A DNA stretch of 52,314 bases from an uncultured Bacteroidales bacterium (lineage in GTDB: Bacteria > Bacteroidota > Bacteroidia > Bacteroidales > WCHB1-69), in assembly GCA_946413585.1 (NCBI GenBank), contig CAMKLG010000016.1, forward strand, positions 1 to 52,314. Reading direction: 5' to 3'. Of this stretch, positions 1-52,314 are shown piece by piece. A program made the position numbers and the translations under genes. Positions within the stretch are counted from its first letter, which is position 1. Each line of letters begins with the position of its first letter. The notes beneath the pieces were generated by a model. The model was not told where the DNA came from, did no database searches, and worked only from the letters and a program-made list of their open reading frames with translations.

Positions 1-2
1 TG

Positions 3-398
3 AGTATGCCTTTTCTTGACTATGAAAACCTGCTTGCGTTGACCGGTTTTCTCACTCAAAATGCAAAAGAAGTGGAGGAAATGTACCGACGCATGGTGTT
101 CAACTATTTGACTGACAACAAAGACGACCACTGCAAGAATTTCAGTTTTTTGGTTTCAAAAACTGGAAGTGGCCGATATTCCTGGCATCTTGCGCCCGCA
201 TACGATTTGACGCTGTGTACGGAGGGATACAATGGAGAGCATGCAACATCTGTCAACAGGACAGGCACCCCCACCCTACAAGACATGATAGCTGTCGGAA
301 CAAAAAACAAGATGAGCGCTGAACGCTGCCGTGAAATTTTCGAAGAGGTCAAATCAAATTGCGATGACCTGCTATTATACAAAATCGAAGAAACATAG
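3..398 (+). CDS. HipA-like serine/threonine kinase, C-terminal part (5' end outside window)
   Basis: The reading frame is open from the left edge and the first in-frame ATG is at 6, so this is probably the end of a longer gene. Counting from that ATG, the product shows the HipA C-terminal kinase signature: D40-D-H-C-K-N45, matching the catalytic D-x-H-x-K-N motif, and A-P-A-Y-D67, the metal-binding Asp. HipA-family proteins are type II toxin-antitoxin kinases that phosphorylate translation factors such as glutamyl-tRNA synthetase and cause growth arrest. Bacteroidota often carry the kinase core as a separate protein beside HipA_N and HTH genes. Whether those partners exist here cannot be seen. 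The family is clear; whether it is an active toxin is not. Confidence 0.8.
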   Translation, partial: SMPFLDYENLLALTGFLTQNAKEVEEMYRRMVFNYLTDNKDDHCKNFSFLVSKTGSGRYSWHLAPAYDLTLCTEGYNGEHATSVNRTGTPTLQDMIAVGTKNKMSAERCREIFEEVKSNCDDLLLYKIEET

Positions 399-404
399 AA
401 AATG

Positions 405-412
405 TATCTTTG
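405..412 (+). promoter_or_regulatory. Predicted -7 element (TATCTTTG) upstream of rnr
   Basis: Exact match to the Bacteroidota -7 consensus TAnnTTTG, just after the hipA-like stop. No convincing -33 TTG is visible at the expected spacing. Transcription from here would give a leader of roughly 90 nt containing the 421-505 repeat. Confidence 0.55.
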
Positions 413-420
413 CCCCACAC

Positions 421-505
421 CCTAACCTATTAACCTCCTAACCTTTTAACCTTTTAACCTTTTAACCTTTTAACCTTTTAACCTATAAACCTTAAACCCT
501 AAACC
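421..505. repeat. Telomere-like tandem repeat, 8-bp unit TTTTAACC
   Basis: About five perfect or near-perfect copies of TTTTAACC are flanked by shorter degenerate units (CCTAACC, TTAAACC, CTAAACC). The tract fills the space between the predicted rnr promoter and the rnr start. Related sequence recurs near 7617, 9724-9763 and 46340-46397. It has no coding capacity. Confidence 0.85.
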
Positions 506-509
506 AAAC

Positions 510-2660
510 ATGAACGAACTAAACAAACAAATCATAGACGTGCTGGCAAACAGCACCGAGAAACTGAACCACAAGCAGATTGCGGCCAAGATGAAGATCT
601 TCGACAAGAAAGGCCGCGCGGAAGTCATGAAGGAGCTGGAGAAGCTCATCAACGCCAAAGTCGTGCTGAAGGCGGGCCGCGGCAAGTACAAGCTGAACAG
701 CAAGTTCCAGGACACCAAGACCACCGGCAAGCACTACATCATCGGCCGCGTGGAGCAGAAACGCAGCGGCATGGCCTTCGTCATCCCGCAGGGCAAGCAG
801 GACGACACGCCCGATGAATCCACCACCGATGACATCTTCGTGGCGGACGGCAACCTCGGCAACGCCCTCAACGGCGACCTCGTGAAGGTGGTCCTCTTCC
901 CCGCCCGCAAAGGCAAACGCCTTGAAGGTCAGGTGGTCGAGGTCGTGCAGCGCAGCAAACGGCAGCTCGTCGGCACCATCCACATCAAGCAAGGCATCGC
1001 CTTCTTCGTGCCCGACAACACGATTCTGCGCCGCGACGTCATCATCCCTGGCAAGCATCTGCGCAAAGCCAAGACCGGCGACAAAGTGGTGGTGCGCATC
1101 CTCGACTGGGCGTCCGGTCACCGCAACCCCATCGGCGAAGTCCTCAACGTGCTCGGCAAGCCCGGCAGCAACGACGTGGAGATGCTCAGCATCCTCGCCG
1201 AGAGCGACTTCCCTGTCTCCTTCCCGAAAGCCGTCGAGCTGGAGGCCGAAGCGATTCCCACGGAAATCCCTGAAAAGGAGATCCTGCGCCGCCGCGACTT
1301 CCGCGACGTGACCACCTTCACCATCGACCCCGCCGACGCCAAGGACTTCGACGACGCGCTCTCCTTCGAGGTGCTCGAAAGCGGCCTCTACCGCGTGGGC
1401 ATCCACATTGCCGACGTCTCCTACTACGTGAAGCCCGGCAGCGGCATCGACCAAGAAGCCTACAACCGAGGCACCTCCGTCTATCTGGTTGACCGCACCA
1501 TCCCGATGCTGCCCGAAGCGCTCTCCAACAACCTCTGCTCGCTCCGTCCCGACGAGGACAAGCTCTGCTACAGCGCCGTCTTCGACCTCGACGACAAGGC
1601 CAAAGTCCACAAGGAGTGGTTCGGTCACACGGTCATCCGCTCCAACCGCCGCTTCAACTACGAGGAGGCGCAGCAGATCATCGAGACCGGCGAGGGCGAC
1701 CTCAGCGAGGCCATCCTGCAGCTGCACAAACTCGCGCAGGTGATGCGCAAGCAACGTTTCGACAACAACGCCATCAGCTTCGAAACCGAGGAGGTCAAGT
1801 TCAAGCTCGACGAGAACGGCAAGCCCATCGGCGTCTATCTCAAAGAGCAGAAGGAGGCCAACTGGCTCATCGAGGAGTTCATGCTGTTAGCCAACAAGCG
1901 CGTGGCCGAAAAGATCGGCAAGAAACGCAGCGTCGGGCAGCCTGAAAACGTCTTCGTCTATCGTGTGCACGACAAACCGTTGGAGGAAAAACTCGGCACA
2001 TTCAAGAATTTCGTCAAGAAGTTGGGCTTCGACCTGAAGACCACTTCCACGAAAGCCTTCAGCAGCTCGCTGAACAAGATGCTGGAGGGCGAGAAGGGCA
2101 AACCCGACTACGACATGCTGAGCAAGCTCTCCATCCGCATCATGGCGCGGGCCATCTATACCACCGACAACATCGGGCACTACGGCTTGGCGTTCCCCTA
2201 CTACACCCACTTCACCTCGCCCATCCGCCGTTATCCTGACTTGATGGTACACAGATTGTTAGACCGTTACCTGGCGCACCAGCCGTCGGTGAGTAAAGAG
2301 CAGTACGAGGACTACTGCAAGCACTGTTCCGACATGGAGCGGCAGGCGATGGAGGCCGAGCGCAACTCCATCAAGTACAAGCAGGCCGAGTACCTGGCCG
2401 ACAAGATCGGGCAGGAGTTCGACGCGGTGGTGTCGGGCATCTCGAAATGGGGTGTCTATGCCGAACTGAAGGAGTCGCATTGTGAGGGTATGATTCCGAT
2501 GCGCAGTTTCGACGACGATTTCTACTATATTGACGAAGAGAACTATACGCTTGTGGGATTGCACCATGGCAAGAACTTACGCTTCGGCGACCCGGTGCGT
2601 GTACGCGTGGTGGCCGTCGATATCATCAAACGGCGCATGGATTTCGAAAGGGTATTGTAA
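510..2660 (+). CDS. rnr: Ribonuclease R (3'-5' exoribonuclease, RNB family)
   Basis: A 716-residue processive 3'-5' exoribonuclease acting in mRNA decay, structured-RNA turnover and RNA quality control in the cytoplasm. The order is typical: an N-terminal winged-helix region (about 1-60), cold-shock/OB domains (about 70-215), the RNB catalytic domain (about 260-590) and a C-terminal S1 domain (about 630-712). The metal-binding aspartates are visible as I272-D-P-A-D-A-K-D-F-D-D282, corresponding to the catalytic cluster of E. coli RNase R. The basic C-terminal tail of the enterobacterial enzyme is missing, as is common in Bacteroidota. The ATG at 510 follows the repeat-filled leader. Its third codon positions are visibly richer in G and C than the flanking genes, which produces a long spurious antisense frame. 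Confidence 0.96.
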   Translation: MNELNKQIIDVLANSTEKLNHKQIAAKMKIFDKKGRAEVMKELEKLINAKVVLKAGRGKYKLNSKFQDTKTTGKHYIIGRVEQKRSGMAFVIPQGKQDDTPDESTTDDIFVADGNLGNALNGDLVKVVLFPARKGKRLEGQVVEVVQRSKRQLVGTIHIKQGIAFFVPDNTILRRDVIIPGKHLRKAKTGDKVVVRILDWASGHRNPIGEVLNVLGKPGSNDVEMLSILAESDFPVSFPKAVELEAEAIPTEIPEKEILRRRDFRDVTTFTIDPADAKDFDDALSFEVLESGLYRVGIHIADVSYYVKPGSGIDQEAYNRGTSVYLVDRTIPMLPEALSNNLCSLRPDEDKLCYSAVFDLDDKAKVHKEWFGHTVIRSNRRFNYEEAQQIIETGEGDLSEAILQLHKLAQVMRKQRFDNNAISFETEEVKFKLDENGKPIGVYLKEQKEANWLIEEFMLLANKRVAEKIGKKRSVGQPENVFVYRVHDKPLEEKLGTFKNFVKKLGFDLKTTSTKAFSSSLNKMLEGEKGKPDYDMLSKLSIRIMARAIYTTDNIGHYGLAFPYYTHFTSPIRRYPDLMVHRLLDRYLAHQPSVSKEQYEDYCKHCSDMERQAMEAERNSIKYKQAEYLADKIGQEFDAVVSGISKWGVYAELKESHCEGMIPMRSFDDDFYYIDEENYTLVGLHHGKNLRFGDPVRVRVVAVDIIKRRMDFERVL

Positions 2661-2683
2661 TAAGAAAAACACTCACACTTTGT

Positions 2684-2716
2684 AGAGCCGTCAAATTATG
2701 GCGGCTCTTATTTTAC
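2684..2716 (+). terminator. Intrinsic terminator after rnr
   Basis: GAGCCG (2685-2690) pairs with CGGCTC (2702-2707), followed by a T-rich run TTATTTTA. It overlaps the stop codon of the convergent gene at 2708. The hairpin is almost the same sequence as the terminator at 35117-35150 read on the opposite strand. Confidence 0.75.
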
Positions 2717-4774
2717 CAGCGTTACGGTGCCCGTTTGTTCTAAAACGGTGCCGTCAGGTATCTTGTATTCAACGTAATAGACATAAACGTTCATCGGGGC
2801 GACCACTCCATTAATGCGGCCGTCCCAACCTTCTTGCGGATTAGTGGTTATAAAGACACATTCTCCGGTGCGAGTGAAGATGGAGAAACGGTACCCATCA
2901 AGAGACACAAATGAATTGATGGGTTTGAAAACGTTGTTGTTCGCGCCCAAAGGCCGAAAAGCATTGGGAAAATACAATGATGGGGGTTGTATGAGTGTAA
3001 TATAGTTCGAGTAGCTGGTTTCGTCAAAGCCGTAGCTGTTTGTATTTTCTTGAGCTTCAATGTAATAAACGAATTTCGATCCCGATTCATATAAGGATGA
3101 AATATCGTCGGGATAATTGTTTTGGAGGCCGGGAGGAACATCTCCGATGGTATTGAACAGCTCTTCGCTTTCCACTTTCCGCATCACATAATAGTTTGAA
3201 ACGCCACCGTCCCAGTTCTCGTAGGCATGCCAAGTGAGCAGGTTGGTTTGTGCGTTGTTCTCACCTGTAAGCAAAATGTTGTGGGAAATGTTGGAATAGG
3301 CGACCTCCGCACCGCATTCGTTGACCAAATAAGTGCGATAATAGTACAAATGACGGCTGAAGTCCGCTAAACTGTCGTAAAATATGTATTCTTTGGTGCC
3401 AGAAACGTGGCTTACCGTCTTGAAAGGTTCGAAATCAGTGCCATTTTCACTCCGCAAAAGCGTAATCGTTTCGAACGGAAGCGTGTCACCGCTGGTCAGC
3501 ACTTTGATCTGGATATGGTGGTTGTCAATAACCGAAACGGAACGAATGTAGGAGAAATCCTGCGCTTCTTCCGCTGAAATCTGAAATCTGATGCGGTTGG
3601 AGCTCGCTGTGATGGTTTCCCCGTTATTGACCACGCGGACATAGGCAAGGTAATCGTGGTTGAACTGTAGATTTCCAATCTGGAAATTGTTTCCCGTGGT
3701 GTTCCCAATGAGATTCCAGCTCTGCCCCATGTCAGAGCTGAGGAAAATGTCGTATCGCAAAATTTCGTTGAGGAGGTTCGTGTAGGTGCTCCAATGGATG
3801 GAGGCGGATTTTTGGCATGCGTCGGTGGAATTCAGCATTAACCGCATGTTACACTGTTGGTTGTCAGTCAGCGCGGAGACGTTCCCACAGGAGTCCATCG
3901 CAGCAATCCGATAGAAACGAGAGTCCAAACTCGGATCCATCACGGGATCAATCCAAAACGTCTGGTCATAAACCGTATCGTAGGGGATGGTGCCGTTGGG
4001 GTTGACATAATAGATGATGAATGCCATCATGTAAGGCTCCGTGCCGTGAAAACCCAACATAACCTCGTTGTCAGAGGTCACCGTAACGCTGTCCAACATG
4101 GGAACGGACGGGCTGATACTGTCCATCAGATGTGCAGTAGCAATGGTGGTCATGAATGGACAACGTTCGTTTACACCGTAGAAGTTGGTGATACTTACCT
4201 GATAAGAAATGAGGGCATCGCAAACATCTGAGGTGTCTATGTATGTGAATTGGGTGTTGGGTACTGATGCACATGGGGTAGGGGGAAAGTCGGGCTCAAA
4301 TTCACGTTTCTTGTAGATGTCGAACGTGCTACCCCAGGAATTGTCCAGCACAGTGGTGGGCGACTCCCACTCAAGCCGGGCCATCGTGTTGTTGGCAATC
4401 GGGGTGACCGTGATGTTGATAGAGTGGAGGGTGTCGGAATAAAAGGCAGCTCCAGTGGAATCCACTGCCTTAATGTAACAGAAATATTCTTCAGCTACAG
4501 GAATGTTGTTGATGTCTTTGGATCCGTAGTCGCATAATGTAAATGTCTGAGTCTGACCCACATGGCCAGAAAGACTGTCGCAAAGAATGTTGTTGATGTA
4601 GAAATAGTAGGTCTTGAAGTGGATGCAATCCCCGTTGCTGCTCCATGCCATTTTCATTCGCTGATTATTGTTCATCAGCTTGAGACACTGCATCTTAGGC
4701 GGTTGCCATGCCCAACAACTGACGGTGACGACCATCAGCAAAACAAACAATAATTCTTTTTTCATCCGTTTCAT
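2708..4774 (-). CDS. Secreted FnIII-type protein with T9SS type B (CHU_C) sorting domain
   Basis: A 688-residue predicted surface protein. It has an N-terminal signal peptide (basic MKRMKK then a hydrophobic stretch to about residue 22), several fibronectin-III-like beta-sandwich modules, and a C-terminal 'gliding motility-associated' domain. The last part begins near Y-F-P-N-A-F-R-P, contains E-G-W-D-G-R-I-N-G and ends in T-V-T-L-V-K, the hallmarks of a type B T9SS signal. It should cross the inner membrane by Sec and the outer membrane by T9SS. Its ATG overlaps the stop of the M16-like gene by 4 bases (ATGA), so it is the last of four translationally coupled genes led by an ECF sigma factor. 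Its binding partner or enzymatic role cannot be told from sequence. Confidence 0.85.
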   Translation of the reverse strand: MKRMKKELLFVLLMVVTVSCWAWQPPKMQCLKLMNNNQRMKMAWSSNGDCIHFKTYYFYINNILCDSLSGHVGQTQTFTLCDYGSKDINNIPVAEEYFCYIKAVDSTGAAFYSDTLHSINITVTPIANNTMARLEWESPTTVLDNSWGSTFDIYKKREFEPDFPPTPCASVPNTQFTYIDTSDVCDALISYQVSITNFYGVNERCPFMTTIATAHLMDSISPSVPMLDSVTVTSDNEVMLGFHGTEPYMMAFIIYYVNPNGTIPYDTVYDQTFWIDPVMDPSLDSRFYRIAAMDSCGNVSALTDNQQCNMRLMLNSTDACQKSASIHWSTYTNLLNEILRYDIFLSSDMGQSWNLIGNTTGNNFQIGNLQFNHDYLAYVRVVNNGETITASSNRIRFQISAEEAQDFSYIRSVSVIDNHHIQIKVLTSGDTLPFETITLLRSENGTDFEPFKTVSHVSGTKEYIFYDSLADFSRHLYYYRTYLVNECGAEVAYSNISHNILLTGENNAQTNLLTWHAYENWDGGVSNYYVMRKVESEELFNTIGDVPPGLQNNYPDDISSLYESGSKFVYYIEAQENTNSYGFDETSYSNYITLIQPPSLYFPNAFRPLGANNNVFKPINSFVSLDGYRFSIFTRTGECVFITTNPQEGWDGRINGVVAPMNVYVYYVEYKIPDGTVLEQTGTVTLVK

Positions 4775-6069
4775 TCGTTAGCTAAATATTTACCAACGAT
4801 GATTTGAGTGAATTTATTGTAAGAGAAATGCTCTTTTGCCAAAAAAATGATTTTTTCGGCAGTAATGTCTTTTATTTCAGTAAGATAGCGATGCATTTCA
4901 GTCTCGTCTAATCCGAATCGATACCAGTAGGCGTATTTGAGCATGGTGTTCACGGAGGTGTCGGTGGCACGCAGCTGAATACCCACCATATAATTTTTCA
5001 CCATCGTGAGCTCGTCTTCGCTAACAGGTTCGCACTGAAGACGTTGCAGCTCTTCGAAGCAAGCGTCAATGGCTCGTTGGGTCTGATCGGCGTTTACATC
5101 ACTGCTGATGGCAAAAATGGATTGCCGTCCGAAGTAGGTGCTGGAAGCCGAAATACCATACGTAAGTCCTTGACTTTCACGTAGATTCTGCATTAGTCGC
5201 GAACTGAAGTATCCGCCGGTGAGCGTGCTCAGCACCGAGAAGGCACTACGATCAGGGTTGTTGAATCCCATGGACGGAAAACACAGCACCAGAGAGGATT
5301 GCAGGCAGTTTGGCATGGGTTGGAAGACCGGTTGGTTGCTCGGTAGGGTGACGGGAATGTTGGGCAAGGTAGGTGCTGCTGTGCCGTGCGGAACCGCCGA
5401 CCAAGTGCGTTCAATCGTCGCTTCTGTTTCGGCATCCAGATTACCAGTGACGAAAAGCGCGACCCTTTCCGCACAAAAAGTATCTTTGTGGAATGCTTGT
5501 AATTGGCTGGTACTGATGCTGTTGATAGTCTCACGGGTCGAGAAACTGGATACGGCAGGGAAGGTGTCGCCCAGCATCTCCCGCCACATCAGCCGCCATG
5601 AACAATAGTCGGTTTTCTGCTCGTTATAGGCCAGGTTTATCACCTCCTTCTCCTTCATGATTTGCAGATTTGACTCTCGATAAATGGGTGATATACAGAA
5701 AGATGAGATGATGGGCAGAATGTCTGAGATTTTGTCCTTCGGTACCGAAATCATCAGCTGGACGTTTTCCAATCCTACATTCACGGTGAAGTTTGTGCCG
5801 TAATAGTCCAATTTTTCGGAAACCTCCTCGGCCTGCAAGTCGGGTGCGCTTTCCCGAAGCAGCGAATAGGCAAAGTTGCAGATATTCTTTATCGGCTGAT
5901 AAAGAGAACCTGTTTTCACCTGTAACAGAATGTGTATCAAGTCTAAATTGGGGTTTTCAAAATAGAATACAGGAATGCCGTTTGATAATTGGCTCTGCCG
6001 GGGCTTCATCATGGAGAATGCCTCTATCGGCTGGATTTTCGGGGGAATGGATCTGTCTATGGGGGTCAT
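4771..6069 (-). CDS. M16 (insulinase-like) peptidase homologue lacking the zinc motif
   Basis: 432 residues with the two-lobe M16B fold. The N-terminal lobe has the L-D-Y-Y-G-T region, and the C-terminal lobe has R-E-S-Q-G-L-T-Y-G, the substrate-binding R/Y element. The zinc-binding H-x-x-E-H expected about 50-60 residues in is absent; the equivalent stretch reads N-I-C-N-F-A-Y-S-L-L. This is typical of the non-catalytic partners of M16 proteases and of a known Bacteroidales subgroup opening with 'IDR'. No signal peptide is present, so it is probably cytoplasmic. The start at 6069 is chosen because upstream codons belong to another frame and its ATG overlaps the preceding stop as TAATG. It is third in the sigma operon. 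No second, catalytic M16 gene is adjacent. Confidence 0.85.
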   Translation of the reverse strand: MTPIDRSIPPKIQPIEAFSMMKPRQSQLSNGIPVFYFENPNLDLIHILLQVKTGSLYQPIKNICNFAYSLLRESAPDLQAEEVSEKLDYYGTNFTVNVGLENVQLMISVPKDKISDILPIISSFCISPIYRESNLQIMKEKEVINLAYNEQKTDYCSWRLMWREMLGDTFPAVSSFSTRETINSISTSQLQAFHKDTFCAERVALFVTGNLDAETEATIERTWSAVPHGTAAPTLPNIPVTLPSNQPVFQPMPNCLQSSLVLCFPSMGFNNPDRSAFSVLSTLTGGYFSSRLMQNLRESQGLTYGISASSTYFGRQSIFAISSDVNADQTQRAIDACFEELQRLQCEPVSEDELTMVKNYMVGIQLRATDTSVNTMLKYAYWYRFGLDETEMHRYLTEIKDITAEKIIFLAKEHFSYNKFTQIIVGKYLANE

Positions 6070-6995
6070 TACGGTATTAAAAGTATTTGTCCTTGTTGCT
6101 TTTGGTCTTTTCCTTCGCTGTCTTTGTATTTGATGATATAGACATACATGCCTTGCGGCAAGGTGCTGCCGTGCAGTTGTCCGTCCCAACCGATATTGAT
6201 GTCGCGGGAGTGGAACAGCAGGTCACCGTTACGGCTCATGATGGTCATCTCAAAATTGCGCGGTTGAAAGTTCGCTTTTATGTAGAACAGGTCGTTCAGC
6301 CCGTCGCCGTTGGGCGTGAAAGCCGAAGGAATGAATAATTGGTCTGATTCAGTCTCTTCGGGCTCTGTTTCAGGTTCGGATTTGGAAGTGATGACTTCAC
6401 TAACTTCTTCTGTCTCAATTTTTTTAGAACTTGATTTGGGCGTTTGATGAACGATGGTCGTCGGTTTATGGACTTCAGTTGTTGACGGCAAAACGATGGA
6501 CGAAGGTTTTGCGGTAGTTACGGGATCTACTGATTCTTCATCCGTTTTTTCAGCAACGGTGGCTTGTGTTCTGGCTGTGACAGCGGAAGTCAAGGTAGTG
6601 CGTTCAGAGGTAGCCGCGGCAGTGGTATTTTTCACTTTTGCAGGGGTGGCAGTGGTTGACGTACTTTCCGAAACCGTAGCAACAGTGAAAGGCTCATTAT
6701 GTTGCCTTTGAGATGCAACGTCTTTGTTTACAGTGGTTTCTGTTGTCGCTGTGGCTTCCTGAACAGGTGCTTCTGATTCGTGGGAAAGCGTTTTTACCAA
6801 AATAGGGATGGCGATGAGTATAGCGACGAATCCCGCAATGATGCCTGCACGGCCTTTCGGTGAGAGCCTAGGCTTTCGTCCAAATTTCTGGATATAACGC
6901 TTGTCTTGGAGAATCGCCGACCATTCTTTCTCGGTGACGGGCGCCTCCAAGTGACGTAATTCTTCTATAGGGTTGGTACTCATATTCTTACTCAT
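6069..6995 (-). CDS. Single-span membrane protein with C-terminal T9SS type B-like (CHU_C) domain; possible anti-sigma/sensor
   Basis: 308 residues in three parts. The first is a charged N-terminal segment of about 48 residues with no signal peptide character. The second is one hydrophobic span at about 50-67. The third is a Thr/Ser/Glu-rich linker (about 70-215) followed by a complete CHU_C-type domain opening F-I-P-S-A-F-T-P-N-G-D-G, with G-W-D-G-Q-L-H-G and a final I-L-L-I-P. Predicted topology is N-terminus in the cytoplasm and CHU_C domain in the periplasm. It starts inside the sigma gene (8-nt overlap), the position normally held by an anti-sigma factor. I infer, without direct evidence, that the N-terminal segment controls the sigma factor. 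Alternatively it may be a membrane-tethered structural protein. No recognised zinc anti-sigma motif is visible. Confidence 0.75.
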   Translation of the reverse strand: MSKNMSTNPIEELRHLEAPVTEKEWSAILQDKRYIQKFGRKPRLSPKGRAGIIAGFVAILIAIPILVKTLSHESEAPVQEATATTETTVNKDVASQRQHNEPFTVATVSESTSTTATPAKVKNTTAAATSERTTLTSAVTARTQATVAEKTDEESVDPVTTAKPSSIVLPSTTEVHKPTTIVHQTPKSSSKKIETEEVSEVITSKSEPETEPEETESDQLFIPSAFTPNGDGLNDLFYIKANFQPRNFEMTIMSRNGDLLFHSRDINIGWDGQLHGSTLPQGMYVYIIKYKDSEGKDQKQQGQILLIP

Positions 6996-7551
6996 AGTTG
7001 AACTCTTCGTTTTTCAGATATTTTTTTATGCTTTTGCGCAACATTTGTTTAGCTCGAAAAATCAGACTGCGAACATTGGTGGGTCCTTCGTCCATGATCT
7101 TACTGATTTCAGTTTGATCCTTCTCCTCGATGACAAAGAGGTTGAAGGCGGTACGATACTTCGGAGGCAGTTTCTGAATATGCTCCAGTAACACGTCCAT
7201 CGGAATCCCATCGTAGTTGGGATTCTTGTCGTCCACGGGCTCTTCTATCGGTAAATGACTGGAAAGCACAGTGTTGTGGCTTTTCTTGTAACGCCACAAA
7301 TCAATTGCCTTGTGGGATGTGATCGTCTTCAGCCAACCACCGAGCGTCGTGATGTGGTCATATTCATCGAAATGAGTCAGAATATGCACAATCACATCGT
7401 GGAAAAGGTCTTCGGCTTCCTGCGTATCAGACGTATAACGCAAACATACGCCCTTGATCATAGGGCCGTAGTTGTCGTACAGCATCTTTTGGTAGGTTAC
7501 ATCGCCCTTCCGACAGCCATTAATGATTTCTATCTCTTCTTTTGTCAGCAT
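6988..7551 (-). CDS. ECF-type RNA polymerase sigma factor
   Basis: 187 residues with sigma-70 region 2 (about 20-90, including D-T-Q-E-A-E-D-L-F-H-D and the region-2.4-like W-L-K-T-I-T-S-H-K-A-I-D-L-W-R) and region 4 (about 120-180, L-P-P-K-Y-R-T-A-F-N-L-F and a helix-turn-helix). Regions 1 and 3 are missing, as in extracytoplasmic-function sigma factors. It leads a four-gene operon in which every junction overlaps (8, 1 and 4 nt), so its expression is tied to the downstream membrane protein, M16 homologue and secreted protein. ECF sigma factors usually activate their own operon, but I see no clear promoter in the 71-bp upstream gap, which is mostly A/T tracts. Confidence 0.92.
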   Translation of the reverse strand: MLTKEEIEIINGCRKGDVTYQKMLYDNYGPMIKGVCLRYTSDTQEAEDLFHDVIVHILTHFDEYDHITTLGGWLKTITSHKAIDLWRYKKSHNTVLSSHLPIEEPVDDKNPNYDGIPMDVLLEHIQKLPPKYRTAFNLFVIEEKDQTEISKIMDEGPTNVRSLIFRAKQMLRKSIKKYLKNEEFNYE

Positions 7552-7622
7552 TTCTTCTTAAAGACTAGGACGAAAAAGGCGTGCTTTTGTTGCAAAAAAA
7601 ATGAAAAAAAATATCGTTAGGG

Positions 7623-8225
7623 TTAAAGGTCTAATGAAAGTTGTCTTTTGAGGTGGAAACTTCTTCTATGATAAGGTGTTAGACCGTGTTGATCTACTGC
7701 GGCGATATGTTTCGGAGTAGGGTAGCCTTTGTTATGTGCCCAATCGTAAGCGGGAAATTCCTCGCTCAGGCGGCTCATCAGTGCGTCGCGGTAGGTTTTT
7801 GCCAGAATGGAAGCCGCTGCTATGGAGAGGTAGGTGGCATCGCCTTTCACCACACATCGGTAGGGGATTCCCCAACGGTCGGTGAAACGGTTGCCATCGA
7901 CTAAAATGAGCTCTGGTTTGGGGGTTAACTCTCCGATAGCGAGGTTCATACAATGGATGGACGCCCGCAAGATATTCATTTTGTCAATCTCCGTTTCCGA
8001 CACTTCAGCGACGGCAAAAGCGAGTGCATCCCGTTCGATAATTTCTCGCAAAGCATCCCGCTTTTTCTCCGTAAGTTGCTTTGAATCATTGATTTCTTTG
8101 TTGGTGTATCCGTAAGGGAAGATGACAGCGGCGGCACATACGGGCCCGGCTAAACAGCCGCGTCCGACTTCGTCGCAACCGCATTCCAGAAGTGGAGTAG
8201 GGGAAAAATTGGATTTTAAAGCCAT
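7623..8225 (-). CDS. rnhB: Ribonuclease HII
   Basis: 200 residues. RNase HII removes ribonucleotides from DNA and RNA:DNA hybrids using two metal ions. Conserved features are D18-E-V-G-R-G near the N-terminus, N-D-S-K-Q-L, L-V-D-G-N-R, and A-A-A-S-I-L-A-K-T-Y-R-D. The start at 8225 is preferred over one 46 codons upstream because the family begins about 15 residues before D-E-x-G-R-G and the longer version would overlap the preceding gene heavily. With the chosen start the overlap with the upstream membrane-protein gene is 10 nt, indicating an operon. Its stop lies next to the sequence TTAGGGTTAAAGG, part of the dispersed telomere-like repeat family. Confidence 0.95.
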   Translation of the reverse strand: MALKSNFSPTPLLECGCDEVGRGCLAGPVCAAAVIFPYGYTNKEINDSKQLTEKKRDALREIIERDALAFAVAEVSETEIDKMNILRASIHCMNLAIGELTPKPELILVDGNRFTDRWGIPYRCVVKGDATYLSIAAASILAKTYRDALMSRLSEEFPAYDWAHNKGYPTPKHIAAVDQHGLTPYHRRSFHLKRQLSLDL

Positions 8226-9178
8226 AACAACACACAAAAGGCCACCAACAAAATATCGAAAACAAATCGCTGACGTTTCGGAACCACTGCCACAGAGAGG
8301 TAGATGGAGATGGGCATCAGAAGGTAAAGCAACGCTCCATGCATCGACATATTGCCTAACCACATAAACACCAACATGCTGATGAATAACAGATGAATGT
8401 TCGTGAAAGCTTGTCGAATCACAATCAACTTGTTGTCTAATAGTTTTTTACCTCGGATAATGAGATATACGACAATCAGACAGAAGTAAGAGAGGGTGAT
8501 GTAATCCACAATGCGAAGATGTGGAATCTCTTTGGCAGGAACGAAAAGAGTGATATCACGCCATGATTGCAGAAATGCGGGCATCGAATCGAACAAAAAG
8601 GCAAATGAAAAGGCGTACAAGTACGGGAAAAGCAATCCGATAAACAGGATGACGTTATCTTTGAAGGGGGTGATATTGTTAATGGCGATAGTTAAAAGCA
8701 GAAATAAGAAAATTCCAAAAGCGCTGATATCCAACATGGTAGCAATGGATATGGCCAAACCGAAAGTGAAAATGCGGTCTTTCGCCCTCGACGCAGATTC
8801 GTTAGGAAAATACAAAATCATATTCAACGCAATAAAGAAAGTAGTCAGAAGCGCAGGACTGAAAGTGTCAAGAAATTTACCGAAGTTGAGCATGAGAAGT
8901 AGAAAAATACCGGGCATGTAAGTGCGGTTATCGTAGAAATGATTTTGTTGAAATATCTTCATCACCCCGTAGGTCATGGTCAACACGATGAGAAGAGTCA
9001 GGGTACGAACCACAACAGGACTCCATGTCCAAAGTTTAGCGACAGGGTGGTAGAGGAACATGGCCCCTTCGGCGGGCATCAGAGTCATGCGCGCAAATAT
9101 GTTCCAAACAGACCATCCGATCAGCAGGATCAAAATGACGAGTTGCAGGTTAAGATTCTTGTTTAAAAGATGGAGCAT
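8216..9178 (-). CDS. Polytopic inner-membrane protein of unknown function
   Basis: 320 residues, very hydrophobic, with about eight to ten predicted transmembrane segments spread over the whole length and only short charged loops. The general look (short basic N-terminus, F-P-N-E-S motif between spans, aromatic-rich loops) resembles the Bacteroidota DUF6427 membrane proteins, but I cannot confirm this. It overlaps the upstream gene by 16 nt and rnhB by 10 nt, so it is made together with a truncated adenylate-forming-enzyme-like protein. No catalytic motif is visible. A role in envelope lipid or polymer metabolism would be a guess. Confidence 0.8.
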   Translation of the reverse strand: MLHLLNKNLNLQLVILILLIGWSVWNIFARMTLMPAEGAMFLYHPVAKLWTWSPVVVRTLTLLIVLTMTYGVMKIFQQNHFYDNRTYMPGIFLLLMLNFGKFLDTFSPALLTTFFIALNMILYFPNESASRAKDRIFTFGLAISIATMLDISAFGIFLFLLLTIAINNITPFKDNVILFIGLLFPYLYAFSFAFLFDSMPAFLQSWRDITLFVPAKEIPHLRIVDYITLSYFCLIVVYLIIRGKKLLDNKLIVIRQAFTNIHLLFISMLVFMWLGNMSMHGALLYLLMPISIYLSVAVVPKRQRFVFDILLVAFCVLLWL

Positions 9179-9717
9179 ATATCAGGAAATTCTGGCGTGA
9201 AAGTCTGAAAAACAGTAGGTAATGAGAAAGGTTTCTTAGCTTTGAAGTCTTTAGCATAAAGATTCCGAAATGAGAAACTGCCCGCTTCTTCCAAAGAAGG
9301 AATAATACTCATAAGTTGTTCGTCTTCAATATGATAAAGCCCATTGTCAATACGACAGAGGGCATCCTCAAAAGTCATCCTGAAATAATAGTGCATACGC
9401 TCTACGGTCAGAATTTGAGGCAGCTCCAGTCTTTGGGAAATTATCTCCAATTGCGCCTCGGAGAGGTTTTCGGGCAGAGGAACCACCACGACACTGTTGA
9501 AAAGGCAGGCCATCAAAGCAGCGTAGGCAGTTAAATCCTCCTTTACCACAATGCCGATACGAGAAATGGACAAAGCATCCAACTCGTTCATGATCGGTGC
9601 GATACGTTGTGCAAGCTGTGCGTAGGAATAGACCTGCCCGCCGATACGTGCCACAGTGATGTCCGAATGTTGTTCGGTTTGCCGAATGTAGGGCTCTATG
9701 ATGTTTTGGTAGAACAT
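9163..9717 (-). CDS. Short protein resembling the N-terminal part of AMP-binding (adenylate-forming) enzymes
   Basis: 184 residues. Residues about 28-105 follow the pattern of the first subdomain of acyl-CoA synthetase/adenylation enzymes: Y-S-Y-A-Q-L, R-I-G-I-V, A-Y-A-A-L-M-A-C-L-F-N-S-V-V-V-V-P-L-P, then L-S-E-A-Q-L-E-I-I-S-Q-R-L and Q-I-L-T-V. The ATP-binding Ser/Thr/Gly-rich P-loop and everything after it are missing. The remaining 80 residues look unrelated to the family, so the protein cannot be a normal ligase. The open frame, clean start and 16-nt overlap with the next gene argue against recent decay. It may be a repurposed binding domain. The family assignment rests on pattern only. 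Confidence 0.6.
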   Translation of the reverse strand: MFYQNIIEPYIRQTEQHSDITVARIGGQVYSYAQLAQRIAPIMNELDALSISRIGIVVKEDLTAYAALMACLFNSVVVVPLPENLSEAQLEIISQRLELPQILTVERMHYYFRMTFEDALCRIDNGLYHIEDEQLMSIIPSLEEAGSFSFRNLYAKDFKAKKPFSLPTVFQTFTPEFPDICSIF

Positions 9718-9723
9718 TCGCTT

Positions 9724-9763
9724 GTAGTTTAGGGTTTATGGTTTAGAGGTTAAACGGTTAGAA
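9724..9763. repeat. Telomere-like GTTTAGGGTTTATGG tract
   Basis: A run of GTTTAGG, GTTTATG, GTTTAGAG, GTTAAACG and GTTAG units lies between the start of the minus-strand gene at 9717 and the divergent promoters. It is the reverse-complement type of the tract at 421-505. Confidence 0.65.
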
Positions 9764-9771
9764 ATTTAGCG

Positions 9772-9779
9772 CAAAAATA
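9772..9779 (-). promoter_or_regulatory. Predicted -7 element (TATTTTTG on minus strand) for the 9717-7623 operon
   Basis: CAAAAATA on the plus strand reads TATTTTTG on the minus strand, fitting TAnnTTTG. It lies 55 nt upstream of the ATG at 9717 and only 11 nt from the divergent plus-strand element. Confidence 0.45.
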
Positions 9780-9790
9780 CTATTTTTTTG

Positions 9791-9798
9791 TACATTTG
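9791..9798 (+). promoter_or_regulatory. Predicted -7 element (TACATTTG) for the lipoprotein gene
   Basis: Fits TAnnTTTG and lies about 30 nt before the ATG at 9829. It supports that start over the ATG at 9811, which would lie only about 5 nt after the transcription start. Confidence 0.55.
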
Positions 9799-9828
9799 CG
9801 GCCTTGATGAATGGAAGAAACTCTATTT

Positions 9829-10776
9829 ATGAAAAAGAAAATTTGGATATTAATATTGCTGATTATCTGTGTGTTACAGCATGGGTGCCAGAAAGAAATC
9901 GAATTGAATCTTCCCGAGTACCAGTCAAAATTGGTGGTGGAAGGTACCATTGAGAACGGTTTTCCTGCTATGGTCATGCTTTCCCGCAGTATTCCTTATT
10001 TCTCGGAGGTGAATCTGAATACTCTGATGAACGAGGTCCTCGTGAATGGTACCCAGGCAAGAGTGTTCATTACCTCAGAAACGGGTGAATCTGAAGAGTT
10101 GACGTGGACCTTGACACCAGAAGCTCCTTATTATGTGGCTTTTGTGGGTAAGAATGTGATTGGGAAGGAACAAACACACTATACGTTGACGGTGGAGTAT
10201 GACGGACAAACCTATACTGCTGAAACTTATGTTCCCAAGACTTTTGATTTGGATTCCATTGGTTTCAATCATGACATGGAAATGTTTGCTGATACGATGG
10301 CTTCCATTCGCGCTCTGTTTTCCGATCCTGCCGATGAAGTCAACTATTATGCTTTTTTTTGCAAGGTGAAATGTCCGAAGATGCAAGATCGTTTTTGGGT
10401 CTGCAACTTACCGGTCGCTTTTGATGACCGCCCGATCAACGGACAAACGGTCAACTATGAGGTTGCCCGTTACGGCTATTCCACGCTGATGTTAGGCATG
10501 ATGAGCGAGGAAGACCGTAAAGCTTTCGCCCGTATGACTTTCCGACCCGGAGATACGGTGGTGGTCAAGCACTCACAGGTGGATCACCACACGTACGAAT
10601 ACTTGATTTCGGCGGGCTCAGAGGCTGCCTTTGGCTCTAGCCCGTTCACCAACCCTCTCCCGACAGAGACCAACTTCAACAGTGAGAATGTCATTGGTCA
10701 TTGGAGCGGCTATGCCTCCAGATTCGATACGCTCGTGTGGGAGTGCGAGGACTATTGGGAGCTTTATGGGGATTAG
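9829..10776 (+). CDS. DUF4249-like outer-membrane-associated lipoprotein
   Basis: 315 residues. The N-terminus is M-K-K-K-I-W followed by a hydrophobic core and a lipobox-like L-Q-H-G-C20, so a type II (lipoprotein) signal is likely. The segment K-L-V-V-E-G-T-I-E-N-G-F-P-A-M-V-M-L-S-R-S matches the opening of the DUF4249 family, Bacteroidota lipoproteins often found beside TonB-dependent receptors. No receptor is adjacent here. The remainder is beta-rich with no catalytic motif. The ATG at 9829 was chosen because the signal peptide begins there and the promoter element lies at 9791. A terminator follows directly. Function unknown; surface or periplasmic location is inferred. Confidence 0.75.
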   Translation: MKKKIWILILLIICVLQHGCQKEIELNLPEYQSKLVVEGTIENGFPAMVMLSRSIPYFSEVNLNTLMNEVLVNGTQARVFITSETGESEELTWTLTPEAPYYVAFVGKNVIGKEQTHYTLTVEYDGQTYTAETYVPKTFDLDSIGFNHDMEMFADTMASIRALFSDPADEVNYYAFFCKVKCPKMQDRFWVCNLPVAFDDRPINGQTVNYEVARYGYSTLMLGMMSEEDRKAFARMTFRPGDTVVVKHSQVDHHTYEYLISAGSEAAFGSSPFTNPLPTETNFNSENVIGHWSGYASRFDTLVWECEDYWELYGD

Positions 10777-10781
10777 AACCT

Positions 10782-10814
10782 AAAAAAAAGTGCGCCGTTT
10801 CCGACGCACCTTTT
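10782..10814. terminator. Bidirectional intrinsic terminator between the lipoprotein gene and hbd
   Basis: GTGCG(C)CG (10790-10797) pairs with CG(A)CGCAC (10802-10809). A run of A on the left and T on the right gives a U-tract in both directions, serving the two convergent genes. Confidence 0.85.
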
Positions 10815-10817
10815 CGA

Positions 10818-11654
10818 TTAGTATTTGTAGAAGCCTTCACCGGTTTTACGGCCAAGCAGTCCGGCGCGGACCATCTTGCGCAACAGCGGGTGAGGACGGT
10901 ACTTCGGATCGCCAAACTCTTTGTAGAGTACTTCCATGATGGCGAGGTTCACGTCGTTGCCGATGAGGTCGGCCAAAGCGAGCGGACCCATGGGGTGGTT
11001 GGCACCCAACATCATGCACTTGTCGATGTCTTCAGCGGAAGCGATACCGTCGGCGAGAATGCCTACGGCTTCGTTGATCATCGGGATGAGGATGCGGTTC
11101 ACCACGAAACCAGGAGCTTCGTTTACCGGAACGGGAGTTTTGCCAATTTCGGTGGTCAAATCGACGATGGTCTTGGCTACATCCTCAGAGGTGAGCTGAC
11201 CCTTGATGACTTCCACCAATGCCATTCTGTCGGCAGGGTTGAAGAAGTGGCAGCCGATGAATTGGCTCGGACGGCTCGTGCAAGCGGCAATCTCTGTGAT
11301 GGACAAAGAAGAGGAGTTGGTGGCGAAAATCGTTTCGGGTTTGCAGATTTTGTCAAGCTCCATGAAGACTTCCTTTTTGAGTTGCATATCTTCTACGGCA
11401 GCTTCAATCACCAAATCCGCATCTGCGAAAGTGGCGTAGTCGGTGGTGGTGGTGATGTTGCCGAGAATGGCGTTCATCGCGTCTTCCGTGATTTTGCCTT
11501 TCTCCACGAGTTTGGCGTATGATTTGGAAATGGAACCCATTGCCTTGTCGAGGCTGGCTTGGGTTCTGCTCTTCATGACCACGGGCATTTTAGCGGCGAA
11601 AGCCTTGACGATACCTTTGGCCATAGTACCTGTACCTATAACACAAATTTTCAT
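10818..11654 (-). CDS. hbd: 3-hydroxybutyryl-CoA dehydrogenase
   Basis: 278 residues, the normal length for the monofunctional bacterial enzyme that interconverts acetoacetyl-CoA and 3-hydroxybutyryl-CoA with NAD(P)H. An N-terminal Rossmann motif [16 protein letters not shown], catalytic G-C-H-F-F-N-P, and the C-terminal dimer-domain motifs P-G-F-V-V-N-R-I and [11 protein letters not shown] are visible. It follows crt by 30 nt on the same strand and ends in a strong terminator, so hbd-crt form a two-gene unit. Thiolase, butyryl-CoA dehydrogenase and etf genes are not nearby. The pair could serve butyrate formation or acyl-CoA breakdown. Confidence 0.95.
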
Positions 11655-11684
11655 AATAGATGTATTTAATTTGGTGAAAAATGA

Positions 11685-12464
11685 TTATTCGTTGGTGAAT
11701 TTTGCCTCGGTTTTGGTGAGGAAGGCGTTCATGCCAATCTTTTGGTCTTTGGTGGCGAAGCATCTGCCGAACATACGGCTCTCGAAGTCGATGGCCTCGT
11801 CAGCGGGCAGGTCGTACTCTTCGTTGATGCATATTTTCGCGTAATTTACGGCGATGGGCGCGTTTTTGGCGATGCGTTGTGCCAAAGCGATTGCCGCATC
11901 CATCAGTTCTTCGGGTTCATAAACAGCGTTCACTAATCCGATGCGCAATGCCTCGTCCGCTTTGATGGCTCTACCGCTGAAAATCAGTTCTTTGGCAATG
12001 CCCATGCCCGCGATTTTAGCTAAACGGTAGGTGCCAGAGAATCCGGGGATGATGCCCAAGCCGACTTCTGGTTGCCCGAATTTGGCACGGTTGGAGGCGA
12101 GTCGTATGTCACACGCGAGAGCCAACTCGCAGCCTCCGCCGAGCGCGAAGCCGTTCACCGCCGCGATGACGGGAATGGACAGCGTCTCGATTTTACGGAA
12201 CACTTTTGCGCCGAATGCGCCGAAACCTTCACCTTCTTCCGCATTCAGCGGTTGCATTTCCGAAATGTCCGCGCCTGCAACAAAGGATTTCTCACCGTCG
12301 CCGGTAATGATCAACACACGAATATCCTTGTCCATATTGGAAAGGAAATCATCCATCTCTTTTAAGATGCTGGAATTTAAAGCGTTGAGGGATTTTGGTG
12401 CGGAGATAGTTAACGTACAGACCGCATCAAGGGCGTCTATTTTCAGGAATTGATAATTCTGCAT
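11685..12464 (-). CDS. crt: Enoyl-CoA hydratase / crotonase
   Basis: 259 residues of the crotonase superfamily, hydrating crotonyl-CoA to 3-hydroxybutyryl-CoA or the reverse. The oxyanion-hole motifs are present (F-V-A-G-A-D-I-S-E-M and A-L-G-G-G-C-E-L-A-L-A-C-D), as is the acidic region P-E-V-G-L-G-I-I-P-G. The second Gly of the usual P-G-x-G-G-T-Q element is replaced, giving P-G-F-S-G-T-Y. It is the first gene of the crt-hbd unit and is preceded by a good minus-strand -7 element at 12487-12494. The gene name follows from pairing with hbd; other short-chain enoyl-CoA hydratases look alike. Confidence 0.92.
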   Translation of the reverse strand: MQNYQFLKIDALDAVCTLTISAPKSLNALNSSILKEMDDFLSNMDKDIRVLIITGDGEKSFVAGADISEMQPLNAEEGEGFGAFGAKVFRKIETLSIPVIAAVNGFALGGGCELALACDIRLASNRAKFGQPEVGLGIIPGFSGTYRLAKIAGMGIAKELIFSGRAIKADEALRIGLVNAVYEPEELMDAAIALAQRIAKNAPIAVNYAKICINEEYDLPADEAIDFESRMFGRCFATKDQKIGMNAFLTKTEAKFTNE

Positions 12465-12486
12465 ATCTTAGATTTTAAAAGTGGGG

Positions 12487-12494
12487 CAAAGATA
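12487..12494 (-). promoter_or_regulatory. Predicted -7 element (TATCTTTG on minus strand) for crt-hbd
   Basis: CAAAGATA on the plus strand gives an exact TAnnTTTG on the minus strand, 23 nt upstream of the crt ATG. It abuts the terminator of the upstream operon. Confidence 0.6.
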
Positions 12495-12520
12495 CAAAAA
12501 AAAGTGCCGATTGGCACTTT
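12493..12520 (-). terminator. Intrinsic terminator of the sigma/anti-sigma operon
   Basis: A perfect 8-bp stem AAAGTGCC (12501-12508) / GGCACTTT (12513-12520) with a 4-nt loop GATT. On the minus strand it is followed by a long T run. It lies just after the stop of the gene at 12525. Confidence 0.88.
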
Positions 12521-12524
12521 CTTT

Positions 12525-13028
12525 TTAACGTTTTTTCTTTCCTGCATTCACAGGCCCGGTTGTATCTTTCTTCGCCTCTTTTCTCTTTTGGGTTATCTCC
12601 CTTTTGTATTTGTATTCCAAATTGTAAAGGTCTTGTATGTGCTTGGGAGTCAGGATGGTTTTGTATTTCTTGTAGTAAGTGGTCTCCAAATTCAGGAGTG
12701 TCTTGCGCAATTCGAATTTTTGGTCTTGAAGGTAAGAAAGCTGTTTGTCGGTCAGTTTTTCTATGATTTCTTTGTTCGTACCTGGCGCACCCAGTTTTAT
12801 GCCCTGTTTCTCCAGATTCTTACGGTAATCATTCATGGCTTTCATCTCGTCGTTGAGGTACTGCTCATACACACTCCAGAAACTTTGGCTCTCTTTACTG
12901 GCTAGAGATAAGTTCTCTTTCATGTAAGACAAGCGCTCCTGAGCCATGGTTTTGGGAGTCTTCTCCTGCGCGAAGAGTGAGGAGGTGGCTATAGCTATGA
13001 TAATCAGCGAGATCCAAACTTTTTTCAT
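12525..13028 (-). CDS. Small secreted protein, Spy/CpxP-like (helical, periplasmic)
   Basis: 167 residues. A signal peptide (M-K-K-V-W-I-S then hydrophobic, ending S-L-F-A-Q) is followed by an almost entirely helical, Lys/Glu/Gln-rich chain with L-T-D-K-Q-L-S-Y-L-Q and a later L-T-P-K-H motif, recalling the LTxxQ motifs of Spy/CpxP/ZraP periplasmic chaperone-sensors. The C-terminus is strongly basic. The start at 13028 is preferred to an ATG nine codons upstream because the signal peptide begins there. It is last in an operon with an ECF sigma factor and a membrane anti-sigma-like protein, a context in which such proteins often act as envelope-stress sensors or outputs. The Spy likeness is by pattern only. 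Confidence 0.7.
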   Translation of the reverse strand: MKKVWISLIIIAIATSSLFAQEKTPKTMAQERLSYMKENLSLASKESQSFWSVYEQYLNDEMKAMNDYRKNLEKQGIKLGAPGTNKEIIEKLTDKQLSYLQDQKFELRKTLLNLETTYYKKYKTILTPKHIQDLYNLEYKYKREITQKRKEAKKDTTGPVNAGKKKR

Positions 13029-13044
13029 GATATTAGATTTTTGA

Positions 13045-13377
13045 TTAGTATTCATAATTTTGATAATAATCTAACATGGCCAATTCCTCACTGTAGTAAT
13101 CTTCTGCCACCAGCTCTAAGGCCTCTTCTTCTTCTATGTTTGCGGCAATTTGTTGGTTTTGAGTGATTTCTGTAGATTGTTTTGGCGTATTATAGGTAAA
13201 GAAGATTCCGATGGCCACTGCAATGACGGCCACGGCTGCCACGGCCGATGAGATGATTGTTCTCTTTTTGCGCTGCTCCTGATGGATATTTTGCATGACC
13301 CTGTCTGGCAGCTCATCAAAATAATTATCCGGAACCTGGTAGTATTCCTTTTTCTCTATGTTTTCTAAATCGATCAT
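13045..13377 (-). CDS. Small single-span membrane protein, likely anti-sigma factor
   Basis: 110 residues: a charged cytoplasmic N-terminal part of about 38 residues (with Y-Y-Q-V-P-D-N-Y-F-D-E-L-P), one transmembrane span at about 41-60, and an acidic extracytoplasmic tail rich in Glu and Tyr. The P-x-x-Y-F-x-x-L-P element is common at the N-terminus of small Bacteroidota proteins encoded next to ECF sigma factors. It lies 38 nt downstream of a sigma gene and 16 nt upstream of a small periplasmic-protein gene. Size, topology and position indicate an anti-sigma role. No zinc-binding motif is visible. Confidence 0.72.
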   Translation of the reverse strand: MIDLENIEKKEYYQVPDNYFDELPDRVMQNIHQEQRKKRTIISSAVAAVAVIAVAIGIFFTYNTPKQSTEITQNQQIAANIEEEEALELVAEDYYSEELAMLDYYQNYEY

Positions 13378-13415
13378 AACAAATGTGAATTACAAAACTA
13401 ATGACTTCGGAATAT

Positions 13416-13973
13416 TTAAAAGGTTAAACGCTCTGAAATATTTTTTTTGATTTTTTCTGCGGCGAAATGGTAAGAAGCTTTCAGCGCACTTTCGGAGGTG
13501 TCGAAAATCTTGGACATCTCGGCATAGGGCGTTTCGTCATAGTAACGCATCGTGAATACCGCACGTTGTTTCGGCGGTAACTTGACAATCTCTTCTTGCA
13601 GGATTTGTTCTATCTGGCCTGGCGAAAATGTGCTGGTGTCTGCCTGACTAATCAGCAGGAAGTTGGTGTAATTGTCGTCATCCAGATTCAGCAGTTTCTT
13701 TTTCTTCTCAATGTATGTCAACGCCTCATTAATGCAGATTCTTGATATCCAAGTCTTTAGGCTGGATTCGCTTCTGAACTTGTCGAGATTGCGCCAGATT
13801 TTGATACATACGTTTTGCGTGACATCGTCAGCATCCTCATGGATGGTGACGATGCGCCGCGCACTGTAATAGATGTGCTTCTGGTACTTTTTCAGCAACA
13901 TTTCGAAGGCCTTCTCTTTGGTCTTATCGTTACTGAAGAGCGACAAGATAAATTCGTCGGTAATTTCAGGCAT
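13416..13973 (-). CDS. ECF-type RNA polymerase sigma factor
   Basis: 185 residues with region 2 (about 20-90: Y-S-A-R-R-I-V, H-E-D-A-D-D-V-T-Q-N-V, then W-I-S-R-I-C-I-N-E-A-L) and region 4 (about 125-180: L-P-P-K-Q-R-A-V-F-T-M-R-Y-Y, E-M-S-K-I-F, S-E-S-A-L-K-A-S-Y-H-F-A). The region 4 sequence ('RAVF.MRYYDE..Y.EMS') is typical of Bacteroidota RpoE-like factors. It lies 14 nt downstream of the transketolase-half gene and 38 nt upstream of the anti-sigma-like gene. It differs clearly in sequence from the other sigma factor at 6988-7551, so the two are not recent duplicates. Confidence 0.93.
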   Translation of the reverse strand: MPEITDEFILSLFSNDKTKEKAFEMLLKKYQKHIYYSARRIVTIHEDADDVTQNVCIKIWRNLDKFRSESSLKTWISRICINEALTYIEKKKKLLNLDDDNYTNFLLISQADTSTFSPGQIEQILQEEIVKLPPKQRAVFTMRYYDETPYAEMSKIFDTSESALKASYHFAAEKIKKNISERLTF

Positions 13974-13987
13974 ATTCTGATAATCAG

Positions 13988-14938
13988 TTATTTGCGACTA
14001 ATGGCTTTTTTGCAAGCCTCCATGATGTGCTCCTTGTCCAGACCGAAGTGAGCCATCAGTTCATCGGGAGTGCCGCTTTCGCCGAAGTGGTCATCCACAC
14101 CGATCATTTCCACGGGTGCGGGCAAATTACGGCTCAGGCATTGGCAGATGGAGTCGCCCAGACCGCCGTTGAGGAAGTGTTCTTCCGCTGTGACGGCGCA
14201 ACCGGTTTTCTTTACGCTGGCAATCACCGCTTCCGTGTCTAACGGCTTGATAGTAGCAATGTTGACGACTTCAACGGAGATGCCTTGCTCCTTCAGCGCG
14301 TTGGCGGCTTGCAGCGCGGGAAACACCAAATGACCCGTTGCAAAAATGGTCACGTCGCTGCCCTCCTGCATAACGTCAGCCTTTCCAATAATGAAGGGTT
14401 TTTCTTCCGTGAAGTTCGGGACGGACGGGCGACCGAAGCGCAGATAGACGGGGCCGTTGTATTCGGCTGCCGCGATGGTTGCCATTTTTGTCTGGTTGTA
14501 GTCGCAAGGATTGATGACCACCATGTTGGGCAACATTTTCATCAGTCCGAGGTCTTCCATCATCTGGTGGGTGGCACCATCTTCACCGACGGTGATGCCG
14601 GAGTGCGATGCGCCAATTTTGACGTTGAGGTTCGAGTAAGCCACCGTCATGCGAATTTGGTCATAGACACGACCTGAAATGAACCCTGCAAATGCGCTGG
14701 CAAACGGGATTTTGCCGCTCAACGCCAGTCCGGCGGAAATACCGATCATGTTCGCCTCGGCGATACCGCATTGAATAAAACGCTCCGGATAGGCCGCTTT
14801 GAAGTCGCCCATCTTCACACTTCCTGTGACATCTGCCGTTAAAGCAAAGATATTGTCATTTTTTTGCGCTGCTTCCATCAAGCCTGCGCCAAACCCTGAA
14901 CGGGTGTCTTTCATCGTGAAATTCTCAATGTTAACCAT
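13988..14938 (-). CDS. Transketolase, C-terminal subunit (split type)
   Basis: 316 residues covering the pyrimidine-binding and C-terminal domains of transketolase: D-T-R-S-G-F-G, the conserved G-I-A-E-A-N-M cofactor Glu, S-H-S-G-I-T-V-G-E-D-G-A-T-H, and V-Y-L-R-F-G-R. In split transketolases the thiamine-diphosphate-binding N-terminal half is a separate protein, usually encoded next door. No such gene lies in this window on either side. The start at 14938 was chosen because a promoter element covers the upstream ATG at 14956. It moves two-carbon units between sugar phosphates in the non-oxidative pentose phosphate pathway. It is the apparent first gene of the sigma operon. Confidence 0.9.
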   Translation of the reverse strand: MVNIENFTMKDTRSGFGAGLMEAAQKNDNIFALTADVTGSVKMGDFKAAYPERFIQCGIAEANMIGISAGLALSGKIPFASAFAGFISGRVYDQIRMTVAYSNLNVKIGASHSGITVGEDGATHQMMEDLGLMKMLPNMVVINPCDYNQTKMATIAAAEYNGPVYLRFGRPSVPNFTEEKPFIIGKADVMQEGSDVTIFATGHLVFPALQAANALKEQGISVEVVNIATIKPLDTEAVIASVKKTGCAVTAEEHFLNGGLGDSICQCLSRNLPAPVEMIGVDDHFGESGTPDELMAHFGLDKEHIMEACKKAISRK

Positions 14939-14953
14939 GCCAAAAATTTTCGG

Positions 14954-14961
14954 CAAAGATA
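14954..14961 (-). promoter_or_regulatory. Predicted -7 element (TATCTTTG on minus strand) for the transketolase-sigma operon
   Basis: CAAAGATA on the plus strand, 16 nt upstream of the ATG at 14938. It faces a divergent element only 21 nt away. Confidence 0.58.
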
Positions 14962-14982
14962 CGAAATTTGAGAAAAGAGAGT

Positions 14983-14990
14983 TATCTTTG
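14983..14990 (+). promoter_or_regulatory. Predicted -7 element (TATCTTTG) for the 15016 outer-membrane protein gene
   Basis: Exact TAnnTTTG match 26 nt before the ATG at 15016, supporting that start over the ATG at 14968, which lies upstream of the element. Confidence 0.6.
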
Positions 14991-15015
14991 CGGCAATTAT
15001 TTGTCGGTTATTTTG

Positions 15016-18000
15016 ATGAGAGATTTTTTGCGCTTATTACTCTGTATGCTTTGCGCCAGCTGCGTCGCGAAAATGTCGGCACAGCAGGCGGGCGATTTGC
15101 ACTTCCGTCATATCGATGCCGACAATATGGTGATACGTCTGGATACCTGCTCAATTGATCCGCAAACATTTTATATACAGAATGTTAGCTTGTCTCAATA
15201 TCGTCTGGATCCGTTGACTTCGACCCTCTATTTGCGCGATTCTGCATTGTTAGGTACGCGCATTTTTGTGCAATATAAAACCTACACCTTCGACCTGTCA
15301 AAGCCTGTTGCGCACCGCTCCTTACGGGAGGTGGAACCCGGTAGGAGAGGGCACGAAATCGCTGAGATCCCATCGACACCGTTCGCTGATTTGCTGAATG
15401 ACCAGTCGTTATACACCAATGGTTCTATTTCACGCGGTGTTTCAGTGGGAAATAACCAGGATTTGGTGCTTAATTCATCGCTTAACTTGCAGATTTCCGG
15501 AAAGTTATCTGAGGATGTTGAGATAATGGCCTCTGTGACAGATAAGAACATTCCTATACAACCCGAAGGGAACACCCAAACGCTTCAAGACATAAGCAGT
15601 ATCTTTATTACTGTGAAAATCAAAGAGATGGCGTTGCTCAATGCCGGTGATGTGGTATGGCACTGCGATAGTGATAACTTCCTGAAAGTTTCTCGGAACA
15701 TGTTGGGATTGAATGCCATGGTGCGCTCGAAACCCAAGGAGAAGGTCAAAATGTTCAACCAGGCAGGTGGAGGTATGGCCAAGGGTAAGTTCACCCGACA
15801 GACGGTGACGGTGCAGAATGGCGTGCAAGGTCCTTACAAACTCTACGGTGCCGACGGCGAAGTCTCCATCTTGATGGTCGCCGGTTCGGAGCGGGTCTAT
15901 GTGGATGGTCAGCTGCTGACGCGTGGTGCGGAAAATGACTACGTTGTAGATTATAACACCGCGGAAATCACTTTTACTCCCAAGATGCTGATGACTGCTG
16001 AAAAGCGCGTTATCGTTGAGTTTGAGTATTCCAACCGACATTATTCTCGATATAACCTCTTCACGCAAAACGAGATAGAAGTAGATGGCAAGATTCCTTT
16101 CAAACTGCGCCTCAATCTTTTTCATGAGCAAGATTTGAAGAATCACTCTATTCAGCCAGAACTTACGGTAGATCATAAGCGATTTCTAGCGGAGTTAGGA
16201 GATGCAGGAGCTATCGCATATTACCCTGTGGCGGATTCCGTGGCCTATACTCCCGACCGTGTTTTGTATGAAAAAATGGATACAATCTACAATAATAATA
16301 TATATACCATATATAAGTGTTCTACCAACAGTAATTCGCAGCTATATAGCCCTTCCTTTACCTATATGGGCACAAAAAAAGGTAATTATCAGCTGGTTAG
16401 CAGCACGGCGAATGGAAGAGTTTTTGCATGGGTCGCTCCTGATGGAGATATTCCCCAAGGCGATTATGAGCCGGTGTTGTTGCTCACCGCTCCGACTTCC
16501 CAGCAGATGGCTACATTGGGAATTGACCTCGCATGCCGTAATAATACTTTGGTAACCAGTGAATTGGCGATTTCTCATTATGATATTAACACCTTTTCGA
16601 AGCACGATCGTCAGAATGATGTGGGGCTTGCCTATTTGTTGAAGGTGAATGATGTGGAAAAGTTCGCCTCTGACAAGGATTCCTTACCGTGGTTGCTCAC
16701 AAGTCATGCGCAATTGCAATACATACATCAAAACTTTACTCCATTTGAGTCTTTTCGTGAGGTGGAATTCGCACGTGACTACAATTTGGCCTCTGATTAC
16801 GCCCATAATTGCGCCGAATGGTGGTTGCAGGCAGGAGTGGCATTCTCGAAACGGAAATTCCACCAGTATCTCTACGACTTCCATTGGTTTAACCGCGTTG
16901 GTGAGGTGAATGCGTTGCACAATGAGTTGCAAACCGATGATTATTGGCAAACGTGGCATTTTAAAACTCGCAACAGCTTCCTTCTGACTCGCGATTCCAT
17001 ACAGAAAAGTCGCTACTGGGTGTCTCGAATCCAACTCGCCAAACAGTGGAAGTGGATAACGGCTGATATAGACAACTTGTTGGAATACAATGTGTTTCAC
17101 GATGCTGAGAGTGGAATGCCAAGGCTTAACAGCTATGCATTCAACGAGCTGAACGCAGCCCTACGAAGCCCAGAAAAAGCAAAGCACCAGTGGCTCTTGG
17201 GTTATAAGAATCGTGTGGAATGGACTCCTGACAGTCTGCACATGCGTCCCCATTTGCTGGTGCATGAGTTCAAAACGCAGTACCAATTCGCGCAAATTAA
17301 GAACCAAAGTTTCCTGTTGAATGCCACCTATCGTCGCCAATCGATTTTCGATTCTTTGCAGAAGGGACATGCAGAGAACTATTTTGTTGGTAATCTGCAA
17401 TATACAGGAAGATTCTTGCACAACGCTTTGATTATCAACACTTACTATGACGTAGGGAGCGGCATGGAACTGAAAAAGACCTTTACCTATATCAAAGTGG
17501 CGACGGGTCAAGGCACGCATGTCTGGAACGATTATAACGGTAATGGCATTCAGGAATTGGATGAATTCGAAGTGGCAAAGTTTGTGGATCAGGCTGACTA
17601 TGTGAAAGTTTGGATTGCGGGAACGGATTATGTCAATGTCTATCAGAACCAGTGGACGCAGAGTGTCCAGCTGCGTCCGGCAGCTGTATGGGCTAATAAG
17701 AAGGGCTTCCGCAAGTTCCTGTCTCGTTTCTCCAACGTGCTGTCTATCAATACTTCTCTGAAACATAAAACCAGAATGTTCATCCCATTCTCCTTCTCGG
17801 AGACAGATTCGAATCTGGTGGCGAATCGCACCAATATCACGAATACCTTCTCTTTCAACAACAGCAGTTCAAAATTCGCGTTCGACTTTATTGTACAAGA
17901 TGCTTCCAATACACAGTTTCTATATTATGGATTAGAGACTAATAAGGTTAAGTATCAGGAAGTTATATTGAAGAGCACGCCGATAACCCCTCTGTATCTA

Positions 18001-18465
18001 CAAACCTCTTTCCTGCATAATAACACGTTGAATCACTCTACTTACTTCTCCTCAAGATGTTATCAAGTGGAGTCTTTTTCGACGGATTTATTGGTCAGAT
18101 TACAACTATGGAACCGATTGACGGCTTCTGTCGTTGGGCAGTATGCGCACAGAGTAAATCGGCAGGGGGTAGAACATGTGGATCGCTACAGAGCGGAACT
18201 ATTGGCTGAATATCGCATGTTAGAGAAGGGAACCTTTTCATTGTCAGCTGAATACGTCTATTTGAAAGGAGATGTAGGTCAGAACTCTTCCGTTTCCTAT
18301 TTCTTAACAGAAGGTTTGTCGATGGGGCAGAACCTGCTTTGGACTGCTACATGTCAGTTCTCTGTCACGCAGTTCCTTCAGTTGTCTGTGCATTATCAGG
18401 GGCGAGCGATGCAGGGGCATTCGGTTATCCACACGGGAAATGTCACGGTGAGTGCCCTGTTTTAA
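15016..18465 (+). CDS. Large uncharacterised outer-membrane beta-barrel protein
   Basis: 1149 residues from the chosen start, where a signal peptide begins (M-R-D-F-L-R-L-L-L, ending near K-M-S-A-Q). I do not recognise a named family. The N-terminal third has the segment S-I-S-R-G-V-S-V-G-N-N-Q-D and N-I-P-I-Q-P-E-G-N-T-Q, which I associate only loosely with other large Bacteroidota outer-membrane proteins. The C-terminal two thirds alternate aromatic and polar residues as in beta strands, and the protein ends in Phe, like many BAM-inserted barrels. An EF-hand-like D839-Y-N-G-N-G-I-Q-E-L-D-E-F-E loop suggests calcium binding. It lies directly upstream of porP in the same direction, so a T9SS-related role is possible but unproven. 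Confidence 0.72.
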   Translation: MRDFLRLLLCMLCASCVAKMSAQQAGDLHFRHIDADNMVIRLDTCSIDPQTFYIQNVSLSQYRLDPLTSTLYLRDSALLGTRIFVQYKTYTFDLSKPVAHRSLREVEPGRRGHEIAEIPSTPFADLLNDQSLYTNGSISRGVSVGNNQDLVLNSSLNLQISGKLSEDVEIMASVTDKNIPIQPEGNTQTLQDISSIFITVKIKEMALLNAGDVVWHCDSDNFLKVSRNMLGLNAMVRSKPKEKVKMFNQAGGGMAKGKFTRQTVTVQNGVQGPYKLYGADGEVSILMVAGSERVYVDGQLLTRGAENDYVVDYNTAEITFTPKMLMTAEKRVIVEFEYSNRHYSRYNLFTQNEIEVDGKIPFKLRLNLFHEQDLKNHSIQPELTVDHKRFLAELGDAGAIAYYPVADSVAYTPDRVLYEKMDTIYNNNIYTIYKCSTNSNSQLYSPSFTYMGTKKGNYQLVSSTANGRVFAWVAPDGDIPQGDYEPVLLLTAPTSQQMATLGIDLACRNNTLVTSELAISHYDINTFSKHDRQNDVGLAYLLKVNDVEKFASDKDSLPWLLTSHAQLQYIHQNFTPFESFREVEFARDYNLASDYAHNCAEWWLQAGVAFSKRKFHQYLYDFHWFNRVGEVNALHNELQTDDYWQTWHFKTRNSFLLTRDSIQKSRYWVSRIQLAKQWKWITADIDNLLEYNVFHDAESGMPRLNSYAFNELNAALRSPEKAKHQWLLGYKNRVEWTPDSLHMRPHLLVHEFKTQYQFAQIKNQSFLLNATYRRQSIFDSLQKGHAENYFVGNLQYTGRFLHNALIINTYYDVGSGMELKKTFTYIKVATGQGTHVWNDYNGNGIQELDEFEVAKFVDQADYVKVWIAGTDYVNVYQNQWTQSVQLRPAAVWANKKGFRKFLSRFSNVLSINTSLKHKTRMFIPFSFSETDSNLVANRTNITNTFSFNNSSSKFAFDFIVQDASNTQFLYYGLETNKVKYQEVILKSTPITPLYLQTSFLHNNTLNHSTYFSSRCYQVESFSTDLLVRLQLWNRLTASVVGQYAHRVNRQGVEHVDRYRAELLAEYRMLEKGTFSLSAEYVYLKGDVGQNSSVSYFLTEGLSMGQNLLWTATCQFSVTQFLQLSVHYQGRAMQGHSVIHTGNVTVSALF

Positions 18466-18791
18466 CCCCATCTGGATTATCCCAGAAACTTTTATTTTAC
18501 GTTAAATATCTGATATTTAGTTTATTGTGTTTAATTGACGTTGTAATTTGTTGAAATTCAGACGTTTGTTGAAACGGTGAGTAATATTTTGAGAAAATTG
18601 TTAATTCGAGGGATTTTATACCGAAAAATATGCTATTTTTGGCACTTCAAAAAAATTTGGTAAAATGTATTATGTAACTTTTTGAGTGGAGTGGTCGTAT
18701 AGAATAAGAAATGACATTTTTTCAATGTTGAAAAAGTTGTGTAATACATTGATTGTTAGAAAATTAATGTAGAACCCAAGTCATATAAAGT
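18466..18791 (+). other. 326-bp gene-free leader of the porP-gldN operon
   Basis: AT-rich with no supported reading frame. It holds a TATTTTTG element at 18634-18641, which would give a 5' leader of roughly 145 nt before porP. I see no clear terminator for the upstream gene and no riboswitch I recognise. Several TTG/TTTG words around 18540-18580 could be further promoter elements. Confidence 0.6.
18634..18641 (+). promoter_or_regulatory. Predicted -7 element (TATTTTTG) for porP-gldKLMN
   Basis: Fits TAnnTTTG, about 150 nt upstream of the porP ATG. No good -33 TTG at the normal spacing, so this is tentative. Confidence 0.4.
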
Positions 18792-19838
18792 ATGAGAAAG
18801 TATATACAAAAAGTTGGTCTGTTGGTGCTCTTGGCAATGTCTGCGATGATGTCAGGTTTTGCTCAAGATGATGCGCAATTCACCTTTTTTCCGTGGGTGA
18901 CATCCTATTATAACGCCGGCGGAATAGGGGAGCAGCATAATACTTTGTGTTTTACGGCAGACTATAATAACAAATATCTGGGGTGGGGAGATCTCTCCAC
19001 AACAGCCATCACCAATGATTCGGCAAAGCATACGGCTCCCCAGGATTTCCTCTTCAGTGTGGAATCGTATCTGAAGAAACTGCATGGTTCTTTGGGACTT
19101 GTGCTCGTACATGACAGACTTGGTTTCTACAGCAACACAGGTATTAAGTTAGGGTATGCTTATAAATTAAGAGTCGGTGGGGGAAATCTCGGCATCGGTT
19201 TCCAAGCTTCGTTATTTAACCAGAAGCTGGATGCGAGTGGACTTCGTCCAACTCAGGAAGGAGACCCGACGCTTACACAGCTTAACGAATCCACGTTGGA
19301 TTTTGACGTTAACCTTGGCGTATTGTACAAAACAGACCAATGGTATGTTGGCTTGGGTTGGACGCAGATTGCAGCGTTGTTTGATAAGAAACAAGCGCTT
19401 CGTTTGTCAGGCGAATATGGTTCTAGACGTTCGTCGCAACTCTATTTGCATGGCGGTTACACATGGGTGATGCCGTTTAACCCGAACTGGGAATTGCTTC
19501 CACAGGCTTTGGTGAAGACCGATTTCAGTACCTTCCAATGGGAAGTTCTGGTGTTGGCTCGTTACAACGGTGTATATTGGGGTGGTCTTGGCTATCGCTT
19601 CCAAGATGCTGTGTCACTGGCCTTTGGCGCACGTCCGTTCTACAACTCATCCAACATATATCTTAAAGGTTTGGACTTGGGTATTTCATACGGCATCACG
19701 GCTAACAATTTAGCCTATAAAAAGAACAGAAGCTTTGGTGATGTTGAGGTCGTAGTTCGCTATTGCTTTGATATTTACAAGCCTGAGGTCTTCTCTGGTT
19801 ACGGTAATTCACGTTATATTTATAAGAACAGATACTAA
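18792..19838 (+). CDS. porP: T9SS outer-membrane protein PorP (PorP/SprF family)
   Basis: 348 residues with a signal peptide (ending M-S-G-F-A-Q) and a barrel-like C-terminal region. The PorP/SprF signature is present: early F-x-N-x-G-G-like element (Y-N-A-G-G-I-G), repeated G-Y/G-Y-x-L-R-V-G strands, and L-G-I-S-Y-G-I-T near the end, where family members carry D-x-S-Y-D. PorP is needed for T9SS export and attachment of the periplasmic ring to the outer membrane. It is the first of five closely spaced genes, the porP-K-L-M-N order of Bacteroidales. It is a little longer than usual. Confidence 0.9.
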   Translation: MRKYIQKVGLLVLLAMSAMMSGFAQDDAQFTFFPWVTSYYNAGGIGEQHNTLCFTADYNNKYLGWGDLSTTAITNDSAKHTAPQDFLFSVESYLKKLHGSLGLVLVHDRLGFYSNTGIKLGYAYKLRVGGGNLGIGFQASLFNQKLDASGLRPTQEGDPTLTQLNESTLDFDVNLGVLYKTDQWYVGLGWTQIAALFDKKQALRLSGEYGSRRSSQLYLHGGYTWVMPFNPNWELLPQALVKTDFSTFQWEVLVLARYNGVYWGGLGYRFQDAVSLAFGARPFYNSSNIYLKGLDLGISYGITANNLAYKKNRSFGDVEVVVRYCFDIYKPEVFSGYGNSRYIYKNRY

Positions 19839-19893
19839 AAATCAACATAGTAACGTTAATAACGATATTGAAATAAATTAAAACAGAAAAAAT

Positions 19894-21324
19894 ATGAAAC
19901 GGGTAATCATTCTTTTCGCAGCGGCATTCATCTTCATGGTGTCGTGTCAGAACGGCGGCGACGGTCAGCTCGTCGGCGTGAAAGACCGTCCGGAATTCTC
20001 CGACCTGGAGCCTTTCGGCATGGTGTATGTCCCTACCGGCCACTATGTGATGGGTGGTGGTGACCAAGATGTTCCGTTTGCTCTCACCCAGCAGTCTCGC
20101 AACGTGACCGTTGCCGCTTTCTGGATGGACGAGACGGAAATCACCAACAATGAGTATCGTCAATTCGTGTATTGGGTGCGCGACTCTCTCGCACACGTGC
20201 TTCTCGGCGATGCTGAAATCACCGAGGCTGAGAAATACGGCCACTATCTGAAATATGATAAGGGTGAGAATGAGGGTGAAATCATTGAGCCTAAGTTGAT
20301 TAACTGGAAGGAAAAGATTCCTTGGGATTCTGACAATGAGGAGGTGCAATCCGCTTTGTCTCCTTTGTTCAGCAAGTTAAACACCCGTTTTTACCACTAT
20401 AGTTCCAAGAGATATAACGTCTCAATGTTCAACTATGAATATTGGTGGTTCGATTATCGCAACTATAGAGATCCTAAGGATCCCGACAACTTCGGTGCTT
20501 CTTATAAGGAGTTTGAAAAAGAGGGCAATGACTACGGTGGTATCTACGCCAACCGTCCCAGCAGCATGGGCAACGGCTACCAGCGCTTCATCAAGCATGA
20601 GGTTGTGAACATTTACCCTGATACCTTGTGCTGGGCTCACGACTTCGTCTATTCTTACAACGAGCCGATGATCCTGAATTACTTCAACAACCCGCAATAT
20701 GACAATTACCCGGTTGTGGGTGTTAGCTGGCGTCAGGCAAAGGCATTCTCCAGCTGGAGAACCCAATTGCGTATGTCATGGCTTTCCGGTAAGGAATACG
20801 CTTTCGAGCACGAGTTCCGTTTGCCTTCCGAGGCTGAGTGGGAATGGGCTGCTCGCGGCGGTAACTCTCTCGCCTCCTACCCGTGGGGCGGTCCCTACAC
20901 CGTCAACCAAAACGGTTGTTTCTTGAGCAACTTTAAACCGCAACGCGGTAACTATATCGCTGACGACAACTTCTATCCTGGCATCGTGGCACATTATCAT
21001 CCCAATGACTGGGGCTTGTTCGACATGAGCGGCAACGTGGCAGAATGGTGTGAAGACGCATACGACGAATCCGCCACCAACTTCACCCACGACATGAACC
21101 CGTCTTACGTCTATTATGCTGCGAAGGACGATTCTCCCGTGAAGAAGAGAAAAGTGATCCGCGGTGGCTCTTGGAAGGATGTCAGCTACTATACTACGGT
21201 GTATGCCAGAACCTACGAATATCAGGATACTTGTAAATCCTACGTCGGTTTCCGTAATGTGCAGTCCTTCATGGGACGTCAGAGAGGCGACAACAACAGC
21301 AGAAGTGCTTCTCACGTTTACTAG
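19894..21324 (+). CDS. gldK: T9SS ring lipoprotein GldK/PorK
   Basis: 476 residues. A lipoprotein signal is visible (M-K-R-V-I-I-L-F, V-S-C18-Q). The body is a formylglycine-generating-enzyme/sulfatase-modifying fold: M-V-Y-V-P-T-G-H-Y-V-M-G-G-G at the start, D-E-T-E-I-T-N-N-E-Y-R, L-P-S-E-A-E-W-E-W-A-A-R-G-G, D-M-S-G-N-V-A-E-W-C and the final V-I-R-G-G-S-W. GldK/PorK keeps the fold without the enzyme activity and forms, with GldN/PorN, the large periplasmic ring attached to the outer membrane. The 55-nt gap after porP and 59-nt gap before gldL fit a single transcript. Codon use is rich in C-ending codons, suggesting high expression. Confidence 0.97.
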   Translation: MKRVIILFAAAFIFMVSCQNGGDGQLVGVKDRPEFSDLEPFGMVYVPTGHYVMGGGDQDVPFALTQQSRNVTVAAFWMDETEITNNEYRQFVYWVRDSLAHVLLGDAEITEAEKYGHYLKYDKGENEGEIIEPKLINWKEKIPWDSDNEEVQSALSPLFSKLNTRFYHYSSKRYNVSMFNYEYWWFDYRNYRDPKDPDNFGASYKEFEKEGNDYGGIYANRPSSMGNGYQRFIKHEVVNIYPDTLCWAHDFVYSYNEPMILNYFNNPQYDNYPVVGVSWRQAKAFSSWRTQLRMSWLSGKEYAFEHEFRLPSEAEWEWAARGGNSLASYPWGGPYTVNQNGCFLSNFKPQRGNYIADDNFYPGIVAHYHPNDWGLFDMSGNVAEWCEDAYDESATNFTHDMNPSYVYYAAKDDSPVKKRKVIRGGSWKDVSYYTTVYARTYEYQDTCKSYVGFRNVQSFMGRQRGDNNSRSASHVY

Positions 21325-21383
21325 ACCAAACAATCGAAATTTTCATCAAAAACATAAATCATTAACTTAAAAAAATCAAACAA

Positions 21384-22130
21384 ATGGGTAAAATTGATCA
21401 AATCGTTAGATCGAAAGCTTACAAAAACGGTATGGCTAAATTGTACGGCTGGGGTGCTTCAGTCGTCATCATCGGTGCATTGTTCAAAATTTTGCACTTG
21501 CCCGGTGCTAACATCATGCTTATCTTAGGTATGGGTATTGAGGCCGTCATCTTCTTCTTCTCTGCATTCGAACCTCTGCATGTGGAGTACAACTGGGCAT
21601 TGGTTTATCCCGAGTTGGCTACTGGCACTGATATCGAACTCGAAGAGGGCGAGAAGAAATCCCGTCGTGAGAAAAAACAAATGGTGAAAAACGATGCGTT
21701 GTCCACCACTCAGGCTTTAGATAAAATGCTTGAAGAGGCTAAGATCGGTCCCGAACTGATGGAAAGCTTGGCAACGGGTATGCGTAACTTGAGCAACAAC
21801 GCTCAAAAGCTGGCCGGCGTTTCCGATGCCGTTGTTTCTACCGACAACTATACCGCAAGCCTTCAGAAAGCTTCTGAATCTGTGCGTAATTTGACCCTGA
21901 AATATGACAAGGTCGCTGCTAATCTCGATACCGATGGCGGCGCAACCGCAGCTTATATCGAAAGCGTTAAGAAAGCAACCACCGCTGTCGCCCAATTGGC
22001 TGTCGCTTACGATCAGACTGCCAAGTCTATGGCACAAACCAATAGCTTCAAGGCTGAGATGGATAAGTTAACCGCTAATATCTCCAAGTTGAGCAATGTT
22101 TATGGTAACATGCTCGCTGCAATGAAATAA
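21384..22130 (+). CDS. gldL: T9SS inner-membrane motor protein GldL/PorL
   Basis: 248 residues. Two transmembrane helices near the N-terminus (about 24-37 and 42-60) carry charged residues inside or at the ends of the spans, including K35, E53 and E63. In F. johnsoniae, conserved Glu residues in the second helix of GldL take part in proton-driven rotation; E53 and E63 have the same 10-residue spacing, so I infer they are the equivalents. The rest is a long soluble cytoplasmic helical domain. GldL forms a pentamer around the two GldM helices and powers secretion with the proton motive force. It lies between gldK and gldM. Confidence 0.97.
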   Translation: MGKIDQIVRSKAYKNGMAKLYGWGASVVIIGALFKILHLPGANIMLILGMGIEAVIFFFSAFEPLHVEYNWALVYPELATGTDIELEEGEKKSRREKKQMVKNDALSTTQALDKMLEEAKIGPELMESLATGMRNLSNNAQKLAGVSDAVVSTDNYTASLQKASESVRNLTLKYDKVAANLDTDGGATAAYIESVKKATTAVAQLAVAYDQTAKSMAQTNSFKAEMDKLTANISKLSNVYGNMLAAMK

Positions 22131-22175
22131 TTCTCGTTTAGTTCAAAACCATTACTAACTAAAATTATTTGAGAT

Positions 22176-23792
22176 ATGGGTGCAACAAATTGTCCGGAAA
22201 CCCCGAGACAGAAAATGATTCAGATGATGTACCTGGTGTACACCGCCATGTTGGCCTTGAACGTCTCTGCTGAGATTTTGAACGCCTTCGTGGTCGTGGA
22301 TGACACCCTGGTGACTTCCACCAACATCGCAGCCAACCAGAATGCCAATGATTATCAATGGTTCCTGGCTCAAAAGACTATTTTGGGTGCGAAAGTTGAC
22401 GATGCTTACAATAAGGCTCAGATTTTGAAGAAAGAGTCTGACGCTATGGTGAAATTCATAGAAAAGATGCGTAACGACCTCATTTTTGCCGTTGATGGCG
22501 ATTCACTCACCGATGGCAAAAAGGGACCGAAAGAACTGAAAACGGTAGCTACTATTGTTAAAAAGGATAACTTCGACGTTCCGACAGACTTCATGATTCG
22601 TCAAGGTAACGCGGCGAAACTGAAGGCTGAAATCAAGAAGTATAAAGCTAATGTTTTGAAACTCGCGAAGAAGGAAGACCAAAAGCGCCTCGAAGAGGGT
22701 ATGGGTCTGAACGTGGATGCTACTTATACCAAAGATATGAATACCGTATCTTGGGAAGAGCATAACTTCGATCACATTATCGCTGCCGCTTCCGCCACCC
22801 TGTTGAACAAGATGGTCGGCGAAGTGAAAAACGCTGAGTCGATGATGCTGAACTACTTGAAAGCATCTATCAGTGCTGACGACTTCAAGTTCGACCAAGT
22901 CAGTGGTCGTTCTATCCCGAAATCCCAGATGGTGTTCTCCGGCGACGCTTACGAAGCCGACATTATTGTGGCTGCTTACGATAGCAAAGCTACCCCTGAA
23001 GTTTGGTACAAGATGGGCGCAGATACGTTGACAGTTGACGGTATCGGCTCTGCTACCAAGTTGGAGGGCGAGAACGGTCTTGTGAAACTGAAAATCGGTA
23101 CCAGTGGTACAGGTGAACAGAAATATGCTGGCTTGATCAAGGTGGTCGGTCCTGGCGGTGAGGCTAAATATTATGGCTTCAAGGATAAATACACGGTATT
23201 GCAACCTTCTGCAACTATTGCAGCTGACAAGATGAATGTGCTGTATGCAGGTATTTCCAACCCTGTGTCTGTGTCTGGTCCTGTTGCTCCCGACAAATTG
23301 AGCGTTTCCTTCCCGGGTTGTAACGCTTCCAATCAGGGCGGTGGTAAATTCAATGTGAGTGTGCCTACCAGCTTGATAGGAAAGACGGTTCAAGCTACCG
23401 TATCAGCCAAGGTTGGTGAGAGCAGCAAGACTTTGGGTCAAACCACTTTCCGTGTGAAGAAAGTTCCGGATCCGCGTGCCGTTTTGGGTGCTAATATCCG
23501 TGGTGGTAAACGCGCTAAAGCCGAGTTGTTGGCTAACCCGCTGATCCGTGCAGCTATGGGTGATGATTTCGTCTATGACTTGAAATGGAAAGTCAACTCT
23601 TACCGTGTCATCATCGTGAGCAAAGGTATGGAGGAACCTGCTATCGTTTGTCAGGGTAGTGCTTTAAGCGAGAAGGCTAAATCCGCTATTCAGAAAGCTT
23701 CCTCTAACACCGTTATCTATTTCACCGACATCAAGGTCTCTTCTGAGGCTGGCTCTCGTACTTTGGACGAATTCTCGGTTCGTATAAGATAA
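22176..23792 (+). CDS. gldM: T9SS motor/periplasmic shaft protein GldM/PorM
   Basis: 538 residues. One N-terminal transmembrane helix (about 16-34) follows the motif P-R11-Q-K-M-I-Q-M-M-Y-L-V-Y. That arginine aligns with the conserved Arg of GldM which pairs with GldL glutamates in the proton-driven motor. The long periplasmic part carries the D1-D4 beta/helical domains that reach from the inner-membrane motor to the GldK/GldN ring. The length matches the family (about 510-540). It starts 45 nt after gldL and is followed by gldN 22 nt later. Confidence 0.97.
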   Translation: MGATNCPETPRQKMIQMMYLVYTAMLALNVSAEILNAFVVVDDTLVTSTNIAANQNANDYQWFLAQKTILGAKVDDAYNKAQILKKESDAMVKFIEKMRNDLIFAVDGDSLTDGKKGPKELKTVATIVKKDNFDVPTDFMIRQGNAAKLKAEIKKYKANVLKLAKKEDQKRLEEGMGLNVDATYTKDMNTVSWEEHNFDHIIAAASATLLNKMVGEVKNAESMMLNYLKASISADDFKFDQVSGRSIPKSQMVFSGDAYEADIIVAAYDSKATPEVWYKMGADTLTVDGIGSATKLEGENGLVKLKIGTSGTGEQKYAGLIKVVGPGGEAKYYGFKDKYTVLQPSATIAADKMNVLYAGISNPVSVSGPVAPDKLSVSFPGCNASNQGGGKFNVSVPTSLIGKTVQATVSAKVGESSKTLGQTTFRVKKVPDPRAVLGANIRGGKRAKAELLANPLIRAAMGDDFVYDLKWKVNSYRVIIVSKGMEEPAIVCQGSALSEKAKSAIQKASSNTVIYFTDIKVSSEAGSRTLDEFSVRIR

Positions 23793-23814
23793 TAAAAATC
23801 AAAAAAATACAATT

Positions 23815-24759
23815 ATGAAAAAGTTACAATTAATCGTAATGATGTTACTGGCCGTCTCCTTTGCGTGTGCGCAAGAGGATGAGACTGACGGCAGTACGAT
23901 GGAACAACCTATCCGTAAGCCTGTGGAAATGCCGTGGGAGCAAGTGAATGTCGGTGATTTTGCAGAACCGATCGCTTACCCGCCGGTACGCCAGGCTGAC
24001 GTGATGTATTATTGGACGATATGGCGCACGATTGACCTTCGCGAAAAAGTCAATCACCCGCTTTACTTCCCGACGGAAGTGCGTGGTACTTGGCGTAGCC
24101 TTGGTCAGACGATTTTCGATGCCGTTGACTTCGATCATCCAGAAAAAACAGAGGATGTCCTTACCCTCTATAGTGATGAAATGTGCACGTTCCCCTATTC
24201 ACGTGATGAACTTTCCACCGTTTTGACACAAACATTCACCACCACTGATTATGACATCGAAACGGGTGAGGAAATCGGCACAAAAGAGGTTGTTCAACAA
24301 TTTGAGGCAAAGGAAATCATCTCCTATAACGTGAAAGAAGTTTGGTATTTCGACAAACAGTATTCCACTTTTAGAGTTCAAATCCTTGAGATTGAACCTA
24401 TTATCGAATACGAACGTCCGACCAACAATAACAACATCTTTGATGATGAGCAGCCGCAAGATGAAGAAGACGTGAAAGCCAATATGACGAAGAAACGCGT
24501 GGGTTACATCTACTACAATGAACTTCGTCCTTTCTTGGCTAGACAAGAGGTCTTCAATGTGAAGAACAATGCAGCGCGTCTCTCCTTCGACGACCTGATC
24601 ACATGGAAGCGTGATTTCTCCAGCTTGATTTACAAGGAATCCAATGTGTATGATCGTGATATTTCCGATTACATCGCCAACTCTCGCGATCAGCGTATCG
24701 AATCCGAACGCATTACTGACAAATTGCGTACTTTCGAGCACGACCTTTGGGAGTTTTAA
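23815..24759 (+). CDS. gldN: T9SS ring protein GldN/PorN
   Basis: 314 residues with a signal peptide (ending F-A-C-A-Q) and the GldN features: an early W-R-T-I-D-L-R-E-K-V-N-H-P-L-Y-F-P, I-S-Y-N-V-K-E-V-W-Y-F-D-K, an acidic Asn-rich insertion (about 200-215), then K-R-V-G-Y-I-Y-Y-N-E-L-R-P-F-L-A. GldN/PorN binds GldK/PorK to build the outer-membrane-associated ring and contacts GldM. It is the last gene of the operon and is followed within about 30 nt by a strong terminator. Confidence 0.96.
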   Translation: MKKLQLIVMMLLAVSFACAQEDETDGSTMEQPIRKPVEMPWEQVNVGDFAEPIAYPPVRQADVMYYWTIWRTIDLREKVNHPLYFPTEVRGTWRSLGQTIFDAVDFDHPEKTEDVLTLYSDEMCTFPYSRDELSTVLTQTFTTTDYDIETGEEIGTKEVVQQFEAKEIISYNVKEVWYFDKQYSTFRVQILEIEPIIEYERPTNNNNIFDDEQPQDEEDVKANMTKKRVGYIYYNELRPFLARQEVFNVKNNAARLSFDDLITWKRDFSSLIYKESNVYDRDISDYIANSRDQRIESERITDKLRTFEHDLWEF

Positions 24760-24789
24760 TTGACAAAAACTTTTTCATAATTTGCAGAA

Positions 24790-24818
24790 AAACGGACGCG
24801 CGAGTGTCCGTTTTTTTT
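24790..24818 (+). terminator. Intrinsic terminator after gldN
   Basis: An 8-bp stem AAACGGAC (24790-24797) / GTCCGTTT (24806-24813), with T continuing to 24818. It closes the porP-gldN operon. Its T-tract merges into the promoter element of the next gene. Confidence 0.9.
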
Positions 24819-24825
24819 ATTTTTG
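24818..24825 (+). promoter_or_regulatory. Predicted -7 element (TATTTTTG) for the 24841 gene
   Basis: Fits TAnnTTTG. It begins at the last base of the terminator T-tract and lies 16 nt before the ATG at 24841. This rules out the in-frame ATG at 24823, which lies within the element. Confidence 0.5.
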
Positions 24826-24840
24826 CCGAAATACATTTTT

Positions 24841-25680
24841 ATGATAGTCATTATCGGCGCTGACGGTTTTTTAGGGAAATGTGTCTCTGCAAAACTGCGA
24901 GAGATGCCGTGGAAGGGCAAGCCTGTGATGCCTTTTCACGACAGGGATGCCTTTTTTGATTTCCTTCCTTCTCATTACCAAGAGGTTGACTGGATAATCT
25001 ATTGTGATAAGCGGGAAAAAGTGGAAAAACATACCCCTTTCCGGATGGAGTATGTGCGACAGTTATGGTCGGTGGCGGCGAGCTATTCCGTGCCGTTGGT
25101 GTACGCTTTTTTTCAGCCCGATAAAGATGTTTTCACAGATTTTCAGCCCGAGTTTTTTGCGACTTGGACAAAAAAACAGTATCGTAAGCCGCCCTATTGG
25201 TACATTTTTCGACTGAGCGAGGTCTATGGTCCCAATGATGGGGAAGTGTCGGAAGAAATTTCGCGAGTGCTACAATGGTATCGCGTCATTTTGGAGACGG
25301 GTAGGGTAGAGCTGAAGGGCAAACAAGGTTGTGGAGATGACACGGGCGTTTGCCGGGATTACGTGTATGTGAAGGATGTGGTGCGGGTGTTGTATTGGTT
25401 TATGACGCATCAGCCGGCAAGCGATGTGTATGACATCGGAAGCGGTTTCGCCCGGACGGACATGGCGGTGGTTCATGCGATTTTCCAGGCTTTGAGATGC
25501 GAATCCAAAGTCGAATCTCCAAGGAATGAACCCGAATCTGCCCCATTTGTGGATTCCGTTTTCTTGCCGAATCTTTCAAAATTGCGGAGTATAGGATATA
25601 AGAAAGATTTCATGACGGTTGAAAAAGGGGTGAAATCCTACGTGCAAAGGTATCTACAATCGGGAAATAAGTATGTATGA
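24841..25680 (+). CDS. NAD-dependent epimerase/dehydratase-like protein (SDR fold, catalytic motif degenerate)
   Basis: 279 residues. It opens with the extended-SDR nucleotide-binding motif I-I-G6-A-D-G-F-L-G12 and carries late family elements: R-L-S-E-V-Y-G-P-N-D, R-D-Y-V-Y-V-K-D-V-V-R-V-L and Y-D-I-G-S-G. The order resembles sugar-nucleotide epimerases such as ADP-heptose epimerase. The expected Y-x-x-x-K catalytic pair is not recognisable; the region reads F-F-A-T-W-T-K-K. It may be inactive or may use another residue. It stands alone behind its own promoter and is not in a polysaccharide cluster. Substrate cannot be named. Confidence 0.75.
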   Translation: MIVIIGADGFLGKCVSAKLREMPWKGKPVMPFHDRDAFFDFLPSHYQEVDWIIYCDKREKVEKHTPFRMEYVRQLWSVAASYSVPLVYAFFQPDKDVFTDFQPEFFATWTKKQYRKPPYWYIFRLSEVYGPNDGEVSEEISRVLQWYRVILETGRVELKGKQGCGDDTGVCRDYVYVKDVVRVLYWFMTHQPASDVYDIGSGFARTDMAVVHAIFQALRCESKVESPRNEPESAPFVDSVFLPNLSKLRSIGYKKDFMTVEKGVKSYVQRYLQSGNKYV

Positions 25681-25743
25681 ACGATTGTTGATAAAAATTT
25701 TTGAAAGATGTTTTTTTTCATCGCTACTATATCAAATATTTTA

Positions 25744-25751
25744 TATCTTTG
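25744..25751 (+). promoter_or_regulatory. Predicted -7 element (TATCTTTG) for recQ
   Basis: Exact TAnnTTTG match 59 nt upstream of the recQ ATG. The -33 region is AT-rich without a clear TTG. Confidence 0.55.
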
Positions 25752-25810
25752 TACTTAATTTTTGGTCAGACCAAAAGATACATTTTTATTGAACTTTTAG
25801 TTATTCATTC

Positions 25811-28012
25811 ATGAAGAGAATTACGGATAAAGCCATCTATCAGACGTTGAAAACAGTGTTCGGATTTGACACTTTCAAAGGGGATCAACTGAAGATTATC
25901 AAGACCTTGTTGAAAGGGAAGGACTGTTTTGTAATCATGCCTACCGGCGGCGGAAAGTCTATGTGCTATCAACTTCCGGCATTGATGAGTGATGGCACGG
26001 CCATTGTGATTTCGCCTCTTATCGCGCTGATGAAGAACCAAGTGGATGCCATCCGCACCTTTGGTACCGACCGCGGCATCGCCCATTTTCTCAACTCTTC
26101 ACTTAACAAGGCGGAGATTGGAGAGGTCAAAAAAGATTTGATTTCCGGCAAAACCAAGCTGTTGTATGTGGCGCCAGAGTCACTCACCAAGGAGGAAAAT
26201 GTGAATTTCTTCCAAGATATCAACATCTCGTTTTATGCTATTGATGAGGCTCACTGTATTTCCGAATGGGGCCATGACTTCCGTCCGGAGTATCGCAATA
26301 TTCGCAAAATCATCCAACAAATCGGTAAGGATGTTCCGGTAATCGCTCTTACAGCCACCGCAACGCCTAAGGTGCAGAGCGACATTCAAAAGAACTTGGG
26401 CATGGATAAGGCCGAGGTGTTCATTTCCTCTTTCAATCGCCCGAACCTTTATTATGAAATTCGCGAGAAAACGAAAGATGTTGACAAAGAGGTGGTTAAG
26501 TTTATCAAAAATCACCCGGGAAAGTCAGGCATCATCTATTGTTTGAGCCGTAAGAAAGTGGAAGAGTTGGCTGTGCTGTTGCAAGAAAATGGCATTCGTG
26601 CGTTGCCGTACCATGCCGGTTTGGACTCCAAAACGCGTGTGCAGAACCAGGACGATTTCCTGATGGAGAAAGCCGATGTTATCGTGGCCACCATCGCATT
26701 CGGTATGGGTATAGACAAACCCGATGTTCGTTTCGTGATTCACTACGACATGCCTAAGAGTTTGGAGGGCTACTACCAGGAGACGGGACGTGCCGGTCGT
26801 GACGACGGTGAGGGTCTCTGCATCGCTTTCTATGATCAGAAAGATCTTAATAAATTGGAGAAATTCTCAGCCAAAAAGTCTGTTTCTGAGCAGGAAATTG
26901 TGAAACAACTGCTTGCGGAGACGGCTTCATACGCTGAATCCACGAACTGCCGCAGAAAGCATTTGCTGCACTACTTCGGCGAGAATTATACGGAAGAAAA
27001 CTGCCATAATTGCGACAACTGTAACCATCCGAAACCGAAAATGGATGCTTCTGAGCAAATCCAACTGCTCTTGGAAGTGATATTGGCAGTGAAACAGCAG
27101 TTCAAAGAGGATCAGATTGTCGATATTATCTGTGGTAATAAGACGACCTCCATCTTGAAATTCCACCACGAAAAACTGAAACAGTTCGGCGAGGGTATGG
27201 ATTATGACGCGAAGTTCTGGTCCAACGTGGTGCGCGTCTCTATTTTCGACAATCTAATAGTCAAAGACATAGAGAATTACGGTCTTTTGAAAATTACCGA
27301 TAAAGGTAAGAAATACATGACCAACCCTTATCCGATTATGGCCATCAAACCTCATACCGAAGAGGACGATGATGACGATGATGCTGTGGATGCAGTGGCC
27401 GGCAATGTGGAAGATGCTTTTGACACAGTGTTGTTCAGCTTGTTGAAAGACCTTCGCAAGACCATCTCCAAGGAGGAGAACCTGCCGCCGTTCATCATCT
27501 TCCAAGATCCCTCGTTGGAGGACATGTGCATCCAATACCCGATCACGATGGAGGAGATGACCCGCGTGGTGGGTGTCGGACCAGGCAAGGCACAAAAGTA
27601 CGGCCGTCGTTTCATTGACCTTATCAAACAGTACGTCGAGGAGAACGAGATTGACCGTCCGCAGGACTTTGTGTTGAAAACGGTGGCCAAAAAATCTGCC
27701 AACAAACTCTTTATCATTCAAGGTATTGACCACAAGATCAGTTTCGAGGACATCGCCATTGCCAAGGGTTTGGACATGGACGAATTGCTCACCGAAATCG
27801 AACATATTGTGGCATCCGGCGCGAAAATCGACATCTCCTACTACATCGACGAGGAGATCGAACCTTACCATCAAGAAGACATCATCGACTATTTCGCGAA
27901 TGCCGATACTGACTCCGCAGAGGAAGCCCTTCGTGTGCTCGGCGAGGACGAGTACTCTTTGGACGAAATCCGCATCATGCGTATCAAATACCTCTCGGAC
28001 GTTGGTAATTAA
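25811..28012 (+). CDS. recQ: ATP-dependent DNA helicase RecQ
   Basis: 733 residues. A 3'-5' DNA helicase for recombination, repair and restart of stalled forks. Visible in order: F-K-G-D-Q (Q motif), Walker A M-P-T-G-G-G-K-S, D-E-A-H-C-I-S-E-W-G-H-D-F, helicase motifs to Q-E-T-G-R-A-G-R-D; zinc-binding Cys cluster (C-R-R-K, then C-H-N-C-D-N-C); winged-helix RQC; an acidic linker E-E-D-D-D-D-D-D; an HRDC-like domain around V-V-G-V-G-P-G-K-A; and a C-terminal helical HTH extension. The extra C-terminus is typical of Bacteroidota RecQ. It is followed after 34 nt by the OmpH-like gene, probably cotranscribed. Confidence 0.97.
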   Translation: MKRITDKAIYQTLKTVFGFDTFKGDQLKIIKTLLKGKDCFVIMPTGGGKSMCYQLPALMSDGTAIVISPLIALMKNQVDAIRTFGTDRGIAHFLNSSLNKAEIGEVKKDLISGKTKLLYVAPESLTKEENVNFFQDINISFYAIDEAHCISEWGHDFRPEYRNIRKIIQQIGKDVPVIALTATATPKVQSDIQKNLGMDKAEVFISSFNRPNLYYEIREKTKDVDKEVVKFIKNHPGKSGIIYCLSRKKVEELAVLLQENGIRALPYHAGLDSKTRVQNQDDFLMEKADVIVATIAFGMGIDKPDVRFVIHYDMPKSLEGYYQETGRAGRDDGEGLCIAFYDQKDLNKLEKFSAKKSVSEQEIVKQLLAETASYAESTNCRRKHLLHYFGENYTEENCHNCDNCNHPKPKMDASEQIQLLLEVILAVKQQFKEDQIVDIICGNKTTSILKFHHEKLKQFGEGMDYDAKFWSNVVRVSIFDNLIVKDIENYGLLKITDKGKKYMTNPYPIMAIKPHTEEDDDDDDAVDAVAGNVEDAFDTVLFSLLKDLRKTISKEENLPPFIIFQDPSLEDMCIQYPITMEEMTRVVGVGPGKAQKYGRRFIDLIKQYVEENEIDRPQDFVLKTVAKKSANKLFIIQGIDHKISFEDIAIAKGLDMDELLTEIEHIVASGAKIDISYYIDEEIEPYHQEDIIDYFANADTDSAEEALRVLGEDEYSLDEIRIMRIKYLSDVGN

Positions 28013-28046
28013 TAAATAAATGGATTGAAAAATATTGTAAACAAAT

Positions 28047-28790
28047 ATGGAAGAAAATTTCGAAGAGAAGAACGAAGAAATTAAGAATGAGGTTGTAGAG
28101 AACCAAGCAACCGTAGTGGATGAAAAAGGGTTTGTCGTAGATGATAAACCTGCAGAAGCCCCTAAAAAAGAAGACGTTAAGCCTGCGAGTGAGAATGGCT
28201 GCGCAAAGGTGCATTGGATTATAGAGGGTGTGTTGGCAGCCGCAGTGATTGCGCTGTTTATCCTGCATTTCGCTGGAGGCCAAAAGAAAGCCGCTGTGGT
28301 GCAAAAACCGGCGGAAGTCGGCACCGGCGAGGTGGTTTTCATCAACATCGATTCTGTGAATGAAAACTATGAGATGATCAAGATCTTGAAAGATACGCTT
28401 GAAGCGGAACAACAGAAACAAGAGCTGGTTTTTGCGAACCGACAGAAAGCGTTGGAGAACAAGGCGGCAAACTTTGAACGCAATTATAGCTCCGGTTCCT
28501 TGACTCCTCAACAGGCTCAATATGCGCAACAATCCTTGCAAGAAGAAAGTGCACGCTTGCAGAAAGATTACAGTAGTTTTCTAGAAGATTTCCAGGCACG
28601 TTATGCTGCTGCTCTGGAACAGATGGCGGATTCGTTGAATGCGGCAGCCAAGCGTGTGAATGCGAACTACAACGCTTCGTATATCTTTACGTATCAGAAT
28701 GGTGGGCAGTTGCTTTACGCTGACCCTGCGCATGATATCACCATTGAAGTGTTGGACGAGCTGAACAGATCGTTTAAGAAGAAAAAATAA
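28047..28790 (+). CDS. OmpH/Skp-like coiled-coil protein with membrane anchor
   Basis: 247 residues. The first 57 residues are soluble, acidic and Val/Glu-rich. They are followed by one hydrophobic span (about 58-77) and then an OmpH/Skp-like region: V-V-F-I-N-I-D-S-V-N, a long coiled coil (about 110-200) and a C-terminal strand-like segment. Skp is a periplasmic chaperone for outer-membrane proteins and normally has a cleaved signal peptide. This version looks anchored in the inner membrane with a cytoplasmic tail. It sits between recQ and a MORN-like gene, an uninformative setting. Family assignment is fairly safe; the chaperone role is inferred. Confidence 0.75.
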   Translation: MEENFEEKNEEIKNEVVENQATVVDEKGFVVDDKPAEAPKKEDVKPASENGCAKVHWIIEGVLAAAVIALFILHFAGGQKKAAVVQKPAEVGTGEVVFINIDSVNENYEMIKILKDTLEAEQQKQELVFANRQKALENKAANFERNYSSGSLTPQQAQYAQQSLQEESARLQKDYSSFLEDFQARYAAALEQMADSLNAAAKRVNANYNASYIFTYQNGGQLLYADPAHDITIEVLDELNRSFKKKK

Positions 28791-28840
28791 TGATTCTGGT
28801 AGAGGTGCGCTGAGCTGCGTCTCGAATTACGGAAAAAGAT

Positions 28841-29401
28841 ATGGAGAAAGAAGTTAAACCCTTTGGTACGGTTCACATCGTGCTTTTGTGCGTGTCATTT
28901 GGCCTTTTGGCTGCGGCTTTGGCATGGTTGGCGTGCTCCAATAGTGCGAAAAAATCCCGACTGGTGGATTCTGAGAAGGCATTCTTGGACAGTCTGCACA
29001 TTTTCCCGCCTATCGATTTTGTGGATTCGCTCTATTATCCCGCTGTGCTGAGCAAATATGAAGATGAGAATCCGAAAGTGATGGTTTATTACACACTTGA
29101 CAGTCTGGGGAATCCCACAACAGAGGTGGCACACGAGACCCATTTTTACGATAATCATCAAAAGTACATCGATGGAAATCGTCAGGATAACGAGCGTGAT
29201 GGATTATGGTATGCCTATTACCCTGATGGCACTGTGCAAACTAAAGGCTTTTATGTGGATGGCAAGGAAGATGGACGCTACACAGTCTATTATTCTAATG
29301 GAAATGTAAGATACACAGGAATTTATGATCATGGGGTGAAAGTGGGTGAATGGCGTTTTTATAACGAAGATGGCGAACTGGAGAGGACGGAAACGTTTTA
29401 G
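28841..29401 (+). CDS. Membrane-anchored MORN/YwqK-like repeat protein
   Basis: 186 residues. It has an N-terminal hydrophobic segment (about 11-31) ending in L-A-C-S, either a signal anchor or a lipoprotein signal. Then follow about 80 residues, then three MORN-like repeats near the C-terminus: G-L-W-Y-A-Y-Y-P-D-G, G-R-Y-T-V-Y-Y-S-N-G and G-E-W-R-F-Y-N-E-D-G. Such repeats occur in the YwqK family and in many Bacteroidota envelope proteins of unknown function; the 'antitoxin' label in databases is not supported by anything here. It lies 50 nt after the OmpH-like gene. Confidence 0.7.
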   Translation: MEKEVKPFGTVHIVLLCVSFGLLAAALAWLACSNSAKKSRLVDSEKAFLDSLHIFPPIDFVDSLYYPAVLSKYEDENPKVMVYYTLDSLGNPTTEVAHETHFYDNHQKYIDGNRQDNERDGLWYAYYPDGTVQTKGFYVDGKEDGRYTVYYSNGNVRYTGIYDHGVKVGEWRFYNEDGELERTETF

Positions 29402-29443
29402 CTGTTGGCCTTTAGCTGTTCGCCATTCGCCAATGCCAACAGC
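29401..29443. repeat. Inverted repeat GCTGTTGGC ... GCCAACAGC
   Basis: Perfect 9-bp arms at 29401-29409 and 29435-29443, starting on the last base of the preceding gene. The same arm sequence recurs in the longer palindrome at 32745-32788. It lacks a T-tract. The rest of the gap to 29523 is AT-rich with no clear promoter word. Confidence 0.75.
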
Positions 29444-29523
29444 AGAATGGCAAATAACCAACAAGAATAAAAATAACAACATAATAACAAATAATTAATA
29501 ATATTAATCAAATAAAAGATACT

Positions 29524-30900
29524 ATGGAATTACCATTTGCAGAAGCGTGGAAAATCAAGATGGTTGAGCCCATTAAGAAGTCCACAAGAGAACAAAGAGA
29601 AAAATGGCTTGAAGAAGCCCACCAGAACATTTTCATGCTGAAGAGCGATTATGTTTATATTGACTTGCTGACCGACTCTGGCACCGGTGCCATGAGCGAC
29701 CGTCAGTGGAGTGCCATGATGATGGGTGACGAAAGTTATGGCGGCGCCCGTTCTTTCTACCACATGAAGGATACGATTACGGAACTTACGGGTTTTGAGT
29801 TTGTCATTCCGACTCACCAAGGACGTGCTGCGGAGAACGTGCTGTTCAGTTATTTGGTGAAACCCGGTCAGGTGATCCCTGGCAACGCCCATTTTGACAC
29901 CACAAAGGGCCATATCGAGAGCCGCAAGGCTTTCGCTATCGATGTCACTGTTCCCGAGGCTTACGACACCCAGCTGGAAGTTCCATTCAAAGGCAATGTC
30001 AGCTTGGAGAAGTTGGAGAAGGTTCTACAAGAGAACAAGGGCAATGTGCCGTTCATGGTGCTCACCGTCACGAACAATACCGTTGGTGGACAGCCTGTCA
30101 GCATGCAGAACATCCGCGAGACCTGCGAACTTTGTCACAAATATGGCGTGCCCGTCAACATTGATAGCGCCCGTTTCATCGAAAATGCATACTTCATTAA
30201 GACCCGTGAAAAAGGCTACGAAAACAAGACTTTGCGTGAGATCTGCAAAGAAATGTTCAGCTATGCCGATAGTATGACCATGAGTGCCAAGAAAGATGGT
30301 TTGGTCAACATGGGCGGTTTCATTGCCACCAATAAGAAAGAGTGGTACGAAGGTGCTAAGCTGTTCTGCATCCCGTTCGAAGGTTTCTTGACCTACGGTG
30401 GTATGAACGGACGTGATATGGATGCGTTGGCTGTCGGTTTGAAAGAGAACATCGAGTTCGACATGGTCGAAACCCGTATCAAACAGGTTCAGTATTTGGC
30501 TGACAAGTTGGACGAATACGGTATCCCTTATCAGCGTCCTGCTGGTGGTCATGCTATTTTCGTGGATGCCGACAAGGTGCTCACCAACATTCCGAAGGAA
30601 GAATTCCCGGCTCAGACCTTGACCTGCGAGCTCTATCTTGAGGCTGGTATCCGTGCCTGCGAGATCGGTTACGTGTTGGCTGACCGTGATCCTGTGACCC
30701 GCGAGAATCGTTTCGGAGGCAACGACTTCGTGCGTCTGTGCATCCCGCGTCGCGTCTATACGAACAACCACATGGATGTGATTGCCGCTGCCTTGAAGAA
30801 CGTTTACGATCGTCGTGACACGATCAAGCGCGGTTTGGAAATCACTTGGGAAGCTGAGTTGATGCGCCATTTCACCTGTCAGTTCAAACGTCTTGGCTAA
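29524..30900 (+). CDS. tnaA: Tryptophanase (tryptophan indole-lyase)
   Basis: 458 residues, PLP-dependent beta-eliminating lyase giving indole, pyruvate and ammonia from tryptophan. The PLP lysine lies in M-S-A-K-K257-D; L-L-T-D-S-G-T-G, T-H-Q-G-R-A-A-E-N and the C-terminal P-R-R-V-Y-T motif are present. Tryptophanase and tyrosine phenol-lyase are close relatives. I favour tryptophanase because position 125 is Asp in F-D-T-T, where the phenol-lyase has Thr. The C-terminal segment also reads G-I-R-A-C-E-I-G, like E. coli TnaA, rather than carrying the phenol-lyase Arg. No permease gene or tnaC-type leader is visible. The DUF3109 gene follows within 12 nt. Confidence 0.9.
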   Translation: MELPFAEAWKIKMVEPIKKSTREQREKWLEEAHQNIFMLKSDYVYIDLLTDSGTGAMSDRQWSAMMMGDESYGGARSFYHMKDTITELTGFEFVIPTHQGRAAENVLFSYLVKPGQVIPGNAHFDTTKGHIESRKAFAIDVTVPEAYDTQLEVPFKGNVSLEKLEKVLQENKGNVPFMVLTVTNNTVGGQPVSMQNIRETCELCHKYGVPVNIDSARFIENAYFIKTREKGYENKTLREICKEMFSYADSMTMSAKKDGLVNMGGFIATNKKEWYEGAKLFCIPFEGFLTYGGMNGRDMDALAVGLKENIEFDMVETRIKQVQYLADKLDEYGIPYQRPAGGHAIFVDADKVLTNIPKEEFPAQTLTCELYLEAGIRACEIGYVLADRDPVTRENRFGGNDFVRLCIPRRVYTNNHMDVIAAALKNVYDRRDTIKRGLEITWEAELMRHFTCQFKRLG

Positions 30901-30912
30901 CAGTTGGATACG

Positions 30913-31497
30913 ATGCTTATTGTAGGGAATGTCCTCGTTTCGGAAGAGCTTATCGACAAAAACTTCTGCTGTGATTTGGCACAGTGCAAGGGAATTTGTT
31001 GTGTGGAAGGAGATAGCGGAGCGCCCGTGGCTCCTGACGAAGTGGCCGAATTAGAGGAGTATTATCCTGATTACCAAAAATATATGACAGAAGAAGGTGT
31101 CGCCGTAGTGGATAACGGCGGCACTTTCGTTTTCAATGGCGGCGACTCGTTTGATACCCCTTTGGTGGAGAGCAATGACGCTTGTGCGTTCGCTTTCTTC
31201 GAAGACGGAGTGGCGAAGTGCGCTATTGAGAAATGCTTCCGCAATGGCGAAATCCCCTTCCGCAAGCCCATTTCGTGCTATCTTTATCCCATAAGAGTCA
31301 GCAGGGTGGGGGATTACGAAGCCTTGAACTACGACCATTGGTCCATCTGCAAAACCGCCGTGGAGAACGGCAACCGTTTGAAGTTGCCCGTATATCAGTT
31401 CCTGAAAGAACCCTTGATTGACAAATATGGCGAGGAATGGTATGCGGAATTGGAGGAGATGGTCAGGTTACGGAATGAGAACGCCTCGTCATTGTAG
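30913..31497 (+). CDS. DUF3109 family cysteine-rich protein
   Basis: 194 residues from the ATG at 30913 (a TTG at 30904 in frame is the alternative). The N-terminal cysteine cluster C-C-D-L-A-Q-C-K-G-I-C-C, with later C-A-F-A, C-A-I-E-K-C and P-I-S-C-Y-L-Y-P, is the pattern of DUF3109, related to the YkgJ-type putative zinc/iron-chelating proteins. No signal peptide, so probably cytoplasmic. It starts 12 nt after tnaA, suggesting cotranscription. The biochemical role of the family is unknown. Confidence 0.85.
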   Translation: MLIVGNVLVSEELIDKNFCCDLAQCKGICCVEGDSGAPVAPDEVAELEEYYPDYQKYMTEEGVAVVDNGGTFVFNGGDSFDTPLVESNDACAFAFFEDGVAKCAIEKCFRNGEIPFRKPISCYLYPIRVSRVGDYEALNYDHWSICKTAVENGNRLKLPVYQFLKEPLIDKYGEEWYAELEEMVRLRNENASSL

Positions 31498-31520
31498 AGC
31501 CGCGATACATGGTGTCTCTA
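31495..31520 (+). terminator. Possible weak terminator hairpin after the DUF3109 gene
   Basis: TAGAG (31495-31499) pairs with CTCTA (31516-31520), beginning on the stop codon. The 5' arm reads TAGAGCCG, as in the terminators at 2684 and 35117, but the 3' arm is degenerate and the T-tract is poor. Confidence 0.4.
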
Positions 31521-31542
31521 TAAAGACGGGGAAATTTCTTTG

Positions 31543-31572
31543 TTTGTATATATCCATATTTTTGTATCTTTG
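31543..31572 (+). promoter_or_regulatory. Predicted promoter of dnaN (-33 TTTG, -7 TATCTTTG)
   Basis: TTTG at 31543-31546 and TATCTTTG at 31565-31572 with an 18-nt spacer, among the best matches to the Bacteroidota two-box promoter in the window. It lies 27 nt before the dnaN ATG. Confidence 0.7.
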
Positions 31573-31599
31573 CCGTTTGAAATAAAATAGAGAAACAAT

Positions 31600-32727
31600 A
31601 TGAAATTCATCGTATCAAGCGACCTCTTGTATCGCAATTTAAGTGCCATCAGCGGCGTGATGGGAACGAACAGCACCATGCCCATCTTAGACAATTTTTT
31701 AGTGACTATTGAAGGTAACCAGTTGAAACTCACGGCATCGGATCTTGAATCCACGATGACATCCGTAATTGAATTGGATAACGTGGAGGGCGAAGGTTCA
31801 GTGGCGGTTCCTGCCAAAATTCTGCTTGAGACCTTGAAGCTGATGCCGGACATGCCGTTGGTTTTCGCCATCGACGATGAGAACAACATCTTGAAGTTCT
31901 CTTCCTCGAATGGTGAATACGGCGCACCTTGTTTCCCGAGCGATGAATACCCGGTTGTGAAGCCGATAGAAGAACCCAAGAGTTTCGACATTCGCGCTTC
32001 AGTGCTGCAACGCGCTATCAGCAAGACCATTTTCGCAACAGGAAACGACGAGTTGCGTCCCAACATGATGGGTGTGCTTTGCGAGTTGGCTGCTGAAAAC
32101 ATCACGTTTGTGGCTACGGATGCGCATAAACTGGTCCGCTATCGCAATAAGGAGGTGAAAACCGAGGAATTCTCCACATTCATCTTGCCGAAAAAGCCCA
32201 TTGCGCACCTCAAGAACATTTTGGGAAATGCGGATACCGTGCATGTTGAATATTCCGAGAATACACACCATATCCGTTTTGCTTTCGGTAATTTCGAACT
32301 CTATTCCTCTTTGAAAGAAGGTAAGTATCCCAACTATGAGGCTGTTATCCCAAAGGAGAATCCGAACGTGTTGACCATTGGACGTGACGAATTCTTGAAA
32401 TCCATCCGTCGTTTGGGAAACTATTCCAGCCAATCCACCTTCCAGGTGCGTCTCTCCTTGGGTGAGACAGGATTGAACCTGACTGCTGAGGATATGGACT
32501 TCTCATACAAGGGCGCGGAGAACATCCAGTGTGAATATCAGGGCGAACCGATGGATATTGGCTTCAATTCTCGTTTCTTACGCGAGATGATTGAGAACAT
32601 CGATGCCGACAACATTCAGATGTCATTCTCCAAACCGCAGCGTGCCGCACTCATCTCACCCACCGTTCAACACGATGTGAACGAGGATGTGCTGATGTTG
32701 ATTATGCCGGTGATGCTGAACTACTAA
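31600..32727 (+). CDS. dnaN: DNA polymerase III beta subunit (sliding clamp)
   Basis: 375 residues, the standard length. The product forms the dimeric ring that holds DNA polymerase III on DNA. Three repeated clamp domains are visible, with typical segments P-I-L-D-N-F-L-V, F-I-L-P-K-K-P-I-A-H-L and Y-P-N-Y-E-A-V-I-P near the middle, and the C-terminal L-M-L-I-M-P-V-M-L-N-Y. It is not next to dnaA or recF. Its own promoter precedes it, and the palindrome 32745-32788 plus the RNase P RNA gene follow. Confidence 0.97.
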   Translation: MKFIVSSDLLYRNLSAISGVMGTNSTMPILDNFLVTIEGNQLKLTASDLESTMTSVIELDNVEGEGSVAVPAKILLETLKLMPDMPLVFAIDDENNILKFSSSNGEYGAPCFPSDEYPVVKPIEEPKSFDIRASVLQRAISKTIFATGNDELRPNMMGVLCELAAENITFVATDAHKLVRYRNKEVKTEEFSTFILPKKPIAHLKNILGNADTVHVEYSENTHHIRFAFGNFELYSSLKEGKYPNYEAVIPKENPNVLTIGRDEFLKSIRRLGNYSSQSTFQVRLSLGETGLNLTAEDMDFSYKGAENIQCEYQGEPMDIGFNSRFLREMIENIDADNIQMSFSKPQRAALISPTVQHDVNEDVLMLIMPVMLNY

Positions 32728-32744
32728 TGGGCCGTTTGCTATTG

Positions 32745-32788
32745 GCTGTTGGCTTTTAGCTAACAGCTAATGGCCAAAAGCCAACAGC
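32745..32788. repeat. Palindrome GCTGTTGGCTTTT ... AAAAGCCAACAGC between dnaN and rnpB
   Basis: Perfect 13-bp arms at 32745-32757 and 32776-32788 with an 18-nt loop. It shares its outer 9 bases with the repeat at 29401-29443. It ends 3 nt before the RNase P RNA. As RNA it would form a strong hairpin that might end dnaN transcription, though there is no T-tract. Confidence 0.85.
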
Positions 32789-32790
32789 TA

Positions 32791-33127
32791 AAGGAAAACC
32801 GAGTTGTCGCGGCCGCGAGGCTGAGGAAAGTCCGGGCAACGCAGAGCACCATACTTCCTAACGGGAAGGCACGCGCGAGCGTGACAGACAGTGCAACAGA
32901 AAGGATACCGCCCGCTTGTCGGGTAAGGGTGAAAACGTGAGGTAAGAGCTCACGCCGCCGTCAGTGATGCCGGCGGGGGTAAACCTTATGGGTTGAAAGA
33001 CCAAATAAACCGGGGCTTGAGGGCTGCTCGTCCGACCCGGAGGGTAGGTTGATAGAGGCATACGGTGACGTATGCTCGAGATAAATGACAACACAAAACA
33101 GAACCCGGCTTACGGGTTTTCCTTTTT
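32791..33127 (+). ncRNA. rnpB: RNase P RNA (bacterial class A)
   Basis: The catalytic RNA that matures tRNA 5' ends. The universal 5' core GAGGAAAGTCCGGGC lies at 32823-32837, and the matching 3' core ACAGAACCCGGCTTAC lies near 33098-33113. The ends pair as helix P1: AGGAAAACC (32792-32800) with GGTTTTCCT (33115-33123), followed by a T-tract that doubles as terminator. Other helices (for example the GCCCGCTTGTCGGGT hairpin near 32910) are visible. The T-run ends where the convergent yraN gene ends. Confidence 0.96.
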
Positions 33128-33128
33128 T

Positions 33129-33494
33129 TTACCACCTGGGTTTAAAGGCATCTTCGATATGTCGTATCTCTTGCCCTTGGGGATTGTTAATGACCGAGAT
33201 GATGTCAAAACGGATTTCCTTGGTCACATTCTTGAATTTTGAATAGTATTTTGCTGCGCTGATAAGATGCTTTTGCTTATTGTAGTCCACAAACACTTCT
33301 GGGGAGCCCAGACTCGAGGTTTTGCGCGTTTTTACTTCCACGATGACTAGGTAATCGTCGTTTTCCGCAATGATATCTACTTCCAAGTGGCCGCAACGCC
33401 AGTTGCGCTCTAAGATGTTGTAATTCTTTTGTTGTAAGAGTTTTACGGCTAGGTCCTCTCCGTAACTACCTTGTATTTGCTTTTCAGTTTTCAT
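33129..33494 (-). CDS. YraN family protein (UPF0102, endonuclease-like)
   Basis: 121 residues. Small PD-(D/E)xK-type fold: G-S-Y-G-E-D-L-A near the start, E-V-D-I-I-A and V-I-V-E-V-K-T-R-K giving the D...E-x-K catalytic pattern, and F-D-I-I-S-V near the end. The family is widespread and resembles Holliday-junction resolvases, but its function is not established. The start at 33494 was chosen over one 13 codons upstream because a minus-strand promoter element lies at 33523-33530. It converges on rnpB. Confidence 0.9.
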   Translation of the reverse strand: MKTEKQIQGSYGEDLAVKLLQQKNYNILERNWRCGHLEVDIIAENDDYLVIVEVKTRKTSSLGSPEVFVDYNKQKHLISAAKYYSKFKNVTKEIRFDIISVINNPQGQEIRHIEDAFKPRW

Positions 33495-33522
33495 TGTTCG
33501 TTGTCTTTTAATTTCCACGCTG

Positions 33523-33530
33523 CAAACGTA
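33523..33530 (-). promoter_or_regulatory. Predicted -7 element (TACGTTTG on minus strand) for yraN
   Basis: CAAACGTA on the plus strand fits TAnnTTTG on the minus strand, 29 nt upstream of the ATG at 33494. Confidence 0.5.
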
Positions 33531-33671
33531 CACAAATTTTTTTCACAAAAGTCACGCATTCCCTCTTTTTTTTGCGAAAATCATTATCAAAAATTTACAA
33601 TTCAAGTTTGAATAGTTAAAATTTGTGGCTATCTTGTTGATTCTCAGAAATAATTTTTTTTTGAAAAACTC

Positions 33672-33702
33672 TTGACAGCCGCGTTTTGATGTTGTATATT
33701 TG
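33672..33702 (+). promoter_or_regulatory. Predicted promoter of the DUF2851 gene (-33 TTG, -7 TATATTTG)
   Basis: TTG at 33672-33674 and TATATTTG at 33695-33702, spacer 20 nt. The element decides the start: the in-frame ATG at 33686 lies inside the promoter, so translation begins downstream. Confidence 0.68.
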
Positions 33703-33748
33703 CAGAAGGAAAAACGATTTATGGAAACGATTGAAAATTTTGTGGACC

Positions 33749-35020
33749 ATGAAAGAAGAATTCTTGCACTATGTGTGGCAGCATCGCCACTATGATTTCA
33801 GGGACTTGAAGACCTCTTGGGGGCAGCGATTGAATGTGATGTTCCCGGGGTATCTCAACCACGATGCGGGTCCTGATTTCCTGCAAGCGGTTGTGATGAT
33901 AGACGACGTGCGCTGGGTTGGCAATGTCGAGATACATTGTCGTAGCTCTGACTGGTTGCGACATAAACATCAGGAGGACGACAAATACAAATCTGTGATT
34001 CTGCATGTGGTCTATGAACATGATAAGGAAATCCAACTCGACGAGAACGAGATTGTTCCGACATTGGAACTCAGGGAACGTATTCCCAAGGGAATGTTTC
34101 TTCGTTATGAGTCGTTGATGAAAGTGCCAGATTTGTTACTCTGTCGGTTCCAGTCGCTGAATGTAGATCCTCTTATTATTCAAAATCAGTTGTCGGAAGT
34201 GCTGGTTGAAAGGATGATGCGTCGTCAGAGCGGATTCCAAAACACGTTGGTGAACTGTCAGTCGGATTGGAACGAGTTGATATACAGGGTGATGGCGATC
34301 GGGTTTGGGTGCAAAAAGAACGGTACGGCGTTTGAATTGTTGGCGCAAAGTTTGCCGTATCGGATTGTGAGGTCGCATCTGGCGTCACAGCTACAGGTGT
34401 ATGCGCTTGTCTTCGGGCAGTCAGGGTTGCTGGATGTGGAAGAATCTGACGAGTATTCTGACCGTTTGCGCTACGAATACGACTATTTGCGCTATAAGTA
34501 TCGGCTCACTCCCATTGGGGCGCATCAATGGAATTGGTTGCGGCTGCGTCCGCAGAATTTTCCGTCGTTGCGATTGGCGCAGTTCGCCCAATTGCTGTAT
34601 GAAACAGGCAATTCACAGATGGAGAGGGTTTTGTACTCGCCTTACCCGCAAATTCGGCAGTGGCTTTCTGTGGTGCCCGACGATTATTGGGAAAGCCATT
34701 ATCAGTTAGGGAAGGCGACCGTTGGACATGCTTCGGCGATAGGGGCTACCACTGTTGACTTGTTGATAATCAACACGGTGGTTCCATTGCGATTTTGTTA
34801 TGCTCGATTTACGGGAGATGATGCGATGCAGGAGGACGCTTTGTCGCTTTTGGAGGAGGTTCGCTTTGAGGATAACGTGACAACTCGAGTTTTTGCCGAC
34901 AGTGGATTCCCCTGCGGGAGCGCGTATGATTCGCAGGCGCAACTCGAATTGATGGAGCAGTATTGTGCGAGGAAGCGATGCCTGCAGTGTAGCATAGGGG
35001 AGAAACTAGTGCGGATGTAG
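33749..35020 (+). CDS. DUF2851 family protein
   Basis: 423 residues from the ATG at 33749. The opening (M-K-E-E-F-L-H-Y-V-W), F-P-G-Y-L-N-H-D-A-G-P-D-F, G-N-V-E-I-H and S-D-W followed shortly by H-K-H are the conserved DUF2851 features. The clustered D, E, H and K/N residues in these motifs look like a metal-dependent active site, possibly nuclease-like, but the function is unproven. The C-terminus has C-A-R-K-R-C-L-Q-C, a likely metal-binding Cys group. Soluble and cytoplasmic by appearance. Single-gene unit with its own promoter. Confidence 0.88.
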   Translation: MKEEFLHYVWQHRHYDFRDLKTSWGQRLNVMFPGYLNHDAGPDFLQAVVMIDDVRWVGNVEIHCRSSDWLRHKHQEDDKYKSVILHVVYEHDKEIQLDENEIVPTLELRERIPKGMFLRYESLMKVPDLLLCRFQSLNVDPLIIQNQLSEVLVERMMRRQSGFQNTLVNCQSDWNELIYRVMAIGFGCKKNGTAFELLAQSLPYRIVRSHLASQLQVYALVFGQSGLLDVEESDEYSDRLRYEYDYLRYKYRLTPIGAHQWNWLRLRPQNFPSLRLAQFAQLLYETGNSQMERVLYSPYPQIRQWLSVVPDDYWESHYQLGKATVGHASAIGATTVDLLIINTVVPLRFCYARFTGDDAMQEDALSLLEEVRFEDNVTTRVFADSGFPCGSAYDSQAQLELMEQYCARKRCLQCSIGEKLVRM

Positions 35021-35075
35021 GAATTATTCTTTGTCTATGAGGACGGTGAAAAATAGGACGATCTTGGAAAATGAC

Positions 35076-35084
35076 CCCCCCCCA
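35076..35084. repeat. Homopolymer C9 tract in a convergent intergenic region
   Basis: Nine consecutive C in the 189-bp gap between the DUF2851 and HdeD-like genes. No gene spans it. The rest of the gap holds only the terminator at 35117-35150. Confidence 0.8.
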
Positions 35085-35116
35085 GGAAAATGAACTCTGC
35101 AATAAAGCAGAGGTAC

Positions 35117-35150
35117 AAAAAAAATAGAGCCGCATAATATGACGGCTCTA
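35117..35150 (-). terminator. Intrinsic terminator of the HdeD-like gene
   Basis: TAGAGCCG (35125-35132) pairs with CGGCTCTA (35143-35150). On the minus strand an 8-T tract (35124-35117) follows. Read on the minus strand it nearly equals the rnr terminator at 2684-2708. Confidence 0.85.
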
Positions 35151-35209
35151 TGGGGATGTCAAATCCGGCAGGTCTTATTCGTTGACCTGAGGATTGTCGA
35201 TATTGTCGT

Positions 35210-35788
35210 TTAACGCATTGTGAACTGATCCTTGATGGCGTTGATGTTGTCGTTCACCGCTTTTTCGAGTTTGTTGACACCGATGACGGCAAAGATATAG
35301 CCGAGACCGATGAGAACAAGGCCAAGGCCAAACAGCCAGGTGAGGGTAATGCCGGAAGCGTCGAGGTGGTAGAGGCCGAGAACGCCCAACACGGCACCGG
35401 CGATGCCAAGAAGCATGAGAACCCACCAGTAGGGGAAGCCGTATTTCTTGTAGTCGAAACTCTGGACGAACTGCATGATGCCTTCGAACATGATCCAAAT
35501 GGCGAAGATGATAGGCAGCGACAGCGTCACGGCTAAGGGGTTACAAAGGAAGAAGATGCCGATGATGACCATCAGCAGGGCGGACAGCATGCGTGTGCCG
35601 CTGTTCGGCAAGAACTTTTGGGTGCGCAGGGTGAACACCAAGCGGGAGATACCTGCGACGAGGGTGAAGCAGCCGAGTAGCATCGCCATGGAGAAGAGGG
35701 TGGCCGGCGGATTCACGAAACACATCACGCCAGTGGCGATGAGCAGAATGCCTGTGATGACTAACCAAATTTTAGTGCTTTTTTTCAT
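35210..35788 (-). CDS. HdeD-like membrane protein (DUF308)
   Basis: 192 residues with six predicted transmembrane helices in pairs: I-W-L-V-I-T-G-I-L-L-I-A-T-G, then G-C-F-T-L-V-A-G-I-S-R-L, further A-L-L-M-V-I-I-G-I-F-F-L and W-I-M-F-E-G-I. The repeated G-x-x-x-L...G-x-x-x-l-x-G arrangement is that of the HdeD/DUF308 family. HdeD contributes to acid resistance at high cell density in E. coli, but the role in Bacteroidota is unknown. It is a single gene with a minus-strand promoter element at 35836-35843 and a terminator at 35117-35150. Confidence 0.88.
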   Translation of the reverse strand: MKKSTKIWLVITGILLIATGVMCFVNPPATLFSMAMLLGCFTLVAGISRLVFTLRTQKFLPNSGTRMLSALLMVIIGIFFLCNPLAVTLSLPIIFAIWIMFEGIMQFVQSFDYKKYGFPYWWVLMLLGIAGAVLGVLGLYHLDASGITLTWLFGLGLVLIGLGYIFAVIGVNKLEKAVNDNINAIKDQFTMR

Positions 35789-35835
35789 AATGATAAAATT
35801 TAATTTGAACTGTTGATTTCAGAAAAATGTACCGG

Positions 35836-35843
35836 CAAAAGTA
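35836..35843 (-). promoter_or_regulatory. Predicted -7 element (TACTTTTG on minus strand) for the HdeD-like gene
   Basis: CAAAAGTA on the plus strand fits TAnnTTTG on the minus strand, 48 nt upstream of the ATG at 35788. Confidence 0.5.
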
Positions 35844-35902
35844 GGAATTATTTTGTTACGTTGTTCACTTTCAACTTCATCATCATCCCTTTCATCGCTC
35901 CT

Positions 35903-37006
35903 TCATTCGCCCCTCGTTGTCTCATCCTCCGTCAATGTTTCCAGGAACGCTTTCAAATCTGCAATGTCGTTCGGGGTGAGGCGGGTTCCGCCGTCATTAA
36001 CATGGTGCATTAAGGGGCTGATATAGGGTGAATTTTGCACTTCAGAGTTGTAGAATTCCAGTACTTCGTCAAGTGTTTGGAAGCGGCCGTCGTGCATATA
36101 AGGGGCGGACTTGGTGACGTTGCGCAACGAGGGGGCGCGGTAGGCACCGCGGTCACGCGGGTCGCCGGTGACGCTGGCGCGGTCGTGCGCATCTGCGGGT
36201 TGTGCATCCAAGCCGTTGTTGTAGAACAGGTTGGTGGTGAAAAGCGGGCTGCCCGCACTGCCATGGCAGTGGAAACAGTCGGCACCCTCCTCGGTAGTGA
36301 AAAGCACATAGCCGTGCAGTTCTTGCGGGGTGAGTTGCTCCTGTCCTTGCAAGTAACGGTCGAATTTGCTGTTGCTGGAGATGAGTGTGCGCACATATTG
36401 GGCGATGGCCTTCTGGATGCGCTCCATCGTGATTTCTTCTGTGCCAAAGGCTCTCTTGAACAGCGGCGGATATTTTCCGTCGGCTTTGATGGCAGCCACG
36501 GCACTCGCTTCCGAGCCGCACATCTCGTCGTCGGCGACAATGGCCATGCGTACGATATCCTCGATAGTGCGCATCTCCTGATTGAGGTTGTCGTTGGAAA
36601 TCAAACCGTTCCAAAGGTAGCCTTCGTGATTGAAGACGAGGTTCATTAACGGCATGACGTTGTGGAGGGTTGCTTTGCCCGTGGTTCGCCCGCGCGGTTT
36701 TCCGTCGGGAAAACGGGGATTGTCGCTGCCGAGGTCGTAGTTGCATTCGCGACGGTGGCAGGTGGAGCACGACATCAGTGAATCGGGCTCGTTGCCGGTG
36801 TATCCGCAGAGGTGCGGGTCGTGGAAAAGCATACGGCCGAGTTCCACACCCTCAACAGTCATCGGATTGTCGGCGGGAATGTTTAGCGCCGTAGGAAATC
36901 CCTTGGGAATCTGGAGGTTGTATGGGGTAGGGGGGATGGTGTGATCGTGGCAGGCGGCACAGAGGATCAGGAGGATGAGGAGAGTTGCGCTACGCTTGCG
37001 AGACAT
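35903..37006 (-). CDS. Di-haem cytochrome c peroxidase, lipoprotein type
   Basis: 367 residues from the ATG at 37006, where a lipoprotein-like signal begins (hydrophobic stretch, then L-C-A-A-C19). Two c-type haem sites are present: C80-S-T-C-H84 and C244-F-H-C-H248. The late P-Y-M304-H-D-G-R-F with T-L-D-E-V-L-E-F-Y-N is the standard bacterial cytochrome c peroxidase/MauG signature, with M304 the likely axial ligand of the electron-transfer haem. The enzyme reduces hydrogen peroxide to water in the periplasm. An upstream in-frame ATG would place 31 extra residues over the end of parC and lacks signal character. It starts 90 nt after parC on the same strand. Confidence 0.92.
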   Translation of the reverse strand: MSRKRSATLLILLILCAACHDHTIPPTPYNLQIPKGFPTALNIPADNPMTVEGVELGRMLFHDPHLCGYTGNEPDSLMSCSTCHRRECNYDLGSDNPRFPDGKPRGRTTGKATLHNVMPLMNLVFNHEGYLWNGLISNDNLNQEMRTIEDIVRMAIVADDEMCGSEASAVAAIKADGKYPPLFKRAFGTEEITMERIQKAIAQYVRTLISSNSKFDRYLQGQEQLTPQELHGYVLFTTEEGADCFHCHGSAGSPLFTTNLFYNNGLDAQPADAHDRASVTGDPRDRGAYRAPSLRNVTKSAPYMHDGRFQTLDEVLEFYNSEVQNSPYISPLMHHVNDGGTRLTPNDIADLKAFLETLTEDETTRGE

Positions 37007-37095
37007 GCCCCACACTGCGCTTCGCTTGTGTGGGGTTAATTGCGCTTCGCGCGTCTTGCCTCTTCGAGGCTGCTCAAGGAAGTGGTTTGTGATAA

Positions 37096-39858
37096 TCATT
37101 CCTCGTCAAACAGACCCAATTGTAATCCTCCACCGTCATTGTCGGTCGGGATGTCGGTTTTGTCGGCGGAGATGGTGTTGAAGATGTCCTTGGCGATTTC
37201 CTCATCTACTGAGGTGACCGGTTCTACGTCTTCGGGGGTCTCTTCCTCAACAGGCTCCTCTTCGGGTTCTTCATAGGGTAGAGGATCGGTGAATGTCACG
37301 GACTTGATGTCGTTGAAGCTGAGACGTTTGCCCTTGGCACGAGCGGTGGAGAGATCCACCAATTCGGCGCAGGCGAGAACCTCTTTGCTGTCACTGTCGG
37401 ATTTCTTGTCGCGATAGACCACCTCAATCTGTGGCAGGTAGTCGATAGAGTATGCTACCAGTTTGGCGGTGCCGTCGGTGGGGTAGAAGTCGATCTTCTT
37501 CATCAGCGTGTCGGGCTGGAAACGCTTGATGAAGTACTTCTTCTCTTTCTTCAGCATATAGACAGCGGTGATGATCATGGAAGGTTTCCACTTGCGGATG
37601 ATGTCCAGATCGTCTTCGAAGTGCAGCGAAGTTTCGTAACCCGTGATTCGGTAGTTGCCCGATTTATAGACGGTTATGATTTTGTCATCTTCGTGGAAGG
37701 AACCGATGAGGTCGCCGCGGCCTTCAGTGTTGAGGCGCATCACGGCGGATTCGAAATAGACATCGATGGCGCTGAGCGTGGAGATGCCTTTTTGTGCGAG
37801 TGTGATGCTGGCGACGGGGTAGCGGGTGACGATATTTCCGAGCGCAGCGCGGTTCTTTACGGCCAAAGAGCCGAAGTCGAAGTCGAATTCACGTTTCTTG
37901 AGCTTGGGCTTCGGTTTGAGCTTTACGCGTACCACTTCAGCCTCGCCGTTCGGGTTTGATGTGAAATAGAGGACTTTGGCGGTAGTGCTGCCTTTCACGA
38001 GGTCGTATTTCTTGTCGCGGGTGACACCGCCCACGTTGAAACGTTTCGCATATACAGGACCGTTCACGCCGGCGGAGTATATCATGTTGTAGATTTGGCG
38101 GTCATCGCCGCGACGGAAGACCTCTGCGTGTATGATGTGCTTGCCCACAAAGTGCTTGTCGGCCACCTTGCTGATGGAGCACTCGCCGTTCTCGTGGAAA
38201 ACGATGATGTCGTCTAAATCGGAGCATAGACAAGCGAATTCCACTTCGTCGTCCTTTTTGAGGTTGGTGCCGATGAAACCCTCCTTCTTGTTGACGTAGA
38301 GTTTTTGGTTGGCCACTGCGACAGTTGCCGCGTTGATGTTGTCGAAACTCTTGATTTCAGTAAGACGCTTGTAATCAGTACCGTATTTCTTCTTCAACTG
38401 CATGAAGTAGTTGATGGCGTAATCCACGAGGTGGTCGAGATGGTTTTGCACCTCGTCCATGTTGAGTTCGATTTCGGCAATTTTCTCTTCGGCGGCCTTG
38501 ATGTCGAATTTGGAGATTTTGCGGACAGGTTTTTCGCAGAGGGCGAGGATGTCGTCGCGGGTGATCTCCTGGCGGAAAAGTTTACGATAGGGGTCGAAGG
38601 CACGCTCGATGCGGTCGATCTGCACGTCCCAAGAGTCGGCATCTTTCTCCAATTCCTTATAGATGCGTTTTTCGAAGAAAATCTTCTCCAACGAAATCTT
38701 GTGCCATTGCTGCCGAAGTTCGTCAAGCTCGATTTCCAGCTCTTTGCGCAACAGGTTAAGGGTGTTTTCGGTATTGATGCGCAGGATGTCCTTGACGTTG
38801 GTGAAGACGGGCTTGCCGTTCCAAATCACGCAGGCATTGGTGGAGTAGGTGATTTCGCAGTCGGTGAAGGCGTAGAGCGCATCAATGGTCTGGTCGGGGG
38901 AGACACCGGGTTGCAGGTGGAGGTAGATTTCGGCCTGTGCCGCTGTATTGTCGTCTATCTTCTTGATTTTCAGTTTGCCGCTATCGATGGCTTTGGTGAT
39001 GGAGTTGGTGGATTCGGAGATGAGGTCTTCAGTGGTGGTGCCGTAGGGTATTTCGTTGATTACCAAAGTTTTGTTGTCAACGATGCTGATTTTGGCGCGG
39101 TTGCGGATTTTGCCGCCCTGCGCACCGTCGTTGTAGCGGCTCACGTCAATGGCGCCGCCGGTGGGGAAGTCGGGGTAGATCTCAAAATCCTCGCCGCGCA
39201 GGATGTGCACGGATGCGTCGATGAGCTCGTTGAAGTTGTGGGGGAGGATAAGGGTGGACATTCCCACGCCAATGCCTTTCACCCCTTGCGCGAGCAGCAA
39301 CGGAAACTTGACGGGCAACGCGATAGGTTCGCGGTTACGGCCGTCGTAGGAAACTTGCCACTCGGTGGTTTTGTGGTTGAAGACCACCTCTTTGGCGAAG
39401 GGCGTGAGACGCGCCTCGATGTAACGGGGAGCCGCCGCGTCGTCGCCAGTGAGAATGTTACCCCAGTTACCCTGCGTGTCGATGAGCAGGTGCTTCTGTC
39501 CCATCTGCACGAGAGCCGCACCGATGGACTGGTCGCCGTGCGGGTGGTATTTCATGGTGTTACCCACGATGTTTGCTACTTTGTTGAAACGCCCGTCCTC
39601 CAACTCATCCATTGAGTGCAGGATACGGCGTTGCACGGGCTTGAGACCGTCATATACGTCGGGGAAGGCACGGTCGAGAATGACGTAGGAGGCGTAATCA
39701 AGATACCATTCGCGGTACATCGACTGCGCGAAAATCACCTTGTGCAAGCCTGACTCGTCTTGAGTACTCGTATCTGTATCTTCCTCAGGGATAATGATTT
39801 CACCCGAATTGTCAGTGGTTTCTTCGGTCAATTCATCGTCTTCAAATTCTTCAGCCAT
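37096..39858 (-). CDS. parC: DNA topoisomerase IV subunit A
   Basis: 920 residues. Cuts and rejoins DNA during decatenation of sister chromosomes together with ParE. An acidic N-terminal extension (about 1-35) precedes the core: D-G-L-K-P-V-Q-R-R-I-L, the quinolone-region H-P-H-G-D-Q-S-I, and active-site A-A-P-R-Y146-I-E-A-R. The C-terminal blades lack the GyrA box (Q-R-R-G-G-K-G), which separates it from gyrase A. The tail is acidic and ends in Q-L-G-L-F-D-E-E. No parE is adjacent in the window. The gene is GC-rich, giving long spurious opposite-strand frames. The upstream region has CGAAGATA, a one-mismatch minus-strand -7 element. Confidence 0.93.
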   Translation of the reverse strand: MAEEFEDDELTEETTDNSGEIIIPEEDTDTSTQDESGLHKVIFAQSMYREWYLDYASYVILDRAFPDVYDGLKPVQRRILHSMDELEDGRFNKVANIVGNTMKYHPHGDQSIGAALVQMGQKHLLIDTQGNWGNILTGDDAAAPRYIEARLTPFAKEVVFNHKTTEWQVSYDGRNREPIALPVKFPLLLAQGVKGIGVGMSTLILPHNFNELIDASVHILRGEDFEIYPDFPTGGAIDVSRYNDGAQGGKIRNRAKISIVDNKTLVINEIPYGTTTEDLISESTNSITKAIDSGKLKIKKIDDNTAAQAEIYLHLQPGVSPDQTIDALYAFTDCEITYSTNACVIWNGKPVFTNVKDILRINTENTLNLLRKELEIELDELRQQWHKISLEKIFFEKRIYKELEKDADSWDVQIDRIERAFDPYRKLFRQEITRDDILALCEKPVRKISKFDIKAAEEKIAEIELNMDEVQNHLDHLVDYAINYFMQLKKKYGTDYKRLTEIKSFDNINAATVAVANQKLYVNKKEGFIGTNLKKDDEVEFACLCSDLDDIIVFHENGECSISKVADKHFVGKHIIHAEVFRRGDDRQIYNMIYSAGVNGPVYAKRFNVGGVTRDKKYDLVKGSTTAKVLYFTSNPNGEAEVVRVKLKPKPKLKKREFDFDFGSLAVKNRAALGNIVTRYPVASITLAQKGISTLSAIDVYFESAVMRLNTEGRGDLIGSFHEDDKIITVYKSGNYRITGYETSLHFEDDLDIIRKWKPSMIITAVYMLKKEKKYFIKRFQPDTLMKKIDFYPTDGTAKLVAYSIDYLPQIEVVYRDKKSDSDSKEVLACAELVDLSTARAKGKRLSFNDIKSVTFTDPLPYEEPEEEPVEEETPEDVEPVTSVDEEIAKDIFNTISADKTDIPTDNDGGGLQLGLFDEE

Positions 39859-39897
39859 AGGTTTTGGTTTTTCAAGCCGCGAAGATACGATTTTTTT

Positions 39898-40001
<104 letters not shown>

Positions 40002-40023
40002 TAAACCGTAACTCCAAAAATTG

Positions 40024-40031
40024 TACCTTTG
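40024..40031 (+). promoter_or_regulatory. Predicted -7 element (TACCTTTG) for the helicase gene
   Basis: Fits TAnnTTTG, 34 nt before the ATG at 40066. It overlaps the codons of the longer frame that begins with TTG at 40021, so that longer start is rejected. Confidence 0.58.
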
Positions 40032-40065
40032 CCGCTTGAATTTTAGTTTCAAGTTAACCTACAGC

Positions 40066-41490
40066 ATGGACAGAAGTAAAGGTGCGTTTCAGGAGAATTT
40101 CAGGCGTAACTTCGGGTTCGAGCCGACGGTGAGCCAGGCGGAGGCCATGGAGCAACTCGCCGAATTCATCTATGGTAAGGGCGAAAATTTCCTGTTTCAG
40201 CTCACAGGTTATGCGGGCACGGGCAAAACCAGCCTTGTGAGTGCGCTGGTGAAGACGCTCGCAGGCATCGGGGTGCACATCGTGATGCTCGCCCCCACGG
40301 GCCGCGCGGCCAAGGTGCTCTCGCAATATGCCGGGCGCAAGGCTTACACTATACATAAGTGGATTTACCGCGTGGCAACCAAGGAGGGTGTGCGTCGGTT
40401 TGTGCGTCGTGAGAACAAGGACAGCCACACCCTCTTCATCGTGGATGAGGCTTCGATGATTTCCGCGCAGGGAGCCCAAAACGAGCTGGTAGGCAACAGC
40501 TTGCTGGACGACCTGATGGAGTTCGTCTATCTTGGCGACAGCAACAGGATGCTCTTCGTGGGCGACGATGCGCAGCTGCCGCCCGTGCACGCGGATGAAA
40601 GCCCCGCACTCGATGCCGACTACCTCCGAAGTGCCTATAATGTAGAGGTCTTCGGCTCCCGACTGACCGATGTGGTACGGCAGTCGTTGGATTCGGGTAT
40701 CCTCTACAATGCGACGTACGTGCGCGATAAAATCAACACTGGCGACTACACTTTCCCGATTTTCAGTGGACGGAAGTTTGAGGATTTCCGAAGGGTGAAC
40801 GGCGGCGAAATGGAGGAACTGCTCAACAAGCTTTACAACGACCACGACAGTGACGAAATCGTGCTGGTGACGCGCTCCAACAAACGAGCGTTTCAGTACA
40901 ACAACGCCATCCGAAGTCGTGTGCTCTTTCGTGAAAACGTCATTGCTACCGGCGATTACATTATGGCAGTGAAGAATAACTATTACTGGCTGGATGAACT
41001 TTCCGAAGCGGGTTTCTTGGCCAACGGCGACATCATGGAGATTATGTCCATCAACAAGCAGCAGGAACTTTACGGTTTCCATTTTGCGGACATCACTGCG
41101 CGGTTGTGTGACTACCCCGATCACCCCAACGTGGATATGAAAATCATTCTGGAGTGCCTGGATTGCGACGGCCCGTCGTTGTCGCACGAGGCGAATCAGA
41201 AGTTGTATTATGCGGTGGCTGAGGATTATATGGACATATTGAATCCTCGGGCACGGTTTATGAAAATCAAGAATGACCCTTATTTGAACGCTGTGCAGGT
41301 GAAATTTGCCTACGCACTCACTTGCCACAAGACGCAGGGCGGACAGTGGAAGCATGTGCTCATCGACCAGAGCTACATTCCCGACGGCATTTTGGACAAG
41401 GAATATTTTCGTTGGATGTACACGGCAGTGACACGCGGCACGGAACGGGTGTATTTGCTGGGGTTCGAGGAGGAGGCTTTTGGGAATTAG
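40066..41490 (+). CDS. RecD-like superfamily 1 DNA helicase
   Basis: 474 residues. Walker A G48-Y-A-G-T-G-K-T, A-P-T-G-R-A-A-K-V (motif Ia), V-D-E-A-S-M-I (Walker B), F-V-G-D-D-A-Q-L-P-P (motif III) and a C-terminal UvrD-like domain with A-L-T-C-H-K-T-Q-G-G-Q-W and Y-T-A-V-T-R-G are all present. This is the short RecD/Pif1-like type common in Bacteroidota, without RecB/RecC and without the long RecD2 N-terminus. It is probably a 5'-3' helicase for repair or fork processing. The gene is monocistronic, diverging from parC across the GATGAAT repeat region. Confidence 0.9.
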   Translation: MDRSKGAFQENFRRNFGFEPTVSQAEAMEQLAEFIYGKGENFLFQLTGYAGTGKTSLVSALVKTLAGIGVHIVMLAPTGRAAKVLSQYAGRKAYTIHKWIYRVATKEGVRRFVRRENKDSHTLFIVDEASMISAQGAQNELVGNSLLDDLMEFVYLGDSNRMLFVGDDAQLPPVHADESPALDADYLRSAYNVEVFGSRLTDVVRQSLDSGILYNATYVRDKINTGDYTFPIFSGRKFEDFRRVNGGEMEELLNKLYNDHDSDEIVLVTRSNKRAFQYNNAIRSRVLFRENVIATGDYIMAVKNNYYWLDELSEAGFLANGDIMEIMSINKQQELYGFHFADITARLCDYPDHPNVDMKIILECLDCDGPSLSHEANQKLYYAVAEDYMDILNPRARFMKIKNDPYLNAVQVKFAYALTCHKTQGGQWKHVLIDQSYIPDGILDKEYFRWMYTAVTRGTERVYLLGFEEEAFGN

Positions 41491-41595
41491 GAATCGTTTA
41501 TTTAAATATTTGTTTGATTTTTGGGTGTTCTGGAGTGGGGTTTTATTGTTTGTTGGTTGTTCATAACTTTTTTCTGAAGGGAGCGAATAAGAGTG

Positions 41596-41603
41596 TATTT
41601 TTG
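41596..41603 (+). promoter_or_regulatory. Predicted -7 element (TATTTTTG) for the 1554-residue adhesin-like gene
   Basis: Fits TAnnTTTG, 68 nt before the ATG at 41672. The rest of the 181-bp gap holds no recognised feature. Confidence 0.5.
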
Positions 41604-41671
41604 CATTTTGTTTTATTAAGAATATAAAACTTAAATTATTAATATAATTATTCACAAAATTAAAAAAAAGT

Positions 41672-44600
41672 ATGAAAAAAATGCTACGATTTTTAATGCT
41701 GGCGGTATTGTTTTTGCCGTTTGCATTGAGCGCGCAAACCAGCGTGATGATCGGAGATACGAGTACGGCAACGGACAATACGTATCTTCCGATGAATTCG
41801 CTTTACGAGTATTCCTACTCTCAGCAGATTTACACACCTAGCGAGATAGGAACGGCTGGTACCATCCATTCCATTACCATATGGATGCGTGGTGCAAGTG
41901 ACCTCCATACCATGCCTTTTGACATTTACATGTTGGAGGTTGAAGCTGGGGAGTTCGCTACTACTACCAGCTGGATTCCTGTTACAGCCAGCGATGTTGT
42001 GTATTCCGGTTCGGTTACTGTGCACAACACTACCGACTCTGCTTACACCTTTGAATTAACTGTGCCGTTTACCTATAGCGGTACAGGCAATTTGTTGATT
42101 TGTTTTGACAACAATTCGGGTGCTTGGAAGAGTGGTTTGAATGGCAAGGTGTTCCAAACGGAAGATGGAGTCAGTAGAGCCATGTATGTCCGTCGTGATG
42201 GTACGGATTATAATCCCCTCGACATGTCTGGTATAACGGCTACTGACAAGACTTCTTCAAGAAATGTTATTTCTATCAATATTACTCCTTCCGGTCAATT
42301 TTGTGAGAGACCTTCAGCTCTTATTCCTTCTGGCGTAACTGCTCATGAAGCAACCTTCACTTGGAACAGTACTGCTGGCAACTATGTTTTTGAATATAAA
42401 GCTGCGAATGATACTCTTTGGGCTGTGACTTCTCTTACTGACACTACCTATTCTTTGAGTGGCCTTATTTCGAACACTCAATACAATGCAAGAGTGAAGT
42501 CTGTCTGTGGTGTTGATTTTGAGAGCGGATACAAGAGTGTCAATTTCACGACTCTGATTTCATGTCCTGTTCCTACAGATCTTGCTGTCACCCTCAATCC
42601 TAATGCTTCAACAGAAGCAACTTTGAGCTGGACAGAGAACGGTACTGCTGATGCTTGGCAAATTATTCTTAATGATGATTCCACCAATATTATTACTGCC
42701 AATACGAATCCTTTCACGTTAACCAATCTTGTTGCTGATTCTGTTTATATGGCTAAAGTTCGCGCTTATTGCGACATGGATGATCAAAGTGTATGGAGCA
42801 ACTCCATCCGCGTTGAACCCACTACTAAGACCGTTATAGGCTCAGGTAATGTCATCAACGGCTATTTGCCTACTTATATATATTATAAATATTCCCTGAC
42901 TCAACAGATTTATACAGTCGCAGAATTGGGCGATCAAGGCCTTATCGAAAGTATTGATTTCTTTAACAATGGCAGTGTATCATGCACCCGTGACCTTGCC
43001 ATCTACATTGTCAATACAGTAAAAGATACTTTTGCAAACACTGAAGACTGGATTAGCGCTACCGTTGCTGACCTCCAGTTCAGTGGTTCAGTGACATTTG
43101 CTCCTCAATCATGGACTACTATTCCGCTTTCCGGCTTTGTATATACAGGGTTGAACAATATAGCTATCATCGTTGATGATAATAGCGGAAGTTGGGAGTC
43201 TTCTGTCCCGTTTTTGGCTTTCAATGCCAATAATCAGGCTCTCAGAGTTTATGACGACAATGTCAATTTTGATGTGACGAGTACGGATCACAATGGTTCT
43301 TATGCAGCGGTTGAAAATTCGAAGAACCAGATCCGTATTGTAAAAGGTTCTTTAGGCGGTTGCTTGAAGCCTACAGGCCTTACTGTTAACTACACAGGAG
43401 GTAATGAAGCTCAAGTGACTTGGTACTCTGATGAAATTTCTTTCAATATTGATGTAAATGGTACTGTTGTTAACAACGTCACCAGCCCTTACACCTTGAC
43501 AGGCCTTGATTTCGCCACCACATACGCTGTGTCAGTACAAACCGTATGTGATGCTACTACTGTTAGCGAATGGACCTCTCCTGTCAGTTTTACGACCCAT
43601 GCTTGCTTGCCAGAAGATATGTGTTCTATTACAATCAATGGTACAGATTCATACGATGATGGTTGGAATGGCAATGCCATCAACATTATTCAAAACGGTG
43701 TCACAGTGGGTACCTTCACTCTCCCCTACGGTACTGGTAGTATGACTCATACGTTCAACGTTTGTCCTGGATACCCCGTGAGTTTCAGCTGGGTTACAGG
43801 ATCGTACCCAGATGAAGCCGATTTCACAATCCTCGATGGCGGTAATGCTGCTGTGTTCTCTGCTAATGGCGATGATTTGGCAGACACCGTGTTCTTCACT
43901 TTGGAAACTCCTTGTCCGTCATGCATGCCTGCTTTGGGCTTGACCGTTGACGAGGCTACCCAGACCAGCATCACCATCAGTTGGACTGGCAATGCTCCAA
44001 GTTATGATTTGTATAATGGCGAAACATTTGTGGCAAATGTCACTACGAATAGTTACACATTCAACAATCTTGATGTCAACACCGCTTACACTTTCGGTGT
44101 GCAGTCTATCTGCTCTGCTACCGACAGTGCCGTGATGATGGTCATTGCTGCTACGACTTCTTGTGCTACCACGGCCATCAACTTGCCTTTCTCAGAGACT
44201 TTCGACCTCAACAGCCCCACTCGTAACTGCTGGACCAACGTTGATGCCGATAACGACGGTTATGCCTGGACCACTAATGAAGATTATACAGGTGCCGATT
44301 TGGAAAGAGCTCTTTCATACTCTTACCTTAATGCTACTCACTCTGCTTCGACCCCCGACAACTGGTTCATCAGCCCGAAGTTGCACACCGTTGCTGGTAG
44401 TCCTATCACCATGGAGTGGACTGTTCAGTCAGCTCCAAATTGGCCAGAAGAGCATTACGGCGTGTATGTTTCCACTACCACAACCGACACCAGCGCCTTC
44501 ACGATGGTGAATGAGTGGACAATCACCAATGGTGCCCAAGAGCAGAAAGTTCTCGACTTGTCAGCATACGCTGGTCAAGATATCTACGTGGCTTTCCGTC

Positions 44601-46336
44601 ACCACGACTGCACTGACCAATATGTTTTGATGATTGATGATGTTGAGATTTACGAAGGTGAGTATGTGCCTGATACCTTGACAGTGACCTTCGCTGTGAA
44701 CGATGCTACCATGGGTACCACCATTCCTGCTCCTGGTGTTTACTCTTATATTGCTGGAGACACCGTCTATTTCGGTTCGCAAGCTAATCCTGGCCACATT
44801 TTCGAATCATGGGAGATTGTTCGTGGCACTACGACTACAGATACTCTCACGTTGAATTCCCAATACGCTAATGGATTTTATGTTTTAGCCAATACATGGA
44901 TGAGTTATGGTAATATTACTTTCACTGCTAATTTCGTGGCTGGTCTTCCTGACAGCACCACGATCACATACGCTGTGAACGATGCTACCATGGGTACCAC
45001 CATTCCTGCACCTGGCACCTACACCATCTATGTTGGCGACAACATGATTGCTGAAGCTGTGCCTAACGATGGTTATATGTTGTCTGCTTGGAGAGTTGAT
45101 CTTTATGAGAGCGGAGTGCATATTGATTCCCTCACTATTACGAATGACATGGTCTATTTCAGCAACCCGATTAATTTTGGCTCTGTGAGTCAGGAATATG
45201 CTGATTATGATGTTACCGTCAATGTTACCGCCATTTTCGAACCTGGCTCCGCTCCTGTGGCTGATTCTTTGACCATCAATCTTACGATTAACAACCCTGC
45301 TCTTGGTACTATTACTCCTGCTCCGGGTACTTATACTTTGGCTGTGGGTGACTCAATAGTATTAGAAGCTTTCCCGAATGCTAATGTTGATTTCGTCGGT
45401 TGGCAACTTTCTGTTGCTGGTCAGACAGCAGGCACTGTCCCAACGAATCCGTTCACTCTTCCTATTACTGCTTCGGCTGCCCAATTTGGCGAGATTGATA
45501 TTGTAGCTATCTTCGACGATGGTACCATTGCTCCTGACAGCTTGACGGTCATTCTCAACACTGCTGATGCAACAATGGGTACCACCAATCCTGCTCCTGG
45601 CATCCATAAGTATGCAGTGGGTGACGAATCTGTAATTACCGCGGTTCCTAACCCTGGTTACAACTTCCTCTATTGGATTGAGTCTGCATCGATAGCTGGT
45701 ATGACCATGTATGACACGATTTATGCTCCAACGGTAAGCATGGTTGTTCCCCAGATGTATGCCAATATGACATTGTCTCTCACGGCTTATTTCGAGCCCA
45801 TTCCGTATGAACCTTGCGAAACCCCGACGGGTCTTGCTGTTTCCTCTGTCGATGCTGAAAGTATTACCCTGATTTGGGATAATAACGACGCAGTGGAGAG
45901 CTGGAATGTTCGCCTTCGCGAGCAAGGCACCGAAGATTGGACTACGGAGGTTGCATACGAAAACGCTCATACCTTCCACGGCTTGGCAGCGCATACCACA
46001 TACGAAATGCAGGTACAGGCTAATTGTGGTGGCGACAACACGAGCGACTGGACAACAACAGCTGTTCAAACCACGACCGATGGTCTCAACATCTATCTCG
46101 AAAGCAACGTGACGTTGTACCCGAATCCTGCTAAGGAATACATTGATGTTCGTATTGACGGTGACGTGAACGTGGTCGCCATGGAAGTTTATGATGTCTA
46201 TGGTAAACTGATCAACACGGTCAACGTGATCGACAACATGACCCACATCAACGTTTCTGCTTTGGCCAACGGCATGTATTTCGTGCGCGTGACGACCGAA
46301 CAGGGCGTGGTGACGAAGAGATTCGTGAAGAAATAG
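41672..46336 (+). CDS. Giant multidomain adhesin-like protein with T9SS type A sorting domain
   Basis: 1554 residues, predicted cell-surface protein. Order: signal peptide (1-21, ...A-L-S-A-Q); beta domain A (about 23-208); two FnIII-like modules (211-385); beta domain B, homologous to A (387-560); FnIII (563-643); a D-D-G-W-N-G domain (645-748); FnIII (749-828). Next come a cleaved-adhesin domain like those of gingipain/haemagglutinin (830-997), four tandem repeats of 85-105 residues each (about 1001-1375, motif A-T-M-G-T-T-x-P-A-P-G), FnIII (1381-1469), and a type A T9SS CTD (about 1472-1554: L-Y-P-N-P-A-K-E-Y-I-D-V, D-V-Y-G-K-L, L-A-N-G-M-Y-F-V-R-V, K-R-F-V-K-K). It is exported by the GldKLMN machine encoded upstream. 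It probably binds host or matrix ligands; none can be named. Confidence 0.88.
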   Translation: MKKMLRFLMLAVLFLPFALSAQTSVMIGDTSTATDNTYLPMNSLYEYSYSQQIYTPSEIGTAGTIHSITIWMRGASDLHTMPFDIYMLEVEAGEFATTTSWIPVTASDVVYSGSVTVHNTTDSAYTFELTVPFTYSGTGNLLICFDNNSGAWKSGLNGKVFQTEDGVSRAMYVRRDGTDYNPLDMSGITATDKTSSRNVISINITPSGQFCERPSALIPSGVTAHEATFTWNSTAGNYVFEYKAANDTLWAVTSLTDTTYSLSGLISNTQYNARVKSVCGVDFESGYKSVNFTTLISCPVPTDLAVTLNPNASTEATLSWTENGTADAWQIILNDDSTNIITANTNPFTLTNLVADSVYMAKVRAYCDMDDQSVWSNSIRVEPTTKTVIGSGNVINGYLPTYIYYKYSLTQQIYTVAELGDQGLIESIDFFNNGSVSCTRDLAIYIVNTVKDTFANTEDWISATVADLQFSGSVTFAPQSWTTIPLSGFVYTGLNNIAIIVDDNSGSWESSVPFLAFNANNQALRVYDDNVNFDVTSTDHNGSYAAVENSKNQIRIVKGSLGGCLKPTGLTVNYTGGNEAQVTWYSDEISFNIDVNGTVVNNVTSPYTLTGLDFATTYAVSVQTVCDATTVSEWTSPVSFTTHACLPEDMCSITINGTDSYDDGWNGNAINIIQNGVTVGTFTLPYGTGSMTHTFNVCPGYPVSFSWVTGSYPDEADFTILDGGNAAVFSANGDDLADTVFFTLETPCPSCMPALGLTVDEATQTSITISWTGNAPSYDLYNGETFVANVTTNSYTFNNLDVNTAYTFGVQSICSATDSAVMMVIAATTSCATTAINLPFSETFDLNSPTRNCWTNVDADNDGYAWTTNEDYTGADLERALSYSYLNATHSASTPDNWFISPKLHTVAGSPITMEWTVQSAPNWPEEHYGVYVSTTTTDTSAFTMVNEWTITNGAQEQKVLDLSAYAGQDIYVAFRHHDCTDQYVLMIDDVEIYEGEYVPDTLTVTFAVNDATMGTTIPAPGVYSYIAGDTVYFGSQANPGHIFESWEIVRGTTTTDTLTLNSQYANGFYVLANTWMSYGNITFTANFVAGLPDSTTITYAVNDATMGTTIPAPGTYTIYVGDNMIAEAVPNDGYMLSAWRVDLYESGVHIDSLTITNDMVYFSNPINFGSVSQEYADYDVTVNVTAIFEPGSAPVADSLTINLTINNPALGTITPAPGTYTLAVGDSIVLEAFPNANVDFVGWQLSVAGQTAGTVPTNPFTLPITASAAQFGEIDIVAIFDDGTIAPDSLTVILNTADATMGTTNPAPGIHKYAVGDESVITAVPNPGYNFLYWIESASIAGMTMYDTIYAPTVSMVVPQMYANMTLSLTAYFEPIPYEPCETPTGLAVSSVDAESITLIWDNNDAVESWNVRLREQGTEDWTTEVAYENAHTFHGLAAHTTYEMQVQANCGGDNTSDWTTTAVQTTTDGLNIYLESNVTLYPNPAKEYIDVRIDGDVNVVAMEVYDVYGKLINTVNVIDNMTHINVSALANGMYFVRVTTEQGVVTKRFVKK
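44672..45795 (+). repeat. Four tandem in-gene repeats, about 260-310 bp each
   Basis: Units begin near 44672, 44952, 45263 and 45536. Each encodes D-S-L-T-like start, ATMGT(T)xPAPG, an A-V-G-D-like turn, and a W-containing strand, recalling Listeria-Bacteroides/InlB B-type repeats. Units 1 and 2 share an identical 39-bp stretch (44692-44730 and 44971-45009). Confidence 0.85.
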
Positions 46337-46339
46337 TTT

Positions 46340-46397
46340 AATGTTTAGGGTTTAATGTTTATGGTTTGAGAAAACTACTAAACTCTAACCCCTAAAC
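46340..46397. repeat. Telomere-like GTTTAGGGTTTAATG tract with inverted CTAACCCCTAAAC copy
   Basis: GTTTAGGG/GTTTATGG units run in one direction, followed by AAACTCTAACCCCTAAAC in the other, so the transcript could fold into an A/U-rich hairpin just before the terminator. It is the same word family as 421-505 and 9724-9763. Confidence 0.7.
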
Positions 46398-46442
46398 AAA
46401 GGAGGTCGTTCTGGAAATTTCCGGAACGGCCTCCTCTTTTTT
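46398..46442 (+). terminator. Intrinsic terminator after the 1554-residue gene
   Basis: GGAGGTCGTTCTGG (46401-46414) pairs with CCGGAACGGCCTCC (46421-46434) with two small irregularities around a 6-nt loop AAATTT, then a T-rich run to 46442. A strong, long stem. Confidence 0.9.
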
Positions 46443-46457
46443 AAAAGTTATCAACAG

Positions 46458-46489
46458 TTGGTATCTGATAAGATAAAGTTGTATCTTTG
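46458..46489 (+). promoter_or_regulatory. Predicted promoter of the second giant gene (-33 TTG, -7 TATCTTTG)
   Basis: TTG at 46458-46460 and TATCTTTG at 46482-46489, spacer 21 nt. It begins shortly after the terminator, so the second gene is transcribed separately with a leader of about 80 nt. Confidence 0.62.
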
Positions 46490-46577
46490 CAGGCTGTATT
46501 TTATGATTTATAATATGTCGCAAGAGTCTTTTTAGAATTAACAACAACTAACTTTAATATTCACCAAACAAAAAAGT

Positions 46578-49500
46578 ATGAAAAAAGTTTTACTATTGAT
46601 GTTGACAATCATGACGTTAGGCTTTTTTGCCGCGCCGTTGTCAGCGCAGGATGAGTCATCGGTGCTTACCGTGGCTGACGGGTCCTCAACAAATGGCTAC
46701 GTGCCCATGTATGGGTTGTACTTGGATGAGGCTCAGCACAATCAGATTATTTATCCTGAGAGCATGTTGGAAGACATGGTGACAGGCGAGATTTCAAAGA
46801 TGAAATTTCACCTGCAAAACAGTGTCACAACGGCATTGACATCTACCATTACGGTGAGTCTAGGTACGACAACTACGGAAACCTTTACTTCCGGTACATT
46901 GGATGATGTGACGCTTACCCAAGTATATACGGGAGCGATCAACATCAGTGGCCAAGAGTTCACCATCACCTTCAGCACACCATTTACATATAATGGTGGT
47001 AATTTGCTGTTTGACATAACTACCACTGCCGCCAACTGGGCTACCACGACTTTCTTGGGCATCAATTCCAATGGAAGCAGTTACGCTTACAATGATGTCC
47101 GCAATTTCATTCCCAAAACGACATTCACCTACACGGGCGGTGCGTTGTGCAAAACGCCTTATGGTTTGACTTCTTCTGAAATCACGACTTCTACTGCCAC
47201 TATTTCATGGCATGGTGATGACAATGCATCTTCCTACAATGTTCAATACATGCCTTCTTCTCAAACCGATTGGGCTAATGCCACTACCGTTCCCGCATAT
47301 GACACGGTCGCCTACTTGACAGGTTTGCAAGCATCCTCTACATACAAGGTGAGAGTGCAGATTGAGTGTTCAGACAACACCCAGACGGTCTGGTCAGGAG
47401 TTCATACTTTTATAACCGATTGTGATATTATTCCCTTTACGGATTTATGGTTTGAAGATTTTGAAAGCACATATCAGGGCAGCAATGAGCAACGACCTCT
47501 CTTGTGCTGGGCTGTTCCCGTCCAAGATCCAACAACTAACGGACCTTTCGTTTATTGTGGTTATGGCGATGCATGCCATTCAGGAGTGAATTCTGTTGAG
47601 ATGAAGGGCTATTCTGGTGCAATGAACATGGCTGTCCTTCCTGAATTTTCTGCTGATATTCATGATTTAAGACTTACTTTCTGGGCTACGTCCACCAATC
47701 CGGCGTATGGCACGTTGGAAGTGGGTGTGATGACAGATGCCAGCGACACTTCTACATTTGAACTGGTAGGTGTGTGTGGTATTCCAGGATCTCGTGGCAG
47801 TTCAAATGCTGGCAACGGAAATATTATGGGACCTTTCGATTTCAATACGGTGCAAGCCGCTTCAGGTAGAATTGCCCTTAGATTTACCAGTAACTATTCA
47901 GGTTCATACGGTTTGTCTTGGAACTTGGATGACTTTACGGTTTCTATCATCCCTGCTTGTGCTGAGCCTACGAATTTAGCCACTGGCAATGTGACTGCTA
48001 CCAGCGCGGAAATCTCTTGGAATGAGGTGGATGGTACCACATACGACTTGGTTTATTGGGAAGTCGGTGACGAGGATACCATTCCAGTTACAGGTGTGAT
48101 ACTTACTGATAATGTTTACACGATAGACAACCTTGATCCCAATACCACTTATGGCTGGACATTGAGAACAGACTGTGGTGACGGCACCTACGCCAATGCA
48201 TATCAGGTGCTGACTTTCACTACGCCCAACGTCCCCGTCGATCTTCCCTACGAGCAGGATTTCGAGACGGATCCTGAACTGATCACTGACTTCACTATCC
48301 AAGGTACTGGCAATAACCAATGGGCTATCGGTACGGCAACTTTCAAACCGGAAGATGCCAGCGACTCTACAGAAACGGGTCATTCCCTCTATATTTCCAA
48401 CGACAACGGTGTGTCCAACGCTTATACACTCAACAGCACATCTTATGCATACGCCATTCTTGATGTAGCTTTCGATGATACACCGATGGAATATCACCTC
48501 ACTTTCGATTACAAGCTTGAAGGAGAAGGTACCTCCACCAAATGGGATTATTTGTCAGTGTACTTAATGGATGGTAGTGCTATTGTTCCTACCGATGCAA
48601 TTCCCTCTGGCACAACTTTGCTTTATCAGTCGAACTTTGTGAGTGATTGGACTCATCAGGATTACATTTTGGAAAATGTGGCAAATAGCTCCAAGAAGAT
48701 TGTGTTCTTCTGGAAGAATGATAGCTCGTCTGGTACGAACCCGCCTGCTGCTATTGACAACATCTCCATAGTTGGCAATGCTTGTGCTCAACCTAACCAA
48801 CTGACAGCCACAGGCATTACCACTGATGAAGCCATTTTGAGCTGGAACGAGGTTGGCAGCGCTACCTCTTGGACGGTTTACTATAAGGCTCAAAATGATG
48901 CTGATTACCAAGATGTTGCTGCAAATAACACTTCCGTCACGATTACAGGATTGAATGCTGACACCCATTATGAATTTTATGTGGTAGCAGATTGCGGTGC
49001 TGGGGAATCCAATCCTTCTAATGTCTATAATTTCAAGACCCAGTGCGGTGCGCTTACCAGTTTGCCATACACCACCAGTTTTGATGATTACATTAACATT
49101 GACGGTAGCGAATATGTTGACTGCTGGAGCCGTCTTGCATCTGATCCTTCTCACATGGTCTATCACATGAGTAGCACTACCTATTCTCATGCAAGTTCTG
49201 CCGGTTGTTTGGACTTCTCATACACACCTGCTTGCTGGACCACCGCTGTTATGCCTGCCTTTGACGCAAGCATTCCGGTGAACACGCTGATGATGGATTT
49301 CTGGTTGGATAAAACGGGCAACACCGGTACTTTCGAAGTGGGTGTGATGACGGATCCGTCCGATTCCACCACATTTGAGCTTGTAGAGACGGTGACCAGT
49401 ACTATTAGTGGTAACTCTGCTCAATATTATGAACATATTTACGTCTCTTTGGCCTCCTACACGGGTAGCGGTCAATATATCGCTTTCCGCGTTTCTGGTG

Positions 49501-52314
49501 GTCAAAGTTGCGGTTATCGTCTGGATGACCTCATGGTATATGAGATTCCTCAATGTATGCATCCTTCTAACCTGCACACCACTTCTGTTGGCGAAACTGA
49601 AGTGACGCTGGCATGGACTGAGATGGGCGATGCTACTTCTTGGGTGGTCGCATACGGTCTTGAAGGTGTGGATCCCGATGAGGCGTTGACTGAAAATGCC
49701 GATCAGACTTCTATTACCATTACTGGTCTTACCTTAGGACAAACATACGATTTCTATGTGAAGGCTGGTTGCGAAAGCGAATGGGAAGGTCCTATTTCTA
49801 TTGTTACTGGACAATACATTATGGCATCTACAGGTAGTGATACTTTGACCACATGTGGAGCTGCAATTTATGACGATGGCGGTCCTGATGGCAATTATAG
49901 CAACAGTTCCGATGTCGTTTTGGTGCTCTATCCTGCTATGGAAGGAACGATGATGATGCTCACGGGTACTTCCAACACGGAAAACAACTACGACTATCTT
50001 AAGATTTATGATGGTGTAGGTGTTGACGGTACACAATTAGGAAACTATACGGGTTCCAAAACTGTCTCTGTGATCTCCACACAAGGTCCTTTGACCATCC
50101 ATTTTACCTCTGATAATATCGTGAACCAATCTGGTTTTGAACTTTTCGCTTCTTGTGTCAGTTGTTTCCCGCCGACTAACTTAAGCGTTTCGGATCAAGA
50201 TCTGACAGGAGCCACCATTTCTTGGAGTGGTATCGGAACTGAATACGGTGTGTATGTCATATTGACCGACACTGCTTACTACACCACTACCGATACGTTC
50301 CTGGTTTTGACTGGTTTGGAACCAAGTTCAACCTACAGATTCATGGTTCGTTCTATCTGCGGTGCCGATTCATCTGATTTATCTCAGGCATTCAACTTCA
50401 GCACTTCTTGTGGACAGATCGACATCACAGAAGCTATCCCATGGTTTGAGAACTTTGAAAGCTATACAGGTGGTGTCGTGTCCCTTGGCGCTTGCTGGGC
50501 AACTCCTGAAACGCAACAAGTTGACAACGGTATGTCTCCGTTCGTTTATACGGATTGGGCAGCTTCCGCATATTCTGGCCAGAACACCTTGGAAATGAAG
50601 GGCGGTCCCACCATGGTGGTTTTGCCTGAATTCAGCAATGATATCAATACGTTGCGTATTTCCATGTGGGGTAACACCACGGCTTTCAATGCTGCTTCAG
50701 CCGGCACCATGGTTCTCGGTTACATTTCTGACGTTTATGATGCCACTACTTTTGTGTCTGTTGATACTATCCCTGCTACTGCATTCAACCGTACGGGTAC
50801 AGATGCTCCTCATGCTGATTTCATTGGACCTTACGATTTCAGTGGTGTCACACCTCAAACAGGTTTGAGAATCGCGCTGCGCCTCACGGATGTCAATACT
50901 TCTACTACGGGTAGCTCCACCTCTTGGAACTTCGATGACATTACCGTTTCCTTGATTCCTGACTGTGCTTCTCCTGTGAAGACCAGTGTGACCTCAACAG
51001 ATATTGATGGTCACAACGCCACCATTACCTTCACAGACAACGATCCTGGACACGATTCATGGACAGTTTATTACAAGGCATCTGATGATGAAGATTGGAC
51101 TCCTGAGCTGGTTAGTGCAACTTCCGTAACACTTTCTGGTTTGGATCCCGAGACCACTTACGAAGTATATGTAGTGACCAACTGTAATGGTGTGGCATCT
51201 GAAGACGCTACCAATCATCATACCTTCACAACCACGGTGGCTTGTCCCGCTCCTACGAATTTGGAAGTTGCCGCTACAGCTACCGAAGCTGTTGTGACTT
51301 GGAATGGTACTGCAGACAGTTACACAGTTGTGTGTGGTGATAATACTGTTACCGCTACTGGCAATACTACAACTCTTACCGGTTTGGATCCTGCCACTAA
51401 CTACATGGTGAGCGTTACTGCTGATTGCGGAGCAGATGGTGCCTCCACTCCTGCTACTATGTCCTTTATGACCTCTTGTGTGACCGTTGTCAACTTCCCA
51501 TATACCGAAGGATTTGAGAATGGTCTTGGATGCTGGCAGTCTGTTGAAAGCACCAGCTCAAGCTACAATTGGGAGACTACTTCTTCAAGCTCCAATATTC
51601 CTTCAGCTCCAGAAGGCACGCAGTTTGTTTTGGCAAAGATGTCTGGCTATACTGCAAATACCGTTCGTTTGTTATCTCCCGTTTTTGACCTGACATCTGT
51701 TACCAATCCGTACGTTTCATTTGCTCACGTGCAGAAAGTTTGGGGATCAGACCAAGACCAAATGGCTGTATATTACAGAGCTTCTGCTACTGATGAATGG
51801 ACGATGCTTACAGAATATACAAACGACATTTCTGCTTGGACGGTTGATTCTCTCGCATTGCCTTCACCTTCTTCGACTTATCAGATTTCATTCGTCGCTA
51901 CTAATGCTTACGGTTATGGTGTCGGTATTGACCAAGTGGTGATTTTTGACAATGACGGTTCTTCTCCTGTTGTTATAGAGCCCACGGTTGTGACCAACCA
52001 AGCTTCTGCTATCACGCAGACTTCTGCTACTTTGAACGGTGCAATCACCAACCTTGGTAACCAGACGATCACCGCTCGTGGTTTTGAGTGGAAGGCCACC
52101 AATGGCGGTACCTACACGCAAGTGAGCGCAACAGGTACGACGATGACCTACAACCTCACTGGCCTGACCGCTGGTACGTCCTACACTTATCGGGCATTTG
52201 CTACAACAGCAAATATGACGACTTACGGCGATGAGGTGACCTTCATCACCACTGCTCAGGGTCAACCGACCGAGCCTTCTGCTACCACAGCTGACGCTAC
52301 CAACGTTACCTACA
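46578..52314 (+). CDS. Giant modular secreted protein (FnIII, MAM/cleaved-adhesin-like and CUB domains), 3' end outside window
   Basis: I read this frame from the ATG at 46578 to the right edge without a stop: 1912 complete codons. Signal peptide (1-24, ending P-L-S-A-Q). N-terminal beta domain (25-188) is homologous to domains A/B of the preceding protein. Then FnIII-like modules (about 190-281, 461-550, 735-823, 993-1075, 1195-1276, 1465-1553, 1555-1633, 1800-1893) alternate with jelly-roll modules like MAM/cleaved adhesin (285-460, 553-735, 824-993, 1281-1463, 1635-1795). A CUB-like domain lies at about 1085-1195 (Y-D-D-G-G-P-D-G-N-Y-S, Y-D-Y-L-K-I-Y-D-G). A T9SS CTD is expected beyond the window. 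Probable surface adhesin or matrix protein; no catalytic site is visible. Confidence 0.85.
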   Translation, partial: MKKVLLLMLTIMTLGFFAAPLSAQDESSVLTVADGSSTNGYVPMYGLYLDEAQHNQIIYPESMLEDMVTGEISKMKFHLQNSVTTALTSTITVSLGTTTTETFTSGTLDDVTLTQVYTGAINISGQEFTITFSTPFTYNGGNLLFDITTTAANWATTTFLGINSNGSSYAYNDVRNFIPKTTFTYTGGALCKTPYGLTSSEITTSTATISWHGDDNASSYNVQYMPSSQTDWANATTVPAYDTVAYLTGLQASSTYKVRVQIECSDNTQTVWSGVHTFITDCDIIPFTDLWFEDFESTYQGSNEQRPLLCWAVPVQDPTTNGPFVYCGYGDACHSGVNSVEMKGYSGAMNMAVLPEFSADIHDLRLTFWATSTNPAYGTLEVGVMTDASDTSTFELVGVCGIPGSRGSSNAGNGNIMGPFDFNTVQAASGRIALRFTSNYSGSYGLSWNLDDFTVSIIPACAEPTNLATGNVTATSAEISWNEVDGTTYDLVYWEVGDEDTIPVTGVILTDNVYTIDNLDPNTTYGWTLRTDCGDGTYANAYQVLTFTTPNVPVDLPYEQDFETDPELITDFTIQGTGNNQWAIGTATFKPEDASDSTETGHSLYISNDNGVSNAYTLNSTSYAYAILDVAFDDTPMEYHLTFDYKLEGEGTSTKWDYLSVYLMDGSAIVPTDAIPSGTTLLYQSNFVSDWTHQDYILENVANSSKKIVFFWKNDSSSGTNPPAAIDNISIVGNACAQPNQLTATGITTDEAILSWNEVGSATSWTVYYKAQNDADYQDVAANNTSVTITGLNADTHYEFYVVADCGAGESNPSNVYNFKTQCGALTSLPYTTSFDDYINIDGSEYVDCWSRLASDPSHMVYHMSSTTYSHASSAGCLDFSYTPACWTTAVMPAFDASIPVNTLMMDFWLDKTGNTGTFEVGVMTDPSDSTTFELVETVTSTISGNSAQYYEHIYVSLASYTGSGQYIAFRVSGGQSCGYRLDDLMVYEIPQCMHPSNLHTTSVGETEVTLAWTEMGDATSWVVAYGLEGVDPDEALTENADQTSITITGLTLGQTYDFYVKAGCESEWEGPISIVTGQYIMASTGSDTLTTCGAAIYDDGGPDGNYSNSSDVVLVLYPAMEGTMMMLTGTSNTENNYDYLKIYDGVGVDGTQLGNYTGSKTVSVISTQGPLTIHFTSDNIVNQSGFELFASCVSCFPPTNLSVSDQDLTGATISWSGIGTEYGVYVILTDTAYYTTTDTFLVLTGLEPSSTYRFMVRSICGADSSDLSQAFNFSTSCGQIDITEAIPWFENFESYTGGVVSLGACWATPETQQVDNGMSPFVYTDWAASAYSGQNTLEMKGGPTMVVLPEFSNDINTLRISMWGNTTAFNAASAGTMVLGYISDVYDATTFVSVDTIPATAFNRTGTDAPHADFIGPYDFSGVTPQTGLRIALRLTDVNTSTTGSSTSWNFDDITVSLIPDCASPVKTSVTSTDIDGHNATITFTDNDPGHDSWTVYYKASDDEDWTPELVSATSVTLSGLDPETTYEVYVVTNCNGVASEDATNHHTFTTTVACPAPTNLEVAATATEAVVTWNGTADSYTVVCGDNTVTATGNTTTLTGLDPATNYMVSVTADCGADGASTPATMSFMTSCVTVVNFPYTEGFENGLGCWQSVESTSSSYNWETTSSSSNIPSAPEGTQFVLAKMSGYTANTVRLLSPVFDLTSVTNPYVSFAHVQKVWGSDQDQMAVYYRASATDEWTMLTEYTNDISAWTVDSLALPSPSSTYQISFVATNAYGYGVGIDQVVIFDNDGSSPVVIEPTVVTNQASAITQTSATLNGAITNLGNQTITARGFEWKATNGGTYTQVSATGTTMTYNLTGLTAGTSYTYRAFATTANMTTYGDEVTFITTAQGQPTEPSATTADATNVTY

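Follow-up and report, generated by a model that had tools for sequence, protein, structure and literature searches.

A predicted ECF sigma/anti-sigma pair for type IX secretion cargo genes in Bacteroidales

Introduction

In flagella, the anti-sigma factor FlgM, which is soluble and exported, is addressed to the secretion apparatus, and sigma-28 controls the late genes of that apparatus. A tethered design has been described for the Dma system, in which the gene neighbour of an ECF sigma factor (an ECF21 partner) encodes a protein that has its anti-sigma region in the cytosol, crosses the membrane once and ends, beyond a long disordered tether, in an outer-membrane beta-barrel; the regulon consists of vesiculation or PUL genes (PMC13088901).

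For the type IX secretion system (T9SS), the PorXY-SigP pathway of Porphyromonas gingivalis contains an autoregulated ECF sigma factor connected with this machine. SigP has T9SS component genes as its targets and works together with PorX, and PorA, a CTD protein, has been implicated in the signal; no anti-sigma candidate adjacent to SigP is named in the available extracts of these papers (PMC4800418, PMC7712824). In Flavobacterium psychrophilum, the SM6 promoters, which are of the ECF type, drive genes for parts of the machine, among them GldN and PorU (PMC9723704). The regulators that we have found in the open-access literature (SigP and SM6) concern the machine's own genes, and no description was found there of how T9SS cargo production is matched to machine capacity in Bacteroidota.

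Here we have analysed a 52,314-nucleotide stretch of DNA from an uncultured Bacteroidales bacterium (the window), which carries an operon that joins an ECF sigma factor to proteins bearing T9SS type B signal domains. No system of this composition was found in the open-access literature.

Results

Layout of the operon

The operon runs on the minus strand in the order SIG, MEM, M16 and cargo, and all four ORFs were checked at the positions given in Table 1. A preliminary description, made from the sequence of the window, had read these genes as a sigma factor, a CHU_C membrane protein, a zinc-less M16 homologue and a CHU_C cargo, overlapping by 8, 1 and 4 nt. The family assignments are borne out by profile matches. 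The overlaps (SIG/MEM 8 nt, MEM/M16 1 nt and M16/cargo 4 nt) agree with the ORF coordinates, with the caveat that conservation favours a later ATG for MEM, from which the SIG/MEM overlap becomes a 4-nt gap. SIG contains, within its 187 residues, sigma70 regions 2 and 4 only, which fits an ECF (group IV) sigma factor.

Table 1. Features of the SIG operon and their positions in the window
Feature	Position	Strand	Remarks
Predicted autoregulatory ECF promoter, TGCAAC-N16-CGTC	7569..7594	-	43 nt upstream of SIG start
SIG, ECF sigma factor, 187 aa	6988..7551	-	regions 2 and 4
MEM, candidate anti-sigma factor, 308 aa (304 aa from ATG at 6983)	6069..6995	-	
MEM predicted membrane span, residues 52-70	6786..6842	-	hydropathy
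MEM CHU_C / T9SS type B signal domain, residues 222-305	6081..6332	-	profile match
M16, zinc-less subunit, 432 aa	4771..6069	-	profile match, HxxEH absent
CHU, secreted cargo, 688 aa	2708..4774	-	signal-peptide-like N-terminus read by eye
Cargo CHU_C domain, residues 602-684, divergent type B signal	2723..2971	-	profile match

The CHU_C match of the operon cargo (E 1e-6) scores 29.2 bits with the Pfam profile, above the cut-off of 27, and 27.1 bits with NCBIfam TIGR04131, below the cut-off of 35. The M16 protein matches M16_C, its match to the M16 N-domain being weak and below the cut-off, and HxxEH is absent in all 31 genus rows. In other families a catalytic M16 homolog adjoins the zinc-less one, which is a putative half of an M16 pair; this genus has no catalytic M16 within the operon, and both genomes that were checked, G030 and G021, have unlinked catalytic homologs at other places, 49% and 44% identical, respectively, to that of G141. 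The best match of the M16 profile is PDB 3amj. The operon protein may correspond to the inactive subunit of M16 heterodimers such as PDB 3amj, being zinc-less and having an adjoining catalytic homolog in other families; the genus operon differs in lacking a catalytic M16.

The gene order is conserved beyond the genus

Of 32 orthologous loci in the genus, 30 have the four genes in this order and the remaining two are interrupted by contig ends; the order is also present in eight loci from six other Bacteroidales families. It is therefore more than a chance arrangement, and it is not confined to close relatives, a restriction that the preliminary description had named as speaking against its proposal. 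The MEM gene lies directly 3' of the ECF gene in all 32 loci of the genus and in 16 loci from other families, five of which have no M16 or cargo gene; loci with the M16 pair and cargo but no SIG-MEM are frequent in other families. When loci were counted by named organism, 33 of 43 had the four genes in order, 7 had no SIG-MEM, two (L348, L366) were interrupted by contig ends and one (L374) was SIG-MEM-cargo, a set in which several contigs are the same as in the counts above, so that it is no independent count. Spread beyond Bacteroidales was looked for with a profile search of 198 genomes of the phylum; among the matches listed, most were long CHU_C proteins and at least four were ORFs of MEM size (300-377 aa).

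MEM has the architecture of a tethered anti-sigma candidate

In all 31 rows, hydropathy and composition predict that MEM crosses the membrane once, near its N-terminus, with a charge distribution that follows the positive-inside rule. The span is followed by a linker of 134-176 residues in 28 of the 31 rows, the other three being over-measured; some 70% of its residues are P/S/T/A/E/N/Q, by which composition it would be a disordered tether. The C-terminal CHU_C match (E 9.9e-18) lies above both curated cut-offs, with 64.5 bits for Pfam (cut-off 27) and 57.2 bits for TIGR04131 (cut-off 35). Mean column identity is 0.52 and 0.65 at the two ends and 0.31 in the linker. The CHU_C domain is the best conserved part of the protein, keeps a canonical type B sequence and is homologous to the signal of the operon cargo.

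The cytosolic part, of about 45 residues, gave no match to known anti-sigma families in a profile search, and it carries an invariant P and W. We have considered MEM as a plain secreted cargo and set this aside, because its N-terminus is charged and cytosolic and its span internal. Its place in the operon, its topology and its conserved cytosolic N-terminus fit MEM as a candidate anti-sigma factor, and the CHU_C domain may be the part by which it senses the T9SS.

SIG promoter and the predicted cargo regulon

The promoter of SIG is of the ECF type (AAC-like -35, CGT -10). Of 33 loci in the genus, 30 have the motif TG[CT]AA[CT]-N16/17-CGT[CT] a short way upstream of SIG and the other three differ from it by one base, which suggests that SIG is autoregulated. 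In the window, TGCAAC-N16-CGTY occurs a single time, before SIG.

The same motif recurs at cargo genes. Among 138 CHU_C ORFs in seven genomes, 16 have TGCAAC-N16-CGT[CT] at the 5' end, on the same strand and in no case within the operon, against 0.16 expected and none on the opposite strand; the motif is about 100 times commoner at these 5' ends than a uniform spread would give. The signal lies in position only, since total matches do not exceed those of a reversed-pattern control (132 vs 131). In the genome of the window there are 26 non-self sites, and the five with a score of at least 20 all precede T9SS cargo genes, three of type B and two of type A, with signals above the curated cut-offs. 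The motif is absent from 52 of 60 CHU_C genes, and in 18 of the 30 loci of the genus the choice-of-anchor cargo gene is without a good motif; the regulon counts come from exact-pattern matches, by which members may be missed. A predicted regulon of T9SS cargo genes under SIG is thus supported by sequence. The preliminary description had proposed that the sigma factor may respond to T9SS activity or substrate load through the second protein and control this or other T9SS cargo; of these two parts, it is cargo control that the sequence supports, since the SIG motif recurs ahead of further T9SS cargo genes.

Either C or T stands third in the -35 box, and the SIG promoter and a cargo promoter have the same one of the two in all ten genomes that have the motif at both; this base changes alongside SIG residue 161 in region 4.2. 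We have not taken this agreement as statistical proof, because the SIG tree shows a single C/T switch, so that it counts as one event.

The T9SS core operon, porPKLMN, lies in the same window. Its promoter reads TGTAACTT..GTA(T/A) in 29 of 30 loci; it is conserved and ECF-like but different from the SIG motif, which was not found before porP, its only occurrence in the window being that before SIG. Control of the T9SS core by SIG was therefore set aside. Because the core operon carries this other promoter, SIG control appears to be directed at the cargo rather than at the machine.

In addition to SIG, only one paralog (SIG2) among the 12 ECF matches of this genome is adjoined by a CHU_C gene, and the CHU_C domain recurs in the resulting pair, SIG2/MEM2. 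The SIG2 motif also precedes a type B gene, with fewer matches than the reversed control over eight genomes (14 vs 34). Among the upstream regions of ECF sigma genes examined in this genome, TGCAAC-N16-CGTC was found only at SIG.

Discussion

Proposed mechanism and alternatives

Taken together, operon conservation, the autoregulatory promoter, the cargo regulon and the MEM architecture provide the sequence support for our best explanation, namely that SIG and MEM probably form a sigma/anti-sigma pair for T9SS cargo, with the T9SS signal of MEM coupling sigma release to the machine. What we infer beyond this is that MEM binds SIG, that the T9SS engages MEM, and which way the circuit responds. 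By analogy, the design is best read as the logic of FlgM placed on a tether like that of Dma. The short cytosolic N-terminus of MEM would retain SIG at the inner membrane, and the span and long disordered tether would position the type B signal domain in the periplasm, from where it could reach the translocon of the outer membrane or a PorP-like receptor for cargo; MEM would thus be a tethered pseudo-substrate. A T9SS that is present with free capacity would engage the CHU_C domain, and pulling or proteolysis of MEM would free SIG to transcribe the operon it belongs to, together with a number of T9SS cargo genes; with the machine occupied by real cargo, SIG would remain bound. This full scheme, in which an idle T9SS engages MEM as a tethered substrate, cargo is expressed only when export capacity exists, and at least two such circuits run in parallel, is put forward tentatively, as a possibility somewhat short of an even chance.

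The response could also have the opposite polarity, after the envelope-stress design of RseA/sigma-E: docked MEM would be stable, and overload or failure of the T9SS would displace it, leading to its degradation and to SIG release. The MEM architecture fits this equally well, and loss of the Dma anti-sigma factor switches its sigma factor on (PMC13088901). However, a stress response that produces more cargo would aggravate the overload, and we consider this polarity unlikely.

We give a similarly low chance to the reading that SIG and MEM are a pair for cargo genes in which the CHU_C domain is a stable periplasmic beta-sandwich sensing an input other than the T9SS. CHU_C-type domains are indeed beta-sandwiches, and contact of MEM with the T9SS belongs to the conjectural part of our proposal; yet the canonical type B sequence, its standing as the best conserved part of MEM, its homology to the cargo signal, its recurrence in the paralogous pair and a predicted regulon of T9SS cargo all argue for the secretion system as the input.

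It is improbable that the cargo promoters are served by another sigma factor of similar specificity, with SIG limited to its own operon. The 12 ECF matches and the existence of related motifs (SIG2 and the porP promoter) would leave room for such a factor, but the exact SIG motif is confined to SIG among the sigma-gene upstream regions examined, and the C/T state is common to SIG and cargo promoters in 10/10 genomes, though as one event. Quite improbable, too, is that MEM is an inner-membrane assembly factor or an anchored cargo co-transcribed with SIG by chance: its small cytosolic part without a family match would permit this, but it follows an ECF gene throughout the genus and in the 16 other-family loci, including the five without M16 or cargo, and its cytosolic end carries the invariant P and W.

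Comparison with known systems

If the SIG/MEM proposal is true, the T9SS would have a secretion checkpoint of the FlgM kind, and SIG/MEM and SIG2/MEM2 would be parallel circuits with separate promoter specificities in one genome. The likeness to FlgM/sigma-28 is that MEM, the anti-sigma candidate, bears the address label of the system whose cargo SIG appears to control; the difference is that MEM is membrane-anchored with a T9SS signal domain, whereas FlgM is soluble and exported. Some gut Bacteroidales may thus match cargo production to export, because a T9SS-labelled membrane protein appears to hold the switch for exported-protein genes. The proposal makes testable predictions in the form of a promoter motif, named target genes and a swappable sensor domain.

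The SM6 promoters, like those predicted here, have a CGT box at -10 and are linked both to T9SS genes and to an ECF/anti-sigma pair; SM6 serves machine components, however, and the porP promoter of the window is its closer parallel (PMC9723704). Like SigP, SIG is an ECF sigma factor, predicted to be autoregulated, that is tied to the T9SS, but SIG has a CHU_C partner, its motif marks cargo and the core operon has another promoter.

The nearest known design is Dma. MEM likewise adjoins an ECF sigma factor, has a candidate anti-sigma region in the cytosol and crosses the membrane once, and its long, predicted disordered tether leads to a C-terminal domain that is tied, putatively in the case of MEM, to the outer membrane. 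In contrast to Dma, MEM ends in a CHU_C domain of about 85 residues without a beta-barrel, and the predicted SIG regulon is T9SS cargo rather than vesiculation or PUL genes. On the SIG/MEM proposal, secretion sensing would be added to the uses of tethered anti-sigma factors of the Dma type.

A conserved SIG-MEM-M16-cargo operon

All four reading frames of the preliminary description are present in the window, and encode an ECF sigma factor (SIG), a single-span candidate anti-sigma protein (MEM) ending in CHU_C, the signal domain of type B cargo of the type IX secretion system (T9SS), an M16 subunit, and a secreted cargo whose CHU_C domain lies narrowly above the Pfam cut-off and under that of NCBIfam. 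The overlaps of 8, 1 and 4 nt described between them hold for the genes as annotated, the first depending on where MEM starts; conservation favours the ATG at 6983, which replaces the 8-nt overlap with a 4-nt gap after SIG. The M16 subunit is zinc-less, with HxxEH absent in 31/31 genus rows.

Features in the window, elsewhere in its genome (SIG2, L298-L337) and at two further loci (L306, L308)
Feature	Position	Strand	Length	Assignment
SIG	7551-6988	-		sigma70 regions 2 and 4 (family search)
MEM	6995-6069	-		C-terminal CHU_C, T9SS type B signal (family search)
M16 subunit	6069-4771	-		M16_C (family search)
Cargo	4774-2708	-		C-terminal CHU_C (family search)
Second sigma gene	13416-13973 (region 12525-13973)			ECF
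ORF before porP	14968-18465		1165 aa	
porP-porK-porL-porM-porN	18792-24759 (promoter at 18673)			T9SS core operon
Large protein 1	41672-46336			secreted-looking; C-terminal T9SS type A signal
Large protein 2	46578-52313			secreted-looking; extends past the window
SIG2 (L412)	C1:40039-40542			second ECF/CHU_C candidate anti-sigma pair
L298			764 aa	type B (NCBIfam, Pfam); SIG motif at least 20
L299			958 aa	type B (NCBIfam, Pfam); SIG motif at least 20
L300			733 aa	type B (NCBIfam, Pfam); SIG motif at least 20
L337			1563 aa	type A (NCBIfam, Pfam); SIG motif at least 20
L314			672 aa	type A (NCBIfam, Pfam); SIG motif at least 20, ATG 183 nt downstream
L306	1651-2073			short CHU_C gene
L308	1439-1876			short CHU_C gene

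A search of 60 relatives found a MEM ortholog in 32 of the 35 same-genus genomes (in two pieces in G017), the other three being 51-63% complete. The gene order is kept in 30 of these 32 loci, while the remaining two (L031, L049) reach contig edges; with the starts chosen here, the median gaps in the genus are 1, 3 and 4.5 nt. The order is also not confined to close relatives: from an order-wide sample of 247 genomes (four from the genus) we have fetched 40 extra-genus loci, picked from the best cargo and MEM matches, and eight of them, in six families, carry all four genes in order. SIG-MEM-cargo without M16 was seen in one, SIG-MEM-M16 in two and SIG-MEM without inactive M16 or cargo in five; SIG-MEM is absent in 24, some of them cut by contig ends. 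The named records are uncultured Bacteroidales, with ruminants or horse in many titles.

Among 31 MEM sequences, mean column identity is 0.52 in the cytosolic N-terminus and 0.65 in CHU_C, and 0.31 in the linker, which has 134-176 residues in 28/31 and consists to about 70% of P/S/T/A/E/N/Q. The N-terminus, predicted to lie inside from the charge pattern in 31/31 rows, has invariant P16 and W22 (alignment numbering); the MEM-like partners of other families show the P..W motif in most rows, together with a span and a C-terminal CHU_C. The signal domains of MEM and cargo are homologous (hhalign 99.6%).

A catalytic M16 (HLFEH or HLMEH) lies upstream of SIG in six loci outside the genus; in eight other loci, where SIG-MEM was not seen, the inactive M16 has a catalytic-type neighbour. 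This recurrent gene pair occurs at L140-L143, L146, L150, L153 and L161, and with SIG-MEM between or beside it at L132, L135, L136, L138 and L170. A type B cargo gene adjoins the pair in most such loci; at L140 the contig start truncates the catalytic-type gene, whose motif was not seen. The M16 pair may have a role in the circuit.

Promoter motif and predicted cargo regulon

TG[CT]AA[CT]-N16/17-CGT[CT] occurs at -34 to -51 upstream of SIG in 30/33 genus loci and is one base off in L044, L045 and L048; by eye, a related GCAAC..TGTC motif precedes SIG in many loci of other families. Judged from sequence, this is the pattern expected for an autoregulated ECF factor.

In seven genus genomes, TGCAAC-N16-CGTY has 132 matches versus 131 for the reversed control, with no excess in total; the regulon signal is the position of the motif, not the number of matches. 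Of the 138 CHU_C ORFs compared in these genomes (150 matches less three short fragments and nine under the cut-off; MEM and cargo of the operon are counted), 16 carry a same-strand site at the 5′ end, against 0.16 expected from a uniform spread, and all 16 ORFs are outside the operon; no site takes this position on the opposite strand. A weight matrix with the SIG promoters as its sole source was run on 60 CHU_C genes of three genomes, and eight scored at least 12.9 (seven at least 19.4), with the site always 48-63 nt upstream of the first ATG; no other gene exceeded 9.1, and the SIG promoters themselves scored 16.1-31.6.

All 26 non-self sites in the window's own genome have been classified. 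The five scoring at least 20 are all intergenic and upstream of T9SS-signal genes (L298-L300, L314, L337), and those ranked 6th and 7th (18.9, 18.5) are intragenic. G028 has a further site upstream of a type A protein gene (L316), and at one site in G013 (L317) the ORF lying 145 nt downstream resembles an enzyme and is not cargo. Since relatives of the L298 protein have the motif (score at least 15) in 12/30 loci, regulon membership turns over; in some of the 18 motif-less loci the frame is truncated or interrupted.

L306 and L308 encode CHU_C proteins of only 140-145 aa with a signal-peptide-like start and the SIG motif upstream, and a gene for a large secreted-looking protein comes next. The SIG motif was not seen by eye in the 140 nt upstream of either of the two adjacent large-protein genes of the window.

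At the third position of the -35 box, the promoters of SIG and of this L298-type cargo gene share their base (C or T) in 10/10 genomes with the motif in both. The region 4.2 helix of SIG has R at residue 161 in 23/23 C-type loci and S in 6/8 T-type loci. The SIG tree shows a single switch (87/88 support), so that the co-variation is one event and only suggestive.

Other sigma factors and the T9SS core

Of the 12 ECF matches in the own genome, nine have an identified downstream gene, which ends in CHU_C in two cases, those of SIG and its paralog SIG2; no CHU_C match adjoins the remaining ten ECF genes there. The SIG2 motif, TGTAAC-N17-CGACT, has five matches in this genome. One precedes SIG2, and three others precede a type B gene (C36, with a frame of 971 aa), a gene for a secreted-looking protein (469 aa or more, its end not seen) and a lipoprotein-like gene; the fifth has no credible downstream gene. 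Its 14 matches in eight genomes are fewer than those of the reversed control (34), and the evidence for a SIG2 regulon is therefore weak. After the second sigma gene of the window come genes for a short single-span protein and for one of 176 aa whose N-terminus resembles a signal peptide; the ORF between this sigma gene and porP has no NCBIfam match.

The porP promoter in the window is ECF-like (TGTAACTTTTT..CGTATA), and its core, a third motif (TGTAACTT..GTA(T/A)), is conserved before porP in 29/30 genus loci, mostly 113-121 nt upstream. A PorX-size PglZ protein, which we infer to be PorX, is present in 35/40 genus genomes and in 23/23 of the most complete and cleanest. Since the core has its own motif and this protein is common in the genus, control may be split, with the core under a SigP-like factor and the cargo under SIG and perhaps SIG2. 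The comparisons here are SigP, the P. gingivalis ECF factor tied to the T9SS, for core control (PMC4800418, excerpts) and the SM6 promoters for the core promoter (PMC9723704, excerpts).

Proposed mechanism and comparison with known systems

What the sequences show is the conserved operon, its promoter motif, the enrichment of that motif at cargo genes and the layout of the domains, while SIG binding, T9SS sensing and the polarity of the response are inferred. In the proposed circuit MEM would sequester SIG, and the T9SS or a PorP-like receptor would engage the MEM signal domain; excerpts of PMC9143113 describe PorP-like proteins as binding partners of type B CTD proteins. Release of SIG driven by this engagement would be the best fit to a cargo regulon, and is the polarity we would presume. 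FlgM offers a parallel for such engagement-driven release.

We found no description in open-access papers of a CHU_C anti-sigma factor, or of such a pair controlling T9SS cargo. The nearest known design is the dual membrane-spanning anti-sigma factor (Dma), which in excerpts of PMC13088901 combines an anti-sigma region, a span, a disordered tether and a beta-barrel. MEM has no beta-barrel and is therefore not classed with these proteins.
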